Assembly: GCA_027531565.1 (NCBI GenBank)
Contig: JAPZSB010000005.1
Location: 1 to 64,000, forward strand
Length of the DNA stretch: 64,000 nucleotides
Source: Beijerinckiaceae bacterium
GTDB lineage: Bacteria; Pseudomonadota; Alphaproteobacteria; Rhizobiales; Beijerinckiaceae
Reading direction: 5' to 3'
Part shown: positions 1 through 64,000 of the stretch, in pieces
Layout: every line of letters begins with the position of its first letter
How positions within the stretch are numbered: the stretch's first letter is position 1
Made by a program: the position numbers and the translations under genes
The notes under the pieces: model-generated
What the model saw: only the letters and a program-made list of their open reading frames with translations
The model's database searches: none
What the model was told of the DNA's origin: nothing

Positions 1-193
1 GGACCCGGCCGCCCCCGGCCCGGGCGGGCCCGCCCCGGGGCGGGGTGCTTTCGGGGCCTTTCGGGTCATCGGGTGGCGTCGTCTTCGAATTCCGGCGGAA
101 TTTTGCAAAATCTTTATCGGTTCCGGTCAGATTCTCATCGCCGATGGCGCGATTCCGCTTCGCCCGGCTGCCTGACCAGAACGGACTGATTCC
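1..193. other. GC-extreme leader upstream of chemoreceptor gene
   Basis: No gene is visible here. The first 47 bases are almost purely G and C and contain a 14-bp perfect palindrome at 22-35 (GGGCGGGCCCGCCC). Bases 85-125 are more A/T-rich and may hold the promoter of the chemoreceptor gene, but I see no convincing -35/-10 pair. Confidence 0.3.
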
Positions 194-2155
194 ATGAATT
201 CCGAAAGCCAGAAGACGGTTCCCTCCAAGAGCATCATGCGGCGCATCATCGTGATGGCGTCCCTTGCCGTCTTCGTGGTGTTTGCCGTGTTCGCGGTGAT
301 CATCCGCGAACGCCTTGCCCAGTCGATGCAATCCGAGATCACCCGCAACATCCAGACCGTCGGCGCCCAGTCGGCCGAGACGGTGGAGCGCTGGGTCGAT
401 GGCCGGCTGATCCTGCTGCGCAGCATCGTGGACATGCTGTCCCGGGGCGTTGTCGGCACGGAAGAGGTGCTGGCCAACAAGACCGTGATGGCGGAATTCT
501 TCCTTGCCTATTTCGGTACGGCCGAGGGGCAGTTCACGATCTCGCCGCCACGCCAGATGCCGCCGGACTACGACCCGCGCAAACGGCCGTGGTATGGAAA
601 GTCGATCGAGGCCAATGCTCCGGTCGTGACCGAGCCCTATATCAGCGCTTCCACTGGCAAGCTCATCGTCACATTGGCGGCGCCCGTCCGCAAGGATGAC
701 CGCATTGTCGGGGTGGCTGGTGGCGATCTCGAGGTCAGCGCCCTCGTGAAAATGATGGCCGATCTCGATTTCGGCGGTATGGGCCAGGGCTTCATCGTCA
801 GTCGGGATGGCAAGATCCTTGTCCATCCCGATGCGGCGCGGATCGGCAAGCCGGTTTCCGACATCATCACCGGCCATGTGGACGTCACCGCCCCGGGCGT
901 CAGGGAAGCGACCATCGGCCCCGACCGCATGTTCGTCTCCTACCTTCCGATCCGCCTGCGGGACCGGACCGACTGGTACGTCGCCGTGGCGATCGATGCC
1001 GGCAAGGCGCTCGGCAGCGTGCGCGAGCTGCAGTACATCGCCGTGGCTGCATCGATTGTGGCGGCACTCGCCATGGTTGTCGTGCTTCTCGCCCTCCTGC
1101 GGCACACGGTTGCCCGGCCGATCCAGCGGATGACGGCGGCCATGCGTGATCTGGCCGCGGAAAAACTCGAGACGGCCGTTCCGGAGCTTGGTCGCGCCGA
1201 CGAGATCGGAGCCATGGCCGCTGCGGTCGAGGTTTTCAAGAACAATGCTCTGGAGCGCCGGACGCTTGCCGAGGAACGCGACCGCGAATTTACCCGGCGC
1301 GAGCAGCGCCTCGACACGATGAACCGCCTGATCTCGGAATTCGAACAGGGCTTGACCCGCTCGATCTCCGCCGTATCCGGCTCGGCCGAAGCGCTGGCGG
1401 AGACCGCAAGGACCCTGAACGCAACGGCCGAGGAAAGCACGCTCAACGCTACGACAGTGGCCGCTGCGGCCGAGGAGGCTGCCGCGAATGTCCAGAGCGT
1501 GGCGCAGGCTTCCGATACATTGGCCGAAGCGATCGACCAGATCAGCCAGATGGTGCTGGCTTCGCGCGAAGTGACGGAGAGGGCAACGACCGCCGCAGCC
1601 GCCACGGACGGCATGGTCAAGAGCCTTGCTGACACCACCGACAGCATCAGCCGCATCGTCGGGCTGATCAACTCGATTGCCGACAAGACCAACCTGCTCG
1701 CCCTGAATGCCACGATCGAGGCAGCGCGGGCCGGTGAAGCCGGGCGTGGCTTCGCTGTCGTCGCCACCGAGGTGAAATCGCTTGCCGCACAGACGGCGCG
1801 GTCGACGGAAGAGATCGCCGGCCAGATCGGCCAGATGCGCGACGCGTCGAACTCGGCGGTGGAGGCCATCCGGAGCATCGCCGCGGTCATCAGCGAACTC
1901 GGGGCGATCTCGACCCAGATCTCGACAGCTGTCGAGGTTCAGGGCGGCTCGACCAAGGAGATCGCGGTCAATGTCGCCGAGGCGGCGAAAGGCACCGGCG
2001 ATGTCTCGCTCAATGTGATGAGCGTCATGCAGGGCGCTGCCACGACGCGGGACAATGCCGCCCGGGTGCGCGGCTCTGCCGATGGCCTGCTCGAGGAGGC
2101 CGCTGTTCTGCGGGACAATGTCGAGGGGTTCATCCGCCAGTTGCGCGCCGCCTGA
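194..2155 (+). CDS. Methyl-accepting chemotaxis protein with dCache sensor
   Basis: Transmembrane chemoreceptor of 653 residues that would signal to CheA/CheW. The first membrane segment is at about 16-37 and the second at about 278-303. Between them lies a periplasmic double-Cache-type domain with recognisable pieces such as [10 protein letters not shown] and [15 protein letters not shown] linker follows (about 300-355), then a long alanine/glutamate-rich coiled coil. Its conserved hairpin tip, around 496-530, contains [20 protein letters not shown] and [15 protein letters not shown]. The protein ends in IRQLRAA, so there is no C-terminal CheR/CheB docking pentapeptide. The ligand cannot be told; dCache receptors of this shape often bind amino acids or carboxylates. 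It is a lone gene with no che genes nearby. Confidence 0.95.
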
Positions 2156-2476
2156 CGCTTCATGGTCTGCGGATCGCCGGCGGGAACCGCGAGGGCAGGT
2201 CTCCCGTTGTGCATCATGGACGGGAAGTTTTTCTGGCAAGACCATTGTGTGCCTATGAATGGTCTCGCAATCGCACAAAATATTATTTTGTCGCGTTCAA
2301 TGTAAAACGTCTTGTATTGTTGGCTGGAAGCGCCTATCTTCAGCTATCGATATTTGCTCGGCCGGTCTTTGTTTTCTGGCGCTTTGGCGCTCTCGACGAA
2401 CTCCTCCCTTTCGAAAATCGCTACCCCGCGCACGATCGTGTGAGCGGAATTCTATTGCCAAAAAGGAGGGTTTCTC
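2156..2476. other. Intergenic region with long cold-shock leader
   Basis: This 321-bp gap precedes the cold-shock gene. It has an A/T-rich stretch at about 2270-2330, unlike its surroundings, where transcription could start, leaving a leader of roughly 150-200 nt. Long structured leaders are known for cspA-family mRNAs. TTGTCG at 2288-2293 is a possible -35, but no good -10 follows at normal spacing, so I do not call the promoter. Confidence 0.35.
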
Positions 2477-2686
2477 ATGACCACCGGCACAGTGAAATGG
2501 TTCAACGCCACCAAGGGTTTCGGTTTTATCCAGCCGGATGACGGCGGCGCTGACGTGTTCGTGCATATCTCGGCCGTCGAACGCGCCGGCATGCACGGCC
2601 TCAATGAAGGCCAGAAGGTTGCCTTCGAGACGATGCGCGACAATCGTTCGGGCAAGCTTGCTGCCGATCGCCTGGCCGCAGCCTGA
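2477..2686 (+). CDS. cspA: Cold-shock protein (CspA family)
   Basis: A 69-residue single cold-shock domain that binds single-stranded RNA or DNA, known in the family as an RNA chaperone and transcription antiterminator. RNP1 is KGFGFI at 13-18 and RNP2 is VFVHI at 27-31. Length and start ([10 protein letters not shown]) are those of alphaproteobacterial CspA proteins. A strong Shine-Dalgarno (AAAAAGGAGGG) lies 7-8 bases before the ATG. The gene is monocistronic: it has a long leader and a textbook terminator 60 bases after the stop. The family name is certain; which csp paralogue this is, and whether it is cold-induced, cannot be told. Confidence 0.95.
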
Positions 2687-2746
2687 GGGCGCATTCCCGC
2701 CTGACGCCGTGAAGGCACCTGGGCGGGCAGACGCGTGAATGATACG

Positions 2747-2774
2747 AAAGGCCGGGCACAGCCCGGCCTTTTTT
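2747..2774 (+). terminator. Rho-independent terminator of the csp gene
   Basis: A perfect GC-rich stem, AAAGGCCGGGC (2747-2757), a 3-base loop ACA, and GCCCGGCCTTT (2761-2771), running into six T residues (2769-2774). It sits 60 bases after the csp stop codon. The A residues on the left arm mean it could also work in reverse, but no minus-strand gene ends here. Confidence 0.93.
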
Positions 2775-3072
2775 GTTGGCCCGGCTTTGCGGAGGGCCCG
2801 GAACGGATCGATAGTCGGCTCCGGCTTCCCGTGCCGATGCTCCCGGGGGCAGGGCCCGGCAATGGCGGCCTGGGCGTGTTGACAAGGGGCAGATCCGTGG
2901 CCCTCCGGACAAGACGGGCAGCATGAATTCACCCCCAGCCTCCACACCAGGTTGTCCCTGCGGCGTTTGCACGCGCCCGCTTGATTGATGTCGCGCCCGT
3001 CGTACACTTGGCTCGTTCCTGAACGGGATGACCTTCGATAAACGGGGGCGGTTCAGGGGTGGGGATGCGTCC
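2775..3072. other. Intergenic region before the B12-binding gene
   Basis: No gene is supported here; short open frames have no ribosome site and no family resemblance. It contains TTGACA at 2879-2884 without a matching -10, and a TGT-N12-ACA match at 2989-3006 that is discussed as a finding. Confidence 0.3.
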
Positions 3073-3936
3073 ATGGTCATGCCTCCGTTCATCGCGCCGG
3101 AATTGCTTGAGCAGGTCGACCTGCCGACGATGAACGAACGGCTTGCATCGCTCGTCCATTCCACCATCGTGCCGCGCCTGATCGAAATCCATACCCGGCC
3201 CCAATCCGGTGGCCCGGCGCGCGCGCAGCGACCGTCCGCTGCTGACATCGAGAAGCTGGCGCATCTCGTTCTCGATCCGAATATCCAGCTGTCCTCGGAC
3301 TTCATCGGCAAGCTCGAGCAGGAAGGCCATTCGATCGAAGACCTGTTCGTCACCTTGCTGGAGCCTGCCGCTCGCTGCCTCGGAACCATGTGGGACAACG
3401 ACGAATGCAGCTTCGTCGATGTCACCTACGGAGTCGCGCGGTTGCAGCAATTGCTCTCGGTGGGCAGTCATTCCCATGCGGTTCCGGAATTCAGCCGGAA
3501 GCGAAGTGTTTGCATGGTGACGCTCCTGGACGAAAAACATTCGCTCGGCGTCACCATGGTCGAAACCTTTTTGCAGGCTGGCGGTTGGGCGGTCACCTCC
3601 CTTCACCGCACATCCGCCGAGCAGATCGCCGCGATCGTCGGCAGCGAATGGTTCGCCGTCGCAGGGCTGACGATCGGCTCGACCGGCCAGATCCCCCAGC
3701 TGACCTCGACGATCCGCGCGATCCGGTCGCATTCCTGCAACCCCGCGATCGGCATCATGGTAGGGGGGCCGCCGTTCCCGGGGCATGGCGAGATCGTCGC
3801 CGAGGTCGGCGCCGACGCGACTGCAATCAACGCGCCCGCGGCGGTTCTGGTGGCGCAGCGGCTGTTTGATGTCGGCGCTGCCAGAAACTGGCAGGCGGAG
3901 GCCACCACGACATCACGCCCGATGCAGCTTGCCTGA
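3073..3936 (+). CDS. Cobalamin-binding regulatory protein, PpaA/AerR-like
   Basis: A 287-residue soluble protein with a helical cap followed by a B12-binding Rossmann fold. The cap contains the W-N-D and FVDVTYG signatures of methionine-synthase-type cap domains (LGTMWDNDECSFVDVTYG). The Rossmann fold carries DEKHSLG, matching the (D/E)xHxxG loop whose His ligates cobalt, and later VGGPPF. No catalytic mutase or methyltransferase domain is attached, so a sensory role is likely. In phototrophic alphaproteobacteria, proteins of this build (PpaA/AerR) use cobalamin to modulate the repressor PpsR/CrtJ. No such repressor gene is in the window, so the partner is unknown. The start at 3073 is chosen because of the purine-rich AGGGGTGGGG upstream; ATG 3028 would add 15 residues. 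Confidence 0.8.
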   Translation: MVMPPFIAPELLEQVDLPTMNERLASLVHSTIVPRLIEIHTRPQSGGPARAQRPSAADIEKLAHLVLDPNIQLSSDFIGKLEQEGHSIEDLFVTLLEPAARCLGTMWDNDECSFVDVTYGVARLQQLLSVGSHSHAVPEFSRKRSVCMVTLLDEKHSLGVTMVETFLQAGGWAVTSLHRTSAEQIAAIVGSEWFAVAGLTIGSTGQIPQLTSTIRAIRSHSCNPAIGIMVGGPPFPGHGEIVAEVGADATAINAPAAVLVAQRLFDVGAARNWQAEATTTSRPMQLA

Positions 3937-3973
3937 AACCCGGGAGGGCGCATCAAGCCCGTCGCGGTGGGGG

Positions 3974-5194
3974 TCAAAGGTGCCGGGCAGCCTCCTCGAA
4001 GGCGGCTGCCGTTCTGTCCAGATCGTCCTGGGTATGGGCGAAGGACAGGAAGATCCGCCCCCAGCCGCCCGGAATCGTCACGACGCCCCGTCGGCGCAGC
4101 TCCAGATGCAGCCGGGCCGACAGATCGGGACGGAGTGCCTGCTTCGCCTCGTCATAGCTGGCCGGCGGCCGTTCACTGAACCACAGGCTGAAGACACTGC
4201 CATAGCCGGAGGTGCAGGCCGGGCCGATCCTGCCCATCGCCGCCTCGATCGACCGGCGAAGCCGATCGCCGCGATCGAGGAAGGCCGCATAATCCATTGA
4301 TTGAAGCGTATCGATCGTCGCCTTCACCGCAGCGGTGACGAGCGGGTTGCCGTGATAGGTGCCGGCACGGGGCGCGCGGCCATCCTCGACCGCGGCAAAG
4401 GCTTCCGCCGTGCCGAGCACGGCAGCCACCGGGAGGCCGCTGCCGATGGCCTTGCCAAGCGTGACCAGGTCAGGCTCCAGCCCCACATGAGAGCAACTCA
4501 CACCGCAACCCAGCCGCAGGCCCATCAGGACTTCATCCGCAATCACCATCGCGCCGTTCCGGCGTGCGATGCGGGTGAGTTCCTTGAAATAGCGGGGCTC
4601 AGCCCGGAGCGAACCGGCATTCGCCAGCATCGGCTCGACGATGACGGCGGCGATATCGCTCCGCTCCGCGAAGAGGGCTTCGACATCGGCGAGATCATTG
4701 AACCGGAGCAGGGTCATGTCGCGGATGACGGGCCGCGGGCCGGACAGGTCCGCCTCGGGGCTTCCGCTCCATCCGATCGCGAGGTCGTCGTACCATCCGT
4801 CGAACCCGCCGGCGATCTTGGCGATCACCGGCCGCCCCGTGCTCCGCCGCGCGATCCTGCACGCAAGGTGCACCGCCTCGCTTCCGGTCGTCACGAAGGT
4901 TGCGCGTGTCAGGGCCGGCGCGAGACGGGCAAGGGCCTCGGCGGCCTGCATCTCGCCATCATGCGAGAAGCCCGGCATGGACCCGTTGCGGAGGGCGCCG
5001 ATGCAGGCCTCGACAACCGGCGGCGATGCATGGCCGAGGATTGTGGCGCCCATGGCCATCGCGAAATCGATATAGGTCGAGCCGGACGTGTCGGTCAGAT
5101 GCGCGCCGCACGCCCTGGCGATCTTGAAGGGCTTTCCATCCAGATCGGGCAATCGCCGGATGAGGCTGGAAATGCCTCCGGGCAGTGCGGACAT
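3974..5194 (-). CDS. Class III aminotransferase, glutamate-1-semialdehyde aminomutase-like
   Basis: A PLP enzyme of 406 residues. The cofactor lysine is K248 in LVTLGKAIGSGLP, the ring-nitrogen aspartate is D220 in MVIADEV, and the phosphate-binding TTGSEAVHLACRIAR lies at 102-116. The architecture is that of the GSA aminomutase/omega-transaminase group (COG0001-like), but the sequence is divergent and the haem-pathway role of true HemL is not supported by context. Substrate unknown. The start at 5194 is set by GGAGAG seven bases upstream; the frame stays open further upstream without a better ribosome site. It lies 162 bp after the gamma-glutamyltransferase gene on the same strand, so the two may be co-transcribed for amino-acid or gamma-glutamyl-amine turnover (inference). 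Confidence 0.82.
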   Translation of the reverse strand: MSALPGGISSLIRRLPDLDGKPFKIARACGAHLTDTSGSTYIDFAMAMGATILGHASPPVVEACIGALRNGSMPGFSHDGEMQAAEALARLAPALTRATFVTTGSEAVHLACRIARRSTGRPVIAKIAGGFDGWYDDLAIGWSGSPEADLSGPRPVIRDMTLLRFNDLADVEALFAERSDIAAVIVEPMLANAGSLRAEPRYFKELTRIARRNGAMVIADEVLMGLRLGCGVSCSHVGLEPDLVTLGKAIGSGLPVAAVLGTAEAFAAVEDGRAPRAGTYHGNPLVTAAVKATIDTLQSMDYAAFLDRGDRLRRSIEAAMGRIGPACTSGYGSVFSLWFSERPPASYDEAKQALRPDLSARLHLELRRRGVVTIPGGWGRIFLSFAHTQDDLDRTAAAFEEAARHL

Positions 5195-5356
5195 CACGCG
5201 CTCTCCTGACTGAACCCCTGTCAGGATGCAGCCTCGGCCAGATGATCGCCCTTGTCCATCGGGTGCGGCGAGGGTTTCACGCACCGGTGGCAGCAGACTG
5301 CCCGGAATTGGGGCGCCCAGCGCCGGATCCCTGCCGAAAGGTGCGGCAGATACAGC

Positions 5357-6946
5357 TCAGAAGCCCATGGCAGCGCCATCGCTGCGAGGATCGCTTGCGC
5401 CTTCCAGCACGCCATCGGAATGGCGGATCACGGCACCGGCATGCCCCATTGTGCCCGTAAACGCCTCGAGCACTTCGATATCGTGGCCGGCAGCCCGCAG
5501 CCGGGCAACCAGATCGGGGTCGAACCGGCTTTCCAGCTTGAGGGTGACCGAATTCTCGCCCCACGTCTTGCCCAGCAGCCAGCGCGGTGCGGTGATCGCC
5601 TGCTGCAACCCCTGTCCGAACATCGCGTAGCGCGAGAACAGGGCGCTCTGGGTCTGTGGCTGGCCCTCGCCCCCCATTGTGCCGTAGACCATGATCCGCC
5701 CGTCATCGAACTGTGCCATCGCCGGGTTCAGCGTATGGAACGGTTTGCGACCGGCGCCGATGCGGCGTGGCCCGTCACCGGCGAGCAGGAAGCTCGCGCC
5801 GCGATTCTGCCAGACGAAGCCGGTCTCCGGCATCACGCAGCCGGAACCGAACTCGAAATAGATGCTCTGGATGAAGCTAGCCGCCTGGCCCTTGCCATCG
5901 ATGGCACCGAGCCACACCGTATCGCCCGGCTCGGCCGGACGCGGCCACGGCAGCGCGCGGGCCGGATCGATCTTCGCCGCAAGTGCATCCAGTCGATCTG
6001 CGTGCAGCCACGCTGCCGGATCTTCCTGCATCGAGCCGGGATCGCCGATGATCCGGTCGCGCACGATGAAGGCCTGTTTGGTGGCCTCGATCAGCCCGTG
6101 GATATGCCCGAAACTCTCGCCCTCGGTCACGCCGAGCCGGTCGAAAAGCGCCAGGATCATCAGCGAGGCAAGACCCTGCGTCGGTGGAGGGAAATTGAAC
6201 AGCGATGCGCCGTTCACCGCAACGGACAGGGCCTGCCTCCGGCGGGCATGGTGCTGCGCCAGGTCGTCCGGCCCGACCGGTGAACCCACCGCCGCGAGAT
6301 CCGCCGCGATCTCCCGGGCGAGGGGGCCGCGATAGAAACTCTCGGTTCCCTCCCGGCCGATACGGCGCAGCGTGTTCGCGAGCACCGGCAACGTCATCAC
6401 ACTCCCCTCGGCGGGGGCCCTGCCACCCGGCATGAAGGTGGCAGCAAAGCCGGGCGAGCCGACAAGTTCCGCGGCCTTGGCTGCCGTCAGTTCCTGCTGG
6501 CTCCGGGTGACAGCGAAGCCGTGTTCGGCATGCCAGGCGGCATCCTCGACCAGCCGGCCCAGCGGCAGCCGGCCGCCCCATTCGCGCGAGACGGCAAAGG
6601 CCTCGCCCCATCCGGAAATCGTGCCGGCAACCGTGTTCGCCGCGAGCGGGCCACGCCACGGCACGACACCAAGCCCGTGCCGGGCATAGAGTTCCGGCGT
6701 GGCGGCTGCGGCCGCTCCGCCGCAGGCATCGATCGCGATGGGGGCCTGCCCGGGCTGCGCCACCAGCCAGAACCCATCGCCGCCAATCGCCGTCATGTGC
6801 GGGTAGACCACCGCCAGCGCGGCGGCCATGGCGATGGTGGCCTCGATCGCATCGCCGCCTTCACGCAGGACACGCAATCCGGCTTCAGAGGCGAGATGAT
6901 GGGGGGATGTCACCATTCCCCGGCGGGCGCGCGGCGTATTCAGCAT
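5357..6946 (-). CDS. ggt: Gamma-glutamyltransferase family protein
   Basis: A 529-residue Ntn-hydrolase of the GGT family, which moves or hydrolyses gamma-glutamyl groups of glutathione or gamma-glutamyl amines. The precursor is expected to self-cleave before Thr343 (PGDTVWLGAID), the position of the family's nucleophilic threonine. Downstream are FGSGCVMPETG, the oxyanion/substrate region, and GTMGGEGQPQTQ. The N-terminus (MLNTPRARRG, then MVTSPHHLAS) has no signal peptide, so this is probably a cytoplasmic YwrD-like form rather than periplasmic glutathione-scavenging GGT. Length is normal. The ribosome site GGGGGAATCTC precedes ATG 6946. A class III aminotransferase follows on the same strand. 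Confidence 0.9.
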   Translation of the reverse strand: MLNTPRARRGMVTSPHHLASEAGLRVLREGGDAIEATIAMAAALAVVYPHMTAIGGDGFWLVAQPGQAPIAIDACGGAAAAATPELYARHGLGVVPWRGPLAANTVAGTISGWGEAFAVSREWGGRLPLGRLVEDAAWHAEHGFAVTRSQQELTAAKAAELVGSPGFAATFMPGGRAPAEGSVMTLPVLANTLRRIGREGTESFYRGPLAREIAADLAAVGSPVGPDDLAQHHARRRQALSVAVNGASLFNFPPPTQGLASLMILALFDRLGVTEGESFGHIHGLIEATKQAFIVRDRIIGDPGSMQEDPAAWLHADRLDALAAKIDPARALPWPRPAEPGDTVWLGAIDGKGQAASFIQSIYFEFGSGCVMPETGFVWQNRGASFLLAGDGPRRIGAGRKPFHTLNPAMAQFDDGRIMVYGTMGGEGQPQTQSALFSRYAMFGQGLQQAITAPRWLLGKTWGENSVTLKLESRFDPDLVARLRAAGHDIEVLEAFTGTMGHAGAVIRHSDGVLEGASDPRSDGAAMGF

Positions 6947-7093
6947 GAGATTCCCCCGTTGGCCCGGACGTGCAGCACGATCTGTGCCAGATACGCTGTT
7001 CCGGAGCGCCGGCGAGTATCCGTCGGGGCAATGGAGTGTTTCCGTTTCAAAAAGGACACCAGGCGAAGGGAGCGGCTTGCCTGCGGGCGCTCG

Positions 7094-7324
7094 CTAGCGC
7101 CTCTCCCGCCTGCTGGCCAGGAAGCCCGCGGCAATCAGCGCGGCGCCGAGCAGCGTCGCTCCCCAGACGACGATCTGGGGCCCGGCAGGATTGGCGAAGC
7201 AGCCGTTGAGGTGGATGTAGTCCATGACCCAGCAATGTCGGGGCGGGCTGGTATAGCTGAACGTGCGCGACATCATGCCGTTGAAGAACAGGAACAGGCC
7301 GGCCGCGAGGACAATCCATTTCAT
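7094..7324 (-). CDS. Small membrane protein of unknown function
   Basis: A 76-residue protein with two predicted membrane helices (about 3-20 and 50-69) joined by a short loop containing two cysteines (HCWVMDY and GCFANPAG). It ends in a positively charged tail, RRERR, which suggests a cytoplasmic C-terminus. Its ATG overlaps the stop of the upstream gene by four bases (ATGA), so the two are translationally coupled. I do not recognise the family. Confidence 0.6.
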   Translation of the reverse strand: MKWIVLAAGLFLFFNGMMSRTFSYTSPPRHCWVMDYIHLNGCFANPAGPQIVVWGATLLGAALIAAGFLASRRERR

Positions 7325-7620
7325 CGCATCACCTGTTCGTCGCGCATCGCGCGGTGCGTTTCCGGGTCTCCACGCCCGGTCAGTTCGATTCGAAGATAGT
7401 CACGCGGCGTTGTGACGGTGCAGCCCGGGATCGGTTCGCGGTTCACCGAGAGGCGGATGCGTGTGATGGTCTGGCGGGGATTTTTCGCGAGATGCGCCGC
7501 GTCGTAAGCGCGCTCGAAACAGGCCTTCGCATCGGGTTCGCGGCCGAGAACGCCCGGGACGGCATGGGCCGGAAGCACAGCACCGAGCAGGGCGCCAGCC
7601 AGGACGATGGGAAGGCGCAT
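7321..7620 (-). CDS. Small exported protein of unknown function
   Basis: A 99-residue protein with a clear Sec signal peptide (MRLPIVLAGALLGAVLPAHA, cleavage after AHA at 20). The mature part is about 79 residues, hydrophilic, with two cysteines (ACFERAY and GCTVTT) that could form a disulphide in the periplasm. The frame is open upstream to 7815, but 7620 is the only start that gives a signal peptide. Coupled by ATGA overlap to the small membrane protein. Family not recognised. Confidence 0.6.
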   Translation of the reverse strand: MRLPIVLAGALLGAVLPAHAVPGVLGREPDAKACFERAYDAAHLAKNPRQTITRIRLSVNREPIPGCTVTTPRDYLRIELTGRGDPETHRAMRDEQVMR

Positions 7621-7760
7621 GGACCACCTCGTCGTTCGACACCAGAAGGTGTAGAGTGCAGTCGGGACACCGTCAATCGAACGGGCGGGGCAGGCCGATG
7701 CCCGCAACGGGCCGGCAGACGTCGCCATGTTGGATCGAGGCCAAAGCCGGGAGTGAAACG

Positions 7761-8090
7761 ATGGCGGAAAGAAAGCCGAGCCCGCGCGCCAACTGGATCG
7801 TGTTCGTGGTGGCAAGCCTCTACCTCGTCATCCAGGCGATCTGGCGGTACACCCAGCGGGCCGGGGAATGGCCCCCGGCGATGGTCCGCAACCTCGAGAT
7901 CGTCCTCGATGCCGGGATGTCGATCGCGGTCATCGGGCTCTTCTTCCAGTTCAAGGACGATCCGGCACGGAGTGGCTATGCGACGCTGCTGGTCATCCTT
8001 GCCGGCGTGGCCATCCTCGTGATCTTCGGCATCCGGTTCGGCAGCGATGTCGGCTGGTGGACCGGGCATCGCCGGAACTGGACGGGCTGA
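7761..8090 (+). CDS. Small membrane protein of unknown function
   Basis: A 109-residue protein. Three hydrophobic segments are visible, at about 12-27 (WIVFVVASLYLVIQAIW), 45-62 and 72-90, with a tryptophan-rich end (GWWTGHRRNW). The start at 7761 follows GGGAGTG; the longer frame from 7656 has no ribosome site. Family not recognised. It is divergent from the two small genes on the other strand and is followed by the DUF188 gene 93 bp later. Confidence 0.6.
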   Translation: MAERKPSPRANWIVFVVASLYLVIQAIWRYTQRAGEWPPAMVRNLEIVLDAGMSIAVIGLFFQFKDDPARSGYATLLVILAGVAILVIFGIRFGSDVGWWTGHRRNWTG

Positions 8091-8183
8091 CGCGATCTTT
8101 CCACGTGGCCTCGCCGGAACCCGGGGCAGGGAAGCCGCGTCGAACCGCTTGACGGGCCGCCCTTCAGCCCGCATCGGGGAGGG

Positions 8184-8666
8184 ATGAGCGCGCCCCCGAC
8201 CATCCTCGTCTTCATCGATGCCGATGCCTGCCCGGTCAAGGACGAGGTCTACAAGGTTTCCGGGCGCCACGGTGTCAGGACCGTCGTGGTCTCGAACAGC
8301 TACATGCAGCTTCCGCGGGATCCGCTCATCGAACGGGTGATCGTGGGGGCAGGGCTGGATATCGCGGATGACTACATCGCCGAACGCGCCCGCCGCGGTG
8401 TGGTCGTGATCACGGCGGATATTCCGCTGGCGGCGCGCTGCATCAGGGCCGGCGCCGATGTCATTGCGCCCGATGGCCGCGCCCATACCGAGCAGTCGAT
8501 CGGGATGGCGCTGGCAACCCGCAACCTGATGGACGATCTGCGTTCGGCCGGGCAGATCACCGGCGGGCCCCGCGCCTTCGCGGCGAAGGACCGCTCGAAA
8601 TTCCTCTCCGCTCTCGATCTGGCGATCGTCCGGCTGAAGCGGGCCGGCCTGCAGCCGGAGGGCTGA
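8184..8666 (+). CDS. YaiI/YqxD family protein (DUF188)
   Basis: A 160-residue member of the conserved YaiI/YqxD family (UPF0178), a PIN-like fold. Conserved acidic residues lie in [16 protein letters not shown] at 10-25. The typical GADxxIxxxA/ARRGDVVVTADIPLA-type segment appears here as [11 protein letters not shown] followed by [14 protein letters not shown], then RGPRAF-like [14 protein letters not shown] near the C-terminus. The fold suggests nuclease-like metal binding, but no activity is established for the family. Length is normal. The start ATG 8184 follows GGGGAGGG directly, a strong ribosome site. It is followed on the same strand by the phosphorylase gene. Confidence 0.9.
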
Positions 8667-8830
8667 GGCGAACCGGCTCTGGTCAACCGGAACCCCGTGC
8701 TCCCCGGCGTCCATCCGGAACCGGCGGCTGAGGGCGGGGACAACATGGCCGGACCATTCCCTTACGGTCGGGGCGCCATTCCTTGATCTGGGCCCGCGCA
8801 TCCCCGCCGGTTTCGGTGTATGCAGGCAGG

Positions 8831-10336
8831 ATGGATGAGCCTGCGACCTTGCGTATTCGCCCGATCGCCATCGATACCCTGCGGGAAAGTGTCGTCCTGC
8901 TGTCGCGCCGCTGCCATGCCTTGCGGCCGGAGCGCCTGAAAGGCTTCCGGAAGGTGCAGCTCCAGGCCAATGGCGCCGAACTGACCGCGAATATCCTGAT
9001 TGTCGACGATCCGGCCTTGCTGGACGAGGACGAGGTGGGCCTGACCGAGCCCGCCTTCCGCCGGCTCGGTCTGGCGGCCGGCTCTCCGGTGCGGATTTCG
9101 CTGGCGCCTCCCGCACCGAGCCTCGAGGTGATCCAGGCGAAGATCCGGGGTGAAACCCTCTCGCCCGAGGAGATTTCCGCCGTCATCCGCGATCTCGCGG
9201 CTCACCGGCTCTCCGATATCGAGATCGCGGCTTTCCTCATCGCCTGCGCGAGTTTCATGACCGCGGACGAGGTTCTTGCCTTGACCCGCGCGATGGTCGA
9301 AGCCGGCGAGCGTCTTGGCTGGCCGGCACCCATGGTGGTCGACAAGCATTGCATCGGCGGGATTCCCGGCAATCGCACCACGATGATCGTCACGCCCATT
9401 GTGGCGGCGCATGGCCTGACCATGCCGAAAACCTCCTCGCGGGCCATCACCTCGCCGGCCGGCACTGCCGATACGATGGAGGTGCTGGCCTGTGTCGATC
9501 TCGATGCGATGAAGATCCGGCAGGTGGTCGAAACCGCCCATGCCTGCATTGCCTGGGGCGGGCATGTGAAGCTCTCGCCCGTCGATGACATCCTGATCTC
9601 GGTGGAGCGCCCGCTGGCGCTGGACACGCCGGAGCAGATGGTGGCCTCGATCCTGTCAAAGAAGATTGCCGCCGGCACGACCCATCTCGTCCTTGACCTG
9701 CCGGTGGGCCCGACCGCGAAAATCCGCTCCTCCGCCTATGCGCAGCGGGTCCGCAAGCTGTTCGAGTTTGTCGCGGATCGTTGCGGCCTCGTCATCGATG
9801 TCGTCATCACCGATGGCTCGCAGCCGGTCGGCCGTGGTGTCGGCCCTTTCCTCGAGGCGCGCGATGTCATGGCCGTCCTGCGCGGCGAGGCGGATGCCCC
9901 CGTCGATCTGCGTGAAAAGTCGCTGATGCTCGCGGCGCGGATCCTTGAATTCGACCCCGGCCTGCGCGGGGGCAAGGGTCTCGTCCGGGCGCGTGAACTC
10001 CTCGATTCCGGCGCCGCCCTCCGGGCGATGGAAACGATGATCGCAGCCCAGGGACCACCGCCGGTTCGTGCGGCGCTCGGTTCGCTCACGGAAGAGATCC
10101 CCGCCGATCGCGCCGGGGTCATCACCGCGATTGACTGCTTCCGCATTGCGCGGATCGCCCGATTGGCTGGTGCACCCACCGATCCCGGAGCGGGGCTCGA
10201 CCTCTTCCGCCGCATCGGCGACCGTGTGCAGAAGGGCGAGCCGCTCTACCGCATCCATGCCGAGGACGGGGCCGATTTCGCGGCGGCCTGCAAGGCCGCA
10301 TGGCAGGTTTCGGGCTTCCAGGTCGAGGCGTGCTGA
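8831..10336 (+). CDS. Thymidine phosphorylase family, archaeal-type AMP phosphorylase-like
   Basis: About 501 residues, close to archaeal AMP phosphorylases and longer than classical DeoA (about 440). The N-terminal 90 or so residues form the extra beta-domain of the archaeal type. The catalytic domains carry [13 protein letters not shown] (phosphate/sugar site) and the nucleoside phosphorylase signature [19 protein letters not shown] in its archaeal form ([12 protein letters not shown], where DeoA has an M/TGGTLDKLE-type segment). Expected reaction: NMP plus phosphate to free base plus ribose 1,5-bisphosphate, although thymidine phosphorolysis cannot be excluded. The next gene, a PRPP synthetase, starts one base after the stop. 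ATG 8831 is favoured because the family fold begins at about RIRPIAID; a TTG at 8783 is an alternative start. Confidence 0.88.
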
Positions 10337-10337
10337 C

Positions 10338-11246
10338 ATGACGGAGGCCATTCTTCTCGCCTTTTCCGAGGATCGGGACCCGGCTTCCGCCCTGGCGGGC
10401 CGGCTGGGCATTCCCTTCGCGGAAATCGGGATGCATCGGTTTCCCGATGGCGAGTTCTGCCCGCGCGTTCCGGCTGCCGCGCCTCTGGCGCTGGTCTATC
10501 GCAGCTTCGATCACCCGAACGAGAAGCTGGTGGCCCTGCTCCTCGCCCGGGATGCATTGTCGCGGGATCCACGCGTGAACAGGTGCGAACTGGTCGCGCC
10601 TTACCTGCCCTATATGCGGCAGGATATCGCCTTTCACCCGGGCGAGCCTGTCAGCCAGGCCGTTTTGTGCCGGTTGCTGGCCGAGCGTTTCTCGCGGATC
10701 ATCACTGTCGACCCGCATCTCCACCGGACAACCCATCTGGGGGAGGTCTATCCGGGAACCGTCTGGCAGGTTCTGGCGGCGCAGGATGCCCTTGCCGATG
10801 CGATCGCCACAGCGGGCACGACGCCCGGCCTCGTCATCATCGGTCCCGATATCGAATCCACGCCGCTGGTGGAACGTCTGGCCAGACGGCTTGCCTGCAC
10901 ATCCGCGACCTTTGCGAAGGAACGCACAGGCGACCGGGAGGTTCACCTGACACCTCCTGCCGGCCTCGATCTCGCGGGCCGGCCGGTCATGATCCTTGAC
11001 GACATGTGCTCGACCGGCGGCACGATGGTCCGCCTAGCCGCGGCGCTTCGGGCCGCCGGGGCGCGTTCGATCGAGGCTGTGGTGACGCATGCCCTGTTCG
11101 ACGAGGCCTCGGCCATCCGGATGCGGGAGGCCGGGATCACCCGGATCCGCTCCACCGATTCCGTCGCCCATCCCACAAACGCCATTCCGTTGGCCGGCCT
11201 GCTGGCGGAGGCGGTCATTGCCCCTCCGAAGCAGGATCGACCCTAG
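10338..11246 (+). CDS. prs: Ribose-phosphate pyrophosphokinase (PRPP synthetase)
   Basis: A 302-residue phosphoribosyl-pyrophosphate synthetase homologue: ribose 5-phosphate plus ATP to PRPP plus AMP. It shows the two phosphoribosyltransferase-like domains of the family: RFPDGE near residue 34, PYLPYMRQD, VDPHLHR (metal/ATP site), the flexible loop KERTGDREV, and the PRPP-binding loop MILDDMCSTGGTM. It diverges from the usual housekeeping Prs (shorter, unusual loops), resembling the group found beside archaeal-type AMP phosphorylases. Its ATG lies one base after the phosphorylase stop, so the two are made together and probably act on the same ribose-phosphate pool. It may be a second, specialised Prs. 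The symbol describes the family, not an orthology claim. Confidence 0.87.
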   Translation: MTEAILLAFSEDRDPASALAGRLGIPFAEIGMHRFPDGEFCPRVPAAAPLALVYRSFDHPNEKLVALLLARDALSRDPRVNRCELVAPYLPYMRQDIAFHPGEPVSQAVLCRLLAERFSRIITVDPHLHRTTHLGEVYPGTVWQVLAAQDALADAIATAGTTPGLVIIGPDIESTPLVERLARRLACTSATFAKERTGDREVHLTPPAGLDLAGRPVMILDDMCSTGGTMVRLAAALRAAGARSIEAVVTHALFDEASAIRMREAGITRIRSTDSVAHPTNAIPLAGLLAEAVIAPPKQDRP

Positions 11247-11256
11247 CGGGTCGATC
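11235..11256 (+). other. Perfect hairpin spanning the prs stop codon
   Basis: GATCGACCC (11235-11243), loop TAGC that contains the stop codon, and GGGTCGATC (11248-11256). The 9-bp stem is perfect, but no T-run follows, so it is more likely an mRNA 3'-end stabiliser than an intrinsic terminator. Confidence 0.5.
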
Positions 11257-11492
11257 CCCGAACTCGCCGTTCAGGGCCAGGCCGTGCCTGTCCATGCCAT
11301 TGCGGACCGCACGGTGTTGGGCAGGCCATGCTGGCGGAACCCGCTGCGGCACCATGCTGCAGGGGGAACGAAAGTTTTTGTTCAGCCTGTTCATCGATCC
11401 GCAGCACCGACGGGGTGAATCAAACGTAACAGCAATACGGATCGTTTTTCATAACCGTCCGAAAGATCAGCAATCCATAGAGAGAACCGTCG

Positions 11493-12320
11493 ATGCGCCT
11501 GCCCTTTCCCGCCGCCAGCCTCGCCATGGCGAGCCTGACGGTTTCGAGCCTGCCCGCTTTCGCGCAGCAGATCGATCTGAGAAACGCAGAGGCCCGGGCG
11601 GCTCCGCGCACGTGGAATGTCTCGCTCGGCCTCGGCGTCGGTGTCTCGCCGGCCTTTCTGGGCTCGAAGCGCGGCGCGGTGTCGTTCCGGCCGATTGTCT
11701 CGATCGGGCGCGGTCTTGGCAGCCGCTGGCTTTCCGTGGCCGATGACAGCATCGGCATCGGCCTGATCGAGGGGGATAACTGGCGTGCCGGCGTCGCGGG
11801 CAGGCTGCTCTGGGAACGGCGCGCTTCGGATCATTCCGAGTTGCGGGGTCTCGGCAATGTCCGGTTCGGCGGCGAAATCGGCGGTTTCGCGGAGTTCTAT
11901 CCCGTTCCTTGGCTGCGGGCCCGCGGCGAGATCCGGCAGGGGCTCTTCGCGCATGACGCATTGATGGGCGATATCAAGCTGGATGCCTTCACGCGGCTGG
12001 GCGAACGATGGATCGTTTCGGCCGGCCCGCGCATGGCCTTTGCGGGTCGTGACTTCACGCAGACCTATCTCGGGGTCTCGGCGCAGCAATCGCTGGCATC
12101 CGGCCTGCCAGCCTACAAGGCCGGCCATGGCCTGTTCTCCTATGGCGCGGCCGCGCAGGTGACCTATCAATGGTCACCGCGCCTTGAAACCAGCGCCTTC
12201 GTCCAGGCCACGAGGCTTGCCGGGGATGCGGCGGATTCGCCGCTGGTCAAGCGGAGGGGGTCGCCGAACCAGTTCAGTGCGGGCACCAGCCTGCGCTGGA
12301 CCTTCGATACCGGCTACTGA
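11493..12320 (+). CDS. MipA/OmpV family outer-membrane protein
   Basis: A 275-residue beta-barrel protein of the MipA/OmpV family. A Sec signal peptide (about 1-25, ending AFAQ) is followed by NVSLGLGVGVSPAFLGSKRG, the family's typical first strand with a glycine-rich turn, then alternating aromatic/polar strands. It ends with LRWTFDTGY; a terminal aromatic residue is typical of outer-membrane barrels. Known members scaffold murein enzymes (MipA) or act as a porin or stress protein (OmpV); which applies is unknown. It stands alone, with 246 bp upstream. Confidence 0.88.
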   Translation: MRLPFPAASLAMASLTVSSLPAFAQQIDLRNAEARAAPRTWNVSLGLGVGVSPAFLGSKRGAVSFRPIVSIGRGLGSRWLSVADDSIGIGLIEGDNWRAGVAGRLLWERRASDHSELRGLGNVRFGGEIGGFAEFYPVPWLRARGEIRQGLFAHDALMGDIKLDAFTRLGERWIVSAGPRMAFAGRDFTQTYLGVSAQQSLASGLPAYKAGHGLFSYGAAAQVTYQWSPRLETSAFVQATRLAGDAADSPLVKRRGSPNQFSAGTSLRWTFDTGY

Positions 12321-12373
12321 GCAGAGCCCTCCGGGCTCACGGGGTCCCGGAGCAGCAAAGATTTTCCGGCGCC

Positions 12374-12400
12374 TGTCGAAATCGCGTCGTCCCGCGTGTC
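12374..12400 (+). promoter_or_regulatory. Candidate ECF42-type promoter
   Basis: TGTCGA at 12374-12379 matches the -35 motif I recall for ECF42 sigma factors. Candidate -10 elements containing CGTC or CGTGTC follow at 12387-12400, but the spacing is short. It lies about 80-100 bp ahead of the membrane-protein gene that heads the DGPF-sigma group. The match is partial. Confidence 0.3.
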
Positions 12401-12476
12401 ATGGGTTCGAGAAGCGAGCTTGCGGCCCAGGCCGGGGCGGATCGCTTCCTGTGACCGAGCAACAGGAGACGGCACG

Positions 12477-12926
12477 ATGACAGCCCAGATTTCACAGACA
12501 AGATTTGCGGGAGGCCCGGCCGGGTTACTCGTGGCAGCCGGGGCGGGTATCCTCTGGAATGCCTACGGCGCGTGGCAATTCGCCCTTTCCTTCTTCCAGA
12601 CACGGGAGAGCCTGGTTGCGGCCGGCATGACGCCGTCACAGGCGGAACTCTATCTCTCGCTGCCCGGCTGGATCAGCCTTGCCTTCGCGATCGGCGTTTT
12701 CGGCGGGCTGATCGGTTCGGTCGCGCTGCTGATGAAGCGGGCCGTCGCCCTGCCGGTCTTCGGCGTCTCGCTCGCGGGCTATGTCCTGCTGTTCGCCGGC
12801 GATACCTATTACGGTGTTTTCGCGAACATCCCGTCCCAGCTCGTCATCCTTGCCGTTGTCGTGGCGATCGCGGCGGCGCTTTTTGCCGTGACAATCCACG
12901 CCCGGAACCGCGGCACGCTGGCCTGA
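12477..12926 (+). CDS. Four-helix integral membrane protein of unknown function
   Basis: A 149-residue protein with four hydrophobic segments: about 15-32, 62-83, 88-106 and 113-135. Residues 49-58 hold MTPSQAELYLSLPGW, a loop like that of a widespread small-membrane-protein family in proteobacteria whose function is undescribed. The start at 12477 has AGGAG seven bases upstream. It is followed after 72 bp by the DGPF-domain gene and the ECF sigma gene on the same strand, so it may belong to that stress module (inference). Confidence 0.7.
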   Translation: MTAQISQTRFAGGPAGLLVAAGAGILWNAYGAWQFALSFFQTRESLVAAGMTPSQAELYLSLPGWISLAFAIGVFGGLIGSVALLMKRAVALPVFGVSLAGYVLLFAGDTYYGVFANIPSQLVILAVVVAIAAALFAVTIHARNRGTLA

Positions 12927-12998
12927 ATGCCGGCTCTCGCCTGCTTTCGAGCCGTTCTGCCACGTTGACCCTTCTCCCAGCCATGAAAGAATGAACCC

Positions 12999-13367
12999 AT
13001 GCAATACATGCTTCTGCTCACCGAGCCCGAAACCGAATTCGCCAAGCGCACCCATCCCGAGCATGCCACGGAATACTGGGGTGGCTGGCGAGCCTTCATT
13101 GACGCCATCGCGCAAGCCGGCATCATCGTGAACGGTGATGGCCTGCAGGGCCCCCATACGGCCACCACTGTCCGGGTCCGCGATGGCAAGCGGATCGTGC
13201 AGGACGGGCCCTTCGCCGATACGAAGGAACAGCTCGGCGGCTACTTCGTGATCGAGGTGCCGGATCTCGATACGGCGCTCGAATGGGCTGCCCGCGCGCC
13301 CTCCGCCTCCTATGCCTCGGTCGAGGTCCGGCCGGTCCTGCCGCCGATGACCCCGCCGGCGGCCTGA
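12999..13367 (+). CDS. YCII-related DGPF-domain protein
   Basis: A 122-residue single-domain protein of the YCII/DGPF family (dimeric alpha/beta fold). It starts with MQYMLLLTEPE and has the hallmark VQDGPFADTKEQLGGYFVIE around residues 65-85. Genes of this family are the constant neighbours of ECF42 sigma factors and are thought to take part in their signalling; no enzymatic role is proven. The ECF sigma gene begins two bases after its stop codon, so the pair is co-expressed. Confidence 0.9.
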   Translation: MQYMLLLTEPETEFAKRTHPEHATEYWGGWRAFIDAIAQAGIIVNGDGLQGPHTATTVRVRDGKRIVQDGPFADTKEQLGGYFVIEVPDLDTALEWAARAPSASYASVEVRPVLPPMTPPAA

Positions 13368-13368
13368 C

Positions 13369-14586
13369 ATGGATCCCGCGCGCCTCGCTGCCGAACGCGT
13401 CGCGCGCGGATCCTACGGCCGTCTGGTGGCTTTGCTGGCGGCGCGCTCCCGCGATATTGCCAGCGCCGAGGATGCGCTGGCGGATGCCCTTGTCGCGGCA
13501 CTTCGCACCTGGCCCGAAAGGGGTATCCCCGCCAATCCCGACGCGTGGTTGCTGACGGCGGCCCGGAACCGGATGCGCAATGCCTATCGCCACAGGACCA
13601 TCACGGTTGCTGCCGAGCCGGATCTCGCCCTGCTCCACCTCCCGGACGGGGACGAACCGCAGGCCATTCCGGACGAACGCCTCAAGCTGATGTTTGTCTG
13701 TGCGCATCCGGCGATCGAAGCCGGCATCCGGACGCCGCTCATGCTGCAGACCATCCTCGGGCTGGATGCGGCGCGCATCGGCAGCACGTTTCTGGTCTCG
13801 CCCGCGACCATGGGGCAGCGCCTCGTCCGGGCCAAGGCCAAGATCAAGGAAGCCGGCCTGCGCTTCGATATTCCGTCGCCGGCCGACATGCCCGGGCGGC
13901 TGGCCGAGGTTCTCGATGCGGTCTATGCCGCCTATGGTGTCGGATGGGACGGGCATCATGGCGGAGATGCCGGCATCCGGGATCTGGCGCAGGAGGCGGT
14001 CTTTCTCGGCCGACTGCTCGTTGCCCTCCTGCCCGATGAACCCGAGGCGAAGGGCCTGCTGGCGCTGATGCTCTATTGCGAAGCGCGGCGCGAGGCCCGA
14101 AGCGATGGGGAGGGCCGCTTCATCCCGTTGGAGCGGCAGGATGCCCGCCTGTGGTCCCGCGATCTCATCATCGAGGCGGAGGCCTTGCTGATCGCCGCAT
14201 CCGGTTTCGGCCGGTTCGGGCGCTACCAGTGCGAGGCGGCCATCCAGTCCGTCCATGTGCAGCGGCCGATCACCGGGCGGACGGATCACCACGCGCTGCT
14301 GACACTCTATCGGCTGCTGGCCGAACGCCATCCCAGCATCGGCGCACTGCTCGGATATGCCGCCGTTCTGGTCGAAGCCGGACGTGCGGCAGAGGCGATG
14401 GCCCTGCTCGACGCCTTGCCCGCTGACGACATCCGGACGCATCAACCCTATTGGGTCACGCTCGCCCGGACGCAGGATGCCCTCGGCCTACCCGAAGCCG
14501 CTTCCGCCTCGCTGGAAACAGCGATCGGGCTGACCGGATCCGACGCCGTGCGGGCTTTCCTTCGCACCCTGCTCGACCCGCGCTAG
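13369..14586 (+). CDS. ECF42-type RNA polymerase sigma factor with C-terminal TPR-like domain
   Basis: A 405-residue sigma-70 family protein. Sigma region 2 spans about 10-75 (SAEDALADALVAALRTWP, then NPDAWLLTAARNRMRNAYR). The linker has DERLKLMFVCAHPAIE, where family members usually read FTCCHPAL. Region 4 covers about 120-165 (FLVSPATMGQRLVRAKAKIKEAG). An additional helical, TPR-like part of about 230 residues (DUF6596 region onward) replaces the usual anti-sigma factor and is known to be needed for activity in ECF42 members. Partner: the DGPF protein immediately upstream. It probably recognises a TGTCGA-type -35; a candidate lies at 12374. Confidence 0.92.
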   Translation: MDPARLAAERVARGSYGRLVALLAARSRDIASAEDALADALVAALRTWPERGIPANPDAWLLTAARNRMRNAYRHRTITVAAEPDLALLHLPDGDEPQAIPDERLKLMFVCAHPAIEAGIRTPLMLQTILGLDAARIGSTFLVSPATMGQRLVRAKAKIKEAGLRFDIPSPADMPGRLAEVLDAVYAAYGVGWDGHHGGDAGIRDLAQEAVFLGRLLVALLPDEPEAKGLLALMLYCEARREARSDGEGRFIPLERQDARLWSRDLIIEAEALLIAASGFGRFGRYQCEAAIQSVHVQRPITGRTDHHALLTLYRLLAERHPSIGALLGYAAVLVEAGRAAEAMALLDALPADDIRTHQPYWVTLARTQDALGLPEAASASLETAIGLTGSDAVRAFLRTLLDPR

Positions 14587-14623
14587 CCAATGGGGGAGGG
14601 GGATCCGGGCTCCTCCGGCAGGG

Positions 14624-15625
14624 TCAGGCCTTCAGGAACAGGTGCTTGTAGCCGAACAGGGCGGTCGAGCCCCCGGTATGCAGGAAGACGATATCCTCGT
14701 TTTCCGCGAACGTGCCCTTCCGGATGGCATCGATCATGCCGGCCATCGCCTTGCCGCTATAGACCGGATCGAGGAGAATGCCCTCGGTCCGGGCCACCAG
14801 CGTCAGCGCATCCACCATGCCGGGGGTCGGCAGGCCATAGCCGGGGCCGACATATCCGTCATCGGCGAAGACATGCTCGCGCTTGACGATTCCGGGTTGG
14901 CCGAGATGCTCGGCCGTGCGGCAGGCCAGGTCGAACACCATCTCTTCCTGCTTCTGGCGCGGATGCCGAACCGAAACGCCATGGACCGAAATCGGGCTCC
15001 GCATCGCCACGAAGCCGGCCACAAGGCCCGCCTGGGTGCCGGAGCTTCCCGTTCCATGCACGAGGCGGGTCATGTTGATGCCGAGCTGGCTGGCCTGCGC
15101 CATCAGTTCCATGGCACAGGCAACATAGCCGAGGGCCCCGATCGGGTTGGAGCCGCCACCCGGGATGACATACGGCCTGGCGCCCTTCGCCTTGAAATCC
15201 TCGGCCGCCGCTGCACAGGCCGCGCCGACATCGCTGCCGCCGGGCACATAGCTCCGGGTGCAGCCGAACAGCTCATCGAGCAGGATATTGCCGTTCTGCT
15301 CGTAATCGGCGTCGGTCTCCGTCACGCGGCGCTCGAGGACAGCGTGGCACTTCATGCCGAACCGCGCGGCGGCCGCGGCCGTCATGCGGACATGGTTCGA
15401 CTGCACCGCGCCCGGGGTGATGAGCAGGTCCGCCCCCTTCTCGAGGGCATCCGCCACGAGGAATTCCAGCTTGCGCGCCTTGTTGCCGCCCTGCGCCAGC
15501 CCGGTGCAGTCATCACGCTTGATCCAGAGGCGCGGGCCGCCGATGGCCTGCCGCAACCGGTCAAGCGGCTCGAGCGGCGTCGGCGCGTGCGAAAGGCTGA
15601 CACGGGGAAATCGTTCGAGGAGCAT
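14624..15625 (-). CDS. dcyD: D-cysteine desulfhydrase / ACC deaminase family PLP enzyme
   Basis: A 333-residue fold-type II PLP enzyme. The PLP lysine is in GLAQGGNKARKLEFL (about residue 51), followed by GAVQSNHVRMTAAAAARFG; the glycine loop that holds phosphate is HGTGSSGTQAG. The family covers D-cysteine desulfhydrase (D-Cys to pyruvate, H2S, NH3), L-cysteate sulfo-lyase and ACC deaminase. Length and the GGGSNPIGALGYV segment fit D-cysteine desulfhydrase or CuyA best, and sequence reading alone does not separate them. It lies 80 bp after a LysR gene on the same strand that faces a peptide ABC operon, so it may degrade an imported sulphur compound (inference). Confidence 0.83.
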   Translation of the reverse strand: MLLERFPRVSLSHAPTPLEPLDRLRQAIGGPRLWIKRDDCTGLAQGGNKARKLEFLVADALEKGADLLITPGAVQSNHVRMTAAAAARFGMKCHAVLERRVTETDADYEQNGNILLDELFGCTRSYVPGGSDVGAACAAAAEDFKAKGARPYVIPGGGSNPIGALGYVACAMELMAQASQLGINMTRLVHGTGSSGTQAGLVAGFVAMRSPISVHGVSVRHPRQKQEEMVFDLACRTAEHLGQPGIVKREHVFADDGYVGPGYGLPTPGMVDALTLVARTEGILLDPVYSGKAMAGMIDAIRKGTFAENEDIVFLHTGGSTALFGYKHLFLKA

Positions 15626-15705
15626 GGGGACCCGCCCTGTTGGAAAGGAATTCCGGCAAGGCTAGCGCTGCGACCCCGCCGCAGGAAATTCGAATTGCAC
15701 AAGGC

Positions 15706-16638
15706 TTATGCAGAAATTGCATGATCTTTAGGCAGTTCGGTCACAGCGCGCCAGACATGCTCGACAATCGAACGCTCGCGTTCCGCACGCCGGTAGGCCT
15801 TGATCTCGACGGCGAGGCCATAATCCGCATGGCGGGCGCAGGCGACAAGCCGGCCGGCCGCGAGTTCTGCTCCGATGGCTGACCGGGGCAGCCAGGCAAC
15901 CCCGTCACCGGCGAGGGCCATGCCCTTCAGGGCCTCGACCAGCGAGCTTTCGTAGGAAGGACGGGCTCTCCGGCCGAGGTCCCAGTTTTCGAGCGCGGAA
16001 CCGACGAGACGGCCGAGATAGGAGTTGTTGGAATAGGCCAGAAGCGGGAAGGGATCATCATTCGTCGCGTCGATGGCATGGCGCGGCGCGCCGTCGCTGT
16101 CGGCTGCCGAGACGGGCATCACCGTATCGGCGCCGATGCTCGCGGCCTCGAAGCGCGACATCCCGAACATCGAGGGTGCCGCGCTGGTATTGTAGGCCAG
16201 AACGAGGTCGCAGGCGCCTTCCATCAGCGCCTGGCCGCAATCATGGAGATCCGCGGCCATCATCTTCACATTGAGTTCGCCGGTCCCGTCCGCGTGACGC
16301 AGCGCGGCGATCCAGGTCGGAGCAAAATGGATGGCGAGCGTATGCGTGGCACAGATCCGGATTGTCCGCGCATCGCGTTTGACGAGGCCGCGGAATTCCG
16401 CCCGCTCGCGCTGCAGGATGCGGACGACATCCAGCGCGGTCTGGTAGAAGGAATGCCCTGCCGGCGTGAGCGTGGTCGGGAAGCGCGACCGGTCGATCAG
16501 GTCCGCGCCCAGCCAATGTTCGAGCGCCCGGATGCGGCGGCTGAAGGCGGATTGGCTGATGTTCCGGTCCTCGGCCGAGCGCGAGAAATTGCCCGTCGAG
16601 GCGAGACTGATGAAATCTTCCAGCCAGCCGATTTCCAT
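15706..16638 (-). CDS. LysR-family transcriptional regulator
   Basis: A 310-residue LTTR. The N-terminal winged HTH starts MEIGWLEDFISLASTGNFSR and contains SQSAFSRRIRALEHWLGADL; the effector-binding domain follows. ATG 16638 is chosen because GAGGG lies seven bases upstream and it gives the usual LTTR N-terminus. The frame extends upstream to 16725 into the divergent promoter region. It is divergent from the dipeptide-type ABC operon (179-bp gap) and upstream of the desulfhydrase gene, so it probably controls both; the ligand is unknown. Confidence 0.9.
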   Translation of the reverse strand: MEIGWLEDFISLASTGNFSRSAEDRNISQSAFSRRIRALEHWLGADLIDRSRFPTTLTPAGHSFYQTALDVVRILQRERAEFRGLVKRDARTIRICATHTLAIHFAPTWIAALRHADGTGELNVKMMAADLHDCGQALMEGACDLVLAYNTSAAPSMFGMSRFEAASIGADTVMPVSAADSDGAPRHAIDATNDDPFPLLAYSNNSYLGRLVGSALENWDLGRRARPSYESSLVEALKGMALAGDGVAWLPRSAIGAELAAGRLVACARHADYGLAVEIKAYRRAERERSIVEHVWRAVTELPKDHAISA

Positions 16639-16817
16639 GTATCCCTCGCAGATTTCCGGAGGTGGAGCGTTTCGCGCTCCGACCCTCCTCATGCGCATCC
16701 TGCATAACGTATCGAAAATGAGCAATGGCGGGAACGTCGAACCTGCCGCTAGCTTGCAGGCTCAGGATGACTGTCCCGTTATCCAGACGGGCGTTCAGGT
16801 TCACCGGGAGGATTGTG

Positions 16818-18416
16818 ATGCGCCTTGTCAGAAGTCTTGCTCTTGTCGCCGGCCTGGGGTTGACCGTCATCAGCCTTGCGGGCGTGCCGGCCCTCGCCCA
16901 GAAGCGCGGCGGCACCCTTGTCCAGATCACCCAGCCAGAGCCGCCGACGCTTGGCTCCTACGTCTCGACCGCCAACCCGGTCGGGCAGGTGGCCTCCAAG
17001 ATCTATGATGGCCTCCTCGAATACGATTTCGACCTGAAGCCGCTGCCGAGCCTCGCGGAATCCTGGACAGTCTCCGAGGATGGCAAGACCGTCACGTTCA
17101 AGCTGCGCCAGGGTGTCAAGTTCCATGACGGCAAGCCCTTCACCAGCGCCGATGTCCAGTTCACCTTCATGGAGGTGCTGAAGAAGGTCCACCCGCGCGG
17201 CATCAATACCTTCGCCGAAGTCACGGCCGTCGAGACGCCGGATCCGCAGACCGCGATCTTCCGCCTCAACCGGCCGGCGCCCTACATGATGGCGGCGCTT
17301 TCCGGGTATGAATCGCCCATCCTTCCGAAGCATGTCTTCAGCCAGGGCGATATCCGCACCCACCAGAACGCCAATTCCCCCGTTGGCACCGGGCCGTTCA
17401 AGTTTGTCGAATGGCGGCGCGGCGAGTTTGTCCGGCTGGATCGCAACGCCGATTACTGGAAGCCCGGCCTGCCGTATCTCGACCGGATCGTCGTGCGCTT
17501 CATCGGCGATACCGGCACCCGCGCCGCGGCGCTCGAGAAGGGCGAGGCCCATATCGCCGGCTTCGGCGCCGTTCCCTACAACGACGTCAAGAAGCTGGAA
17601 AAGCTGCCGAACATCCAGATCGTCACCAAGGGCTACGAGATGCTCTCGCCCGTGGTCGAGCTGATGTTCAACACGAAGAAGGCGCCGTTCGACAATGCGA
17701 AGGTGCGGCAGGCGATCTCCTATGCCATCGACCGGAAATTCGTGATCGACAACATCTGGTTCGGCTTCGGCAAGCCGACCAACGGCCCGATCAGCTCGAA
17801 CTTCGCGCCGACCGGCCTCTACAGCGCGGACGTCACCAACTACAACGTGCCGGATGGCGTCGAGCGGGCCAACAAGCTGCTCGATGAAGCCGGGTTCCCG
17901 CGCAAGGCCGATGGCATCCGCTTCGAGATCACCCACGACATCACACCCTATGGCGAGGAATGGCGGCGGTTCGGCGAATACACCCAGCAGGCGCTTGCCC
18001 GGATCGGGATCAAGGCGAACCTGCGCTATGAGGATGTCGCGACCTGGCTGAAGCGCATCTACACGGATTACGATTACGACGTGTCCTCGAACCACCTGTT
18101 CAATCTGGCCGACCCGGTGCTCGGCGTGCACAGGGCCTTCCACTCGCGCTTCATCCGGCCGGGAACCGTGTTCGTGAACGGCGTTCGCTGGAGCAGCCCG
18201 CGCACGGATGAACTGATGGACCGCGCCACGATCGAGCCTGACGCGAAGAAGCGGGCCGAACTCTATGCCGAGGTCCAGAAGATCGTCGTGGCCGAAGCAC
18301 CGCTGGCCTGGACGCACGAGATCAGCTTCGCGACGGTTCTCGACAAGCGCTACCGGGACGTCATCGTCAGCCCGCTCGGCCTGTTCTCGTCCTTTGACCG
18401 GGCCTGGCGCGAATAG
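16818..18416 (+). CDS. Dipeptide-type ABC transporter substrate-binding protein
   Basis: A 532-residue periplasmic protein of the SBP_bac_5 (DppA/OppA/NikA) family. The signal peptide is at about 1-29 (ending PALAQ), then GGTLVQITQPEPPTLG. The middle contains the family hallmarks VKFHDGKPFTSADV and NSPVGTGPFKF, later RRAISYAIDR-like VRQAISYAIDRKF. Cargo could be peptides, opines, glutathione or amino-acid derivatives. It is the first gene of a four-gene operon. A strong hairpin follows the stop codon, which fits the higher level of binding protein than membrane components seen in such operons. The ribosome site GGGAGGA precedes ATG 16818. Confidence 0.93.
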   Translation: MRLVRSLALVAGLGLTVISLAGVPALAQKRGGTLVQITQPEPPTLGSYVSTANPVGQVASKIYDGLLEYDFDLKPLPSLAESWTVSEDGKTVTFKLRQGVKFHDGKPFTSADVQFTFMEVLKKVHPRGINTFAEVTAVETPDPQTAIFRLNRPAPYMMAALSGYESPILPKHVFSQGDIRTHQNANSPVGTGPFKFVEWRRGEFVRLDRNADYWKPGLPYLDRIVVRFIGDTGTRAAALEKGEAHIAGFGAVPYNDVKKLEKLPNIQIVTKGYEMLSPVVELMFNTKKAPFDNAKVRQAISYAIDRKFVIDNIWFGFGKPTNGPISSNFAPTGLYSADVTNYNVPDGVERANKLLDEAGFPRKADGIRFEITHDITPYGEEWRRFGEYTQQALARIGIKANLRYEDVATWLKRIYTDYDYDVSSNHLFNLADPVLGVHRAFHSRFIRPGTVFVNGVRWSSPRTDELMDRATIEPDAKKRAELYAEVQKIVVAEAPLAWTHEISFATVLDKRYRDVIVSPLGLFSSFDRAWRE

Positions 18417-18432
18417 GAGTGATGCACGATTG

Positions 18433-18456
18433 GGCGGCGCCTTGCCGGGCGCCGCC
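18433..18456 (+). other. Intra-operon hairpin after binding-protein gene
   Basis: GGCGGCGCC (18433-18441), 6-base loop, GGCGCCGCC (18448-18456): a perfect 9-bp GC stem in the 60-bp gap between the binding-protein and permease genes, without a T-run. Likely a transcript-processing or 3'-protection element. Confidence 0.6.
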
Positions 18457-18476
18457 GGCTCGCGGGGAGACATGAC

Positions 18477-19469
18477 ATGCGGGGACTGCGACTGATCAGC
18501 TTCATCATGACCAGGCTCCTGCAGGCGATCCCCGTCGTTCTGGGCGTCGTGGTACTCAACTTCCTGCTGCTGCAGCTGGCCCCCGGTGATGCGGCCACCG
18601 TGCTGGCGGGGGAGGCCGGCGGAGCGCCGCCGGAATATGTCGAGCAGCTCCGGGCCCGCTTCGGCCTCGACAAGCCGGTTCTGGTCCAGCTCGGCCTCTA
18701 CCTGAAGAACATCCTCCTGCTCGATCTCGGGTTTTCCTTCCGGAACAATGCGCCGGTCCTCGGGTTGATCCTCGACCGCCTCTGGCCCACGCTTCTCCTG
18801 ATGGGCGCGACGCTCATCGTGTCGGTCGGCGGCGGCGTGATGCTCGGCGTGATCGCGGCACTCGGCGTGCGGACCTGGCGCGATCATCTGATCTCGATTG
18901 CCGCGGTGATTGCCTACGCGACGCCGCTCTTCTGGATCGGCCTGATGCTGATCCTCGCCTTCTCCATCCGGCTCGACTGGTTTCCCACCTCGGGAATGGA
19001 GGATGTTGTCGCCTTTCACGAAGGCTGGGCGCGGGTTGTCGACATCGCCCATCACCTTGTTCTGCCGACGATCACGCTCTCGCTGTTCTACCTTGCCCTC
19101 TACACCCGGCTGATGCGCGCCACCGTGCTCGAGCAGAGGGGCGCCGAATATGCCACCACCGCGCGGGCCAAGGGGCTCACGGAACGGGCCATCACGCTGC
19201 GCCATGTCCTGCGGAATGCCCTGCTGCCGGTGATCACGATGGCGGGCGTCCAGGTGGGTGCGTTGCTGGGCGGATCGGTGGTCGTGGAAACCGTCTTTGC
19301 CTGGCCTGGCCTCGGGCAACTCGCCTACCAATCGCTGTTCGCGCGCGATTTCAACCTGCTGCTGGGGATTTTCTTCCTGTCGGCCTGCCTCGTGGTGGTC
19401 GTCAATATCATCGTTGACGTGATCTATGTCCTTCTCGACCCCCGGATCCGGGTCGGAGGCAAGGCATGA
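18477..19469 (+). CDS. Dipeptide-type ABC transporter permease (DppB-like)
   Basis: A 330-residue inner-membrane subunit with about six helices and the DppB-type N-terminal helix (FIMTRLLQAIPVVLGVVVLNFLLL). The cytoplasmic ATPase-contact loop reads EYATTARAKGLTERAITLRHVLRNALLP, the EAA motif. It ends four bases inside the next permease gene (ATGA), so the two are coupled. It would form the translocation pore with the following DppC-like subunit. Confidence 0.94.
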   Translation: MRGLRLISFIMTRLLQAIPVVLGVVVLNFLLLQLAPGDAATVLAGEAGGAPPEYVEQLRARFGLDKPVLVQLGLYLKNILLLDLGFSFRNNAPVLGLILDRLWPTLLLMGATLIVSVGGGVMLGVIAALGVRTWRDHLISIAAVIAYATPLFWIGLMLILAFSIRLDWFPTSGMEDVVAFHEGWARVVDIAHHLVLPTITLSLFYLALYTRLMRATVLEQRGAEYATTARAKGLTERAITLRHVLRNALLPVITMAGVQVGALLGGSVVVETVFAWPGLGQLAYQSLFARDFNLLLGIFFLSACLVVVVNIIVDVIYVLLDPRIRVGGKA

Positions 19470-20296
19470 GCACCTCGTTCTGGATCCGCTTTCTCGGCAA
19501 TCCGCGGGTGCTGCTGGGCCTGATCTGGCTGGGGCTCGTGGTGATCGGTGCGCTGGCGGCTCCGCTCATCGCGCCGGTCGATCCCTTCGCGATCACCGGC
19601 AAGCCGTTTGTGCGTCCGATGGACGGGTTCCTGTTCGGCACCGATTCCCTTGGCCGGAGCGTCTGGGCGGGCCTTGTCCACGGCGCCCGGACCACGTTGC
19701 TCATCGCGGTCATCGCGACATTGGTGGCGGTCGCCTTCGGCGGCATGCTCGGGGCCCTGTCGGGCTTCTATGGCGGGCTGGTCGACAACCTGTTGATGCG
19801 GATCACCGAGTTCTTCCAGACCATTCCGTCCTTCATTTTCGCGATCCTGCTCGTCGCCGTGCTGTCTCCCTCCGCCACCAGCGTTGTCGTGGCAATCGCG
19901 ACGGTGAGCTGGCCACCGATTGCCCGGATCGTCCGTGCCGAGGTGATGTCGCTGCGCTCGCGGGAATTCATCCAGGCGGCCGTCACGCTCGGAGAGCGCG
20001 ATTTCGTGATCCTGTTCCGGCAGATCCTCCCCAACGCCCTCTCGCCGCTGATCGTCACCGGCTCGCTGCTCGTGGCGACGGCGATCCTTACCGAGTCGGC
20101 CCTGTCCTTCCTCGGTCTCGGCGCTCCCAACTTCATGAGCTGGGGCTTCATGATCGGGGCTGGCCGGAGCTTCCTGCGCGATGCGTGGTGGCTTGTCGCC
20201 ATTCCGGGCATTGCGATCCTGCTGACGGTGCTCAGCATCAACCTCGTGGGCGAAGGCCTGAACGATGCCCTGAACCCGAGGCTGCGTACACCATGA
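19466..20296 (+). CDS. Dipeptide-type ABC transporter permease (DppC-like)
   Basis: A 276-residue inner-membrane subunit. The N-terminal DppC-type segment LRFGTDSLGRSVWAGLVHGART appears as LFGTDSLGRSVWAGLVHGAR, followed by five further helices. The EAA loop is REFIQAAVTLGERDFVILFRQILPNALSP. Overlaps by ATGA with both the upstream permease and the downstream ATPase gene, so the last three genes of the operon form one tightly coupled translation unit. Confidence 0.94.
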   Translation: MSTSFWIRFLGNPRVLLGLIWLGLVVIGALAAPLIAPVDPFAITGKPFVRPMDGFLFGTDSLGRSVWAGLVHGARTTLLIAVIATLVAVAFGGMLGALSGFYGGLVDNLLMRITEFFQTIPSFIFAILLVAVLSPSATSVVVAIATVSWPPIARIVRAEVMSLRSREFIQAAVTLGERDFVILFRQILPNALSPLIVTGSLLVATAILTESALSFLGLGAPNFMSWGFMIGAGRSFLRDAWWLVAIPGIAILLTVLSINLVGEGLNDALNPRLRTP

Positions 20297-22020
20297 CCGG
20301 CTCCAAGCATCCGGCTTCCGCGGCCACCCTTGCCGATCCTGTCCTCGAGATCCGCGACCTTTCCGTCGCGCTGCCGGCCTGGGCTGACCGTCCGCTGGCG
20401 GTGAAATCGGTGTCGCTCACGGTGGGCCGGGGCGAAACCCTGTGCGTCGTCGGCGAATCCGGATCCGGAAAGTCGGTCATGGCGCGGTCGATCCTCCGGC
20501 TGCTGCCGGAGCCGCATCTGCGGATCGCCGGCGGCCAGATCCTGCTCGACGGCGAGGATCTCGCCCGGGCCGATGACCGGCGTATGCGCCAGATCCGGGG
20601 TGGCGAGATTTCCATGGTGTTCCAGGAACCCATGGTGTCGCTCAACCCGCTCATGACGGTGGGGCGGCAGATCGACGAGATCCTCGAGGTCCATACCAAC
20701 TGGAGCAAGGCCGAACGCCGGCGTCGGGTGATCGCGACCTTCGAGGATGTCCGGCTGCCCGAGCCTGAACGCATTGTCGGCGCCTATCCTCATGAGCTTT
20801 CCGGCGGTCAGCGCCAGAGGGTCATGATCGCGATGAGCCTCGTTCTCGAGCCGAAGCTGATCATCGCCGACGAGCCGACAACCGCGCTGGATGTCACGAC
20901 CGAAGCGCAGGTCCTGACCTTGCTGAAGGAATTGCAGACCAAGCATGGCACGGCCTTGCTGTTCATCACGCATAATTTCGGCGTCGTCGCTGAAATCGCC
21001 GACCGTGTCGCGGTGATGCGGTACGGGGAGCTTGTCGAATACGGTCCCGCCGCCGAGGTCCTCGAACATCCGCAGCATCCCTATACCCGCGCGCTGATCG
21101 ATGCCGTGCCGAGCCTCGTGCCGCGCAAGCATCCCAAGCCGGACGCGACCGCGCCGTCGGAGTCGATCCTGATGGTCCGGGCGCTCGAGAAGACCTATGG
21201 TCGCGCCGCTTCTGGCCCGAACTGGCTTGCGCGGGTCCTGCCGGGGCTTGGCCGGGGACGGCGCAGCGCCGTCAAGGCGGTCAACCGGGTGGATCTCGAG
21301 ATCCGGCGCGGCAGTGCCGTCGCGCTGGTCGGTGAATCCGGATCCGGCAAATCCACGCTGGCGCGGTGCCTGATCGGCCTCGAGCAGGCGGATGCAGGCT
21401 CGGCCATGATTGCGGGCGACGAGATCGTCGGATTGAGCCGCAGCGACTGGCGTCCTCTGCGCTCGCGGGTCCAGATGGTGTTCCAGGACCCCTTCGCCTC
21501 GCTCAATCCGCGAACCAAGGTCGGCGACATCATCGCCCGGGGCGCCATCCTCCAGGGCGTGAACCCGGAAACCGCCATGGATCAGGCCCGCACGCTGCTG
21601 GGCCTTGTCGGCCTCGATGCCCGGGCTGCGGAACGCTACCCGCATGAATTCTCCGGCGGCCAGCGGCAGCGCATCGGCATTGCCCGGGCCCTCGCGGTCA
21701 AGCCGGAGATCCTGATTGCCGACGAGCCGGTTTCCGCGCTCGACGTCTCGGTCCAGAAGCAGGTTCTCGACCTGTTGGACGATCTCCGGCGGCAGTTCGG
21801 ACTGACGATGCTCTTCATCACGCATGACCTGCGCGTGGCCGCCCATGTCTGCGAGGAGATCGTGGTTCTGAAAAACGGAACGATCGTCGAGCGGGGCATG
21901 ACCGCCGACATCTTCGCCAATCCGCAGCATGACTATACGCGGACCCTTCTGGCCTCGGTGCCCGGGCGGAACTGGCAGCGGCGTGGCCATCCGGAAGCTC
22001 CGGCCCCGCTCGGCCAGTGA
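20293..22020 (+). CDS. Fused double ABC ATPase for dipeptide-type transporter (DppD-DppF)
   Basis: A 575-residue protein with two complete nucleotide-binding domains in tandem. Domain 1: Walker A GESGSGKS at about residue 55, signature LSGGQRQR, Walker B LIIADEPTTALD. Domain 2 begins near residue 295: Walker A GESGSGKST, signature FSGGQRQR, Walker B ILIADEPVSALD. Each is followed by the oligopeptide-transporter C-terminal segment (HPQHPYTRALIDAVPSL). In most Dpp/Opp systems these are two separate proteins; fused versions occur in alphaproteobacteria. True start is 20293, overlapping the permease stop. It completes the transporter. Confidence 0.95.
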   Translation: MTGSKHPASAATLADPVLEIRDLSVALPAWADRPLAVKSVSLTVGRGETLCVVGESGSGKSVMARSILRLLPEPHLRIAGGQILLDGEDLARADDRRMRQIRGGEISMVFQEPMVSLNPLMTVGRQIDEILEVHTNWSKAERRRRVIATFEDVRLPEPERIVGAYPHELSGGQRQRVMIAMSLVLEPKLIIADEPTTALDVTTEAQVLTLLKELQTKHGTALLFITHNFGVVAEIADRVAVMRYGELVEYGPAAEVLEHPQHPYTRALIDAVPSLVPRKHPKPDATAPSESILMVRALEKTYGRAASGPNWLARVLPGLGRGRRSAVKAVNRVDLEIRRGSAVALVGESGSGKSTLARCLIGLEQADAGSAMIAGDEIVGLSRSDWRPLRSRVQMVFQDPFASLNPRTKVGDIIARGAILQGVNPETAMDQARTLLGLVGLDARAAERYPHEFSGGQRQRIGIARALAVKPEILIADEPVSALDVSVQKQVLDLLDDLRRQFGLTMLFITHDLRVAAHVCEEIVVLKNGTIVERGMTADIFANPQHDYTRTLLASVPGRNWQRRGHPEAPAPLGQ

Positions 22021-22046
22021 TCCGTCCGGAGGTGGAGCAGTCCTCG

Positions 22047-23363
22047 TCAGGGGCCTTCGATGTCCTCGGCGAGGTCGAGAAGCTGCGATTCCCGGCCGGA
22101 CCATGACATCAGCTGGAACCCGATCGGCAGTCCCGCCGTGGTTTTTCCGTTCGGAAGGCTGATGCCGCAGAGATCGAGACAGTTGCCGAACCGGGTATAG
22201 CGCGACATCGGGATGGCCATGTCATCGACCTCGCTGACCGGAATGGCGGGCAGCGGCGTGCTGGGCATGGCGAACATGTCGAAATGCCCGGCCCGTTCCC
22301 GGAACTCCGCGATGGCCGCCCGCAGTGCCTCCTTTATTGCGGCATAGTCCGCATCGCCGATCATCCCGCCGGCGAGAAGGCGCTGGCGGACAAACGGATC
22401 CATCGGGGACCGGCTGTCCTCGAGGACCGTCTGGTGATGCCGGTAGGCCTCATAGGCGGCGATCTGGCCATTGATGGCCTGATAGGCGGAAAGTTCCCTT
22501 GGCAGGGAGAAGGTCTCGACGCGGTGTCCGCGAGCACGGAGAGTCTCCAGAGAGTGCAGGAACGCCTCGAGAATTTCCGGGTCGCAGGGCTGGAGCTGCT
22601 CCACGGCGGGAACGCCGATCCGCGCGGGGAGGGGCTTCGCGGCCGGCGGCAACGGCATCCGGGCGAGGACGGAAAACAGCAGCCGGGCATCGCGGACCGT
22701 CCGGGTGAGGGGGCCCAGCGTATCGAAGGTCGGGCTCAACGGCGCGATACCCTCGAGCGGGATCAGCCCGAAGCCGGGCCGGAATCCGACCAGGCCGCAA
22801 AGGGAAGCCGGGATCCGGATCGACCCGCCTGTATCTGACCCGATCGCGGCCGGGGCCATCCCGGCAGCAACGGCCACAGCCGATCCGCTGCTGGAGCCGC
22901 CCGGCACCCGGTGGACCACCCGGTCGATCGGGTTCCACGGCGTTCCGGTCGCATAGTTTGTGCCCCAGCCGCCGCTGGCAAATTCAACCATATGCGTCAT
23001 GCCGATGAGGATCGCGCCCGCATCGATCAGGCGCTGGATCGCCGGGGCGGTCGGGCCGGCGGGCAGGCCGCGATAGCATTTCGAGCCGAAGCCGGGCAGC
23101 CGCCCCTCGAGGCGGGCCAGATCCTTGATGGCGATCGGCACGCCATGAAGCGGCCCGACTTGCGGGCCATTCGCCACAGCCCGGTCGAGTTCATCCGCCC
23201 GCAGCCGCGCCGGCCCTTCGAACACCTCGATAAAGGCATGGAGCGCTTCGTTCTCGGCGGCGATTGTCGCGAGACAGCGCTCGAGAATGTCCCGGCTCGA
23301 ATGCGCACCGGTGCCACACAACGCCGCAATCCCGGTTACGGTCAGTTCTGACGGAATCTCCAT
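22047..23363 (-). CDS. Amidase signature family hydrolase
   Basis: A 438-residue amidase (GatA/AmiE-signature family). The Ser-cisSer-Lys triad is visible: Lys in GVPIAIKDLA (about residue 80), the cis-Ser in PGGSSSGSAVAVAAG, and the nucleophile in GSDTGGSIRIPASLCGLVGFRP. GatB or GatC are absent, so this is a stand-alone catabolic amidase rather than tRNA amidotransferase. Substrate unknown. It lies 89 bp behind the split transketolase genes on the same strand and converges with the peptide ABC operon. ATG 23363 is preferred over TTG 23369. Confidence 0.88.
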   Translation of the reverse strand: MEIPSELTVTGIAALCGTGAHSSRDILERCLATIAAENEALHAFIEVFEGPARLRADELDRAVANGPQVGPLHGVPIAIKDLARLEGRLPGFGSKCYRGLPAGPTAPAIQRLIDAGAILIGMTHMVEFASGGWGTNYATGTPWNPIDRVVHRVPGGSSSGSAVAVAAGMAPAAIGSDTGGSIRIPASLCGLVGFRPGFGLIPLEGIAPLSPTFDTLGPLTRTVRDARLLFSVLARMPLPPAAKPLPARIGVPAVEQLQPCDPEILEAFLHSLETLRARGHRVETFSLPRELSAYQAINGQIAAYEAYRHHQTVLEDSRSPMDPFVRQRLLAGGMIGDADYAAIKEALRAAIAEFRERAGHFDMFAMPSTPLPAIPVSEVDDMAIPMSRYTRFGNCLDLCGISLPNGKTTAGLPIGFQLMSWSGRESQLLDLAEDIEGP

Positions 23364-23458
23364 GCGCAAGTGTCGCCTTCAACGGGTCGGGGCGCAATGG
23401 CCGGCCGCATTCAAGGCGGTGAATATCCCTGAGATGACCGGCAGCAAAAGCCCGGCTT

Positions 23459-24472
23459 TCAGCCAAGCCAGCCCTTGATCGTGGCGACAATCGCCTCGGT
23501 GGAGATCCCGTAGCGATCATGCAGCGTGGGCAATGCACCTGCGCCGAGGAATTCGTCCGGCAGCGCGATATGCCGGAAGGCCGGATGGATGCCGTTGAGC
23601 ATCAGGTCCCGCGCCACAGCCTCGCCCAGTCCCCCGATCTCCGTATGGTTTTCGGCAACCACGACAAGGCGGCCGGATTTCGCGGCCTCACGGCGGATGG
23701 TCTCCACATCCAGTGGCTTGATGGTCGGGCAATGCAGCACGCCGAGGCTGACCTTGTCCTTGGCGAGCGCCTTGGCGGCCTCGAGCGCCCGCATCGTGAG
23801 GATGCCGGAGGAAATCACCAGCACATCGCGGCCGTCACGAAGCAGCTTCGCCTTACCCAGCTCGAACGAATAGGCATATTCGTCAAGCACCATCGGCACA
23901 TTGCCGCGCAGGAGCCGCATATAGACGGGGCCCTTGTGGGCAGCGATGGCGGCGGTTGCCTGTTCCGTGTCGAGGGCATCGCATGGATCGACCACGACCA
24001 TGTTCGGCATGGCCCGGAACAGGGCGAGGTCTTCCGCGGCCTGATGGCTGGGGCCATAGCCGGAGGTAAGGCCGGGCAGGGCGGCCACGATCTTCACGTC
24101 GCGGTCTTCCTCGGCGATGGTCTGGTGGATGAAATCATAGGCCCGGCGCGAGGCAAAAACCGCGTAGGTGGTCGCGAACGGCGTGAACCCTTCCGAGGCC
24201 AGCCCGCCGGCCGCGCCGAAGAGCAACTGCTCGGCCATGCCCATCTGGTAGAACCGGTCCGGGTAGGCTTTGGCGAAAATATGCAGGTCTGTATATTTTC
24301 CGAGATCGGCCGTCATGCCCACAATGTCGGGCCGGGTGCTGGCGATCTCGACCAGCGCATGACCGAACGGAGCCGGCTTGGTCGCCTGACCGTCGGCGGC
24401 GATCGAGGCGATCATCGCCGAAGTGGTGAGGCGCGGCTTGCCCGGCGCCGGCGGCGAGAATTTCGGTTTCAT
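23459..24472 (-). CDS. Transketolase, C-terminal subunit
   Basis: A 337-residue protein covering the pyrimidine-binding and C-terminal domains of transketolase. Key parts: GMAEQLLFGAAGGLASEGFTPF (catalytic Glu that activates thiamine diphosphate), then YGPSHQAAEDLALFRAMPNMVVVDPCD. It pairs with the upstream TPP-binding half; the ATG overlaps the upstream stop by ATGA, set by the MKPKFSPPAPGKPRLTTS start. Split transketolases are typically pathway-specific enzymes next to sugar or polyol catabolism rather than the housekeeping TktA. Confidence 0.92.
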   Translation of the reverse strand: MKPKFSPPAPGKPRLTTSAMIASIAADGQATKPAPFGHALVEIASTRPDIVGMTADLGKYTDLHIFAKAYPDRFYQMGMAEQLLFGAAGGLASEGFTPFATTYAVFASRRAYDFIHQTIAEEDRDVKIVAALPGLTSGYGPSHQAAEDLALFRAMPNMVVVDPCDALDTEQATAAIAAHKGPVYMRLLRGNVPMVLDEYAYSFELGKAKLLRDGRDVLVISSGILTMRALEAAKALAKDKVSLGVLHCPTIKPLDVETIRREAAKSGRLVVVAENHTEIGGLGEAVARDLMLNGIHPAFRHIALPDEFLGAGALPTLHDRYGISTEAIVATIKGWLG

Positions 24473-25305
24473 GCAGACCTCCCGGCATCGAGGGCCTGCA
24501 GGGCAAGTTGCCATTCATGGGCATCGACGCGGATGAAATGGCTCTTGTCGCGCGTTTCGAGGAAGGGCACGCCCTTGCCCATCAGCGTATCGGCAATGAT
24601 CATGCGGGGCTGCGGACCGGGATGGGCTTTCGCCGCGTCGAAGGCGGCGACCACCGCATCGAGATCGTTGCCGTCGATCCGCTGGGTGAACCAGCCGAAC
24701 GCCTCGAGCTTTTCCTTCAGGGGTTCGAACCCCATCATCTGCGTCGACGGACCATCCGCCTGCATGTTGTTGATGTCGACAATGGCGATCAGGTTGTCGA
24801 GCTTGTGGTGGGCGGCAGACAGGATCGCCTCCCAGACCGAGCCTTCATCCAGCTCGCCATCCGAGAACAGGGTGTACACCCGGCTCGAGGAACCCTTGCG
24901 CTTCAGGCCGAGGCACTTCCCGACGGCGATGGACAGGCCGATGCCGAGCGAGCCGCCGGACATCTCCATGCCCGGCGTGTATTGCGCCATGCCGCTCATC
25001 GGCAGGCGGCTGTCATCCGAGCCGTAGGTTTCCAGCTCGTTCTCGGGAAGGATCCCGGCCTCGATCAGCGCCGCGTAGAGCGCGATTGCGTAATGGCCGT
25101 TGGAGAGCAGGAAGCGGTCGCGGCCTTCCCATTCCGGATCTTCCGGCCGGTAGGTCATCGCATGGAAATAGGCGACGGCGAGCACATCGGCGATGTCCAG
25201 CGCCTGCGCGATATAGCCCTGGCCCTGCACCTCGCCCATCAGCACCGCATTGCGGCGGATATGATAGGCGCGGTCGGCCAGCGATTTGTTGGGCAGTTCA
25301 GCCAT
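24469..25305 (-). CDS. Transketolase, N-terminal (TPP-binding) subunit
   Basis: A 278-residue protein with the thiamine-diphosphate motif GELDEGSVWEAILSAAHH preceded by SDG and ending IVDINNMQADG (GDG...NN type, here SDG). Substrate-channel His residues appear in FLLSNGHYAIALYAAL. The first gene of a probable operon with the C-terminal subunit (4-bp overlap) and the amidase. Divergent from a LysR gene across 295 bp. The in vivo donor and acceptor sugars are unknown. Confidence 0.93.
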   Translation of the reverse strand: MAELPNKSLADRAYHIRRNAVLMGEVQGQGYIAQALDIADVLAVAYFHAMTYRPEDPEWEGRDRFLLSNGHYAIALYAALIEAGILPENELETYGSDDSRLPMSGMAQYTPGMEMSGGSLGIGLSIAVGKCLGLKRKGSSSRVYTLFSDGELDEGSVWEAILSAAHHKLDNLIAIVDINNMQADGPSTQMMGFEPLKEKLEAFGWFTQRIDGNDLDAVVAAFDAAKAHPGPQPRMIIADTLMGKGVPFLETRDKSHFIRVDAHEWQLALQALDAGRSA

Positions 25306-25472
25306 GGAGCCTCTGGCCTCCCGGGGCGTCGATGCCCGTGCCGGTGACGGGGGTGGAATATCCCTCGAGAAGCATGGTGCGTTTCCCTTGTCGGCCCTGC
25401 TTTTGACGCAGGATTTCCTGGCTCGACAGGGAACCGCGAAATGTCTTCACGTGCAAACGGTGATTTTTCATT

Positions 25473-25482
25473 TTCATATGAA
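25473..25482. promoter_or_regulatory. Candidate LysR operator in transketolase/LysR divergent region
   Basis: TTCATATGAA is a perfect 10-bp palindrome within an unusually A/T-rich stretch (about 25460-25500) in the 295-bp divergent region between the transketolase and LysR genes. The rest of that region (25306-25600) contains no gene that I can support. Confidence 0.35.
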
Positions 25483-25600
25483 TTTCATTCAAGTATTTTA
25501 TGCGCGCGCCGGAGCACTTCAAGAATTGAGCGATGTTCGGCGCGCATTTGCGAGCCATGGCGTGGCATCCGTTCGAAAATGTGAGCAGGAATCAAACGTG

Positions 25601-26500
25601 ATGCTCAACAGGGTTTCACTCCCGGCGATCCGCATCTTCGAGGCCGTGGCCCGCCGTGGCTCGCACAAGGCCGCAGCGGCCGAGCTGAACCTGTCCCAGA
25701 GTGCCATTTCCCACGCGATCCGGTCACTCGAACAGTCGATGGAAGTCCAGCTCTTCGAGAAGGCGGGCAGGAACATCCGTCTGACGGTGAGTGGCGAAGT
25801 CTTCATGCGCCATGTCATCGCGGCGTTCGATGAGCTCCGGCGCGGATTCGACCGTGTGGCCACGCGGCAGGGCAAGCGCGTGCTGCGGCTTCATTCGGCC
25901 CCGTCCATCGCCTATGCATGGCTGGCACCGCGCCTGCCGCGCTTCCTGGCTGCCCATCCGGGGATCGAGGTGCGGCTGTCTGCCGGTGCGGACTATTCCC
26001 GCTTCACGACGGACGAGTTCGATGCCGACATCGTCTACGGCCCCGTCCATGCACCGGGGGTGGTCGCCCTTCCGCTTGTCAGCGAGACCGTCACCCCGCT
26101 CTGCTCGCCGGAACTCGCCCGGCAGATCCGGACTCCCCGCGACCTGCTCGAATGCAACCTGATCCTGAGCGACAACAAGCAGGTCCGGTGGCCGCACTGG
26201 TTCGATGCCAACGGCTTGAACCCGGCGCTGAACCACACCTTGCGGTTCGACAGGAGTTTCCTCGCGCTTGGCGTAGCCGCCGATGGCCTCGGGGTAGCGC
26301 TGGAATCGACCCTTCTGGCGAGCCGGGAACTGGCAAGCGGCCGGCTCGTTGCTCCGCTCGCCGGGAAATCCGTCGACATCACCTATATCGGCCATACGCT
26401 GGTCTATCCCCGCGAGACGCGGCAGGGCAACCTGCTCCGGATCTTCTCGGAATGGCTGGCCAGCGAACTGGCCCTGCCAAGACCGGGCGGAACCGTATAG
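25601..26500 (+). CDS. LysR-family regulator (GcvA-like)
   Basis: A 299-residue LTTR. The N-terminus MLNRVSLPAIRIFEAVARRGSH with AAAELNLSQSAISHAIRSLEQ is the GcvA/AmpR-type HTH. The effector domain has GADYSRFTTDEFDADIVYGP, typical of that subgroup. The longer open frame from 25286 is upstream noise; ATG 25601 sits after GAGCAGGA. Divergent from the split transketolase genes, which it probably regulates, and 43 bp upstream of zwf, with which it could be co-transcribed. Confidence 0.9.
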   Translation: MLNRVSLPAIRIFEAVARRGSHKAAAAELNLSQSAISHAIRSLEQSMEVQLFEKAGRNIRLTVSGEVFMRHVIAAFDELRRGFDRVATRQGKRVLRLHSAPSIAYAWLAPRLPRFLAAHPGIEVRLSAGADYSRFTTDEFDADIVYGPVHAPGVVALPLVSETVTPLCSPELARQIRTPRDLLECNLILSDNKQVRWPHWFDANGLNPALNHTLRFDRSFLALGVAADGLGVALESTLLASRELASGRLVAPLAGKSVDITYIGHTLVYPRETRQGNLLRIFSEWLASELALPRPGGTV

Positions 26501-26543
26501 GCTGCCCGTCGCCCGTTTCCTGTTCCGCAAATATCAGGACATC

Positions 26544-28040
26544 ATGCCCGATCACCCTTTCAGTCCGTCAACGACGGCAACCGAGCGGACCCCGGTTCCG
26601 GCATTCGACCTGGTGATTTTCGGCGCGACGGGTGATCTCGCCCTGCGCAAGCTCTATCCGGCCATGGCCCGCCGCGACGATGAGGGCGTCCTTCCGCCGG
26701 AGAGCCGGATCATCGCCATGGCGCATCAGGCGCGGCATATCCAGGACCTGCCGCGGCAGATCGAGGCAAGGCTCACGACCGAGGGGCTCTCGGCGGAGAC
26801 CATTGCCCGTTTCATGCGCCGTATCACGATCCTTCAGGCAGATGCGCATGATCCGGGCAGCTTTGCCGCTCTTTCGGCGATTCTCGATCGGTCGCCGCAT
26901 GTCCGCGCGATCTACCTCTCCACGGCGCCGGATCTCTTCGTCCCCATCTGCCGCAATCTCGCGCAGCATGGCCTGCTCGATGGCGGCGCCCGCCTGATCC
27001 TCGAGAAGCCGATCGGCCGGGATCTGGCCACCGCACAGGAGATCAACGATGCCGTCGCCAGGCTGATCCCCGAAAGCCGGACCTATCGTATCGATCATTA
27101 CCTCGGCAAGGAGACCGTCCAGAACCTGCTGGTCCTGCGCTTTGCCAACACCCTGTTCGAGCGTTCATGGTCCAGCCGCGATATCGACCATGTCCAGATC
27201 ACCGTGGCCGAGACGGTGGGGCTGGAGGCGCGGGCCGGATATTACGACAGGGTCGGCGCGCTGCGGGACATGGTCCAGAACCATGTGCTCCAGCTCCTCT
27301 GCCTGTTTGCGAGCGAGCCGCCGAACCAACTCGAGGCCGATGCGGTCCGCGATGAGAAACTGCGCGTCCTCAAGGCCTTGCGACCGATCCGGGAAGGGGA
27401 TGTCAGCCGGTCGACGGTGCGCGGCCAATACAGCCAGGGCTCGATCGACGGAAAGATCGTGCCTGGCTATTCCGATGAGCTCGGCCATCCGAGTGATACC
27501 GAAACGTTCGTGGCCCTGCGCTGCGAGGTCGATAACTGGCGCTGGGCCGGCGTGCCATTCTATCTCCGGACGGGCAAGCGGCTCAGCCTGCGCTCCAGCG
27601 AGATCGTGGTTGTGTTCAAGCCGGTTCCGCATTCGATCTTCACCAACGTCGCGCAGGAGGCCCTGGCTCCGAACCGCCTCGTGCTGCGGTTGCAGCCCAA
27701 TGATGGCCTGCAACTGCACATGATGATGAAGGTGCCCGGATCCGGTCGGCTGAAGCTCGTGCCGCGCACGCTTGACCTCCGGTATGACACCGCCTTCGAT
27801 TTCCGCACGCCGGATGCCTATGAGCGCCTGCTCACCGATGTGATCCGCGGTGACCAGACCCTCTTCATGCGGCGGGACGAGGTCGAGGCCGCCTGGGCCT
27901 GGGTTGATCCCATCATCCGCGGCTGGCAAGACTTCAATGTCCGGCCGTTCCGGTATCCGGCGGGTTCCTGGGGACCGAGCCAGGCCATCGGGCTCATCGA
28001 GCGGGATGGGCGCAGCTGGGTCGACCCCGAGTCGAGCTGA
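26544..28040 (+). CDS. zwf: Glucose-6-phosphate 1-dehydrogenase
   Basis: A 498-residue enzyme oxidising glucose 6-phosphate to 6-phosphogluconolactone with NADP(+) or NAD(+). The N-terminal nucleotide-binding GATGDLALRKLYPA is at about 30-43; the active-site signature RIDHYLGKETVQNLL is at about 177-191, with the catalytic His. Full family length. The stop overlaps the pgl start by one base (TGATG). It begins the upper Entner-Doudoroff operon zwf-pgl-edd. The preferred coenzyme cannot be told from reading alone. Confidence 0.97.
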   Translation: MPDHPFSPSTTATERTPVPAFDLVIFGATGDLALRKLYPAMARRDDEGVLPPESRIIAMAHQARHIQDLPRQIEARLTTEGLSAETIARFMRRITILQADAHDPGSFAALSAILDRSPHVRAIYLSTAPDLFVPICRNLAQHGLLDGGARLILEKPIGRDLATAQEINDAVARLIPESRTYRIDHYLGKETVQNLLVLRFANTLFERSWSSRDIDHVQITVAETVGLEARAGYYDRVGALRDMVQNHVLQLLCLFASEPPNQLEADAVRDEKLRVLKALRPIREGDVSRSTVRGQYSQGSIDGKIVPGYSDELGHPSDTETFVALRCEVDNWRWAGVPFYLRTGKRLSLRSSEIVVVFKPVPHSIFTNVAQEALAPNRLVLRLQPNDGLQLHMMMKVPGSGRLKLVPRTLDLRYDTAFDFRTPDAYERLLTDVIRGDQTLFMRRDEVEAAWAWVDPIIRGWQDFNVRPFRYPAGSWGPSQAIGLIERDGRSWVDPESS

Positions 28041-28747
28041 TGGCCGAGCGCTTCACCCTCCACCCCTGTCCCGATCTGGCTACGGCCTCCGCACGACTGG
28101 CGGAACTCGTGGCCGCCCGCCTTTCCATCGTCCTGGCGAGGCAGGACAGGGCGACGCTGGCCCTGCCGGGAGGGACCACGCCGCTGCTTTTCCTTGACGC
28201 GCTGGGACGTCACGACCTGCCGTGGAACCGCATCGTCGCATTGCCGGGTGACGAGCGTTTCGTTCCCCCGGATGATCTTCAATCCAATGAGCGGCAGATC
28301 CGCACGCATTTCGCCCCGGTCGGGGATCACCGCTGCACATTCGTTTCCTTGCGAGGCAGGGCGGAAACGCCCGAGGCGGCAGCCGCACAGGCCTGCGCCG
28401 ATCCGGCTCTGGCTCGACCCGTCGATCTCGTGATCTGCGGCATGGGTTCCGATGGCCATATCGCCTCGCTGTTTCCGGGAATGCCGGCGCTGGAAGGGGT
28501 CGTCGGGACGCATCCAGCGGTCATCGCCACGCATCCGTCCGGTCTTGCGCCGCGGCTGACACTGTCCCCCACCGCACTCCTCGGGGCGGGCTGGCGGGCC
28601 CTGCTGTTCGCGGGGCCTGCGAAACAGGCGGTCTTCTCTCGGGCGTGCAGGGACGGCCCGGTTTCTGAGCTGCCGGTGCGGCTGCTTCTGGCCGGCCCCT
28701 GCGAGATCTGCTTCGGCCTCCGCGACACCATGGCGGTGACGTCATGA
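28040..28747 (+). CDS. pgl: 6-phosphogluconolactonase
   Basis: A 235-residue cytosolic lactonase of the DevB/NagB-like family, hydrolysing 6-phosphogluconolactone to 6-phosphogluconate. Recognisable segments are ALPGGTTPLLFLDAL near the N-terminus, LPGDERFVPPDDLQSNERQIR in the middle, and CGMGSDGHIASLFPG (catalytic region). Start overlaps the zwf stop and its own stop overlaps the edd start (ATGA), fixing the order zwf-pgl-edd in one translation-coupled unit. Confidence 0.95.
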   Translation: MAERFTLHPCPDLATASARLAELVAARLSIVLARQDRATLALPGGTTPLLFLDALGRHDLPWNRIVALPGDERFVPPDDLQSNERQIRTHFAPVGDHRCTFVSLRGRAETPEAAAAQACADPALARPVDLVICGMGSDGHIASLFPGMPALEGVVGTHPAVIATHPSGLAPRLTLSPTALLGAGWRALLFAGPAKQAVFSRACRDGPVSELPVRLLLAGPCEICFGLRDTMAVTS

Positions 28748-30567
28748 GTGCCGCTCCTCACCCCCGCCTGCTCGATGTGGTGGCGCGGATCGAGGCGCGA
28801 TCGCAGGACAGCCGCGCGGAATATCGCGAGCGCCTCGTCCGGATGCGGCGCGACATGCCCCCGAGGAAGGGGCTGTCCTGTGGCAATCTCGCGCATGTCG
28901 CGGCGGCATGCACGGCCTCCGCCAAGCAGCGCCTGACGGATGGGCAGGCCCCCGTGCTCGCGGTGGTCACGGCCTATAATGACATGCTGTCGGCCCACCA
29001 GCCCTTCGAATCCTATCCGGCGATCCTCCGGGACGCGGCTGCGGAACGGGGAGCGACCGCGCTGGTCGCCGGCGGCGTGCCCGCCATGTGCGACGGCGTC
29101 ACGCAGGGCCAGCCGGGCATGGAGCTCTCGCTTTTCTCTCGCGATGTGATCGCCATGGCGACGGCCATTTCCCTGTCCCACAACGCGTTTGATGCGGCGC
29201 TGCTGCTCGGCGTCTGTGACAAGATCGTGCCGGGGCTGCTGATCGGCGCGCTGGCCTTTGGCCATCTGCCGGCGGTCTTCGTTCCCGCCGGCCCTATGCC
29301 GACAGGGCTCTCGAATGACGAGAAAACCCGCATGCGGTCGGCCTATGCCAACGGCGAGGCGGACCGCCGGGCCCTGCTCGATGCCGAGATGAAGAGCTAT
29401 CACGCACCGGGAACCTGCACCTTCTACGGCACCGCCAATTCGAACCAGATGTTGATGGAAATCATGGGGCTGCATGTGCCCGGCGCTGCCTTCGTGCCGC
29501 CGGGAACGCCCCTGCGCGAGGCCCTGACGCGTGAGGCGGTCCGGCTGGCTCTGGCCCGCATCAAGGCGCCGGATGGCGGTGTCGGCGCCATGCTGGGCGC
29601 GCGCTCGCTGGTCAATGCAATGGCCGGGCTCCATGCCACCGGCGGTTCCACCAACCACCTTCTCCATCTTGTCGCGATTGCGCAGGCTGCGGGCTTTATC
29701 GTGACATGGGAGGATTTCGCCGATCTCGCGCATGTCGTTCCGCTGATCGCGCGGATCTATCCCAATGGCCAGGCCGATGTGAACCAGTTCCAGGCCGCTG
29801 GAGGTATCGGCTTTGTCATCCGGGAATTGCTGTCAGCCGGGCTCGCCTTCAATGATGTGGGCAGCGTCGCCGGGGCCGGGCTCGCCGCCTACACGCGCGA
29901 ACCCGTCCTGGACGAGGGCCGGCTGACCTGGCGTGATCCGCCGGTGACGAGCCTGGATCCATCGATCCTCCGGCCGGTCGCCGATCCGTTTCAGGGTCAT
30001 GGCGGACTCGCGCTCCTCACGGGCAATCTTGGCAAGGCGATTGTCAAGACATCCGCCGTGACAGGGGACCGGCAGGCCATCACTGCGCCGGCACGGGTCT
30101 TTGCGGAGCAGGCCGCCATCCACGATGCCTTCAAGGCGGGAACTCTGACGGGCGATCTCGTGATCGTCTTGCGCAGTCAGGGGCCAAAGGCGAACGGCAT
30201 GCCGGAACTGCACGGCTTGATGCCGATCCTCGGCATCCTGCAGGAACGCGGCCAGCGCGTGGCGCTCCTGACGGACGGGCGCCTCTCCGGCGCGTCCGGC
30301 AAGATCCTCAGCGCCATCCATGTCACGCCCGAGGCCGAGGCCGGCGGGCCCATCGCGCGGATCGTCGATGGCGATATCATCACGATCGATGCGCGTCGCG
30401 GGCGTCTTGACGTCCATCTTGACGAGGCAACACTCGGGGCCCGGCAGCCGGCAATCGGCGCCTCGTCGCTCGCCGGGAGCGGCATGGGCCGTGAGCTCTT
30501 CGCGCTGTTCCGGCAGCATGTCGGCCCGGCCGAAGCCGGAGCCAGCCTCTTCGGACCCACCCGTTGA
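28744..30567 (+). CDS. edd: Phosphogluconate dehydratase (Entner-Doudoroff)
   Basis: A 607-residue IlvD/Edd-family Fe-S dehydratase: 6-phosphogluconate to 2-keto-3-deoxy-6-phosphogluconate. The conserved cluster ligands lie in GVCDKIVPGLL and GTCTFYGTANSNQMLME; the C-terminal part has TDGRLSGASGKILSAIHVTPEA, the Edd-type motif. The N-terminal VTAYNDMLSAHQPFESYP separates it from IlvD. Final gene of the operon; the aldolase gene eda, often adjacent, is absent here. Converges on TRAP permease genes. Confidence 0.96.
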   Translation: MSAAPHPRLLDVVARIEARSQDSRAEYRERLVRMRRDMPPRKGLSCGNLAHVAAACTASAKQRLTDGQAPVLAVVTAYNDMLSAHQPFESYPAILRDAAAERGATALVAGGVPAMCDGVTQGQPGMELSLFSRDVIAMATAISLSHNAFDAALLLGVCDKIVPGLLIGALAFGHLPAVFVPAGPMPTGLSNDEKTRMRSAYANGEADRRALLDAEMKSYHAPGTCTFYGTANSNQMLMEIMGLHVPGAAFVPPGTPLREALTREAVRLALARIKAPDGGVGAMLGARSLVNAMAGLHATGGSTNHLLHLVAIAQAAGFIVTWEDFADLAHVVPLIARIYPNGQADVNQFQAAGGIGFVIRELLSAGLAFNDVGSVAGAGLAAYTREPVLDEGRLTWRDPPVTSLDPSILRPVADPFQGHGGLALLTGNLGKAIVKTSAVTGDRQAITAPARVFAEQAAIHDAFKAGTLTGDLVIVLRSQGPKANGMPELHGLMPILGILQERGQRVALLTDGRLSGASGKILSAIHVTPEAEAGGPIARIVDGDIITIDARRGRLDVHLDEATLGARQPAIGASSLAGSGMGRELFALFRQHVGPAEAGASLFGPTR

Positions 30568-30659
30568 TCCGGCGCATATCGGCCGCTTCAGACCTTGAGT
30601 GGCATGGCAGTTTCTGAATCAGGGCGAGAGTGCGATAGGCTCGCCGAGGCTTTGATCCT

Positions 30660-32096
30660 TCACGCTGCGGGTAAAGGTGCAGGCAGCACGCGCGTGCGGG
30701 TCGCGATCCGTGCCGGCTCCGGAATGTCCGGTGGCGGAAGGTCGATGCTGCGGGGCGGGCCGATGGGGCGCACCCGTTCGCCGAAGGGGCGGGTCATCGC
30801 CGGCCATGCGATCAGCAGGATCACCATCGCGATCTGGATCAGGATGAAGGGAAGGGCGCCCCGGTAGATATCGGAGGAGCGCACCTCCGGCGGCGCGACG
30901 CTGCGCAGGCTGAACAGCGCCATCCCGAAAGGCGGGTGCATGAAGGACGTCTGCATGTTGACGCAGAGCAGCACCGCAAACCAGACAAGGTCGATGCCAA
31001 GGCCCTGTGCAACCGGCACCAGCAAGGGCAGCACGATGAAGGCGATCTCGAAGAAGTCGAGGAAGAAGGCCAGCAGGAACACGATCAGGTTCGATACGGC
31101 GAGGAAACCGGTGGCTCCGCCGGGCAGCGCCGAGAACAGGCCTTCCACCCAGAGATGGCCGTCCATGCCGCGGAAGGGCAGCGTGAAGCAGGTCGCCCCG
31201 ACAAGGATGAACACCGCGCAGCACGAGAGAAGCAGGGTCGAATCCACGGCCTGGCGAAGCCGCGTCCGGTTCAGCCGCCCCCGCATCGTCGCGATCGCAA
31301 CGGCCCCGAGCGTGCCATAGGCGCCGGCCTCGGTTGGCGTGGCAAAGCCCGCGAACATGCTGCCGAGCGAGAGCCCGAGCAGGACCAGTGGCGGCAAAAG
31401 GGAACGCAGGATGGCCGCAAGGGTCTTGCCCAATCCCGGCCCCTCCGTTGTCGGGGGGATCGGCGGCATCATCGCCGGGCGGAACAGGGCCGTTGTGCCG
31501 ATCATCACCAGATAGAGGCCGGCCAGCACGAGGCCGGGCAGCCAGGCGCCGGCATAGAGTTCGCCGATCGAAATCCCCATGACATCGGCGAAGACGATCA
31601 GGACAAGGCTGGGCGGAATGACCTGCGCCAGAGTGGCGGATGCGGCGATGACGCCGGTGCTGATGCGCGGGTCATAGCCGGCCTTGAGCATGGCAGGGAG
31701 CGAGATCAGCCCCATGGCGATGACGGAGGCCTGGACAAGCCCGGTCGTTGCAGCGAACAGCGCGCCGACGACGATGACGGTCAGCCCCAGCCCGCCGGAA
31801 ATGCGTCCGAACAGCCGTCCCGTGGTTTCCAGCAGGTCCTCGGCGAGGCCCGAGCGTTCAAGCACCATGCCCATGAAGGTGAAGAGCGGGATGGCCAGAA
31901 GCAGCTCGTTGAAGGTGATCGCATAGATGCGCAGGGGAATCGCGCCCGTGAAGACCGGGTCGAAAAAGCCCGTCAGGATGCCGATCCCGAGAAAGATGAA
32001 GCCATGCGCCATCAGCGTAAGCGCGACGGGAAAGCCGAGCAGCAGGGCGGTGGCCATGCTGAGGAACATGGCCGGGGCGAGCAGGGCGCTGCTCAT
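30660..32096 (-). CDS. dctM: TRAP transporter large permease (DctM-like)
   Basis: A 478-residue membrane protein with about 12-13 helices of the DctM/SiaM type. N-terminal FLSMATALLLGFPVALTLMAHG and the FTFMGMVLERSGLAEDLLE region are typical. It carries out Na(+)-coupled uptake with a small permease and a periplasmic DctP-type receptor. The small permease is directly upstream (ATGA overlap), but no DctP gene is in the window, so the cargo is unknown. The C-terminus after about 440 (PIGPPRSIDLPPPDIPEPAR) is a proline-rich cytoplasmic extension. Confidence 0.93.
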   Translation of the reverse strand: MSSALLAPAMFLSMATALLLGFPVALTLMAHGFIFLGIGILTGFFDPVFTGAIPLRIYAITFNELLLAIPLFTFMGMVLERSGLAEDLLETTGRLFGRISGGLGLTVIVVGALFAATTGLVQASVIAMGLISLPAMLKAGYDPRISTGVIAASATLAQVIPPSLVLIVFADVMGISIGELYAGAWLPGLVLAGLYLVMIGTTALFRPAMMPPIPPTTEGPGLGKTLAAILRSLLPPLVLLGLSLGSMFAGFATPTEAGAYGTLGAVAIATMRGRLNRTRLRQAVDSTLLLSCCAVFILVGATCFTLPFRGMDGHLWVEGLFSALPGGATGFLAVSNLIVFLLAFFLDFFEIAFIVLPLLVPVAQGLGIDLVWFAVLLCVNMQTSFMHPPFGMALFSLRSVAPPEVRSSDIYRGALPFILIQIAMVILLIAWPAMTRPFGERVRPIGPPRSIDLPPPDIPEPARIATRTRVLPAPLPAA

Positions 32097-32695
32097 GAAA
32101 GACGGTGCCCGGGCCCGGCGGCGGGCGTCCGTGCAAGGTCGAGCCCGGCCGTGACAATGGCTTCGGGGCGATGGCCGGCAAGACGCAGGCCCGCTTTCAG
32201 CCCCTGCGACAGCGATTGCAGGCCGAGGAGCAGGAAGCCTGCGGGCATGAAGCCGATCAGCACCCAGCGGGGCAGGCCCACCACCACATCGGGCGGGCCT
32301 TCATTCTGGAGGAGCGATACCCAGAACATGCCGGCGGTGAACCAGACCAGATAGGCCGAGATCGGCAGGAGGAAGCCGAGATGGCCGGTGAGTTCGATGC
32401 CGTCGCGCAGGCCGGGCGGGAAATGACGGCTGAGAACATCGATCCGGACATGCTCGTCGCGAAGCAGGGTATAGCCCGCGCCGATCATGAACATGGCCGC
32501 GAACATGTACCATTGCGCCTCGCTGACATGGTTCCAGGCGAGGGAGAACAGGCGCCGGGACAGGCCATGCATCACGGTGACGATGCAGATCACCGGCACC
32601 AGCCAGCGGATTGCTTCGCCCGCCCGGCGGTTCAGGCGGTCAATGGTTGCGCAGAGGCGGACAAGGCCATCCGCTGTCACGGCAGGCGCTCCCAT
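32093..32695 (-). CDS. dctQ: TRAP transporter small permease (DctQ-like)
   Basis: A 200-residue protein with four helices of the DctQ family, the scaffold partner of DctM. It contains SEAQWYMFAAMFMIGAGYTLLRDEHVRIDVLS, the family's conserved Q/E-W and DxHVRID segment. Its start lies inside the DUF4865 gene (19-base overlap) and its stop overlaps dctM, so DUF4865-dctQ-dctM form one unit. Confidence 0.92.
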   Translation of the reverse strand: MGAPAVTADGLVRLCATIDRLNRRAGEAIRWLVPVICIVTVMHGLSRRLFSLAWNHVSEAQWYMFAAMFMIGAGYTLLRDEHVRIDVLSRHFPPGLRDGIELTGHLGFLLPISAYLVWFTAGMFWVSLLQNEGPPDVVVGLPRWVLIGFMPAGFLLLGLQSLSQGLKAGLRLAGHRPEAIVTAGLDLARTPAAGPGHRLS

Positions 32696-33207
32696 TCGGC
32701 GCCGCGGGCGAGGAAGGCGATCTCGAACCGTTCTCCCGGCGTCGCAGGCCCCGGATCGAAGGCCATGGTGACGCGGTTCCAGTCCTGCGGCTCGTCCCAG
32801 GCGAGGGTGTCGGTGGCGGCCGGCGGCGTCTGGCTGGCGATCGTCCGGGACGGGAGCAGGGCAGGGGTCTCGATCCGGCGGTCCAGGGCCCGTGCTGTCG
32901 TGACTGCCGCCCGCCCCGGCAGGGAATTGAGCAGCCCGATCGCCACCCGGGGGCGGCCGAACGCTGTGCTGAGGGCGGCGAAGAGCGGGCCTCTCAGGAA
33001 ATCATGCGCGGCCCCGGCGGACGCCCAGACATAGACGGGTGCGTAGCGGTTTGACGGGGCGCCGGCCGTGACGTCGGCCAGCAGGAACTGCTTGAAGACC
33101 AGCCCCGCCATGCCCTCGAAGCTCTGGCCCCGCGCCGCCACGCGTCCGCGGATGATCCGCATGTCGTAATCGGCGGGCAGGGTGAACTGGTAGTGCATCG
33201 CGAGCAT
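32677..33207 (-). CDS. DUF4865 family protein
   Basis: A 176-residue protein starting MLAMHYQFTLPADYDMRIIRGRV, a pattern typical of the DUF4865 family, with a middle NRYAPVYVWASAGAAHDFLRGPLF. The fold looks like an alpha/beta-barrel monooxygenase-like or ligand-binding domain, but no function is established. It commonly sits next to LysR genes, as here (divergent LysR 137 bp away). Overlaps dctQ by 19 bases, linking it to a TRAP transporter; it may handle the imported compound (inference). ATG 33198 is a possible alternative start. Confidence 0.82.
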   Translation of the reverse strand: MLAMHYQFTLPADYDMRIIRGRVAARGQSFEGMAGLVFKQFLLADVTAGAPSNRYAPVYVWASAGAAHDFLRGPLFAALSTAFGRPRVAIGLLNSLPGRAAVTTARALDRRIETPALLPSRTIASQTPPAATDTLAWDEPQDWNRVTMAFDPGPATPGERFEIAFLARGAEWERLP

Positions 33208-33250
33208 GGCCGTCCCTTTCGAACGCGGCCATTGTCGCGGCAGGTCAATC

Positions 33251-33263
33251 GATTTGACAAATC
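33251..33263. promoter_or_regulatory. Candidate LysR operator between DUF4865 and LysR genes
   Basis: GATTTGACAAATC is a perfect 13-bp inverted repeat with one central base. It is embedded in a longer imperfect inverted repeat (33247-33270) in the A/T-rich middle of the 137-bp divergent region. Position and symmetry fit a LysR recognition site. Confidence 0.5.
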
Positions 33264-33350
33264 AATAGATCAAAATCTGACATTTGAGATATAAAACAGA
33301 AATCGCAACACCCGGCCAGGTCGGGGCATCATCCGGTTCGCTCAGTGACC

Positions 33351-34253
33351 ATGCGCAATCTCGATCTCGCCTGCCTCCGCCTGTTCGTGCTGACTGTCGA
33401 GAAAGGCGGGCTCGGCCGGGCGGCGGAGGCGGTGGGGCGTTCGCAACCGGCGGCAAGCCTGCAGCTGAAACGTCTGGAGGAAGAGGTCGGAGAGCCCCTT
33501 CTGCGACGGCAGGGTCGGCATCTGGTCCTGACGCCGGCGGGGGAGGACTTCCTGCCTGCCGCCCGGCAGATCGTGGAAATGCATGACGCCGCGCTTGCCC
33601 GCCGCCTGACGACCCGGCTCTCCGGCCCGGTCCGGCTCGGGATCGCCCAGGACCTGGCCGATGCCATGCTGACCCATGTGCTGGCGGAGTTTTCGCGGAA
33701 CCACCCGACGCTTGAATTGCTGCTGCGCACCGACAAGATGGGCGAACTCATCGAAGCCACGCGGAATGGCGAACTGGATCTCGCCCTCGTCTTCGAACCT
33801 GATCCCGGTGCCGGAACGGGAGAGGTGATCGGCCGCCTGCCGATGTGTTGGGTGGGGCGCCGTGGAGACATCCCGCAGCCCGGTGGCGAGGTCCGGTTGG
33901 TCGCCTTTGACGGCGCCTGCTGCTTCAACCGCGCCGCGGAGCAGGCTCTGGCCGGCGAGGGCAGGGCGTGGCGACGCAGTTTCACCAGCGCGAGCCTCGC
34001 CAGCCAGTGGACGGCGATCCGGGCCGGCCTCGGGATCGGGATCCGCACACCCTTGGGCCTTCCCCATGATCTCGGGCCCATCGTTCCTGCAGCGGCCCTG
34101 CCGGCCCTGCCGGCTGTCAGCCTGCGCCTCCTTCGCCGCCCGGGGCTCACGTCGAGGGCCGGGCAGGATCTCGCAACATTGCTGCGGATGCGGTGCCAGA
34201 CCTTGTCCATGACGGGGGCGGCCCGGACAGTCGGGGCTGCATCCGACCGCTGA
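33351..34253 (+). CDS. LysR-family transcriptional regulator
   Basis: A 300-residue LTTR (302 if the in-frame GTG at 33345 is used). HTH: MRNLDLACLRLFVLTVEKGG with AAEAVGRSQPAASLQLKRLEEE. It is divergent from DUF4865-dctQM, which it probably regulates through the palindrome at 33251. It converges with the marR gene, 13 bp away. Confidence 0.9.
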   Translation: MRNLDLACLRLFVLTVEKGGLGRAAEAVGRSQPAASLQLKRLEEEVGEPLLRRQGRHLVLTPAGEDFLPAARQIVEMHDAALARRLTTRLSGPVRLGIAQDLADAMLTHVLAEFSRNHPTLELLLRTDKMGELIEATRNGELDLALVFEPDPGAGTGEVIGRLPMCWVGRRGDIPQPGGEVRLVAFDGACCFNRAAEQALAGEGRAWRRSFTSASLASQWTAIRAGLGIGIRTPLGLPHDLGPIVPAAALPALPAVSLRLLRRPGLTSRAGQDLATLLRMRCQTLSMTGAARTVGAASDR

Positions 34254-34266
34254 GCCTGCATGCCGC

Positions 34267-34707
34267 TCAGTCGCGATCGGAATCGAGGATGCTGCGCAGG
34301 GAGGCAAGGCGGGGAATGAGCCCGGCCACTTCGCTTTCGTCCAGCCGGTTCCGCAGATGCTCGAACCAGGGTCGGGTGGCGGCGATCGAGGCTTCGCGCA
34401 TCGCGCGGCCGGCTTCGGTGATCCGCACGATCTTCGATCGGCCATCCGCCGGGTCCGGGTGAATGGTGACAAGGCCCTTCTGTTCCAGCCGTTGCAGGGT
34501 GCTGGTCATGGTGGCCTTCGTCACCTGGAAGGCGCGGGCGAGCGCTGCGGGAGATTTCCCGTCCGCCACCCGCACGCAATGATTCAGCACGGTGAACTGC
34601 GCGACGGTCATGCCATCCGGCATCAGGCGTTCGAACTGCGTCTGCGAGAGCTGCGCGAGTATGCCGATCTCGGTGAAGAAGCTGAAGAACGCATCCGATT
34701 GTGTCAT
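34267..34707 (-). CDS. MarR-family transcriptional regulator
   Basis: A 146-residue winged-helix dimeric repressor. It contains MTVAQFTVLNHCVRVADGKSP, recognition-helix region FQVTKATMTSTLQRLEQKGL, and the wing HPDPADGRSKIVRITEAG with the family D-x-R-x-K motif. The frame is open upstream, but ATG 34707 overlaps the stop of the Acg-like nitroreductase gene (ATGA), and the family N-terminus begins there. Cotranscribed with that gene. A double palindrome upstream of the pair (35870-35905) is the probable operator, implying autoregulation by a phenolic or oxidant ligand. Confidence 0.92.
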   Translation of the reverse strand: MTQSDAFFSFFTEIGILAQLSQTQFERLMPDGMTVAQFTVLNHCVRVADGKSPAALARAFQVTKATMTSTLQRLEQKGLVTIHPDPADGRSKIVRITEAGRAMREASIAATRPWFEHLRNRLDESEVAGLIPRLASLRSILDSDRD

Positions 34708-35855
34708 GCCCGAACCAATTTCGCTTCCAGTGGCCAGCGCGGCGTGGGCGCCACCGTTGTTGCATAGCCGAGCCGGGCCAGCATTTGAAGCGTTTCGCCC
34801 GGTCCCACCCGGCACAGCCGTCGGGCCTCGGCGTAAAGCGGGGCCATCTCCGGATATTCCTGCAAGGCCTGGCTCACGGGGTGAAGGCCGAGCCCGAGCT
34901 GGTTCGCGAGCAGGTTGAGGCGGATATAGCTTTGCCCGGCGGCAAGCTGGTGCACCCGGCTGTTGCCGAGCCCGGTCAACCACACAAAGCCCGGAGTCTG
35001 CGCGAAGATCTGCCGGTAGCGCTCGATCTGCTGGTTGGTCGTGTCGGATTGCGGATCGCTTCCGGATGCGCGGACCTTGTCGGCCCCGAGCAGGCTGAGT
35101 GCCTCGAAGAGCGGGCCCTTGAGCGGGATTCCGTCCGGGTTGGCGTCGATCTCGCGCGAGCCGACGCGCAGGACGTCGATGCTCTCGCGCAGGGTACGCG
35201 GCGTGCGCAACTCGCGCTCGAAGGCGGACGAGCAGAGCGCGCGCAGGGCTTCGACCTCTCCGCGCGCTTGGGCATTGTCAAACCGGACGAGTTCCGACCC
35301 GACTGTCCCGAGCGCGGCGAGATGCTCCGCCGGGACGGGACGGGACAGGTCGAACGGCACCTTGGCCGAGCGTCGGTCCCGGATGACGGCAGCGAGCGGA
35401 TCGGCGGCGAGGCCGGGCGCGGCGACAAAGCGCAGGCGCGCAATGGGCCGGGCATCCAGCCGTTCCTCGCCGGCCCCTTCCGGGAAGGGCTCCACCTCAA
35501 GCCGAAGGCCGCGCCGCGTGGCGGCGATCCGGGCAAGTTCGATGAAACAGCCGAAGCCGATGACGATCTGTCGGTCGAACGGATCGGTCATGGGCAGGCG
35601 CCGCGCGAGATCGCAGGAGATCTCGGCCTGATCGGTGCCGATCAGCCGGATCAGCCAGGGCTGCATATTGTGGGGATTGGGGGCAAGGATCGCGTGGCGG
35701 AAGGCATCCAGCCGTGGATCGAGCTCCGGGTTTCCGGCCTGCTGCCAGGGCCTGTCCGCGGATTGCGGCATGCGCGTCACGCGCCACGCGGCGCCGGCCC
35801 CGACCAGCGCCAGGGCTCCGCCGACCCCCAGGATGAAATTGCGACGATTGGTCAT
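34704..35855 (-). CDS. Nitroreductase-fold protein with Tat-type N-terminus (Acg-like)
   Basis: A 383-residue protein. The N-terminus TNRRNFILGVGGALALVG carries a twin-arginine motif and hydrophobic stretch, so export or membrane anchoring by Tat is likely. The body resembles the Acg-type FMN-binding nitroreductases: NPHNMQPWLIRL (FMN-phosphate site), TDPFDRQIVIGFGCFIELAR, and VPFDLSRPVP. No conserved catalytic Cys or His can be assigned. Probably a flavin-dependent reductase of the cell envelope; substrate unknown. Start 35855 has GGAGAGAGAC directly upstream. It is followed by marR (ATGA). Confidence 0.8.
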   Translation of the reverse strand: MTNRRNFILGVGGALALVGAGAAWRVTRMPQSADRPWQQAGNPELDPRLDAFRHAILAPNPHNMQPWLIRLIGTDQAEISCDLARRLPMTDPFDRQIVIGFGCFIELARIAATRRGLRLEVEPFPEGAGEERLDARPIARLRFVAAPGLAADPLAAVIRDRRSAKVPFDLSRPVPAEHLAALGTVGSELVRFDNAQARGEVEALRALCSSAFERELRTPRTLRESIDVLRVGSREIDANPDGIPLKGPLFEALSLLGADKVRASGSDPQSDTTNQQIERYRQIFAQTPGFVWLTGLGNSRVHQLAAGQSYIRLNLLANQLGLGLHPVSQALQEYPEMAPLYAEARRLCRVGPGETLQMLARLGYATTVAPTPRWPLEAKLVRA

Positions 35856-35869
35856 GTCTCTCTCCATAT

Positions 35870-35905
35870 GGTTCGACATCAAACTAGATAGTTTGATATC
35901 GAACT
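35870..35905. promoter_or_regulatory. Double MarR-type operator
   Basis: Two 16-bp near-palindromes, 35870-35885 (GGTTCGACATCAAACT) and 35890-35905 (AGTTTGATATCGAACT), with centres 20 bp apart, so on the same DNA face. They are inverted copies of each other, giving a 34-bp near-perfect inverted repeat at 35871-35904. They resemble the ATAGTT-GATATC-AACTAT-like sites of MarR regulators. Position is 15-50 bases upstream of the nitroreductase start. Confidence 0.78.
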
Positions 35906-35966
35906 TAATGGATGTGCGCAAGGGCATTCTTCGAGGCCGATATGGGGATTGCCGCAACCTACTGGT

Positions 35967-37355
35967 TCAGACCTGGCCCATGAAGGCGCCGGACAGGGCG
36001 CGCCAGCCAAGCCCGATCGCTCCGCACAGGGCGAGCGTGGGGATCATGCCCAGCTTGAACCGGAACAGGGCCAGCACGGCAATCAGCGAGACAAGGGCGG
36101 CGGCCGGATCAAGGCTGGTCAGATCCGGCCACGGCATGTCGAGCGGCCCGGCACGGAGTGTCGTCACCTTCCCGAACAGGGTATGCAGCCCGAACCAGAG
36201 CGCGAGATTGAGGATCACGCCGACGACGGCCGCCGTCACCGCAGAAAGGGCACCCGACAAGGCCTTGTTGCCCGCGAGCCGCTCGATATACGGCGCGCCG
36301 AGGAAGATCCACAGGAAGCACGGCACGAAGGTGACCCAGGTTGTCAACGTCGCGCCCATGACGCCGGCCATGAGCGGAGAGAGCATGCCGGGATCGCGGA
36401 AGGCGGCAAGAAAGCCGACATAGACGAGAACCAGGATCAACGGGCCAGGCGTCGTTTCCGCGAGCGCCAGCCCGTCCAGCATCTCGCCGGGTTTCAACCA
36501 TTGATAGGTCTCGACCGCCTGCTGCGCCACGTAGGCCAGCACGGCATAGGCCCCGCCGAAGGTTACGACAGCCATCGTCGAGAAGAAGGTGGCGATTGGC
36601 GTGAACACGGTTTTCCAGCCCAGCATGACGCCGAGCATCAGGACCGGCGCGACCCACAGGGCCCCGCAAAGGCCGATCACCCTGAGCGCCCGCATGGGGC
36701 CGAGATCGGTCGCGGGCGCCTTTGCCGCGAGGTCATCCACGATGCCGGTGCTCCCCTTGCCGCCGTGCCCCTGCGCTGCGAAGAGGTCGGGCCGGGAGCG
36801 GACACCCAGCCAGCCCGCGAGCGCTGCGGCCGCGATGATGAGCGGGAAGGGCAGGCCGAAGGCAAAGATGCCCACGAAGGCGAGGGCAGCGATGGCCACC
36901 ATCACCTGGTTCTTCAGGGCCCGCTTGCCGACCCGGATCACCGCCTCGATGACGACCGCGAGCACGGCAGCCTTGAGGCCGAAGAACAGCGCGCCGAGCC
37001 AGGCGGTCTCCTGATACAGCGCGTAGGCGGTCGATAGGGTGAGGATGACGCAGAATCCGGGCAGGACGAACAGGGTTCCGGCGACGATGCCACCCCGCAC
37101 CCCGTGCAGAAGCCAGCCGATATAGGTTGCCAGCTGCTGCGCCTCGGGCCCGGGCAGCAGCATGCAGTAGTTGAGGGCGTGGAGGAAGCGGGCCTCCGAG
37201 ACCCACCTTTTCTCCTCGACGAGCATGCGGTGCATCAGGGCGATCTGCCCTGCCGGGCCACCGAAGCTCAGCAGGCCGATCTTGATCCAGACAGCGAGGG
37301 CCTCGCGGAAGGTCGGATGCGCTGCGGGCGCCCGTTCAAGGGAAACATCGCTCAT
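35967..37355 (-). CDS. chrA: Chromate transporter ChrA
   Basis: A 462-residue inner-membrane CHR-superfamily transporter with two homologous halves. The N-terminal half starts FGGPAGQIALMHRMLVEEKRW with LLPGPEAQQLATYIGW; the C-terminal half has FGGAYAVLAYVAQQ with ETTPGPLILVLVYVGFLAA. Each CHR domain shows the expected PGP motif. It exports chromate in studied members. The start at 37355 overlaps the stop of the chrB-like remnant by one base (TGATG). The nitroreductase and marR genes lie downstream on the same strand. Confidence 0.93.
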   Translation of the reverse strand: MSDVSLERAPAAHPTFREALAVWIKIGLLSFGGPAGQIALMHRMLVEEKRWVSEARFLHALNYCMLLPGPEAQQLATYIGWLLHGVRGGIVAGTLFVLPGFCVILTLSTAYALYQETAWLGALFFGLKAAVLAVVIEAVIRVGKRALKNQVMVAIAALAFVGIFAFGLPFPLIIAAAALAGWLGVRSRPDLFAAQGHGGKGSTGIVDDLAAKAPATDLGPMRALRVIGLCGALWVAPVLMLGVMLGWKTVFTPIATFFSTMAVVTFGGAYAVLAYVAQQAVETYQWLKPGEMLDGLALAETTPGPLILVLVYVGFLAAFRDPGMLSPLMAGVMGATLTTWVTFVPCFLWIFLGAPYIERLAGNKALSGALSAVTAAVVGVILNLALWFGLHTLFGKVTTLRAGPLDMPWPDLTSLDPAAALVSLIAVLALFRFKLGMIPTLALCGAIGLGWRALSGAFMGQV

Positions 37356-37546
37356 CACATCAGCCCTTTTTTGGCCGGATTCGGCCAGTGATGCGTCTCG
37401 TCCATGCCATCCCGGCACCATCGGTAGAAGGCATCATAGAGCAGCATCCCCGTATCGAGTTGCTGGAGATCATTGCGGAAAATGGGCGAAAGGCCCAGTG
37501 CCAAAGCCGCTCCGCCGGAAAAGGCAGGGGGCCCCTCACGCATCAA
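37355..37546 (-). pseudogene. C-terminal remnant of ChrB-like chromate resistance protein
   Basis: About 63 codons. The segment ALALGLSPIFRNDLQQL, then LLYDAFYRWCRD and ETHHWP resembles the end of ChrB-type chromate resistance proteins (Chrome_Resist domain), which normally span about 300 residues. Only the last fifth remains. The reading frame runs directly into the 3' end of an unrelated ABC permease gene, which it overlaps by 11 bases. This fits a chrB gene cut off by rearrangement while its chrA partner remained intact. The ChrB match is from memory of the family, so the assignment is moderate. Confidence 0.55.
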
Positions 37547-39257
37547 CCGGCTTCCACGGCACGGCTCCCGGGGGCAGGAAGGCCGCCAGACGGTCGATCA
37601 GCAGCATCGCCAGACCGACCACGAGGATCGTGGCGATCCCGATGGCCGAGGCCTCGGTCGTCTGGCCGGCCTCTTCCAGCCCGTACATCACGACACCGAC
37701 AGTCCGGCTGCCGGCGCTCCAGAGCAGGGCCGAGACTGTCAGTTCCGTGAAGGCCATCAGGAAGATCATCAGCATTCCGGCGCCGACAGCCGGCATCAGG
37801 GCGGGCGCGACGAGATCGACGAGGCGCCGCCGCACCCGGGCGCCGCACAAGGCGCCGGCTTCCTCGATCGAGGGCGGCAGCATGGCCATCGAAGCGAGCG
37901 TCGGCTTCAGCGCCAGCGGCAGGAACCGGACCAGATAGGCGAGAAGGATGATCCACGGCGTGGCGTAGAGGCTGAAGCCGACGACGGGCAGCGGCTTGAG
38001 GAAAACCAGGATCATGGCGATCGCGATCACGATACCCGGCAGGGCATAGGGCAGGTCGGCGAGGAGCAGCAGGAGCGGGCGCAGCCGGCCGGAATAGCGA
38101 TGCACGGCAAACGCCATGGGGATCGAAAGCAGGCCGAGGATCACGGCCGCGAGCCCGGCGAGCCGGAACGAATTCAGGAATGCCTCCCGCGTGGCCTGCT
38201 GTCGGAACAGGACCTCGGCATAGGCTTGCCCCGTCAGGGTTTCCGGCGTCAGGGGGACCCCGTAGGCCGGAACCAGCGAGGCGGCCAGCAGCGAGAGAAC
38301 GGGAAGGACCAGCGCGATCAGCAGCAGCATCGCGCCGAGGGCGAGCAGGATCGCGGTCGAGGCCGGGCCCGGCTGCCAGAACGCCCGCAGCGGCTGTTCC
38401 GCATCCGGTTGCGCCTCGCCCCGATTCTGGAACCGGCTGACCATCAGGAGGATCATGCCGGCGATGAGCATCGTCAGCAAGGCGAGCCCGGCAACCCCCG
38501 GCAGGACGGATGGACCGAAACTGGTGAGTTCGCGGTAGATCAGCGTTGGCAGCGTCAGCACATTGACCGGCAGGCCCAGCAGGGCGGGAATTCCGAAATT
38601 GCCGAAGGCGGCAACGAAGGCGAGCAATCCTGCTGCAATCCAATGGCCCGCGAGCAGCGGGAGGAGGATGTCGCGGAAGATGCTCCAGGCCCGGGCCCCG
38701 TCGATCTGGGCGGCCTCGACAAGCTGGTGCGGCACCTGGCGCAGGCCGGCCAGCAGCGTCAGCATGACGATCGGGGCGTGATGGAGGCCGAGCACCGCGA
38801 TGATCCCGCCGAGGCTGACCAGCGGGTTCGCGCTGCCCGGTAGCGGTGCGAGGCCGACCGCCTGCAGCACCGGGGAAGCGGGGCCCAGCAGCGTCTTGAA
38901 GGCGAGCGCCACGACATGCGGGGCGATCAGCATCGAGAGGGTGAAGAGCAGCGCGAAGAGCCGCCTTCCGGGAACAAGGGCCATGCCGACCGCCATTGCA
39001 GCGGCCCCGCCGATCACCAGAGAGAGGAGCATCGCGCCGCCGCTGGTCAGCAGGCTGTTCCGCACGGCGCGCAGGGTTCCGGGCCGGGTCCATTCGTCAA
39101 GCAGCGGCATCAGGCCCGGTGCGCCCTCGATCGAGAGCGCCATCGCTGCGAGCATGCCGAGAGGAAGCACCGTCACCAGCCCGACCCAGCCGAGGACCGG
39201 GACGAGGAGGCTGCGCCCTTCCTTCTCGAGGAAGGTGCGTCCTGTCGTCGGGCCCAT
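37536..39257 (-). CDS. ABC transporter permease, iron(III)/phosphonate type (two fused halves)
   Basis: A 573-residue membrane protein with about 12 helices: two homologous permease halves in one chain, as in FbpB/SfuB. Each half has its EAA loop: QLVEAAQIDGARAWSIFRDILLP and SIEEAGALCGARVRRRLVDLVAPAL. It starts five bases after the binding-protein gene. No ATPase gene follows: the next feature is a chrB remnant, so the energising subunit is elsewhere or lost. Cargo may be Fe(III), 2-aminoethylphosphonate or a polyamine. Confidence 0.9.
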   Translation of the reverse strand: MGPTTGRTFLEKEGRSLLVPVLGWVGLVTVLPLGMLAAMALSIEGAPGLMPLLDEWTRPGTLRAVRNSLLTSGGAMLLSLVIGGAAAMAVGMALVPGRRLFALLFTLSMLIAPHVVALAFKTLLGPASPVLQAVGLAPLPGSANPLVSLGGIIAVLGLHHAPIVMLTLLAGLRQVPHQLVEAAQIDGARAWSIFRDILLPLLAGHWIAAGLLAFVAAFGNFGIPALLGLPVNVLTLPTLIYRELTSFGPSVLPGVAGLALLTMLIAGMILLMVSRFQNRGEAQPDAEQPLRAFWQPGPASTAILLALGAMLLLIALVLPVLSLLAASLVPAYGVPLTPETLTGQAYAEVLFRQQATREAFLNSFRLAGLAAVILGLLSIPMAFAVHRYSGRLRPLLLLLADLPYALPGIVIAIAMILVFLKPLPVVGFSLYATPWIILLAYLVRFLPLALKPTLASMAMLPPSIEEAGALCGARVRRRLVDLVAPALMPAVGAGMLMIFLMAFTELTVSALLWSAGSRTVGVVMYGLEEAGQTTEASAIGIATILVVGLAMLLIDRLAAFLPPGAVPWKPVDA

Positions 39258-39262
39258 CAGGT

Positions 39263-40273
39263 TTACTGGCCGAAGATATCGGCGAATGTCTTGCGGATCC
39301 GCGTCTCGTCAGCCAGCGTCCGGGCCGGGTCGAAGGGCATCAGCCGGATCTCTTTTCGGTCCGGAAAGCCGGCGGGAACCGGCACCTCGGGATGTGCGGC
39401 CAGATAGCCCTGGCGGGCGGCCAGCATCTGCCCGTCACGCGAAAGCAGGAAATCGACAAACGCCTTCGCCGCCTTCTCGTTCTTCGTGCTGGCGAGGATG
39501 GCAACCGGTTCGCTGACGGCGGAAACCCCTTCCTTCGGAAAGACGAATTCCACCGGCGCCCCCTTGGCCTTCTCGCGGATCGGCATGAAGTCGACGATCA
39601 TCCCGACAAGCTTCTCGCCGCCGGCAACCTGGCGGAGGACATCGCCATTCGCGCCACCGGCCAGCGTGTTGTTGGCTTTCAGCTGCTTGTAGAACTCCCA
39701 TCCGCCCGGAAGGGAGCCCGTGAGGGTTGCGGCATGGATCAGCGCCGCACCGGAATTCAGCGGGCTCGGCATCACGAGCTGGCCGCGCAGTTCGGGACGC
39801 ATCAGGTCCTGCCAGCTCTCCGGCCGGAAGGGTGCTTTCGTATTGTAGATGATGCCGGTCGTGATCAGCTTTGTGGCAAACCAGAATTTCGCCGGATCAT
39901 GGATCCCCGCCGGATAGGCGGAAACGTCGGCCGCCCCGTGCGCAAGCAGGCGCCCCTCGGCCTTGAGGCTTTCCATGGTCACGCTGTCTGCGATCAGCAA
40001 CAGGTCGGCTTGCGGTGCGCCCGCCTGGAACTCGGCCCGGAGCTTGGCCATCAGGCGGGGCGTGCCGTCGCGGACGAAGGAGATGTCCACATTCGGATGC
40101 TTCGCCCGGAAGGCATCGATCGTCTGCTGCGCATCCTGGCTCGGCTGGCTGGTATACAGAACCAGCCTGCCGTCCTGCGCGGCGGCCTGCGTCCCGGCCA
40201 GGCCAAGTGCGATCTGGCCAAGTGTGATCTGGCCAAGTGCGATAAGGCCAAGGGACAAGATCCGGTTGAGCAT
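39263..40273 (-). CDS. ABC transporter substrate-binding protein, iron(III)/phosphonate type
   Basis: A 336-residue periplasmic protein of the FbpA-like SBP family. The signal peptide (about 1-33) has an h-region built from repeated five-residue units (LIALG QITLG QIALG). The mature part has RLVLYTSQPSQDAQQTIDAF, then VRDGTPRLMAKLRAEFQAGAPQADLLLIAD, and GIIYNTKAPFRPESWQDLM. FbpA-type conserved Tyr pairs for Fe(III) are not obvious, so phosphonate or another cargo is possible. It is the upstream partner of the fused permease (5-bp gap). The ribosome site AGGAG precedes ATG 40273. Confidence 0.9.
   Translation of the reverse strand: MLNRILSLGLIALGQITLGQIALGLAGTQAAAQDGRLVLYTSQPSQDAQQTIDAFRAKHPNVDISFVRDGTPRLMAKLRAEFQAGAPQADLLLIADSVTMESLKAEGRLLAHGAADVSAYPAGIHDPAKFWFATKLITTGIIYNTKAPFRPESWQDLMRPELRGQLVMPSPLNSGAALIHAATLTGSLPGGWEFYKQLKANNTLAGGANGDVLRQVAGGEKLVGMIVDFMPIREKAKGAPVEFVFPKEGVSAVSEPVAILASTKNEKAAKAFVDFLLSRDGQMLAARQGYLAAHPEVPVPAGFPDRKEIRLMPFDPARTLADETRIRKTFADIFGQ
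40201..40260. repeat. 15-bp tandem repeat inside a signal-peptide region
   Basis: Three near-identical 15-base units starting GGCCAAGTG (40201, 40216, 40231), plus a degenerate fourth (40246). On the coding (minus) strand each unit encodes a pentapeptide of the type (Q/L)I(A/T)LG in the hydrophobic core of the binding-protein signal peptide. Confidence 0.88.
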
Positions 40274-40463
40274 GGGTTTCTCCTGCGAAAGGGCCGTTGC
40301 TTTCGCCTGCCGCAGCTTTGTTTCGGTTTGATGACATGGCGCGCAATCTCCGGCGGCGCGCGTTCATCAGCCTTGCCGTGACCGACATTCCGATAGCGGG
40401 TTTGATTCATTCCAATGTGCCGTATCCTCGATCCGGACCAAGTGGCCGGAGAGCAGGGAGACG

Positions 40464-42386
40464 ATGCAGATGAGTGCGGTTGCTTCGCAGGGTGCTGTCC
40501 ATGGCCACGCGGCTTTCGAACGCGAGGCCGTGCTCCGGATTGGCATCGGAATCCTGGCGGCAGCTTGGGTCTGGTTCCGGCTCTGGGAGCCGTTTGCATC
40601 CTTCAGCCTGATCGGCGCGCTGGCGCTCGCCTTTGTGGCTTGGCCGATTCTTCGTGAGGCGATCAGCAATCTGCTGGCCCGCCGGATGACCATGGAACTC
40701 TCCATGACCATCGCCATCCTCGCCGCGGCGGCGATTTCGGAATGGTTCACCGCCCTCGTGGTCTCGATCTTCGTGCTGCTGGCGGAAGAACTTGAGCACA
40801 TGACGGTCGCGCGCGGACGTCTTGCGATCCTCGATCTGGTCAACTTCGTGCCCAAGGAAGCCCGCGTGCGGCGTGGGGAAGAGCTCGTGACCCTGCCGCT
40901 GTCCGAGGTCAGGCCCGGCGATCTTGTGGTGGTCAGCCCGGGCGAAAAGGTGCCGGTGGATGGCGAGGTTGTGGCGGGGCATTCCTATGTCGACCAGTCA
41001 AGGCTGACCGGCGAATCCATGCCGGCACCGAAGGAGGTTGGGGCCGCCGTTTTCGCCGGCTCGATCAACCAGCTCGGGCTCCTCGAAATCGCGACCCGGC
41101 AGGTCGGGGTCGATACGAGCTACGGGCGGATCATCCAGGCCGTGGAGGCTGCCGAACAGACCCGCGCTCCCGTCGAAAAGATGGCCGACCAGCTCGCCGG
41201 CTATCTTGTCTATGTCGCGCTCGCCTGCGCGACGCTGACCTGGCTCATCTCGCGGGATATCCGCGATACGATTTCGGTTGTGATTGTCGCCGGGGCCTGC
41301 GGGATCGCCGCCGGAACACCCTTGGCCATTCTCGGCGGGATCGGACGGGCCGCGCGGCTCGGCTCGATCATCAAGGGCGGCATCCATCTCGAAACGCTGG
41401 GGCGCATCGATACGATCGTCTTCGACAAGACCGGCACATTGACCGTCGGCGAACCCGTGGTGACCCGGCTCGACCCGGCGCCGGGGATCCCGGAGGAGGA
41501 ATTGCTCGGCCGCGCCGCGATTGCCGAACGCCATTCGGAGCATCCTCTCGCCCGCGCGGTTGTGGCGGAAGCCGAACGGCGCGGTATCACCATCGCCGAA
41601 CCCGACACGTTCCGATACACGGTCGCGCGCGGCATTACCGCCAGCCATGCCGGGCGAACGCTTCTCGTCGGCAACCGCAAGCTTCTGGTCGAAGCGGGTA
41701 TCGAATTGCCTGACAATGCCGGATCCGGCGAGGGGTCGGAAATCCTTGTTGCAGGGGATGGCCGGTATCTCGGTGCCGTGACGGTCGCCGATCCGATCCG
41801 CGAGGAGGCCATCGAGGCCGTCGCAAGGCTCAACGCGCTGGGCCTGCATACCGTGCTGCTGACCGGGGATGTCGCCCGTGTCGGCCAGAAGGTGGGCGAG
41901 CGCCTGGCCATCGCCGAGGTGAAATCCGACCTGATGCCCGAGGACAAGCACCGTCTCATTTGTGCCATGACGGAAAAACGACGCGTCGTCGCCATGATCG
42001 GCGATGGCGTCAATGATGCGCCCGCATTGGCGGCCGCCAGCGTCGGCATCGCCATGGGTTCCGGGACGGATATCGCGCAGGAAAGTGCCGATATCGTTCT
42101 GATCGGCAACGATCTCAACAAGTTGGTCGAGACGGTTCTCATCGCGCGGAAGACGCGGGCCATTATCTGGCAGAACTTCGCCGGCACGTTGCTCGTCGAC
42201 GCGATCGGCATCGGTCTCGCGGCGTTCGGCCTGCTTGCGCCGCTGCTCGCCGCCGGAATCCATGTCGGCTCGGAACTGGCCTTTCTCCTGAATTCGGCGA
42301 GGTTGCTCGCGCTGAATTCCGAGCCCTCCTGGCGGGCAAGGCGTGCCGCTCGCGAAGGCCGGACAGCTCCTGGCAGACCCGCCTGA
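40464..42386 (+). CDS. Heavy-metal P-type ATPase with altered M4 motif
   Basis: A 640-residue P1B-type ATPase. No N-terminal HMA domain or CxxC. Helices lie at about 23-40, 45-62 and 79-110, a pair around 243-290 and two near the C-terminus. The actuator TGES loop is at 182-185; DKTGT is at 321-325 (phosphorylated D321); SEHPLARAV (HP motif) and GDGVNDAPAL are intact. The helix-4 motif is AGACG (276-280) where metal pumps have CPC or SPC: only the second Cys aligns (C279), and the almost universal proline is Ala278. TPLAILGGIGRAARLG after it is normal. The metal is unpredictable. ATG 40464 follows GCAGGGAG. It is divergent from the ABC pair. Confidence 0.9.
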   Translation: MQMSAVASQGAVHGHAAFEREAVLRIGIGILAAAWVWFRLWEPFASFSLIGALALAFVAWPILREAISNLLARRMTMELSMTIAILAAAAISEWFTALVVSIFVLLAEELEHMTVARGRLAILDLVNFVPKEARVRRGEELVTLPLSEVRPGDLVVVSPGEKVPVDGEVVAGHSYVDQSRLTGESMPAPKEVGAAVFAGSINQLGLLEIATRQVGVDTSYGRIIQAVEAAEQTRAPVEKMADQLAGYLVYVALACATLTWLISRDIRDTISVVIVAGACGIAAGTPLAILGGIGRAARLGSIIKGGIHLETLGRIDTIVFDKTGTLTVGEPVVTRLDPAPGIPEEELLGRAAIAERHSEHPLARAVVAEAERRGITIAEPDTFRYTVARGITASHAGRTLLVGNRKLLVEAGIELPDNAGSGEGSEILVAGDGRYLGAVTVADPIREEAIEAVARLNALGLHTVLLTGDVARVGQKVGERLAIAEVKSDLMPEDKHRLICAMTEKRRVVAMIGDGVNDAPALAAASVGIAMGSGTDIAQESADIVLIGNDLNKLVETVLIARKTRAIIWQNFAGTLLVDAIGIGLAAFGLLAPLLAAGIHVGSELAFLLNSARLLALNSEPSWRARRAAREGRTAPGRPA

Positions 42387-42435
42387 TCGGAGTGGCCGGG
42401 CAACCGCTCCGCCGGGTTCCGGGGTGCTCCACGCG

Positions 42436-45400
42436 CTACAGCACGAAGTCCGAGGCGGTGAGCGCGTGGCTGCCCTGAAGCCAGACATGGAAATCGACGA
42501 CACGGTCGCCATCCGTATCGGCATAGACATGGGTATAGCCGTCGCCGAGATCGTTCTGGTATCTCAGCTGGCCAGCAAGGCCCGTGAAATCGCCGCTTCC
42601 GAGGAACGCAAAGGCCTGATCGCCGGCAAGCCCGGCATCCGCATCGATCGTACTGACATCGATCCTGTCGGTGCCGCGGAGGAAGTCGAGGATGATGTCC
42701 TCGCCATAGGTGGCGTTGCTGTCGCCGACCGAGTTGAAATCGAAGATGTCGGCGCCGGTATCGCCCTGCAGCGTATCCGAGCCGAGGAAGCCGGAGAGAC
42801 GGTCATTGCCGGTCCCGCCATAGATCATGTCGTAATCGGCCGTGCCGGTGATCGTGTCATGCCCGCCACCGCCGTTGATCGCCGCGCCGGTGATGGTGAC
42901 CGCCGAGAAATCGAAGGTGTTCGCCGCCGAGCTGCCGAGGATCACGGTGTCACCGAAGCCGTTGATGGCCTCGATTCCGGCAATCGCCGAAAGGCCGATC
43001 GTCACGCCCGGGGCGGTGGCGACGAGGATGTCATGCCCGGCACCGCCATTGACATTGTCGAAGCCTTCGCTCGCATCCTCGTACCGGAACACGTCGTCGC
43101 CGTTGCCGCCGGTGAGCGTGTCGTTTCCGTCACCCCCGATGATGATATCGGCAATTCCGGAGCCGGTGATCGTGTCGTTGCCGCCCATGCCGAAGATGCC
43201 GGCAATGTTGGTCAGGGTTGCGGTGCCGAAATTCAGGCTGTTGTTCAGCGCGTTCCCGGCAATTGTTGCATTGGCGATGCCGGTGGCATTGAACACTTCG
43301 ATCGAGCTCAGCGACGAGACGGAGAGGACGGCATTGTCCTCCGTGAAGAGCACCGTATCGGTGCCGCTGCTGCCATTGATCGAGTCGGTGCCGGAATTCG
43401 TTCCGATCAGGAACGTGTCGTTCCCGCTGCCGCCATTCAGGGTGTCGTCGCCGCCGCCGCCCGTAAGGATGTTCGCCGCGGTGGACCCGGTGATCACATC
43501 GCCATGGTCCGTCCCGATCACGTTCTCGAAGGCGGTGATCGTGTCGCCGGTCGCATCCCCGCCGGTGACGGCGTTGGTGGAGAGATCGATCGTCAGGGCA
43601 TCCCAGCTCCCGGCATAGGAGACGGTGTCCACACCATTGCCGCCATTGAGGATATCGGCCCCCGAACCACCATGGATGACGTCGTTGCCGTCCTCGCCCA
43701 TCAGCGTTTCATCAGCATAGGTGCCGATGATCGTATCATTGCCGGCGCCGGCCCGGATGGTGGCGATGCCGGCCAGTATCGTCACCGTCGAGTCGATGAC
43801 GTCATTGCCGGTCCCGAGCTGGATGCTGACATTGGCAAAGCCGCCGCCGTCGATTTCCTCGATGCCGCTGATCGCCGACAGGCCGATTTTCGCGTTGTCG
43901 GCCGTCGCCCGGACGATGTCGTAACCCTCGCCGCCTGAAACGGCGTCGAGCCCTTCTGAGGCGCCGGAAAACAGGAAGACGTCGCTGCCATTCCGCCCCG
44001 TCAGCGTGTCATTGCCGGTGCCGCCGTTGAAGGTGACATTGGCACCGTCGATCGCGCTCAGCGTGTCGTGGCCACCGAGACCGCTGACGATCCAGTCGCC
44101 GAGGCCGGTCACCGTGTAGGTGTTGCCGCTGCCCGTGCCGGTCCAGGTTTCCGTGGCGACATCATTGAGATAGATCGTGAAAACCTGATCGCCGGTCGAT
44201 ATGCCATCGCTGGCGCGGACGGTGACATTCCAGGCGTTCTGGGTTTCCGCATCGAGCAGGGCACCATTCAGCACCGTGATCGCGCCGGTCGTCGCGTTGA
44301 TCTGGAACCGGCCGCCGGCATTGTCGACGAGGCTGTAGGTGAGGGCGGCGCCCGTCGGTGAGACAGCCGAAGCCGTCACGCCGGTAGAGGTTCCCGTTGC
44401 AGCATTTTCGTTGACGAGATCGGCCGCACCATTGCTGTCGACGGGCTGGTCGCCTGTGAAATCATCAAGGCTGATCGCGAACACGCTGTCGGAATGGGCG
44501 CCGAGGCTGTCGGTCGCGCGGACGGTGATAACGCGCAGTGCCCCGGTCTCATAGTCCAGAAGCGCCCCGTTCAGGACGCGGATCACACCTGTCACCGGGT
44601 CGATCTGGAACCGGCCGCCATCATTGTTGGCAAGGCTGTAGGTGACGGCGTCGCCATTGGGGTCAGCCGCTTGCGCGGTGATGCCGACGAGAGTTCCGGT
44701 CGCCGCGCCCTCGATCACGTGGTCAAGTGCGCCATCGGCATCGAAAGGCAATTCCGGGGCGCTGTTGCCCTCGGTCACCAGAATGGTGAAGGTCCGCGTC
44801 GAGGTAAAGCCGAGGTTCGTGGCCTCGACCGTGATTGTGTAGCCCCGATCCGGCCCGCCATTGATTTCGGGCGCGGTCTGATAATTCAGGAGGGAAGCGT
44901 TCGCTACCGTCACGATGCCGGTTGCCGCATTGATCGCGAACCTGCCGCCGAGCGTATCGGTCAGCGCATAGGTCACTGCCTGCCCGGCCAGCACGCTGCT
45001 CGGATCGACATTCACATCGATCCCGACGCCGGAACCATTCGTGGCATCTTCGGAAACGGTACCGGCTACGCCATTGATGGCGGTCCCTGCGGTCGCATCA
45101 GCATCCTGCCAGTTGGCCGGCGTGAGATCGAGGGTCTGATCGGCGAATTGCAGCTTCTCGACATCGATAAGGATGTCTCCGCCGCCTGCCAGGGCAGTGC
45201 CGGTCTCGATGCCGAGGCTGTCGATAACCCGAACCTGGCCGGGCCCCTCGACGATGATCGAATAGCGCGAAGACATGCCACCATAGACAACCGTGTCGAT
45301 GCCGGCATTTCCGTCGATCATATCGTTGCCGGAGGCCTCGTTGGTGCCATCAGCGGCATCGATATCGCCGTCATTGTCGCTGTCAAATCGCTGGTTTGCG

Positions 45401-45957
45401 GAGGAGCCGATGATCGTGTTGTCCGCCTGGCTGAACTCGAGCCGCACACCCTCCAGACTGATCCGCGTGAAATCCTGCAGGCCGCCGCCTTCGAAATAGG
45501 CACGGAAATTGGCGGAATCACCACCGGAGAGCCCTTCGATTGAATCGCCGGCAAGGTCAGCGATATTGCCGAAGACCAGCGTCAGGTTGTTCTCGTCGGC
45601 AACAAGTTGGTCGAAGCCCGTTCCGCCATCATGGAGGTTCGTGCCGCCCGGACCGGTGCCGGCATAGAAATGGGTCAGCCCGCCGGTCTGATTGTAGCTG
45701 CTGCTCCATTCGCCCTTCAGGAAAAAGCGGTCATTGCCGGCATCGCCGAACAGAGAGTCCAAGCCGCTGCCACCATGGAGCCTGTCATTCCCGTCGCCAC
45801 CGCGGATCACATTCACGCGGGCATCGCCGGTCAGGTCGTCATCGCCGCCATTGCCTTCGATATTGACGGCATTCGCGCCGTGCAGGGCCGGGTTGAGAAT
45901 GATCTGCTCTCCGGCCGATGTCCCGATGACGGTATTCCCAATAACAATAACAGGCAT
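42436..45957 (-). CDS. RTX calcium-binding protein with cadherin-like repeats (type I secreted)
   Basis: A 1173-residue acidic, cysteine-free protein without a signal peptide. RTX nonapeptide blocks (GGxGxDxxx) lie at about 35-80, 640-660, 735-780, 815-850, 925-955 and 1030-1075. Three cadherin-like repeats (about 297-397, 410-500, 510-600) each contain GGRF(A/Q)I-TG-I-V-N-LL. A serralysin-type C-terminal domain (about 1060-1173) ends in DFVL, the usual type I secretion tail. Residues 667-705 and 963-1001 are an internal duplicate (EG.D.V.GG.G.DI, IGLSAI.GIE.I). No catalytic domain is visible, so adhesion or S-layer/matrix function is likely. No secretion ABC/MFP genes are nearby. Confidence 0.9.
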   Translation of the reverse strand: MPVIVIGNTVIGTSAGEQIILNPALHGANAVNIEGNGGDDDLTGDARVNVIRGGDGNDRLHGGSGLDSLFGDAGNDRFFLKGEWSSSYNQTGGLTHFYAGTGPGGTNLHDGGTGFDQLVADENNLTLVFGNIADLAGDSIEGLSGGDSANFRAYFEGGGLQDFTRISLEGVRLEFSQADNTIIGSSANQRFDSDNDGDIDAADGTNEASGNDMIDGNAGIDTVVYGGMSSRYSIIVEGPGQVRVIDSLGIETGTALAGGGDILIDVEKLQFADQTLDLTPANWQDADATAGTAINGVAGTVSEDATNGSGVGIDVNVDPSSVLAGQAVTYALTDTLGGRFAINAATGIVTVANASLLNYQTAPEINGGPDRGYTITVEATNLGFTSTRTFTILVTEGNSAPELPFDADGALDHVIEGAATGTLVGITAQAADPNGDAVTYSLANNDGGRFQIDPVTGVIRVLNGALLDYETGALRVITVRATDSLGAHSDSVFAISLDDFTGDQPVDSNGAADLVNENAATGTSTGVTASAVSPTGAALTYSLVDNAGGRFQINATTGAITVLNGALLDAETQNAWNVTVRASDGISTGDQVFTIYLNDVATETWTGTGSGNTYTVTGLGDWIVSGLGGHDTLSAIDGANVTFNGGTGNDTLTGRNGSDVFLFSGASEGLDAVSGGEGYDIVRATADNAKIGLSAISGIEEIDGGGFANVSIQLGTGNDVIDSTVTILAGIATIRAGAGNDTIIGTYADETLMGEDGNDVIHGGSGADILNGGNGVDTVSYAGSWDALTIDLSTNAVTGGDATGDTITAFENVIGTDHGDVITGSTAANILTGGGGDDTLNGGSGNDTFLIGTNSGTDSINGSSGTDTVLFTEDNAVLSVSSLSSIEVFNATGIANATIAGNALNNSLNFGTATLTNIAGIFGMGGNDTITGSGIADIIIGGDGNDTLTGGNGDDVFRYEDASEGFDNVNGGAGHDILVATAPGVTIGLSAIAGIEAINGFGDTVILGSSAANTFDFSAVTITGAAINGGGGHDTITGTADYDMIYGGTGNDRLSGFLGSDTLQGDTGADIFDFNSVGDSNATYGEDIILDFLRGTDRIDVSTIDADAGLAGDQAFAFLGSGDFTGLAGQLRYQNDLGDGYTHVYADTDGDRVVDFHVWLQGSHALTASDFVL

Positions 45958-46052
45958 CGATGACTCCGAAAGGTTTGCGTCTCTGAATATTAATACGATC
46001 GACGGCGGGGTCGCATATTCAAGAGTGTAGTATAGACCGACCTAACATTTGC

Positions 46053-46091
46053 TTAACCATGATCTGATTGCTGTGCCCGATCATTAACCAA
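46053..46091. promoter_or_regulatory. Paired CtrA-like half-sites in divergent promoter region
   Basis: TTAACCAT (46053-46060) and TTAACCAA (46084-46091) match the CtrA half-site consensus TTAACCAT of alphaproteobacteria. They are 31 bp apart, in the A/T-rich middle of the 236-bp region between the RTX gene and the unknown divergent gene. Confidence 0.5.
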
Positions 46092-46193
46092 TCTTGACTT
46101 GTGGGGTTGGTAGTTTGTTCACCATGAAGGGGCGGTCAGAGGCCTGGCCGGAATGATCCTCCTGCCGCCCACCCCGGACTGAGGAGAAAAGCC

Positions 46194-46964
46194 ATGTCGA
46201 TCATCATTCTGGGGCAGGGATCTGTTCCCGGTGCTGCCGCACTGGCGGCCTCGAAAAGTGCCGTTTTCTCTTCGGCTCCGGCGCCGGAGCGTTTCGGCCT
46301 TCACGAGTCTGGCCGGGTTGACGAAGAGAAGAGTGCCATACGGGACTTCGCTGCCACGTTGATCCGGTCCGGCCTGAGCCATTCCGAGGTTGTTGCAAGG
46401 CTTCGGGAAACATATCCGGGAATGGGTGAGATCACGGCGATCAATCACTACGACGCCGGATTTCAACGCCTCGAAAAACAGTTCGGCGGCCGTGCCTCCG
46501 ATGGCACCCCGCCCATCCGGGTGGAAGCGCCCTTCGCCACTGCGCCGGAAGCCAAGGCCTTCGCGCTTCAGAAGGTGGCTGAACTGAATTCCGGCATCCA
46601 GAACTACAACCAGAGCATCCTGAGTTGGACCGACGAGAAGGCGACCGCCAGGCGCGGCGAATTCTGGGCGCAGGTCTATCAGGTCTTCAAGGAGAACCAG
46701 CCGGAAGCCAGCGAGGCCGAGGCCATCGCCTTCGCCGATGCCAACCTCAAGGGGTATCTCCTGACCGAAGGGGAGCCCGATACCGGCAATATCCGCTCGG
46801 TGCTCGGCGCTCTCGAAACCGCCTTCGGCTTGTCGCCGTGGTCGCTGATCCGCGAGAACGAGGATGGCACGCTCAGCCTCAACCGCACGACCCTGAGCTT
46901 CGGCGGGCAGACCGTGCTCGAGATCGGCAGCCCCATCGGCCAGAACGTCGATCAGGCGGCATGA
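46194..46964 (+). CDS. Protein of unknown function divergent from the RTX gene
   Basis: A 256-residue soluble protein I do not recognise. No signal peptide, membrane helix or cysteine is seen. Residues about 45-95 are helical (SAIRDFAATLIRSGLSHSEV) and read like a small DNA- or protein-binding helix bundle. The middle is rich in Glu and Ala, and the C-terminus is more beta-like (DGTLSLNRTTLSFGGQTV). The strong ribosome site GAGGAGAAAAGCC precedes the ATG. It shares a CtrA-like promoter region with the RTX gene, so it may be co-regulated with it. Confidence 0.75.
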   Translation: MSIIILGQGSVPGAAALAASKSAVFSSAPAPERFGLHESGRVDEEKSAIRDFAATLIRSGLSHSEVVARLRETYPGMGEITAINHYDAGFQRLEKQFGGRASDGTPPIRVEAPFATAPEAKAFALQKVAELNSGIQNYNQSILSWTDEKATARRGEFWAQVYQVFKENQPEASEAEAIAFADANLKGYLLTEGEPDTGNIRSVLGALETAFGLSPWSLIRENEDGTLSLNRTTLSFGGQTVLEIGSPIGQNVDQAA

Positions 46965-47087
46965 GGCGAAGGCGCAGACGCATCGCTTTCTCGCACGCCC
47001 GGCCCCATTGCCTCGTATTTCCGGAGCTACCCTTTTGTGGTACTCTTTCTGCTGACGAGGGTGTTCCGGAAGCGAAAGGCGCCGATC

Positions 47088-47177
47088 ATGACCCTGTTCA
47101 CGCGTAGTTTCCTTGTCGGTCTGTCAGGTTTCGCGCTCCTCGTGCTGGCCTTGTCCGCGCCTGGCTTCGCATCGTAA
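47088..47177 (+). CDS. 29-residue signal-peptide-like ORF
   Basis: ATG 47088 to TAA 47177 encodes a small peptide. It has a basic start (MTLFTRSFL), a hydrophobic core (GFALLVLALSA) and an end GFAS that resembles a signal cleavage site. GAAAGGCG precedes the ATG at normal distance. It could be a small membrane peptide or the residue of an exported protein. The rest of 46965-47255 shows no other gene; a 6-bp hairpin AGGCCA-GGCA-TGGCCT is near 47220. Confidence 0.4.
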   Translation: MTLFTRSFLVGLSGFALLVLALSAPGFAS

Positions 47178-47255
47178 GGCGCAGATCGTCCGGCACCATT
47201 CCGGCATGCCCCTCGGAAACAAGGCCAGGCATGGCCTCCGCCGCGCGAGACCGCA

Positions 47256-48695
47256 TCAGCTCGCAATGAAATGCGTGAGCTTTGTGTTCTGATAATCTCG
47301 GATCGCTTCCCTTCCGCCCTCCCGCCCCATGCCCGAATGGTTGATGCCGCCAAAGGGCGCTTCCGCATGGGCGACGAGGAAGGTGTTGAGTCCCACCATG
47401 CCGGCCCGCAGGCCCCGCGACAGGACTTCCGCACGGGCATGGCTGCCGGTGAAGGCATAGGCCGCCAATCCGTACGGTGTTGAATTCGCACGGGTCAGCG
47501 CCTCGTCGAGGGTGGCAAACCCGGCGACGGCCGCAACCGGACCGAACGGTTCCTCCGCCATCAACGCGGCATCCGGCGGCACATCGGCGACAATGGTCGG
47601 CTCGTGGAAATAGCCGCGGTTGAGACTGCGCGGCCGCTTGCCCCCGGTGACGATCCGGCCCCCGCGCAACACGGCATCCTCCACGAGACGCTCGACTTTC
47701 TGCCGGCCGGATTCGAGCGTCAGCGGCCCCATCGTGGTGGCCGCCTCCTGGCTGTCGCCCAGCACGAGGGCCCGGGCTTCCGCCTCGAAAACGTCGAGGA
47801 AGCGGCCGAGAACGCCCTGTTCGACATAGAATCGGTTGGGCGCGATGCAGACCTGCCCGGCATTGCGGAACTTGAAGGCTGCGCATTGCCGGGCGGCCTG
47901 TTCCACATCCGCATCGGCGCAGACGATGACCGGCGAATGCCCGCCGAGTTCCATCGAGCATCGCTTCATGGTGCGTGCCGCCTCGGCCATGAGCATCTGG
48001 CCGACGCGCGTCGATCCGGTGAGCGAGATCTTCCGCACCTCCTCGGCACCCATGAGGTGCGGGCTGATATCGGCGGCGCGGCCAAACAGCACCTGCACCA
48101 CGCCCGGCGGCGCTCCGCCTTCGATACAGGCCTCGGCGATCAGCGTTGTCGTCAGGGGAACCTGTTCGGAGGGGCGGACAATCACCACGCAGCCCGCCGC
48201 CAAAGCCGGCGCGATCTTCCGGACAGGCAGGTTGACCGGAAAATTCCACGCCGAAAAGGCGGCGACGATGCCGACAGGCTCATGCTCGACAACGAGGCGG
48301 CCGCCATTCCGCGCGGCGATCGTCTCGCCGAACAGGCGTTCAGCCTCGCCGGCATACCATTGGAACTGTTCGATGGCGGCATTGACCTCCCCCTCGGATT
48401 GCGAGAGGGGTCGCCCGATCTCGAGGGACAGGGCCTGCGCGATGGCCTGCCGGCGGCTTCGCATCGCCTCGGCGATGGCCCGGAGGATGCGCCCGCGCTC
48501 CCAGCCATGGACGCCCGGCCAGGTGGCCTGCGCCCCGCGCGCGGCGGCCAAGGCCTCGTCAACCTCGCGGGCCGTGCAGGCCGGCTGTTCCCACAGGGTC
48601 TCTCCGGTGCAGGGATTGATGACGGGGATCGGCGTGCCGCTCGCGCACTCACGGAACGTTCCGCCGATCAGCAGGCGAGGCTGTGTCTTGACCAT
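47256..48695 (-). CDS. NAD(P)-dependent semialdehyde dehydrogenase (GabD/KGSADH-like)
   Basis: A 479-residue aldehyde dehydrogenase: NAD-binding FSAWNFPVNLPVRKIAPALA, catalytic Glu in MELGGHSP, and catalytic Cys in GQVCIAPNRF. Overall closest to succinate-semialdehyde dehydrogenase (GabD). Next to a sugar-acid dehydratase it may instead oxidise alpha-ketoglutarate semialdehyde, the last step of non-phosphorylative pentose oxidation (inference). It ends the gene cluster starting at the Liv binding protein and lies 24 bp after the dehydratase. Confidence 0.88.
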   Translation of the reverse strand: MVKTQPRLLIGGTFRECASGTPIPVINPCTGETLWEQPACTAREVDEALAAARGAQATWPGVHGWERGRILRAIAEAMRSRRQAIAQALSLEIGRPLSQSEGEVNAAIEQFQWYAGEAERLFGETIAARNGGRLVVEHEPVGIVAAFSAWNFPVNLPVRKIAPALAAGCVVIVRPSEQVPLTTTLIAEACIEGGAPPGVVQVLFGRAADISPHLMGAEEVRKISLTGSTRVGQMLMAEAARTMKRCSMELGGHSPVIVCADADVEQAARQCAAFKFRNAGQVCIAPNRFYVEQGVLGRFLDVFEAEARALVLGDSQEAATTMGPLTLESGRQKVERLVEDAVLRGGRIVTGGKRPRSLNRGYFHEPTIVADVPPDAALMAEEPFGPVAAVAGFATLDEALTRANSTPYGLAAYAFTGSHARAEVLSRGLRAGMVGLNTFLVAHAEAPFGGINHSGMGREGGREAIRDYQNTKLTHFIAS

Positions 48696-48719
48696 GATGC
48701 ACCCGGATTGTTTGCGGGA

Positions 48720-50438
48720 TCAGAGAATGGCGGGTTCGGGCGAGGGGCGCCCGAAGCCGGTTTCGAGGAAGTCGAAATCGCAGCCCGTGTCGGCCTGCAT
48801 GACGTGCCGGGCGAAAACCCAGCCATAGCCGCGCTCGAAATGCGGCTCCGGGGCGCGCCAGGCCTGCTTCCGGTCCGCGAGTTCGGCATCGGAAACCTCC
48901 ATGTCGAGCGTCCCGGCCTGGGCGTCGACCGCGATCATGTCGCCCGTCCGCACGAGCGCCAGCGGCCCGCCGAGATGCGCCTCCGGGGCCACATGCAGGA
49001 TGCAGGCGCCATAGCTGGTCCCGCTCATCCGGGCATCGGAGATCCTCAGCATGTCGGAGACCCCGCGGGCGAGCAGCGCCTTCGGGATGGGCAACATCCC
49101 CCATTCCGGCATGCCCGGCCCGCCCTGTGGCCCGGCGCCGCGCATCACGAGGACCGTGTCCTCCGTCACAGCAAGTGCGGGGTCATCGATCCGCGCCTTC
49201 ATCTCGGCATAGCTGTCGAAGACGAGGGCCGGGCCGCGATGCCGCAGGAGGCGCGGATCGGCGGCCGAGGGCTTCATCACTGCGCCGTCCGGGGCGAGGT
49301 TGCCGCGCAGGACCGCCATGGCCGGCTGCCGGGAGACGGGATTGTCGAGACCGCGGATGACATCGGGCAGGAAAACCTCCGCGCCGGCCAGTTCCTCGGC
49401 GAGCGTCCTGCCGCTCGCGGTCATCGCGCCGCCGGCGATATGGCCCTCCATCCGGGCCATCATGGCGCGGAGGCCGCCTGCATAGAAGAAATCCTCCATC
49501 AGATAGCTGCTGCCAGAGGGGCGGATATTGGCGAGAACGGGAATGCGCTGCCCGGCAGCGTGGAAATCGTCGAGGGAGAGCGGAAATCCCGCCCGCCGCG
49601 ACAGCGCAAGGAGATGGATGATCGCGTTGGTGGAACACCCCATGGCCATCGCGACGGCAAGGGCATTCGCGAAGGATTCCCGGCTGAGGAGACGCGAGGG
49701 CGTCAGCTGCTCGTGGACCATCGCAACCGCCCGCCGCCCGCATTCGGCGGCAAGGCGGATGTGATTGGCATCGGCAGCCGGGATGGACGAGGCTCCGGTG
49801 AGGCAGAAGCCGAGGGCATCGGCAATTGCCGTCATCGTGGCGGCCGTACCCATGGTCATGCAATGACCATGGGACCGCGCAATCCCGGCCTCGACGGCCT
49901 GCCATTCCTTGAGGTCGATCCGCCCGGCCCGGCGTTCGTCCCAGTATTTCCAGGCATCCGAACCCGAGCCCAGCACCTCGCCGCGAAGGTTGCCGCGCAG
50001 CATCGGCCCGGCCGGCATGAAGATCGCCGGCAGGTCCATGCTGATGGCCCCGAGCAGCAGGGCCGGCGTGGTCTTGTCGCATCCGCCCATCAGTACGGCG
50101 CCGTCGACCGGGTGCGAGCGCAGGAGTTCTTCCGTCTCCAGCGCCAGCAGGTTCCGGTAGAGCATGGTCGTCGGCTTGACGAAATTCTCGCTCAGGGAAA
50201 GCGCCGGCAATTCGATCGGGAAGCCGCCCGCCTGCAGGACGCCGCGCTTCACGTCCTCCGCGCGCTGGCGGAAATGGGCGTGGCACGGGTTGATGTCTGA
50301 CCACGTATTGATGATCGCGATGACGGGACGGCCCTCCCAGTCCTCGCGGGAATAGCCCATCTGCATCAGGCGCGAGCGGTGCCCGAAGCCACGGAGATCG
50401 TCGGTATCGAACCAGCGGGAAGAGCGGAGGCGGGTCAT
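48720..50438 (-). CDS. IlvD/Edd-family sugar-acid dehydratase (L-arabonate dehydratase-like)
   Basis: A 572-residue Fe-S dehydratase. Cluster ligands appear in MGGCDKTTPALL and SHGHCMTMGTAATM; the C-terminal SDARMSGTSYGACILHVAPE is the pentonate-dehydratase form of the family motif. N-terminal SDINPCHAHFRQRAEDVKRGV distinguishes it from Edd. Likely reaction: an aldonate such as L-arabonate to its 2-keto-3-deoxy acid. Its start region is duplicated (see the repeat at 50425). Confidence 0.88.
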   Translation of the reverse strand: MTRLRSSRWFDTDDLRGFGHRSRLMQMGYSREDWEGRPVIAIINTWSDINPCHAHFRQRAEDVKRGVLQAGGFPIELPALSLSENFVKPTTMLYRNLLALETEELLRSHPVDGAVLMGGCDKTTPALLLGAISMDLPAIFMPAGPMLRGNLRGEVLGSGSDAWKYWDERRAGRIDLKEWQAVEAGIARSHGHCMTMGTAATMTAIADALGFCLTGASSIPAADANHIRLAAECGRRAVAMVHEQLTPSRLLSRESFANALAVAMAMGCSTNAIIHLLALSRRAGFPLSLDDFHAAGQRIPVLANIRPSGSSYLMEDFFYAGGLRAMMARMEGHIAGGAMTASGRTLAEELAGAEVFLPDVIRGLDNPVSRQPAMAVLRGNLAPDGAVMKPSAADPRLLRHRGPALVFDSYAEMKARIDDPALAVTEDTVLVMRGAGPQGGPGMPEWGMLPIPKALLARGVSDMLRISDARMSGTSYGACILHVAPEAHLGGPLALVRTGDMIAVDAQAGTLDMEVSDAELADRKQAWRAPEPHFERGYGWVFARHVMQADTGCDFDFLETGFGRPSPEPAIL

Positions 50439-50491
50439 TTTGGAGCCTTGCGGAGGCGGGTCATTGGAGAGCCTTGCAGAGGGATGTCATT
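50425..50491. repeat. 26-bp tandem duplication over the dehydratase start
   Basis: Units at 50425-50450 and 50451-50476 share the start CGGAGGCGGGTCATT and end GCCTTG, differing at only a few positions. A third degenerate unit lies at 50477-50491 (11 of 15 matching). On the minus strand each copy contains ATGACCCGCCTCCGC, the dehydratase start, but the upstream copy is out of frame (26 bases away). Confidence 0.88.
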
Positions 50492-51308
50492 GCGAGGCCG
50501 TCACGCCGCCATCGATGTAGACGACCTGCCCGGTCATGTAGCTGCCTGCCGGCGCAGCGAAAGCGATGATCTGGCCGACCACTTCGAGCGGATCGCCGAT
50601 CCGCCCGAGCGGATTGCGTTCGAGGATGAAGTCACGGAAGGCCGGCCGTTCGAGATGCTTCCGGATCCGGTCGGACCGGATGAAGGTCGGCGCTACGCCA
50701 TTCACCGTGATGCCGTACGGGGCCAGTTCCATCGCATGCTGCTTGACCAGCATGACGAGGCCCCCCTTGGTGGCGCAATAGGCCGAATACCCGCGCCCCC
50801 GGAGGGCGAGCTGCGACCGGACGGACAGGAGATGGATCTGGCGTCCGCCCTGTTTCCGGGCAATCTGGTCACGCGCGACGGCCTGGCCGAGAAACATCGC
50901 CGATTTCAGGTTGGTCTGGTACATTTCATCGAACGTCTCTTCGGTGACGTCCATCAGCAGCTGCTCACGCTGTATGCCGACGCAATTGACGAGGATGTCG
51001 ATCCCGCCCATCAGCGCGCTCGCCTGGTCCACGGCATCGGTGATCGACGCGACGACGCGGGCATCGATCCCGAAGCCGTGGGCCTTGCCGCCGCTCTGGG
51101 CGATCCGGTTCGCCAGTTCGGCAGCCTTGGCCTCGCTGGGACCGGCGACGGCGACTTCGGCGCCCATGCGCGCCATAGTGATGGCGACAGCCTCGCCGAT
51201 CGCGCCATAGCCGCCGGGAATGAAGACCCTCAGGCCCCGGATGTCGAACAGGGCGTCGATCTGGGCCGGGTCGATGGCCGGCGTCAACGAAAGGGCTGGC
51301 TTGTTCAT
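50487..51308 (-). CDS. Short-chain dehydrogenase/reductase
   Basis: A 273-residue classical SDR. Cofactor loop IPGGYGAIGEA, NCVGIQREQ (NNAG position), catalytic Ser in LLSVRSQLAL and YSAYCATKGG (YxxxK). It ends GQVVYIDGGVTAS. Resembles sugar or gluconate 5-dehydrogenases. The start overlaps the stop of the Gfo/Idh gene (ATGA); the frame stays open for 480 codons beyond, which is a shadow of that gene and the ABC gene. Confidence 0.92.
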   Translation of the reverse strand: MNKPALSLTPAIDPAQIDALFDIRGLRVFIPGGYGAIGEAVAITMARMGAEVAVAGPSEAKAAELANRIAQSGGKAHGFGIDARVVASITDAVDQASALMGGIDILVNCVGIQREQLLMDVTEETFDEMYQTNLKSAMFLGQAVARDQIARKQGGRQIHLLSVRSQLALRGRGYSAYCATKGGLVMLVKQHAMELAPYGITVNGVAPTFIRSDRIRKHLERPAFRDFILERNPLGRIGDPLEVVGQIIAFAAPAGSYMTGQVVYIDGGVTASQ

Positions 51309-52312
51309 GCGCAGATCTCCACTCCGGCAGCGCGATAGACGCTCTCCATCAGGCGCAGTGTTTCGAGGTTGTCCAAGCGGTCGGTCTCGAACGGGGCTCC
51401 GCTCGCCAGTCCTGCAAGGAAAGCGCGCATCGCGGTGTCGAAGCATTCCTGGTACCGGCCGATCAGATCGACCGTGGTGAGCGTTTCCGCCTCCCGGCCC
51501 ACGATGAAGACCCGGTCGAGCTCCATCATGATCGTTCCGCGCGTGCCGATGACCTCGAGCCGGTCGCCATGCAGCTCCGGATAGCCCGGGGCGCAGATGC
51601 AGCCATCGGCAATGGCGATGAGGCCGCCCGGCCCCTCCATCAGGATCGACGCGGTATCCTCGCCCGGCAGGCCTTCCGCCAGCCGGCCGAGCCGCGCAGC
51701 GACAACGGTCAGCGAACCGGCGAGGCAGCGCAGGACGTCGAGGTGGTGGATCATGGTTTCGAGGACGAGGTTGCGCCTGTATTCGCGGAGATAGGGCTGC
51801 CTCTCGACCAGAAAGGGCGGCCGCCCCTCGCGTGGGCAGAGGCCTGAACCCCGGCAGTTGATGCCCAGATGGCGGATTGCGCCGATCCGCCCCTCGTTGA
51901 TCCAGCGGCGTACCGTCATGTAGTGCGGCCGGAACCGGTAATTCTCGTGGACCATGAAGCGGACGCGGTCGCCGATATCGCGGACGAGCGCTTCGGCCTC
52001 GGCCACGGTGCTGCACATCGGCTTCTGGAGCATGATATGGACGCCGTGACCGGCGGCCAGCCGTGCGAGCGGCGCATGGGCGGCCATGGAGGCGGCGATA
52101 TCGGCGATGGTGAAACCGCCGTCGTCGAACAGGTCGGCCGGATCGGCATAGGCCCTGCCGATCCCGAATTCTCTCGCCCGGGCCTGCGCCCTTGCAAGAT
52201 CGGGATCGCAGACGGCCACGACCTCGACGCCGGCTTTCTGCCAGGCTCTCAGGTGATAGGTGCTGATCAGGCCGCAGCCGAGCAGCGCAACCCGGGGCAC
52301 GATGCCGTTCAT
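51305..52312 (-). CDS. Gfo/Idh/MocA-family oxidoreductase
   Basis: A 335-residue NAD(P)-dependent sugar oxidoreductase. Rossmann loop LLGCGLISTYHL, then HIMLQKPMCSTVAEAEAL where most members have EKP (Gln replaces Glu); later YRRNLVLETMIHHLDVLRCLAG carries the catalytic His region. Probably oxidises or isomerises a sugar or inositol-like compound. Overlaps both neighbours by ATGA. Confidence 0.9.
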   Translation of the reverse strand: MNGIVPRVALLGCGLISTYHLRAWQKAGVEVVAVCDPDLARAQARAREFGIGRAYADPADLFDDGGFTIADIAASMAAHAPLARLAAGHGVHIMLQKPMCSTVAEAEALVRDIGDRVRFMVHENYRFRPHYMTVRRWINEGRIGAIRHLGINCRGSGLCPREGRPPFLVERQPYLREYRRNLVLETMIHHLDVLRCLAGSLTVVAARLGRLAEGLPGEDTASILMEGPGGLIAIADGCICAPGYPELHGDRLEVIGTRGTIMMELDRVFIVGREAETLTTVDLIGRYQECFDTAMRAFLAGLASGAPFETDRLDNLETLRLMESVYRAAGVEICA

Positions 52313-52932
52313 GGCCGGGCCCCCGGCAGGAGCGTTCCGAGATAGGCGCGGGCCGGTTCATGGGCGAGCAGGGCGTCGAATGTGTCGAGCGCGGTGACAG
52401 TTCCCTTCTGGACGAAGATGAACCGCTCGCAGATCTCCTCGATGATCTCGAGATGGAACCTCTCGTTCGGATGCACGCAGAGGAAAACCAGCCGGCCCTG
52501 CGCGCGCAGCTTCCGGAAGAAATCCAGCATGAAGCCGATATAGCCATCCTGCGTGTTGAACTGCGGCTCGTCGAACAGATGGACCAGCGGATAGGCGGAG
52601 CCCGCCGCATCGAGCAGCAGGTTCGGCGTGTAGGACCGGAAATGCCGGACCTGGTAGGATTGGTGGTAATGGATGGCCAGCCGGTCCCGCTGGTCGGTCC
52701 GCACCTTGTGGATATTGCGCCCCTGGACGAGGACTTCGCCCTCGGTCGGGGCATTCGAGCCGGTGACGAGCTCGAACAGGGTTGTTTTTCCCGAACCGTT
52801 CGGTCCCATCATTCCGACAATGGCCGGCTCGTCGATCGCGAAATCGGCCGAGAGCTGGAAAGTCGGCGTCCGGTCGAGAAGGCCGCGGCGGTAGATCTTC
52901 CGGAGACCCCTGACTTCGAGCATGCGCGTCAT
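52309..52932 (-). CDS. Truncated ABC ATPase lacking signature motif
   Basis: A 207-residue ABC-type ATPase: Walker A GPNGSGKT (43-50), possible Q-loop Q91 (HYHQSYQ), Walker B LVHLFDEP (116-123) and H-loop H154 (FLCVHPNE). The helical subdomain with LSGGQ and the D-loop (SALD) are missing: only about 30 residues separate Q91 from the Walker B aspartate, where normal proteins have about 75. It is third in a series of ABC genes after LivG and LivF, between livF (3-bp gap) and the Gfo/Idh gene (overlap). A real subunit, regulator or a stable variant; not a recent frameshift, as the frame is open and coupled. Confidence 0.82.
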   Translation of the reverse strand: MTRMLEVRGLRKIYRRGLLDRTPTFQLSADFAIDEPAIVGMMGPNGSGKTTLFELVTGSNAPTEGEVLVQGRNIHKVRTDQRDRLAIHYHQSYQVRHFRSYTPNLLLDAAGSAYPLVHLFDEPQFNTQDGYIGFMLDFFRKLRAQGRLVFLCVHPNERFHLEIIEEICERFIFVQKGTVTALDTFDALLAHEPARAYLGTLLPGARP

Positions 52933-52935
52933 GGC

Positions 52936-53631
52936 TCAGATCCCGATCAGGCGACGCCGCAGCGTCAGGTTGCCGAGAAGCTCGGAGGCAGGGCCTTCAT
53001 GCTCGATATGCCCGCGGTCCATCACATAGACGCGGTCGGACACCTCGAGCATCGCGAGGGCGTTCTGTTCGACCACGAGGGCGGCGATGCCCTCGTCCTT
53101 CAGCCGCCGGATGGTCCGCAGCACATCCTGCACGATCTTGGGCGCGAGCCCCTGGCTCGGCTCGTCGAAGAGCACGATCCCGGGCGAGCCCAGCAGCGCG
53201 CGGGCGATGGAAACCATCTGCAGCTCGCCGCCGGACATCGTCTCGCATTCCCGGACATAGAGGTTCTCCAGGGCCGGGAAGATCGAGAACATCTCGGCTT
53301 CGTTCCATGCCCGGAAGCGCGTCCGGCGCGTGCCGATCTTCAGGTTCCGCGCCGCTGTGAGGGTGGGGAAGACCCGGCGATCATCCGGCACCCACGACAC
53401 GCCCATCCGGGCGATGGCATGGGTCGGCAGGCGGGTGATGTCGCGCCCGTCGAACCGGACAGTGCCCTGTCGCGGCGGCGAGAGACCCAGAATGGAGCGG
53501 ATCGTCGTCGTCTTGCCGGCGCCGTTCGGCCCGAGCAGGGCGACGATCTCGCCGGGCTGCACCGACAGCGAGACGCCGAACAAGGCCTGCGTTTCGCCGT
53601 AGAAGGTCTCGATAGCGTTGATCCCGAGCAT
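52936..53631 (-). CDS. livF: Branched-chain-type ABC transporter ATPase (LivF-like)
   Basis: A 231-residue ATPase: Walker A GPNGAGKTT, signature MSGGELQM (family usually MSGGEQQM), Walker B IVLFDEPSQGLAP, and H-loop VVEQNA. LivF type by length and by the SQGLAP following Walker B. Starts one base inside livG's stop (TGATG). Symbol denotes family only. Confidence 0.93.
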   Translation of the reverse strand: MLGINAIETFYGETQALFGVSLSVQPGEIVALLGPNGAGKTTTIRSILGLSPPRQGTVRFDGRDITRLPTHAIARMGVSWVPDDRRVFPTLTAARNLKIGTRRTRFRAWNEAEMFSIFPALENLYVRECETMSGGELQMVSIARALLGSPGIVLFDEPSQGLAPKIVQDVLRTIRRLKDEGIAALVVEQNALAMLEVSDRVYVMDRGHIEHEGPASELLGNLTLRRRLIGI

Positions 53632-54374
53632 CACACGGCCTCCCGCAGCGAGGAGCGCGCCACCCACTTGTTGGCCATGAGTTCCGCCGGCGTGCCCTCG
53701 GTAATGACCTGGCCCCAATGGATGACGGAAATCCGGTCGGCGAGGCCGAACAGGAACCGCATGTCATGCTCGATCAGGCAGATCGTGTACCGGGTCCTGA
53801 GGCGCCGGATCAGGGCCGCAAGGGCGCGCGTGGCCTCGACCCCGAGGCCGGATGTCGGTTCGTCGAGGAACACGATCCGGGGTTCCGCGGCGAGAGCCAC
53901 CGCGATTTCGAGGGCCCGGCGGTTGCCATAGCTCAGCGACTTGGTCTTCGACCAGGCGCTGTCGGCCAGCCCGACCATGTCGAGCACGGCGAGGGCGGCG
54001 TCGATCAGGGTCCGGTCGGCGAAGCCGTTGCCGAAGATCCGGCCGGTCTGCGCCTTGAAGGCGGGCAGGGCCAGCAGGACATTCTCGATGACGACCGTAT
54101 CGTCGAACAGGTTCATGATCTGGAACGAACGGGCAATACCGAGCCGGGCGATCCGGTGCGGCGGCAGGCCGGCAATGTTCCGGCCCGCGAAGACGATGCT
54201 GCCGGCATCCGGGGCGTGATGCCCGGTCAGGAGGTGGAAGCAGGTCGTCTTGCCTGCCCCGTTCGGTCCCATGATGCCATGGACCGTGCCTTCCTCGATG
54301 CCGAGCGTGATGTTCTCGAGCACAACTCTGGCGCCGAACCGCTTCTGGAGTCCTGTGGCCTGGAAGAGGGTCAT
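53631..54374 (-). CDS. livG: Branched-chain-type ABC transporter ATPase (LivG-like)
   Basis: A 247-residue ATPase: Walker A GPNGAGKTT, IARSFQIMNLF (Q-loop, LivG type), signature LSYGNRRALEIAVALA, Walker B IVFLDEPTSGLG, H-loop LIEHDM. The longer frame upstream belongs to livM. ATG 54374 overlaps the livM stop (ATGA). Confidence 0.94.
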   Translation of the reverse strand: MTLFQATGLQKRFGARVVLENITLGIEEGTVHGIMGPNGAGKTTCFHLLTGHHAPDAGSIVFAGRNIAGLPPHRIARLGIARSFQIMNLFDDTVVIENVLLALPAFKAQTGRIFGNGFADRTLIDAALAVLDMVGLADSAWSKTKSLSYGNRRALEIAVALAAEPRIVFLDEPTSGLGVEATRALAALIRRLRTRYTICLIEHDMRFLFGLADRISVIHWGQVITEGTPAELMANKWVARSSLREAV

Positions 54375-55390
54375 GGCGTCGTCTCCACGATCCGGGCCGG
54401 CGGAACCGGCGCCTCGCGGCGGCGCGCTGTGCCGATCAGCCCGGCCAGCCCCTCGGGGCGGACCATGACCATCACCACGAACATCAGCCCGTACCAGAGC
54501 AGCCAGGTCTCGGTGAGGCCGCCCAGCACTTCCCGGGCGAGGAAATAGAGCAGGACACCGAGGATCGGGCCCCAGAAATTCACCAGCCCGCCGCCGACCA
54601 GCACCATCATCACGACGAGGCCGGATTGATGCAGGCTCATCACGTCGGGATAGGCGCTGTTCTGGGCCATCGCGAGCAGGGCGCCCGCCAGCCCCGCAAA
54701 CGTCGCGGAGATCGTGAAGGCGAGCCATTTCCAGCGCCAGACATCATACCCGACGAAACGGGCGCGCATCTCGTTCTGGCGGATCGCCTGCAGCACCCGG
54801 CCGAAGGGTGAGTTGACCACGCGCCACAGCCCGATCACCACAAGGGCGGCGAGCGCAGCGACGAACCCGTAGAAGATGCGGTTGTCGGCAAGCGCCAGCG
54901 TGGCATCGCCGATCTGCAGGGGAGGGCGGGGGATACCGAGGAGCCCGTCCTCGCCACCGGTGATCCGGTGCAGCTTGATCGAGGAGAACCAGAAGATCTG
55001 GCCGAAGGCGATCGACAGCAGCGCGAAGTAGATTCCCCGCCGGTGCGACAGGAACAGCGCGACGAAGCCGCCGGCCACCATTGCCGCGAGCAGCGCGGCG
55101 CCGAGGCCGCCCCACAGGCTGATCGATACATTGTGCTGGAACAGCCCGAATGCGTAGGCGCCGATCCCGAGATACGCGCCATGGCCGAAGGAATGCAGGC
55201 CGGTATAGCCGAACAGCAGGTTGAACCCCATCGCGAAGATGATCCAGATCGCGATTTCGATCGCGAGGTAATGGTAGAGGCCGAACCGGGCGACCAGGAA
55301 CGGCGCGGCCACCAGCAGCACGAGGAAGGCTGCCATCGGCAGGATGAAAGGCGATCCGCCCTTCGGAGGGATGTCTGACAGGTTGATCAT
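54371..55390 (-). CDS. livM: Branched-chain-type ABC permease (LivM-like)
   Basis: A 339-residue permease with about ten helices: FGYTGLHSFGHGAYLGIGAYAFG in the middle and the EAA-like loop AIRQNEMRARFVGYDVWRWK, both typical of LivM. Five bases separate it from livH. Forms the pore with LivH. Confidence 0.93.
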   Translation of the reverse strand: MINLSDIPPKGGSPFILPMAAFLVLLVAAPFLVARFGLYHYLAIEIAIWIIFAMGFNLLFGYTGLHSFGHGAYLGIGAYAFGLFQHNVSISLWGGLGAALLAAMVAGGFVALFLSHRRGIYFALLSIAFGQIFWFSSIKLHRITGGEDGLLGIPRPPLQIGDATLALADNRIFYGFVAALAALVVIGLWRVVNSPFGRVLQAIRQNEMRARFVGYDVWRWKWLAFTISATFAGLAGALLAMAQNSAYPDVMSLHQSGLVVMMVLVGGGLVNFWGPILGVLLYFLAREVLGGLTETWLLWYGLMFVVMVMVRPEGLAGLIGTARRREAPVPPARIVETTP

Positions 55391-55394
55391 GATC

Positions 55395-56315
55395 TCAGTT
55401 TTCCAGCGCGCTCTTGCGACCCAGGAGACCCCGCGCCCGGAAGCCGACGATCAGGATCAGCAGGATGTACATCGACACCATCGACCAGGCCGGCACGAAG
55501 GCGCCGGTCAGGCCGACGGAAAGGCCGACGAGAAGGGAGGCGATCACCGCGCCCCAGAAGCTGCCCACGCCGCCGATGACGATGATCAGGAAGGCGGGAA
55601 TGACGACATCGAGGCCGATATGCGGGCGCAGCCCCCAGATCGGCGCCATGACAATGCCGGCGAGCCCGGCCAAGGCAGCCCCGAACCCGAAGACGAACAG
55701 GCGCAGCCGTCCGAGATCGTAGCCCAGGGCGCGGACCATCTCGCTGTCATGCGCCCCGGCCTTGATGATCGCGCCATAGGGCGTCTTCTCGAGGAAGAGC
55801 CAGACGCACAGGATGGCGAGGATCGCGAAGCCGGCGGCATAGACCTTGTAGGTCGAGAAGATCATGCCGCCAATAAGCATGGCGCCGGTGATCGCGCCCG
55901 GCGTGCGCAGGTTCTGCTCGCCCGCGCCCCAGGCCAGCCGGATGCTCTCCTCGAGCACGAGGGCGGCGCCGAAGGTCAGCAGCAGGCCGTAAAGCGAGGC
56001 CTTGCCATAGGTCGGCCGGAGGCAGACCTCCAGCAGCGCGCCCACAAGGCCGGCAAGCAGGGGCCCGACAAGTGCCGCCACCGCATAGCGGGTCCCCAGC
56101 GGAAAGGTGAGCCACCATTGGCCGAACTCGCTGGTGGCCAGAGGCCCGCCGCTGATCGTCGTCAGCGCGAAATAGGCTCCCAGCGCGAACAGCGAGCCAT
56201 GGGCGAGATTGATGACCTCCATCACCCCGACGATGAGCGTGAAGCCGAGTGCGATCAGGGCAAAGAGCAGGCCGAGGGTCAGGCCATTGATGAGATGGGG
56301 CAGGATCGATTGCAT
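55395..56315 (-). CDS. livH: Branched-chain-type ABC permease (LivH-like)
   Basis: A 306-residue permease with eight helices: NGLTLGLLFALIALGFTLI and EVINLAHGSLFALGAYFALT at the start, and SEMVRALGYDLGRLRLFVFGFGAALAGLAG as the ATPase-contact loop. Lies 75 bp after the binding-protein gene, behind a strong hairpin. Confidence 0.93.
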   Translation of the reverse strand: MQSILPHLINGLTLGLLFALIALGFTLIVGVMEVINLAHGSLFALGAYFALTTISGGPLATSEFGQWWLTFPLGTRYAVAALVGPLLAGLVGALLEVCLRPTYGKASLYGLLLTFGAALVLEESIRLAWGAGEQNLRTPGAITGAMLIGGMIFSTYKVYAAGFAILAILCVWLFLEKTPYGAIIKAGAHDSEMVRALGYDLGRLRLFVFGFGAALAGLAGIVMAPIWGLRPHIGLDVVIPAFLIIVIGGVGSFWGAVIASLLVGLSVGLTGAFVPAWSMVSMYILLILIVGFRARGLLGRKSALEN

Positions 56316-56343
56316 CGGGATGTCCGAAAGGGTCGGCCGAGGA

Positions 56344-56371
56344 GGCGGGCGGGGCCGTGACCCCGCCCGCC
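56344..56371 (-). other. Intra-operon hairpin after Liv binding-protein gene
   Basis: A perfect 11-bp GC stem (56344-56354 with 56361-56371, six-base loop) between the stop of the binding-protein gene and livH. No T-run follows on the transcribed (minus) strand. It matches the arrangement in the dipeptide operon and would protect or terminate most of the binding-protein mRNA. Confidence 0.65.
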
Positions 56372-56390
56372 GGCTGGATTTGCCGTGCGT

Positions 56391-57677
56391 TCAGGCGTCG
56401 AAGGTCGGCGTGGCCTCGTAGCTCTCGAGCTTGCAGGCTGCCGGCGCGTCGAGGTCGACCACATCCTTCGGCTCGGCCTGGGCCAGAAGCGCGAAGAGAT
56501 CGTCCTTGTCCTTGGGGCGGGGATTGGCCGTCGCCAGATAGATCGTCTGCTGGACCTGATGGGTCCTGGCATCGATCATGGCGTCGAAATGCTGCATCCG
56601 GTCCCGGGCCTTCATGACATGGCCTTCGAGCGCCTTGATGACCGCGATGTTGTTGGTCGTTCCCGCGCGCTCGATCGCCGCGAACAGCTCCCGCGCTGCC
56701 ATGTACCCGTTGTAGAAGACGTTGCCGGGAACCTTGATGGCTTCGTTCGGATACATCTTCTTGTATTTCTCGACGAATTCCTTGACGCCCGGCAGGGTCA
56801 GCTCGTGGTACCAGGTGGTCCCGAACACACCGAACAGGTTGTCCGCGGGCAGGCCATACACATCCGGCCAGTCCTGCTGGTTGTTGAGCCAGACGGGCTT
56901 GTTGCCCATGCCGAGCTGCGCCACCTGCTGGCGGAGGGCCTTCTGGTCGTCTCCGCCGATTGCCGCGGCCACGATCGAGGGCTTGAGCTGCTGGATCTTG
57001 ATGAGCGCGGCGGTGAAATCGCGCGTGCCCTGCGGGATCAGGATCTCTTCCAGAACCTTGCCGCCGAACTCGGCGATCTGCTTCTTGGTGGTGCGGGCCG
57101 TGTCATGCCCCCAGACATAGTCGTTCGTCAGCAGCACGAAGGTGCCGCCGAAGGCATTGATCGAGTTCTTGATCGCGGCCTTGGCGAAGTTGGTGCCGTT
57201 GCCGTCCCACACGAATTTCACGCGGTGGCAGTTCTGGCCGGCTTCGGTCGGCGAGGACGAATTGGTGTTGAAATAGATGACGCCGTATTTCTGGGCGACC
57301 TGGCTGATGGCGTTGGCCACGCCGGAATGGACGCCGCCGAGAAGAAATCCGCACTTTTCCTGCTGGATCATGCGCTCGGCCACCCGGCTCCCGGTCGCCG
57401 GTGTCGTTTCCGTGTCGATATGGGTGCTGACGAGCTTGCGCCCCAGCAGGCCACCACGCGCATTCGCTTCCTCGATCGCCATCAGGATCCCGCGGCGTTC
57501 GTCGGCGCCGGAATTAGCATATTGACCGCTGGCATCGGTTGTGGTGCCGATCATGATCGGTTTCGCGGCACCCTGGGCCAGGACGCGGTTATGCGTCCAC
57601 GGTCCCATGAATGTCGCGACGCCACCGGCAGCCGCAGACGCAAGTAGGTTTCTCCGATTGATTTTGGAATTCAACAC
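56391..57677 (-). CDS. Liv-type ABC substrate-binding protein with Tat-type signal
   Basis: A 428-residue periplasmic-binding protein type 1 (Peripla_BP_6, LivK/UrtA/FmdD-like). The N-terminus NRRNLLASAAAGGVATF has the twin-arginine motif, so export may be by Tat. Mature part: IGTTTDASGQYANSGADERRGILMAIEEANARGGLLGRK, then GGVHSGVANAISQ. Starts with GTG at 57677 preceded by GGGAGGT. Ligand unknown; neighbours point to a sugar or sugar acid rather than amino acids (inference). First gene of the long minus-strand cluster. Confidence 0.92.
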   Translation of the reverse strand: MLNSKINRRNLLASAAAGGVATFMGPWTHNRVLAQGAAKPIMIGTTTDASGQYANSGADERRGILMAIEEANARGGLLGRKLVSTHIDTETTPATGSRVAERMIQQEKCGFLLGGVHSGVANAISQVAQKYGVIYFNTNSSSPTEAGQNCHRVKFVWDGNGTNFAKAAIKNSINAFGGTFVLLTNDYVWGHDTARTTKKQIAEFGGKVLEEILIPQGTRDFTAALIKIQQLKPSIVAAAIGGDDQKALRQQVAQLGMGNKPVWLNNQQDWPDVYGLPADNLFGVFGTTWYHELTLPGVKEFVEKYKKMYPNEAIKVPGNVFYNGYMAARELFAAIERAGTTNNIAVIKALEGHVMKARDRMQHFDAMIDARTHQVQQTIYLATANPRPKDKDDLFALLAQAEPKDVVDLDAPAACKLESYEATPTFDA

Positions 57678-57768
57678 CTTGACCTCCCAGGTTTTCCATT
57701 CCAGGCGCTGGGCTTCTCGGCGGCCCCTACCCGGATCGATCGCCGGATTGAACGGCTGGTCACAGTGA

Positions 57769-57784
57769 TTGAATGAATTTTCAA
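57769..57784. promoter_or_regulatory. Candidate RpiR operator
   Basis: TTGAATGAATTTTCAA: TTGAA and TTCAA arms with a 6-bp spacer, in the A/T-rich centre of the 174-bp divergent region between the Liv binding-protein and RpiR genes. RpiR proteins commonly bind such TGAA/TTCA inverted repeats. Confidence 0.45.
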
Positions 57785-57851
57785 ATCATGTCAATAAATA
57801 ATCGTTCGCTCGCTGCTCCGGCGGCGTGCGTAGGGCTGGGAGAGAACTGAA

Positions 57852-58688
57852 ATGCCGACAAATCCGCAGGCGCCGGAAACCTTCGATGCCCTTCGCCAGC
57901 GCATCCGGGACCGTTTCGACGGGTTGAGCCCCCATCTCCAGCGCATTGCGCGGGCATCGCTTTTCGATCCGAACACCTTCGCGCTGAGCACGACGGCCGC
58001 TCTCGGCGAGGCGCTCGAGATCCAGCCTTCGACGTTGATCCGCTTCGCCAAGGAATTTGGCTATTCCGGCTTCTCCGATCTCCAGCGTGTCTTCCGCCAG
58101 CGGCTGATCGAAGGGGCGGCGACCGTGCGCGACAAGGTTCTCGATTCAGCGCCGTCGAGCGCGCCGGCGGATATCGGGGCGATCCTGGCGGACAGCATAG
58201 CGGTCCATCGGCAGGCACTCGATTCGCTGGCGGAAACCTGCGATCACGCGGCTTTGGGACGGGCGATCGATGCCATCCGCGCAGCGGATCATGTCTATGT
58301 CGCAGGCCTCAGGCGCTCGCGTCCGATCGCGGATTACCTGCTCTACGGCCTGATGCGCAGCGAAAGGCCTTGCAGTCTGCTTGATTTCGCGGGCGGTATG
58401 GCGGGCTCCCAGATCGCGACCATCCGCCCCGGTGACGTGCTGGTGGCGATTGCCTTTCCGCCCTATTCGCCGCCGGTCCTCGAAGCCGTCATGGATGCGC
58501 ATATCTCCGGCAAGCGCGTTGTCACGATTACCGACAGCGACCAGAGCCCGCTGGCGATCAATTCGCATGTCTGCCTGACCGTCGCCTCATCGACACCCAG
58601 CCGCATGCAGCCGATCGGCGGGGCGATCGCGCTTGTCCATGCGATCCTGATCGCGATCACGCCGGGCGCACTGCCGGGAACGTCCTGA
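57852..58688 (+). CDS. MurR/RpiR-family transcriptional regulator
   Basis: A 278-residue regulator: N-terminal HTH_6 (about 10-85; TTAALGEALEIQPSTLIRFAKEFGYSGFSDLQR) and a SIS sugar-phosphate-binding domain (about 120-260; HVYVAGLRRSRPIADYLL). RpiR members sense phosphorylated sugars. It is divergent from the Liv/sugar-acid cluster and probably controls it. GGGAGAGA precedes ATG 57852. Confidence 0.94.
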   Translation: MPTNPQAPETFDALRQRIRDRFDGLSPHLQRIARASLFDPNTFALSTTAALGEALEIQPSTLIRFAKEFGYSGFSDLQRVFRQRLIEGAATVRDKVLDSAPSSAPADIGAILADSIAVHRQALDSLAETCDHAALGRAIDAIRAADHVYVAGLRRSRPIADYLLYGLMRSERPCSLLDFAGGMAGSQIATIRPGDVLVAIAFPPYSPPVLEAVMDAHISGKRVVTITDSDQSPLAINSHVCLTVASSTPSRMQPIGGAIALVHAILIAITPGALPGTS

Positions 58689-58742
58689 CGCGAGGTCCGC
58701 CCTGCGAACGAATTCCCCGGCTGCGCCGGCGGAGCGTTGCCT

Positions 58743-59111
58743 TCAGTTGATCCGGCCGGTCGAGGTCCTGCCGTCGGCACCGGTCAGCTGGACGGCGCCC
58801 TTCACACGGGCCGGCAGGGCTTCGGCCGCCGCACCGACCAGCTTGCTCCCGTCCGGAGCCGGCTCCAGCGTCACCCGGACAGATTTGCCCGAAACGGCGA
58901 GGATGGCGAGCGCCTTGAAGCCCGTGGCCGGCAGCGGCCTGTCCTGGGCATCGCTGACAAAGACCTCGACCGCCTTGTCCCGCGTCACCAGTTCGACATG
59001 GTAGGTTCCCGCATCGACCAGCGCGCCGCCGCGCGGTCCCGTCCGCTGTTCGTGCGCCCCGGCGGCGGTGATGCCGGTGGCAAGGGCAAGGCTGGCAAGC
59101 AGGATGCGCAT
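58743..59111 (-). CDS. Small periplasmic protein of a metal-efflux operon
   Basis: A 122-residue secreted protein: signal peptide 1-19 (AGAHE), mature part GPRGGALVDAGTYHVELVTRDKAVEVFVSD, with only one His-rich hint (AHE). It sits 12 bp downstream of the RND pump gene, last in the operon. Its early segment resembles the N-terminal beta-domain of the CzcB-like adaptor in this same operon. Possibly a metal or copper chaperone-like accessory; family name unknown. Confidence 0.75.
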   Translation of the reverse strand: MRILLASLALATGITAAGAHEQRTGPRGGALVDAGTYHVELVTRDKAVEVFVSDAQDRPLPATGFKALAILAVSGKSVRVTLEPAPDGSKLVGAAAEALPARVKGAVQLTGADGRTSTGRIN

Positions 59112-59123
59112 GATCGTTTTCCT

Positions 59124-62100
59124 TCAATAGGCTTCGCGCATGGACGCGCGGGAGGCGGAGGGGTCGGAGGCAAGGTCCTGCCGGTGCAGGGCCTGGAGCC
59201 GGGCCAGCGGACCGGCGCCGTAACGCAGGAACAGGACCGGCGTCAGCAGCATGTCGAGCAGGGTCGCGGTGACCAGCCCGCCGAAGATGGTGATCGCGAC
59301 GGGATGGAGGATCTCCTTTCCCGGCGCCTGGGCATCGATCATCAACGGGACCAGCGCGATGCCGGCGGAGAGCGCAGTCATCAGCACAGGCGTCAGCCGC
59401 TCGAGACTGCCGCGCAGCACCAGATCGCGTCCGAACGGCATGCCTTCGTGCAGCGACAGGTTGATGTAATGGCTGATCTTGAGGATCCCGTTCCGCGCTG
59501 CGATGCCCGTCAGCGTGATGAACCCGATCATCGAGGCGATGGAGAGCGGCTGCCCCGCCATCCGGAGCGCGGCGACCGAGCCGATCAGCGCGAGCGGCAC
59601 CGACCCCATGATGATCAGCGCCAGCCGGACCGAGCGGTAGCGCGAATAGAGGAGGGCGAAGATCATCGCGAGCGAGACCAGCGAGAGCAGGCCGATCGTG
59701 CGGCTGGCCTCTTCCTGGGCCTGGAACGTGCCCTCGAGCATCGTGAACGTGCCGGTTGGCAGCGCATGCTCGCGCACGACGTTCCTGATCCCTGCGATGA
59801 TCGCCGCCATGTCCGCCCGTCCGTCGGCATTGGCGAGGACCACGATGCGCCGCTTGCCGTTCTCGCGCAGGATCTGGTTGGGGCCGTCCGTCTCGCGGAT
59901 CTCCGCCACCGCGCTGAGCGGCACCCAGCCGCGCGGCGTCTCGATCAGCATGGAGGCGAGCGAGCCGGTCGTGCGGGAGCGGTCATCAAGGCGCAGCACG
60001 AGGTCGAACCGGCGCGTGCCATCCACGAGGCGGGACATGACCCGGCCGTTGGACAGCCGTTCGAGCTGTTCGGTCACGGTGGCGGGGGTGATGCCGTAAA
60101 GCGCCGCGCGGGCATAGTCGACCGTGATGTCGAGATGCGGAATCCGCACCTGCTTCTCGACCTGGAGGTCGACCACGCCGGGAATTCCGGCCATTTTCAC
60201 GCGCAGCTCCTCGGCCACGCGGCGGAGTTGGTCGAGATCCTCGCCGAAGACCTTGAGCGCGATCTGTGCCCGCACGCCGGAGAGCATGTGGTCGAGCCGG
60301 TGCGAGATCGGCTGGCCGACATTCGTGACAAGCGGCAGGACGGCAAGGCGTTCCCGGATATCGGTAATGATCGCATCCTTGCTCCGCGCGGAGGGTTTCA
60401 GGTCCACCTCGATCTCGGAGGAATGCACGCCCTCGGCATGTTCGTCGAGTTCGGCCCGGCCGGTGCGGCGCCCGACCTGCCGCACTTCGGGCACATCGAG
60501 GATGAGCCGCTCGGCAATCAGGCCGATCCGCTGGCTCTCGGCCAGCGAGATGCCCGGGTTGAACAGCGTGTTGATCGTCAACGTCCCCTCGTTGAACGGC
60601 GGCAGGAAGGCCCGGGGCAGCTGGAAGGCAAGCCATGCCGCACCGCCGACCATCAGCAGGACGACGAGCATCAGCAGGCGCGGGAGGCGGAAGGCGAAAG
60701 CCAGCAGGGCGGCATTGGCCCGCTTGAGGACGCGAACCAGCGCCCCGTCGCCGTGATCGAAGCGCTTGAGCCCCGGCAGGAGATAGTAGGCCATGACAGG
60801 GGTGAGCGTGATCGAGACGACGAGGCTCATCAGGATCGAGATGATATAGGCCTTGCCAAGCGGGGCGAAGAGCCGGCCCTCGATGCCGGTCAGGGCAAAG
60901 AGCGGCACGAAGACCAGCACGATGATCGCTGTCGCATAGACGATGCCGGAACGGACTTCCTGGCTGGCCGAGACCACCACATCGAAGACACTGCGCGGAT
61001 TGCCGGCCTCGCGGTTCTCCCGGAGCCGCCGGAAGATGTTCTCGACATCGACCACCGCGTCATCGACGAGTTCCCCGATGGCGATGGCCAGCCCGCCCAG
61101 GGTCATCGTGTTGATCGACAGCCCCATGAGATGGAACACGATCGCCGTCGCGAGGATCGAGACCGGGATGGCGGTCAGCGAGATCAGGGTTGTCCGGGTG
61201 TTGAGCAGGAACAGGAACAGCACCACCGCCACCACGGCCACGGCTTCCAGCAGGACTTTCTTCAGGTTCTGGATCGATGTCTCGATGAAATTCGCCTGCC
61301 GGAACAGGATGTTGTCAGCCTTCACGCCCGGCGGCAGCGTCTGCGAGAGATCCCGCAGCGCCGATTCCAGTTCGGCCGTCAGGCGCAACGTGTCGATATC
61401 CGGCTGCTTCTCGATCGAAAGCACCACGGCCGGCTTGCCCATGAAGCCGGCATCGCCCCGTTTCAGCCGCGCCCCGTAGCCCACATCGGCCACCTGGTCG
61501 AGGCGGATCGGGGCGTCACGGCTGACGGCGACCACGAGGGCCGCCAGATCCTCCAGCCGCAAGGTTCGGCCGACATTCCGGATCAGGAATTCCCGTGAAT
61601 ACTGGTCCGCAAAGCCGCCGCCGGTATTCGTGCCGAATGCGGCGAGGGCGCGCTCGATCTGCTCGAGCGTCACGCCGAGGGCGCGCATGGCTGCCGGGTT
61701 GGGCGCAACCCGGTATTGCCGGACCTCGCCGCCCATCGGGATGACCTGGGCAACGCCGGCAATGGTCAGAAGTCGCGGCCGGATGATGAATTCCGCGATT
61801 TCCCGCATCTCCATCGGCGTGACATGGTCAGGCCCGGTCAGTGCCACCATGAGCACCTGGCCCATGATCGAGGAGATCGGCCCCATTTGCGGGGTGACAT
61901 TCGCCGGAAGCCGCTCGCGCACAAGGGCAAGCCTTTCGGCGATCTGCTGGCGGTTGCGGTAGATATCCGTGCCCCAGTCGAACTCGACATAGACGATCGA
62001 CAGCCCGACGCCGGAGACAGACCGGACACGCGTCACGCCTGGCACGCCGTTCATCTGCGTCTCGATCGGGAACGTGACGAGCTGTTCCACCTCGGGTGGC

Positions 62101-62270
62101 GCGAGGCCTTCCGCCTCGGTCATGATGGTCACGGTCGGCTTGTTCAGATCGGGCAGAACGTCGACCGGCAGGCGCGACATCACGAAGGCGCCGTAGAGCA
62201 TCAGCACGCCGGCAAAGGCGAGGACCAGCAGGCGATTGCGCAGGGATTGCGTGACAAGGAACGAGAACAT
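59124..62270 (-). CDS. Heavy-metal RND efflux pump (CusA/CzcA family)
   Basis: A 1048-residue inner-membrane proton/metal antiporter. Twelve helices in two halves, two large periplasmic loops. Begins MFSFLVTQSLRNRLLVLAFA. Helix 4 reads GGLAIAIGELVDDAVVDVENIFRRL, a pattern I associate with the HME4 subgroup rather than CusA or CzcA proper; metal therefore uncertain. Length fits. Starts four bases after the adaptor stop. Confidence 0.94.
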   Translation of the reverse strand: MFSFLVTQSLRNRLLVLAFAGVLMLYGAFVMSRLPVDVLPDLNKPTVTIMTEAEGLAPPEVEQLVTFPIETQMNGVPGVTRVRSVSGVGLSIVYVEFDWGTDIYRNRQQIAERLALVRERLPANVTPQMGPISSIMGQVLMVALTGPDHVTPMEMREIAEFIIRPRLLTIAGVAQVIPMGGEVRQYRVAPNPAAMRALGVTLEQIERALAAFGTNTGGGFADQYSREFLIRNVGRTLRLEDLAALVVAVSRDAPIRLDQVADVGYGARLKRGDAGFMGKPAVVLSIEKQPDIDTLRLTAELESALRDLSQTLPPGVKADNILFRQANFIETSIQNLKKVLLEAVAVVAVVLFLFLLNTRTTLISLTAIPVSILATAIVFHLMGLSINTMTLGGLAIAIGELVDDAVVDVENIFRRLRENREAGNPRSVFDVVVSASQEVRSGIVYATAIIVLVFVPLFALTGIEGRLFAPLGKAYIISILMSLVVSITLTPVMAYYLLPGLKRFDHGDGALVRVLKRANAALLAFAFRLPRLLMLVVLLMVGGAAWLAFQLPRAFLPPFNEGTLTINTLFNPGISLAESQRIGLIAERLILDVPEVRQVGRRTGRAELDEHAEGVHSSEIEVDLKPSARSKDAIITDIRERLAVLPLVTNVGQPISHRLDHMLSGVRAQIALKVFGEDLDQLRRVAEELRVKMAGIPGVVDLQVEKQVRIPHLDITVDYARAALYGITPATVTEQLERLSNGRVMSRLVDGTRRFDLVLRLDDRSRTTGSLASMLIETPRGWVPLSAVAEIRETDGPNQILRENGKRRIVVLANADGRADMAAIIAGIRNVVREHALPTGTFTMLEGTFQAQEEASRTIGLLSLVSLAMIFALLYSRYRSVRLALIIMGSVPLALIGSVAALRMAGQPLSIASMIGFITLTGIAARNGILKISHYINLSLHEGMPFGRDLVLRGSLERLTPVLMTALSAGIALVPLMIDAQAPGKEILHPVAITIFGGLVTATLLDMLLTPVLFLRYGAGPLARLQALHRQDLASDPSASRASMREAY

Positions 62271-62274
62271 CGGC

Positions 62275-63702
62275 TCAACGCACCTGATGCAGCAGCTCGG
62301 CGCCGGTCGTCACGATCCGGCGGCCCGCCTCGAGCCCGGACAGGACAATCACCCGCTCGGCATCCAGCGGCTCGACGCGCACCTCGCGCGGCACGAACCG
62401 CTCGGGATTGGACTGTTCGTAGACCAGCATCGTGCCATTGGCCGCGCGGATGACGCTGGCGCGCGGCACGGCAATCCCCTCCTGTTGCCGGCTGGTGGCC
62501 ATGGTGACGGTGACCAGCTGGCCGAGCCGCAGCCCGGCCTCCCGGGCGAGGATCGAGAAATGGAGCGGCACTGTCTGGTTGCGGTCCGACAGGCCAGCCC
62601 CCTCGAAAGCGAGCGTCAGCGCCCGTCCGTCCGGCAGGACCGCGCTGCCCCGATCGCCCACGACGACACCGGCATAGCTCAGCGCCTCGACCCAGAGGCG
62701 GTCGGGATCGACGATCTGGAACAGGATCGAATTCGGATCGGCCATCTGGCCGGCCACGACATTGGCAGCCGCCAGCACGCCATCCACGGGCGCGAGAAGC
62801 GGCTCCGGCTCGCGCTGGATGCGCTCCACGACCTGCCGGCGGGCCTGAAGCCCGGCCAGCTCCAGCTCGGCATCCTCGACCTGCGCCCGCGTCACCGTGC
62901 CGGCCGTGACCTGCCGGTAACGTTCGAGCCGGCGGGAGACCAGGGCCATCTGCTGTTCCAGTTCGCGGATCTGCTGCGCCTGGCTGGCAAGGTCGGCCGT
63001 CGAGATGGCGGGCTGGACCACGGCGAGAACATCGCCGGCGCGCACGCGCGTTCCCAACCGCCGGAACCCGCCCGGCGGCGCGGAAATCCGGCCGGCCACG
63101 GAAGCCTGGACGACGCCGCTGGCATTCGGATCGGGCACGATCCGGCCGGGCAGGGTGGCGACCTGCGGATGGACCGCCCGTTCGATCTTGAGGTTCGCAA
63201 GCCCGAGAATGCGCTGGGTGGCTTTCGGCACGAAAACCGCGCCGTCGGGCATCCGCTGGGCGAGGTCGGTGGCGCCCGGCTTCGGCTTGCCCGGTTCGTC
63301 GGGCGGGACGACGAGCGAGGCGGTCAGCACATCGATCTCGCCGTTCGCGGTCACGGTCGCGATCAGTTCGTGGCTGCCGGGCTTGGTGGCGAAGGGCGCA
63401 TCGGTCTGGAAATTGCCGCCCGGGATCGGTCTGGCCTTCTGCGGACCGGCGGGCGTCTCGAGCTCGATCTCGGCATCGCTCACCGGCTGGTTGCCGATGA
63501 ACCGGTCGAGATGCAGCGTCAGCTTGCCGTCACGGAATACGCCCACCAGTTCGAAACTCTCCGACGACGCGTCGAACCGGGGCGCAATGCTGGCGGAGAC
63601 GGGCGGCGGAGGTGCGCCATGGTCATGCCCCTCATGGGCGGAAGCGGCCAGACCGGCCACGAGCAACAGCGGCAGGCTCAACCTGAATGCACCGACCTTC
63701 AC
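62275..63702 (-). CDS. RND efflux periplasmic adaptor (CzcB/CusB-like)
   Basis: A 475-residue membrane-fusion protein: signal peptide 1-22, then the His-rich metal-binding segment AHEGHDHGAPPPP, an extra N-terminal domain (about 30-130), a barrel-sandwich/lipoyl half-motif around RVRAGDVLAVVQPAIST and a coiled-coil hairpin (QIRELEQQMALVSRRLERYR). GTG start at 63702 with AGAGG upstream. No outer-membrane factor gene is in the window. Coupled to the pump. Confidence 0.92.
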   Translation of the reverse strand: MKVGAFRLSLPLLLVAGLAASAHEGHDHGAPPPPVSASIAPRFDASSESFELVGVFRDGKLTLHLDRFIGNQPVSDAEIELETPAGPQKARPIPGGNFQTDAPFATKPGSHELIATVTANGEIDVLTASLVVPPDEPGKPKPGATDLAQRMPDGAVFVPKATQRILGLANLKIERAVHPQVATLPGRIVPDPNASGVVQASVAGRISAPPGGFRRLGTRVRAGDVLAVVQPAISTADLASQAQQIRELEQQMALVSRRLERYRQVTAGTVTRAQVEDAELELAGLQARRQVVERIQREPEPLLAPVDGVLAAANVVAGQMADPNSILFQIVDPDRLWVEALSYAGVVVGDRGSAVLPDGRALTLAFEGAGLSDRNQTVPLHFSILAREAGLRLGQLVTVTMATSRQQEGIAVPRASVIRAANGTMLVYEQSNPERFVPREVRVEPLDAERVIVLSGLEAGRRIVTTGAELLHQVR

Positions 63703-63785
63703 ACCGCACCTCTTCCCGGAATTCCTGTCCGGCCTCTATGCGCGAGGCATGATTCAACGGGATTGCGCGATTGTTGCAGAATGTT

Positions 63786-64000
63786 TCAGGCGGGGTTGTC
63801 CGCGTGGCGTGGTAAATGGACCGTCACGAGAAGCCCGCCTTCCGGACGGTTTTCAAGGACGATGCTGCCGCCATGGCCTTCGATGATGTCGCGGGCGATG
63901 GACAGGCCAAGCCCGAATCCGCCGGTTTCCCGCGAGCGGGAGGCCTCGAGACGGGTGAAGGGCTCGAACATTTCCGCCATACGATCCTCGGGAATGCCGG
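63786..64000 (-). CDS. Sensor histidine kinase, C-terminal fragment (partial)
   Basis: The 3' end of a histidine kinase; the frame continues off the right end of the window. Readable is GIPEDRMAEMFEPFTR (the G1/F box), then GGFGLGLSIARDIIEGHGG (G2 box) and a C-terminus LVTVHLPRHADNPA. Upstream of and on the same strand as the RND operon (83-bp gap), so it probably controls metal efflux together with a response regulator beyond the window. Confidence 0.9.
   Translation of the reverse strand, partial: GIPEDRMAEMFEPFTRLEASRSRETGGFGLGLSIARDIIEGHGGSIVLENRPEGGLLVTVHLPRHADNPA

Follow-up and report, generated by a model that had tools for sequence, protein, structure and literature searches.

The gene sABC encodes an ABC-type ATPase that, judged from its sequence and structural model, is an ABC core that has lost its helical subdomain, the loss being family-wide, and in the loci sampled it is tied to one clade of livF genes. 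It lies in the window, that is, the whole stretch of 64,000 nucleotides that was analysed, where it closes a run of six transporter genes in the order binding protein, LivH, LivM, LivG, LivF, and sABC. In the reading that we favor, and to which the sequence evidence gives about an even chance, sABC is an extra NBD-bound ATPase subunit, regulatory or gating, of a Liv-type (HAAT) importer for sugars or cyclitols.

Conserved motifs and the missing helical subdomain

The open reading frame has its ATG end at 52932 and its stop at 52309 and contains the following features.

52309..52932 (−), sABC, 207-residue ABC-type ATPase without helical subdomain and signature motif
52783..52806 (−), Walker A GPNGSGKT, residues 43-50 (from sequence)
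52645..52689 (−), invariant box at the Q-loop, residues 82-96, RDRLAIHYHQSYQVR (from conservation)
52582..52650 (−), short link, residues 95-117, where other ABC domains have the LSGGQ-bearing helical subdomain (from spacing and model)
52525..52581 (−), Walker B and putative diverged D-loop, residues 118-136, HLFDEPQFNTQDGYIGFML (from conservation)
52468..52479 (−), H-loop CVHP, residues 152-155, with C152, H154, and P155 invariant (from conservation)

The hallmarks of ABC nucleotide binding, namely, Walker A, Walker B with its Glu (LVHLFDEP, residues 116-123), the H-loop His, and an aromatic residue at the A-loop position, are present in all 82 sABC sequences compared, and the places that the original prediction gave for Walker A, Walker B, and His154 agree with the translation of 52309-52932. 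With the Q-loop-like Gln94, Asp121-Glu122, and His154 all kept, the ABC half-site is complete in 82/82 sequences; Gln94 is aligned to the Q-loop Gln of LivG in the profile alignment. Residues of the Glu122 and His154 type are often lost from degenerate ABC domains. Within Walker A, G43, P44, N45, G46, G48, K49, and T50 are invariant (82/82) and residue 47 is almost so. The other residues invariant in all 82 sequences are, among others, Tyr14 at the A-loop position, R82, D83, R84, H88-Q94, R96, H118, F120-F125, D129-L136, C152, H154, and P155, which takes in the whole box HYHQSYQ-R (residues 88-96); Tyr14 and this box are additions to the original prediction. Between residues 118 and 136, 16 of 19 positions are invariant, and N126, T127, Q128, and L119, where not invariant, are kept in 80 to 81 of the 82 sequences. 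The histidines and cysteines form a set of their own, with H88, H90, H118, C152, and H154 invariant and H160 and C168 kept in 80/82 each.

The D-loop had been described as absent, a description that is right only in part: in the place where a SALD-like D-loop was looked for, the DEP of Walker B is followed by QFNTQD. Because Asp129 is invariant (82/82) and, in the model, is the first residue of the helix that follows Walker B, QFNTQD may be read as a diverged D-loop, one residue longer and strongly conserved.

The absence of the LSGGQ-bearing helical subdomain, the central claim of the original prediction, is borne out by motif scan, spacing, and model. Gln94 and Asp121 are 27 residues apart in 82/82 sABC sequences; the equivalent distance from Q-loop to Walker B in the same clusters is 73 in 78/78 LivF and 86 in 77/77 LivG proteins. 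A scan of the 82 sequences for [LIVMFY]SGG[QEMA] gave a single match, VSGGA at residue 176 of one relative (L098), which is not a signature motif because it lies far behind Walker B. The Pfam profile ABC_tran matched sABC with its first half alone (5-67 of 137), and when the sABC profile was aligned to LivF and LivG, the gap fell exactly over the helical subdomain and signature. A hidden signature motif, which the original prediction had named as something to be checked, was thus ruled out by the scan, the Gln94-Asp121 spacing, and the AlphaFold model of the monomer.

That model (pLDDT 90.3, pTM 0.87, 68 sequences) shows an ABC core with the strands of Walker A, Q-loop, Walker B, and H-loop; from residue 57 to residue 129, none of its helices reaches a length of four residues. 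Its inner blocks of lowest confidence, 91-100 (69) and 121-130 (71), are the most conserved loops of sABC, a combination that fits loops needing a partner. A Foldseek search of the model against the PDB returned 1104 matches at an E-value of 0.001 or better, the best 50 of which are all ABC ATPases with a full domain (best E 1.6e-12; TM-score by query length 0.71 at most); the shortest chain among these 50, of 213 residues, also has the full domain. No solved relative of the whole sABC chain was found, the sequence matches covering the N-terminal half at useful scores; the match to LptB includes a weak second stretch (i-E 0.11).

Family, conservation, and distribution

The relatives of sABC were obtained by scanning genome contigs, and the best 80 of 194 were kept. 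They are 62 to 95% identical to it over almost the full length; besides alpha-, beta-, and gamma-proteobacteria, their sources include records titled Desulfosarcina, Deltaproteobacteria, and Myxococcales. The 82 sequences, which span 198 to 220 residues, are the 80 fetched loci, the window copy, and L002 (same record as L021); as L055 and L056 are identical in the compared genes, the number of independent cases is slightly below 82. Of the 80 loci, 67 entered the alignment together with the window protein; L021, L029, L030, L033, L035-L038, L043, L056, L060, L070, and L089 were omitted. In L070 and L089, the tblastn match extends beyond an in-frame stop, and the conserved C-terminal end differs there.

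The family appears discrete by sequence. Eleven of 297 genomes from the order of the window carry a member, all at E 6.7e-93 or better; after these comes a generic ABC protein at 5.2e-16, and no form intermediate between sABC and full-length ATPases was found among the 297. Five of 398 genomes across the phylum have sABC, the window's own genome counted, and a first search of 41 relative genomes gave a full-length match in the own genome and in one other (G014) only; in the searches of 297 and 398 genomes and in the livF survey described below, the top 7 to 10 first-look candidates of each genome were scored. No plasmid copy was found at an E-value of 1e-40. sABC stays far below the NCBIfam cut-offs for LivG (44.8 bits versus 362) and LivF (43.7 versus 441), its best score among the matches listed (25 of 135 families) is 54.5 with a cut-off of 240, and there is no family specific to it in Pfam, PADLOC, or those listed NCBIfam matches. 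A link to defence systems was considered and rejected, as the PADLOC match to mad3 (6.4e-5) covers the P-loop alone (residues 31-56) and was taken as general P-loop similarity. On ancestry, the comparisons disagree: by global profile alignment, sABC is 28% identical to LivG and 23% to LivF, whereas local E-values slightly favor LivF (3.4e-19 versus 2.6e-18 for LivG). In agreement with the original prediction, which knew of no description of such a layout, none of such a protein was found in the open-access literature, going by titles and the starts of abstracts.

Conservation was compared with that of the neighboring genes, with rows containing a stop or covering less than 85% (80% for RpiR) dropped from this table and from that of clade-specific residues. 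Columns at least 98% identical make up 32% of sABC (79 sequences), 31% of LivG and LivH, 28% of LivF and the binding protein, 21% of LivM, and 8% of the regulator. In mean column identity, sABC (0.75) is not at the top, LivF reaching 0.79 and GfoA 0.80 (29 sequences). The dN/dS of sABC is 0.04 to 0.19 in 12 usable close pairs, similar to that of LivF (0.05 to 0.16).

sABC does lack a part that LivF and LivG possess, as would a decaying gene or a local deletion of a full-length ATPase, the outcome that the original prediction had set as a check. However, the 80 relatives are equally short and built alike with identical spacing, dN/dS is far below 1, and intermediates are missing from the 297 genomes; we therefore give this explanation next to no chance.

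Linkage to the transporter and the likely substrate

The genes around sABC in the window are as follows; locus counts refer to the 80 fetched loci.

47256..48695 (−), aldehyde dehydrogenase, 26/80 loci
48720..50438 (−), IlvD/Edd-type dehydratase, 22/80 loci, passing the NCBIfam L-arabinonate dehydratase cut-off
50487..51308 (−), SDR dehydrogenase, 56/80 loci
51305..52312 (−), Gfo/Idh/MocA oxidoreductase, a variable neighbor, 28/80 loci
52936..53631 (−), LivF-type ATPase with MSGGE signature, directly upstream of sABC
53631..54374 (−), LivG-type ATPase with LSYGN signature
54371..55390 (−), LivM-type permease (BPD_transp_2)
55395..56315 (−), LivH-type permease (BPD_transp_2)
56391..57677 (−), periplasmic binding protein (Peripla_BP_6)
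57852..58688 (+), divergent RpiR/MurR-type regulator with SIS domain

All parts of a HAAT (Liv-type) importer are present, namely, the binding protein, two permeases, and LivF with LivG. The LivF stop is followed after 3 nt by the ATG of sABC, whose own stop overlaps the next gene in a 4-nt ATGA, in line with the coupling that the original prediction had noted; its view of a real, selected gene in a Liv-type cluster is upheld. Further out, a 1173-residue open reading frame at 42436-45957 (−) is rich in GGxGxD-like repeats and by eye resembles RTX-type calcium-binding repeat proteins, and one of 1048 residues at 59124-62270 (−), again by eye, looks like a heavy-metal-type RND efflux pump and is adjoined by a short frame at 58743-59111.

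LivF stands immediately upstream of sABC in 81/82 loci, the exception being a locus (L048) that begins 32 bases before sABC, and in all but one of the 79 loci measured (78/79), between −5 and +30 nt separate the livF stop from the sABC start. In L084 (8165-8640), the LivF frame stops 474 nt before sABC, possibly by a frameshift or sequencing error. Long open frames had raised the suspicion of a LivF-sABC fusion, which was rejected, none of the 79 measured loci being fused. A reverse survey with livF covered 385 genomes of the class; its sample is the 30 loci fetched for the stronger LivF matches. All eight intact non-self livF genes of 62 to 80% identity were accompanied by sABC, a further one of 68% (L134) was cut by the contig end, and at the fetched loci with livF of at most 50% identity, sABC was found at none of the 19 that could be tested (20 loci, L133 being cut). 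Thus, sABC tracks one livF clade, and the linkage is obligate in the sample.

The other transporter genes stay as well. LivG is present at 79/82 sABC loci, and of the 52 loci exceeding 18 kb, all have LivM, LivH, and the binding protein (52/52) and 48 have the regulator. In eight loci with a split operon (L071, L073, L075, L076, L079, L087, L088, and L093), sABC keeps its place with LivM-LivG-LivF on one strand, and the other strand carries LivH and the binding protein. One MAG contig (L080, 1-8686) contains a shortened livF match and sABC, but over the 8.7 kb before livF neither livG nor livM nor livH was found; it is either a rearranged cluster or a contig artefact. The catabolic genes of the same 52 loci vary, with SDR in 36, the GarR-like reductase in 21, ALDH in 20, GfoA in 19, IolC in 18, and IlvD in 15. 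sABC therefore belongs to the transporter rather than to the catabolic genes, and a role in the catabolic part, which the original prediction had allowed, finds no support, as the catabolic genes change between clusters while the transporter genes stay.

The neighbors suggest that the importer probably takes up sugars or cyclitols such as inositol. The dehydratase of the window scores 1021 bits against the L-arabinonate dehydratase model of NCBIfam (cut-off 882), and its Gfo/Idh protein falls short of the inositol 2-dehydrogenase cut-off (101 versus 355). IolC, which neighbors sABC in 23/80 loci, points to inositol; two examples of IolC score 774 and 795 bits (cut-off 600), and one IolB scores 362 (cut-off 205). 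The annotation "branched-chain amino acid" carried by this importer clade is thus probably wrong as to substrate.

Possible functions and comparison with known systems

With its helical subdomain lost, sABC presumably can neither dock in the usual way on a permease nor complete the ATP site of a partner. Under the favored reading of an extra regulatory or gating subunit, sABC with ATP would bind to LivF/LivG. Its ATP face would lie against a face that bears a signature, most likely the [LM]SGGE of LivF, or against the C-terminal region of an NBD, and sABC would open or close the importer according to the state of ATP or substrate. A point against this reading is that both signatures are already engaged when LivF pairs with LivG, so that sABC would need to take the place of one of them or attach to another face. 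Physical contact with the importer, binding and hydrolysis of ATP, regulation, and the substrate are inferences. The earlier idea of an asymmetrically completed ATP site or an ATP sensor is supported in its direction, ATP binding itself being presumed from the conserved motifs.

The evolutionary distances of sABC track those of LivF and LivG and not those of LivM or LivH, which favors such contact. Partial correlations of distances (55 taxa) between sABC and the other proteins were 0.33 for LivF, 0.28 for LivG, 0.03 for LivM, and 0.01 for LivH. The same table gave 0.55 for LivG-LivM, 0.46 for LivF-LivH, and 0.47 for LivM-LivH, as expected of touching subunits, the pairing of NBD and permease not being independently established. 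However, sABC and the periplasmic binding protein, although contact between them is impossible, reached 0.16, so values of that size represent noise or linkage, and gene adjacency alone or shared history via recombination could raise the value for LivF. In this clade, 14 residues of LivF and 27 of LivG are almost fixed that seldom occur in the LivF and LivG of loci without sABC; some of them lie beside the two signatures, the two D-loops, and the C-terminus of LivG. This comparison had no control clade and is only suggestive.

It might also be proposed that transport is driven by an alternative NBD pair in which sABC stands in for LivG or LivF. A complete half-site needs a signature in trans, LivF has [LM]SGGE in 77/78 cases, and the D-loop region of sABC is conserved. 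However, LivG is found in 79/82 loci and is equally conserved, and an ABC subunit without helical subdomain would have no usual coupling surface for the permease, which makes this substitution very unlikely. A factor for assembly or stability of the importer, with ATP as a chaperone-like switch, would account for an obligate linkage without a tie to substrate chemistry, but nothing specific favors it and Liv importers elsewhere assemble without sABC; we regard it as quite improbable.

A serious rival, though on balance an unlikely one, is that sABC acts as a soluble P-loop enzyme that phosphorylates or otherwise activates the sugar or cyclitol as it enters; the loss of the helical subdomain would then have exposed a putative pocket with invariant His and Cys along its walls. 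The invariant H88, H90, H118, C152, and H154 and the near-invariant H160 and C168 do lie in or beside the core strands, and the strict conservation of sABC is enzyme-like; on the other hand, the surrounding catabolic genes vary, the inositol clusters (23/80 loci) already have the kinase IolC, and the distances of sABC track those of LivF and LivG. The same residues allow a bolder proposal, which we regard as rather unlikely, namely, that sABC represents a new type of ABC-derived protein: the freed face of a P-loop subunit without helical subdomain may have been rebuilt into an invariant His-rich site (H88, H90, and H118, with C152 and H154), and the subunit would run its own ATP cycle, in place of the LSGGQ sandwich, to gate or couple the sugar importer.

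We compared the sABC clusters with known systems. LivFGHMK/HAAT and UrtABCDE are alike in having a Peripla_BP_6 protein, two BPD_transp_2 permeases, and LivF/LivG with [LM]SGGE and LSYG, whereas the sABC clusters add a third ATPase gene behind livF and neighbors of sugar or cyclitol type; outside their own livF clade, the nearest LivF of the survey reaches about 50% identity at most. With canonical ABC domains (LptB, MalK, and MJ0796, among others), sABC shares the core fold, Walker A, Q-loop Gln, Walker B, and H-loop, but it has no helical subdomain or LSGGQ and its D-loop appears diverged. The Caulobacter inositol importer IbpA-IatA-IatP is, like some sABC clusters, an ABC importer tied to iol catabolism; its description gives one binding protein, one permease, and one ATPase of the sugar (XylF-type) family (PMC2597717) and, unlike the sABC clusters, names no Liv-type parts and no third ATPase.

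Being kept in distantly related bacteria, sABC probably has a function that is so far undescribed, and it marks a clade of importers annotated for branched-chain amino acids. If the favored reading is true, it would be a conserved exception, inside a working importer, to the rule that ABC ATPases act as sandwich dimers completed by LSGGQ. As a discrete family with invariant residues and an obligate partner, it would make the action of an ABC core without helical subdomain, whether as regulator, gate, or enzyme, directly testable.
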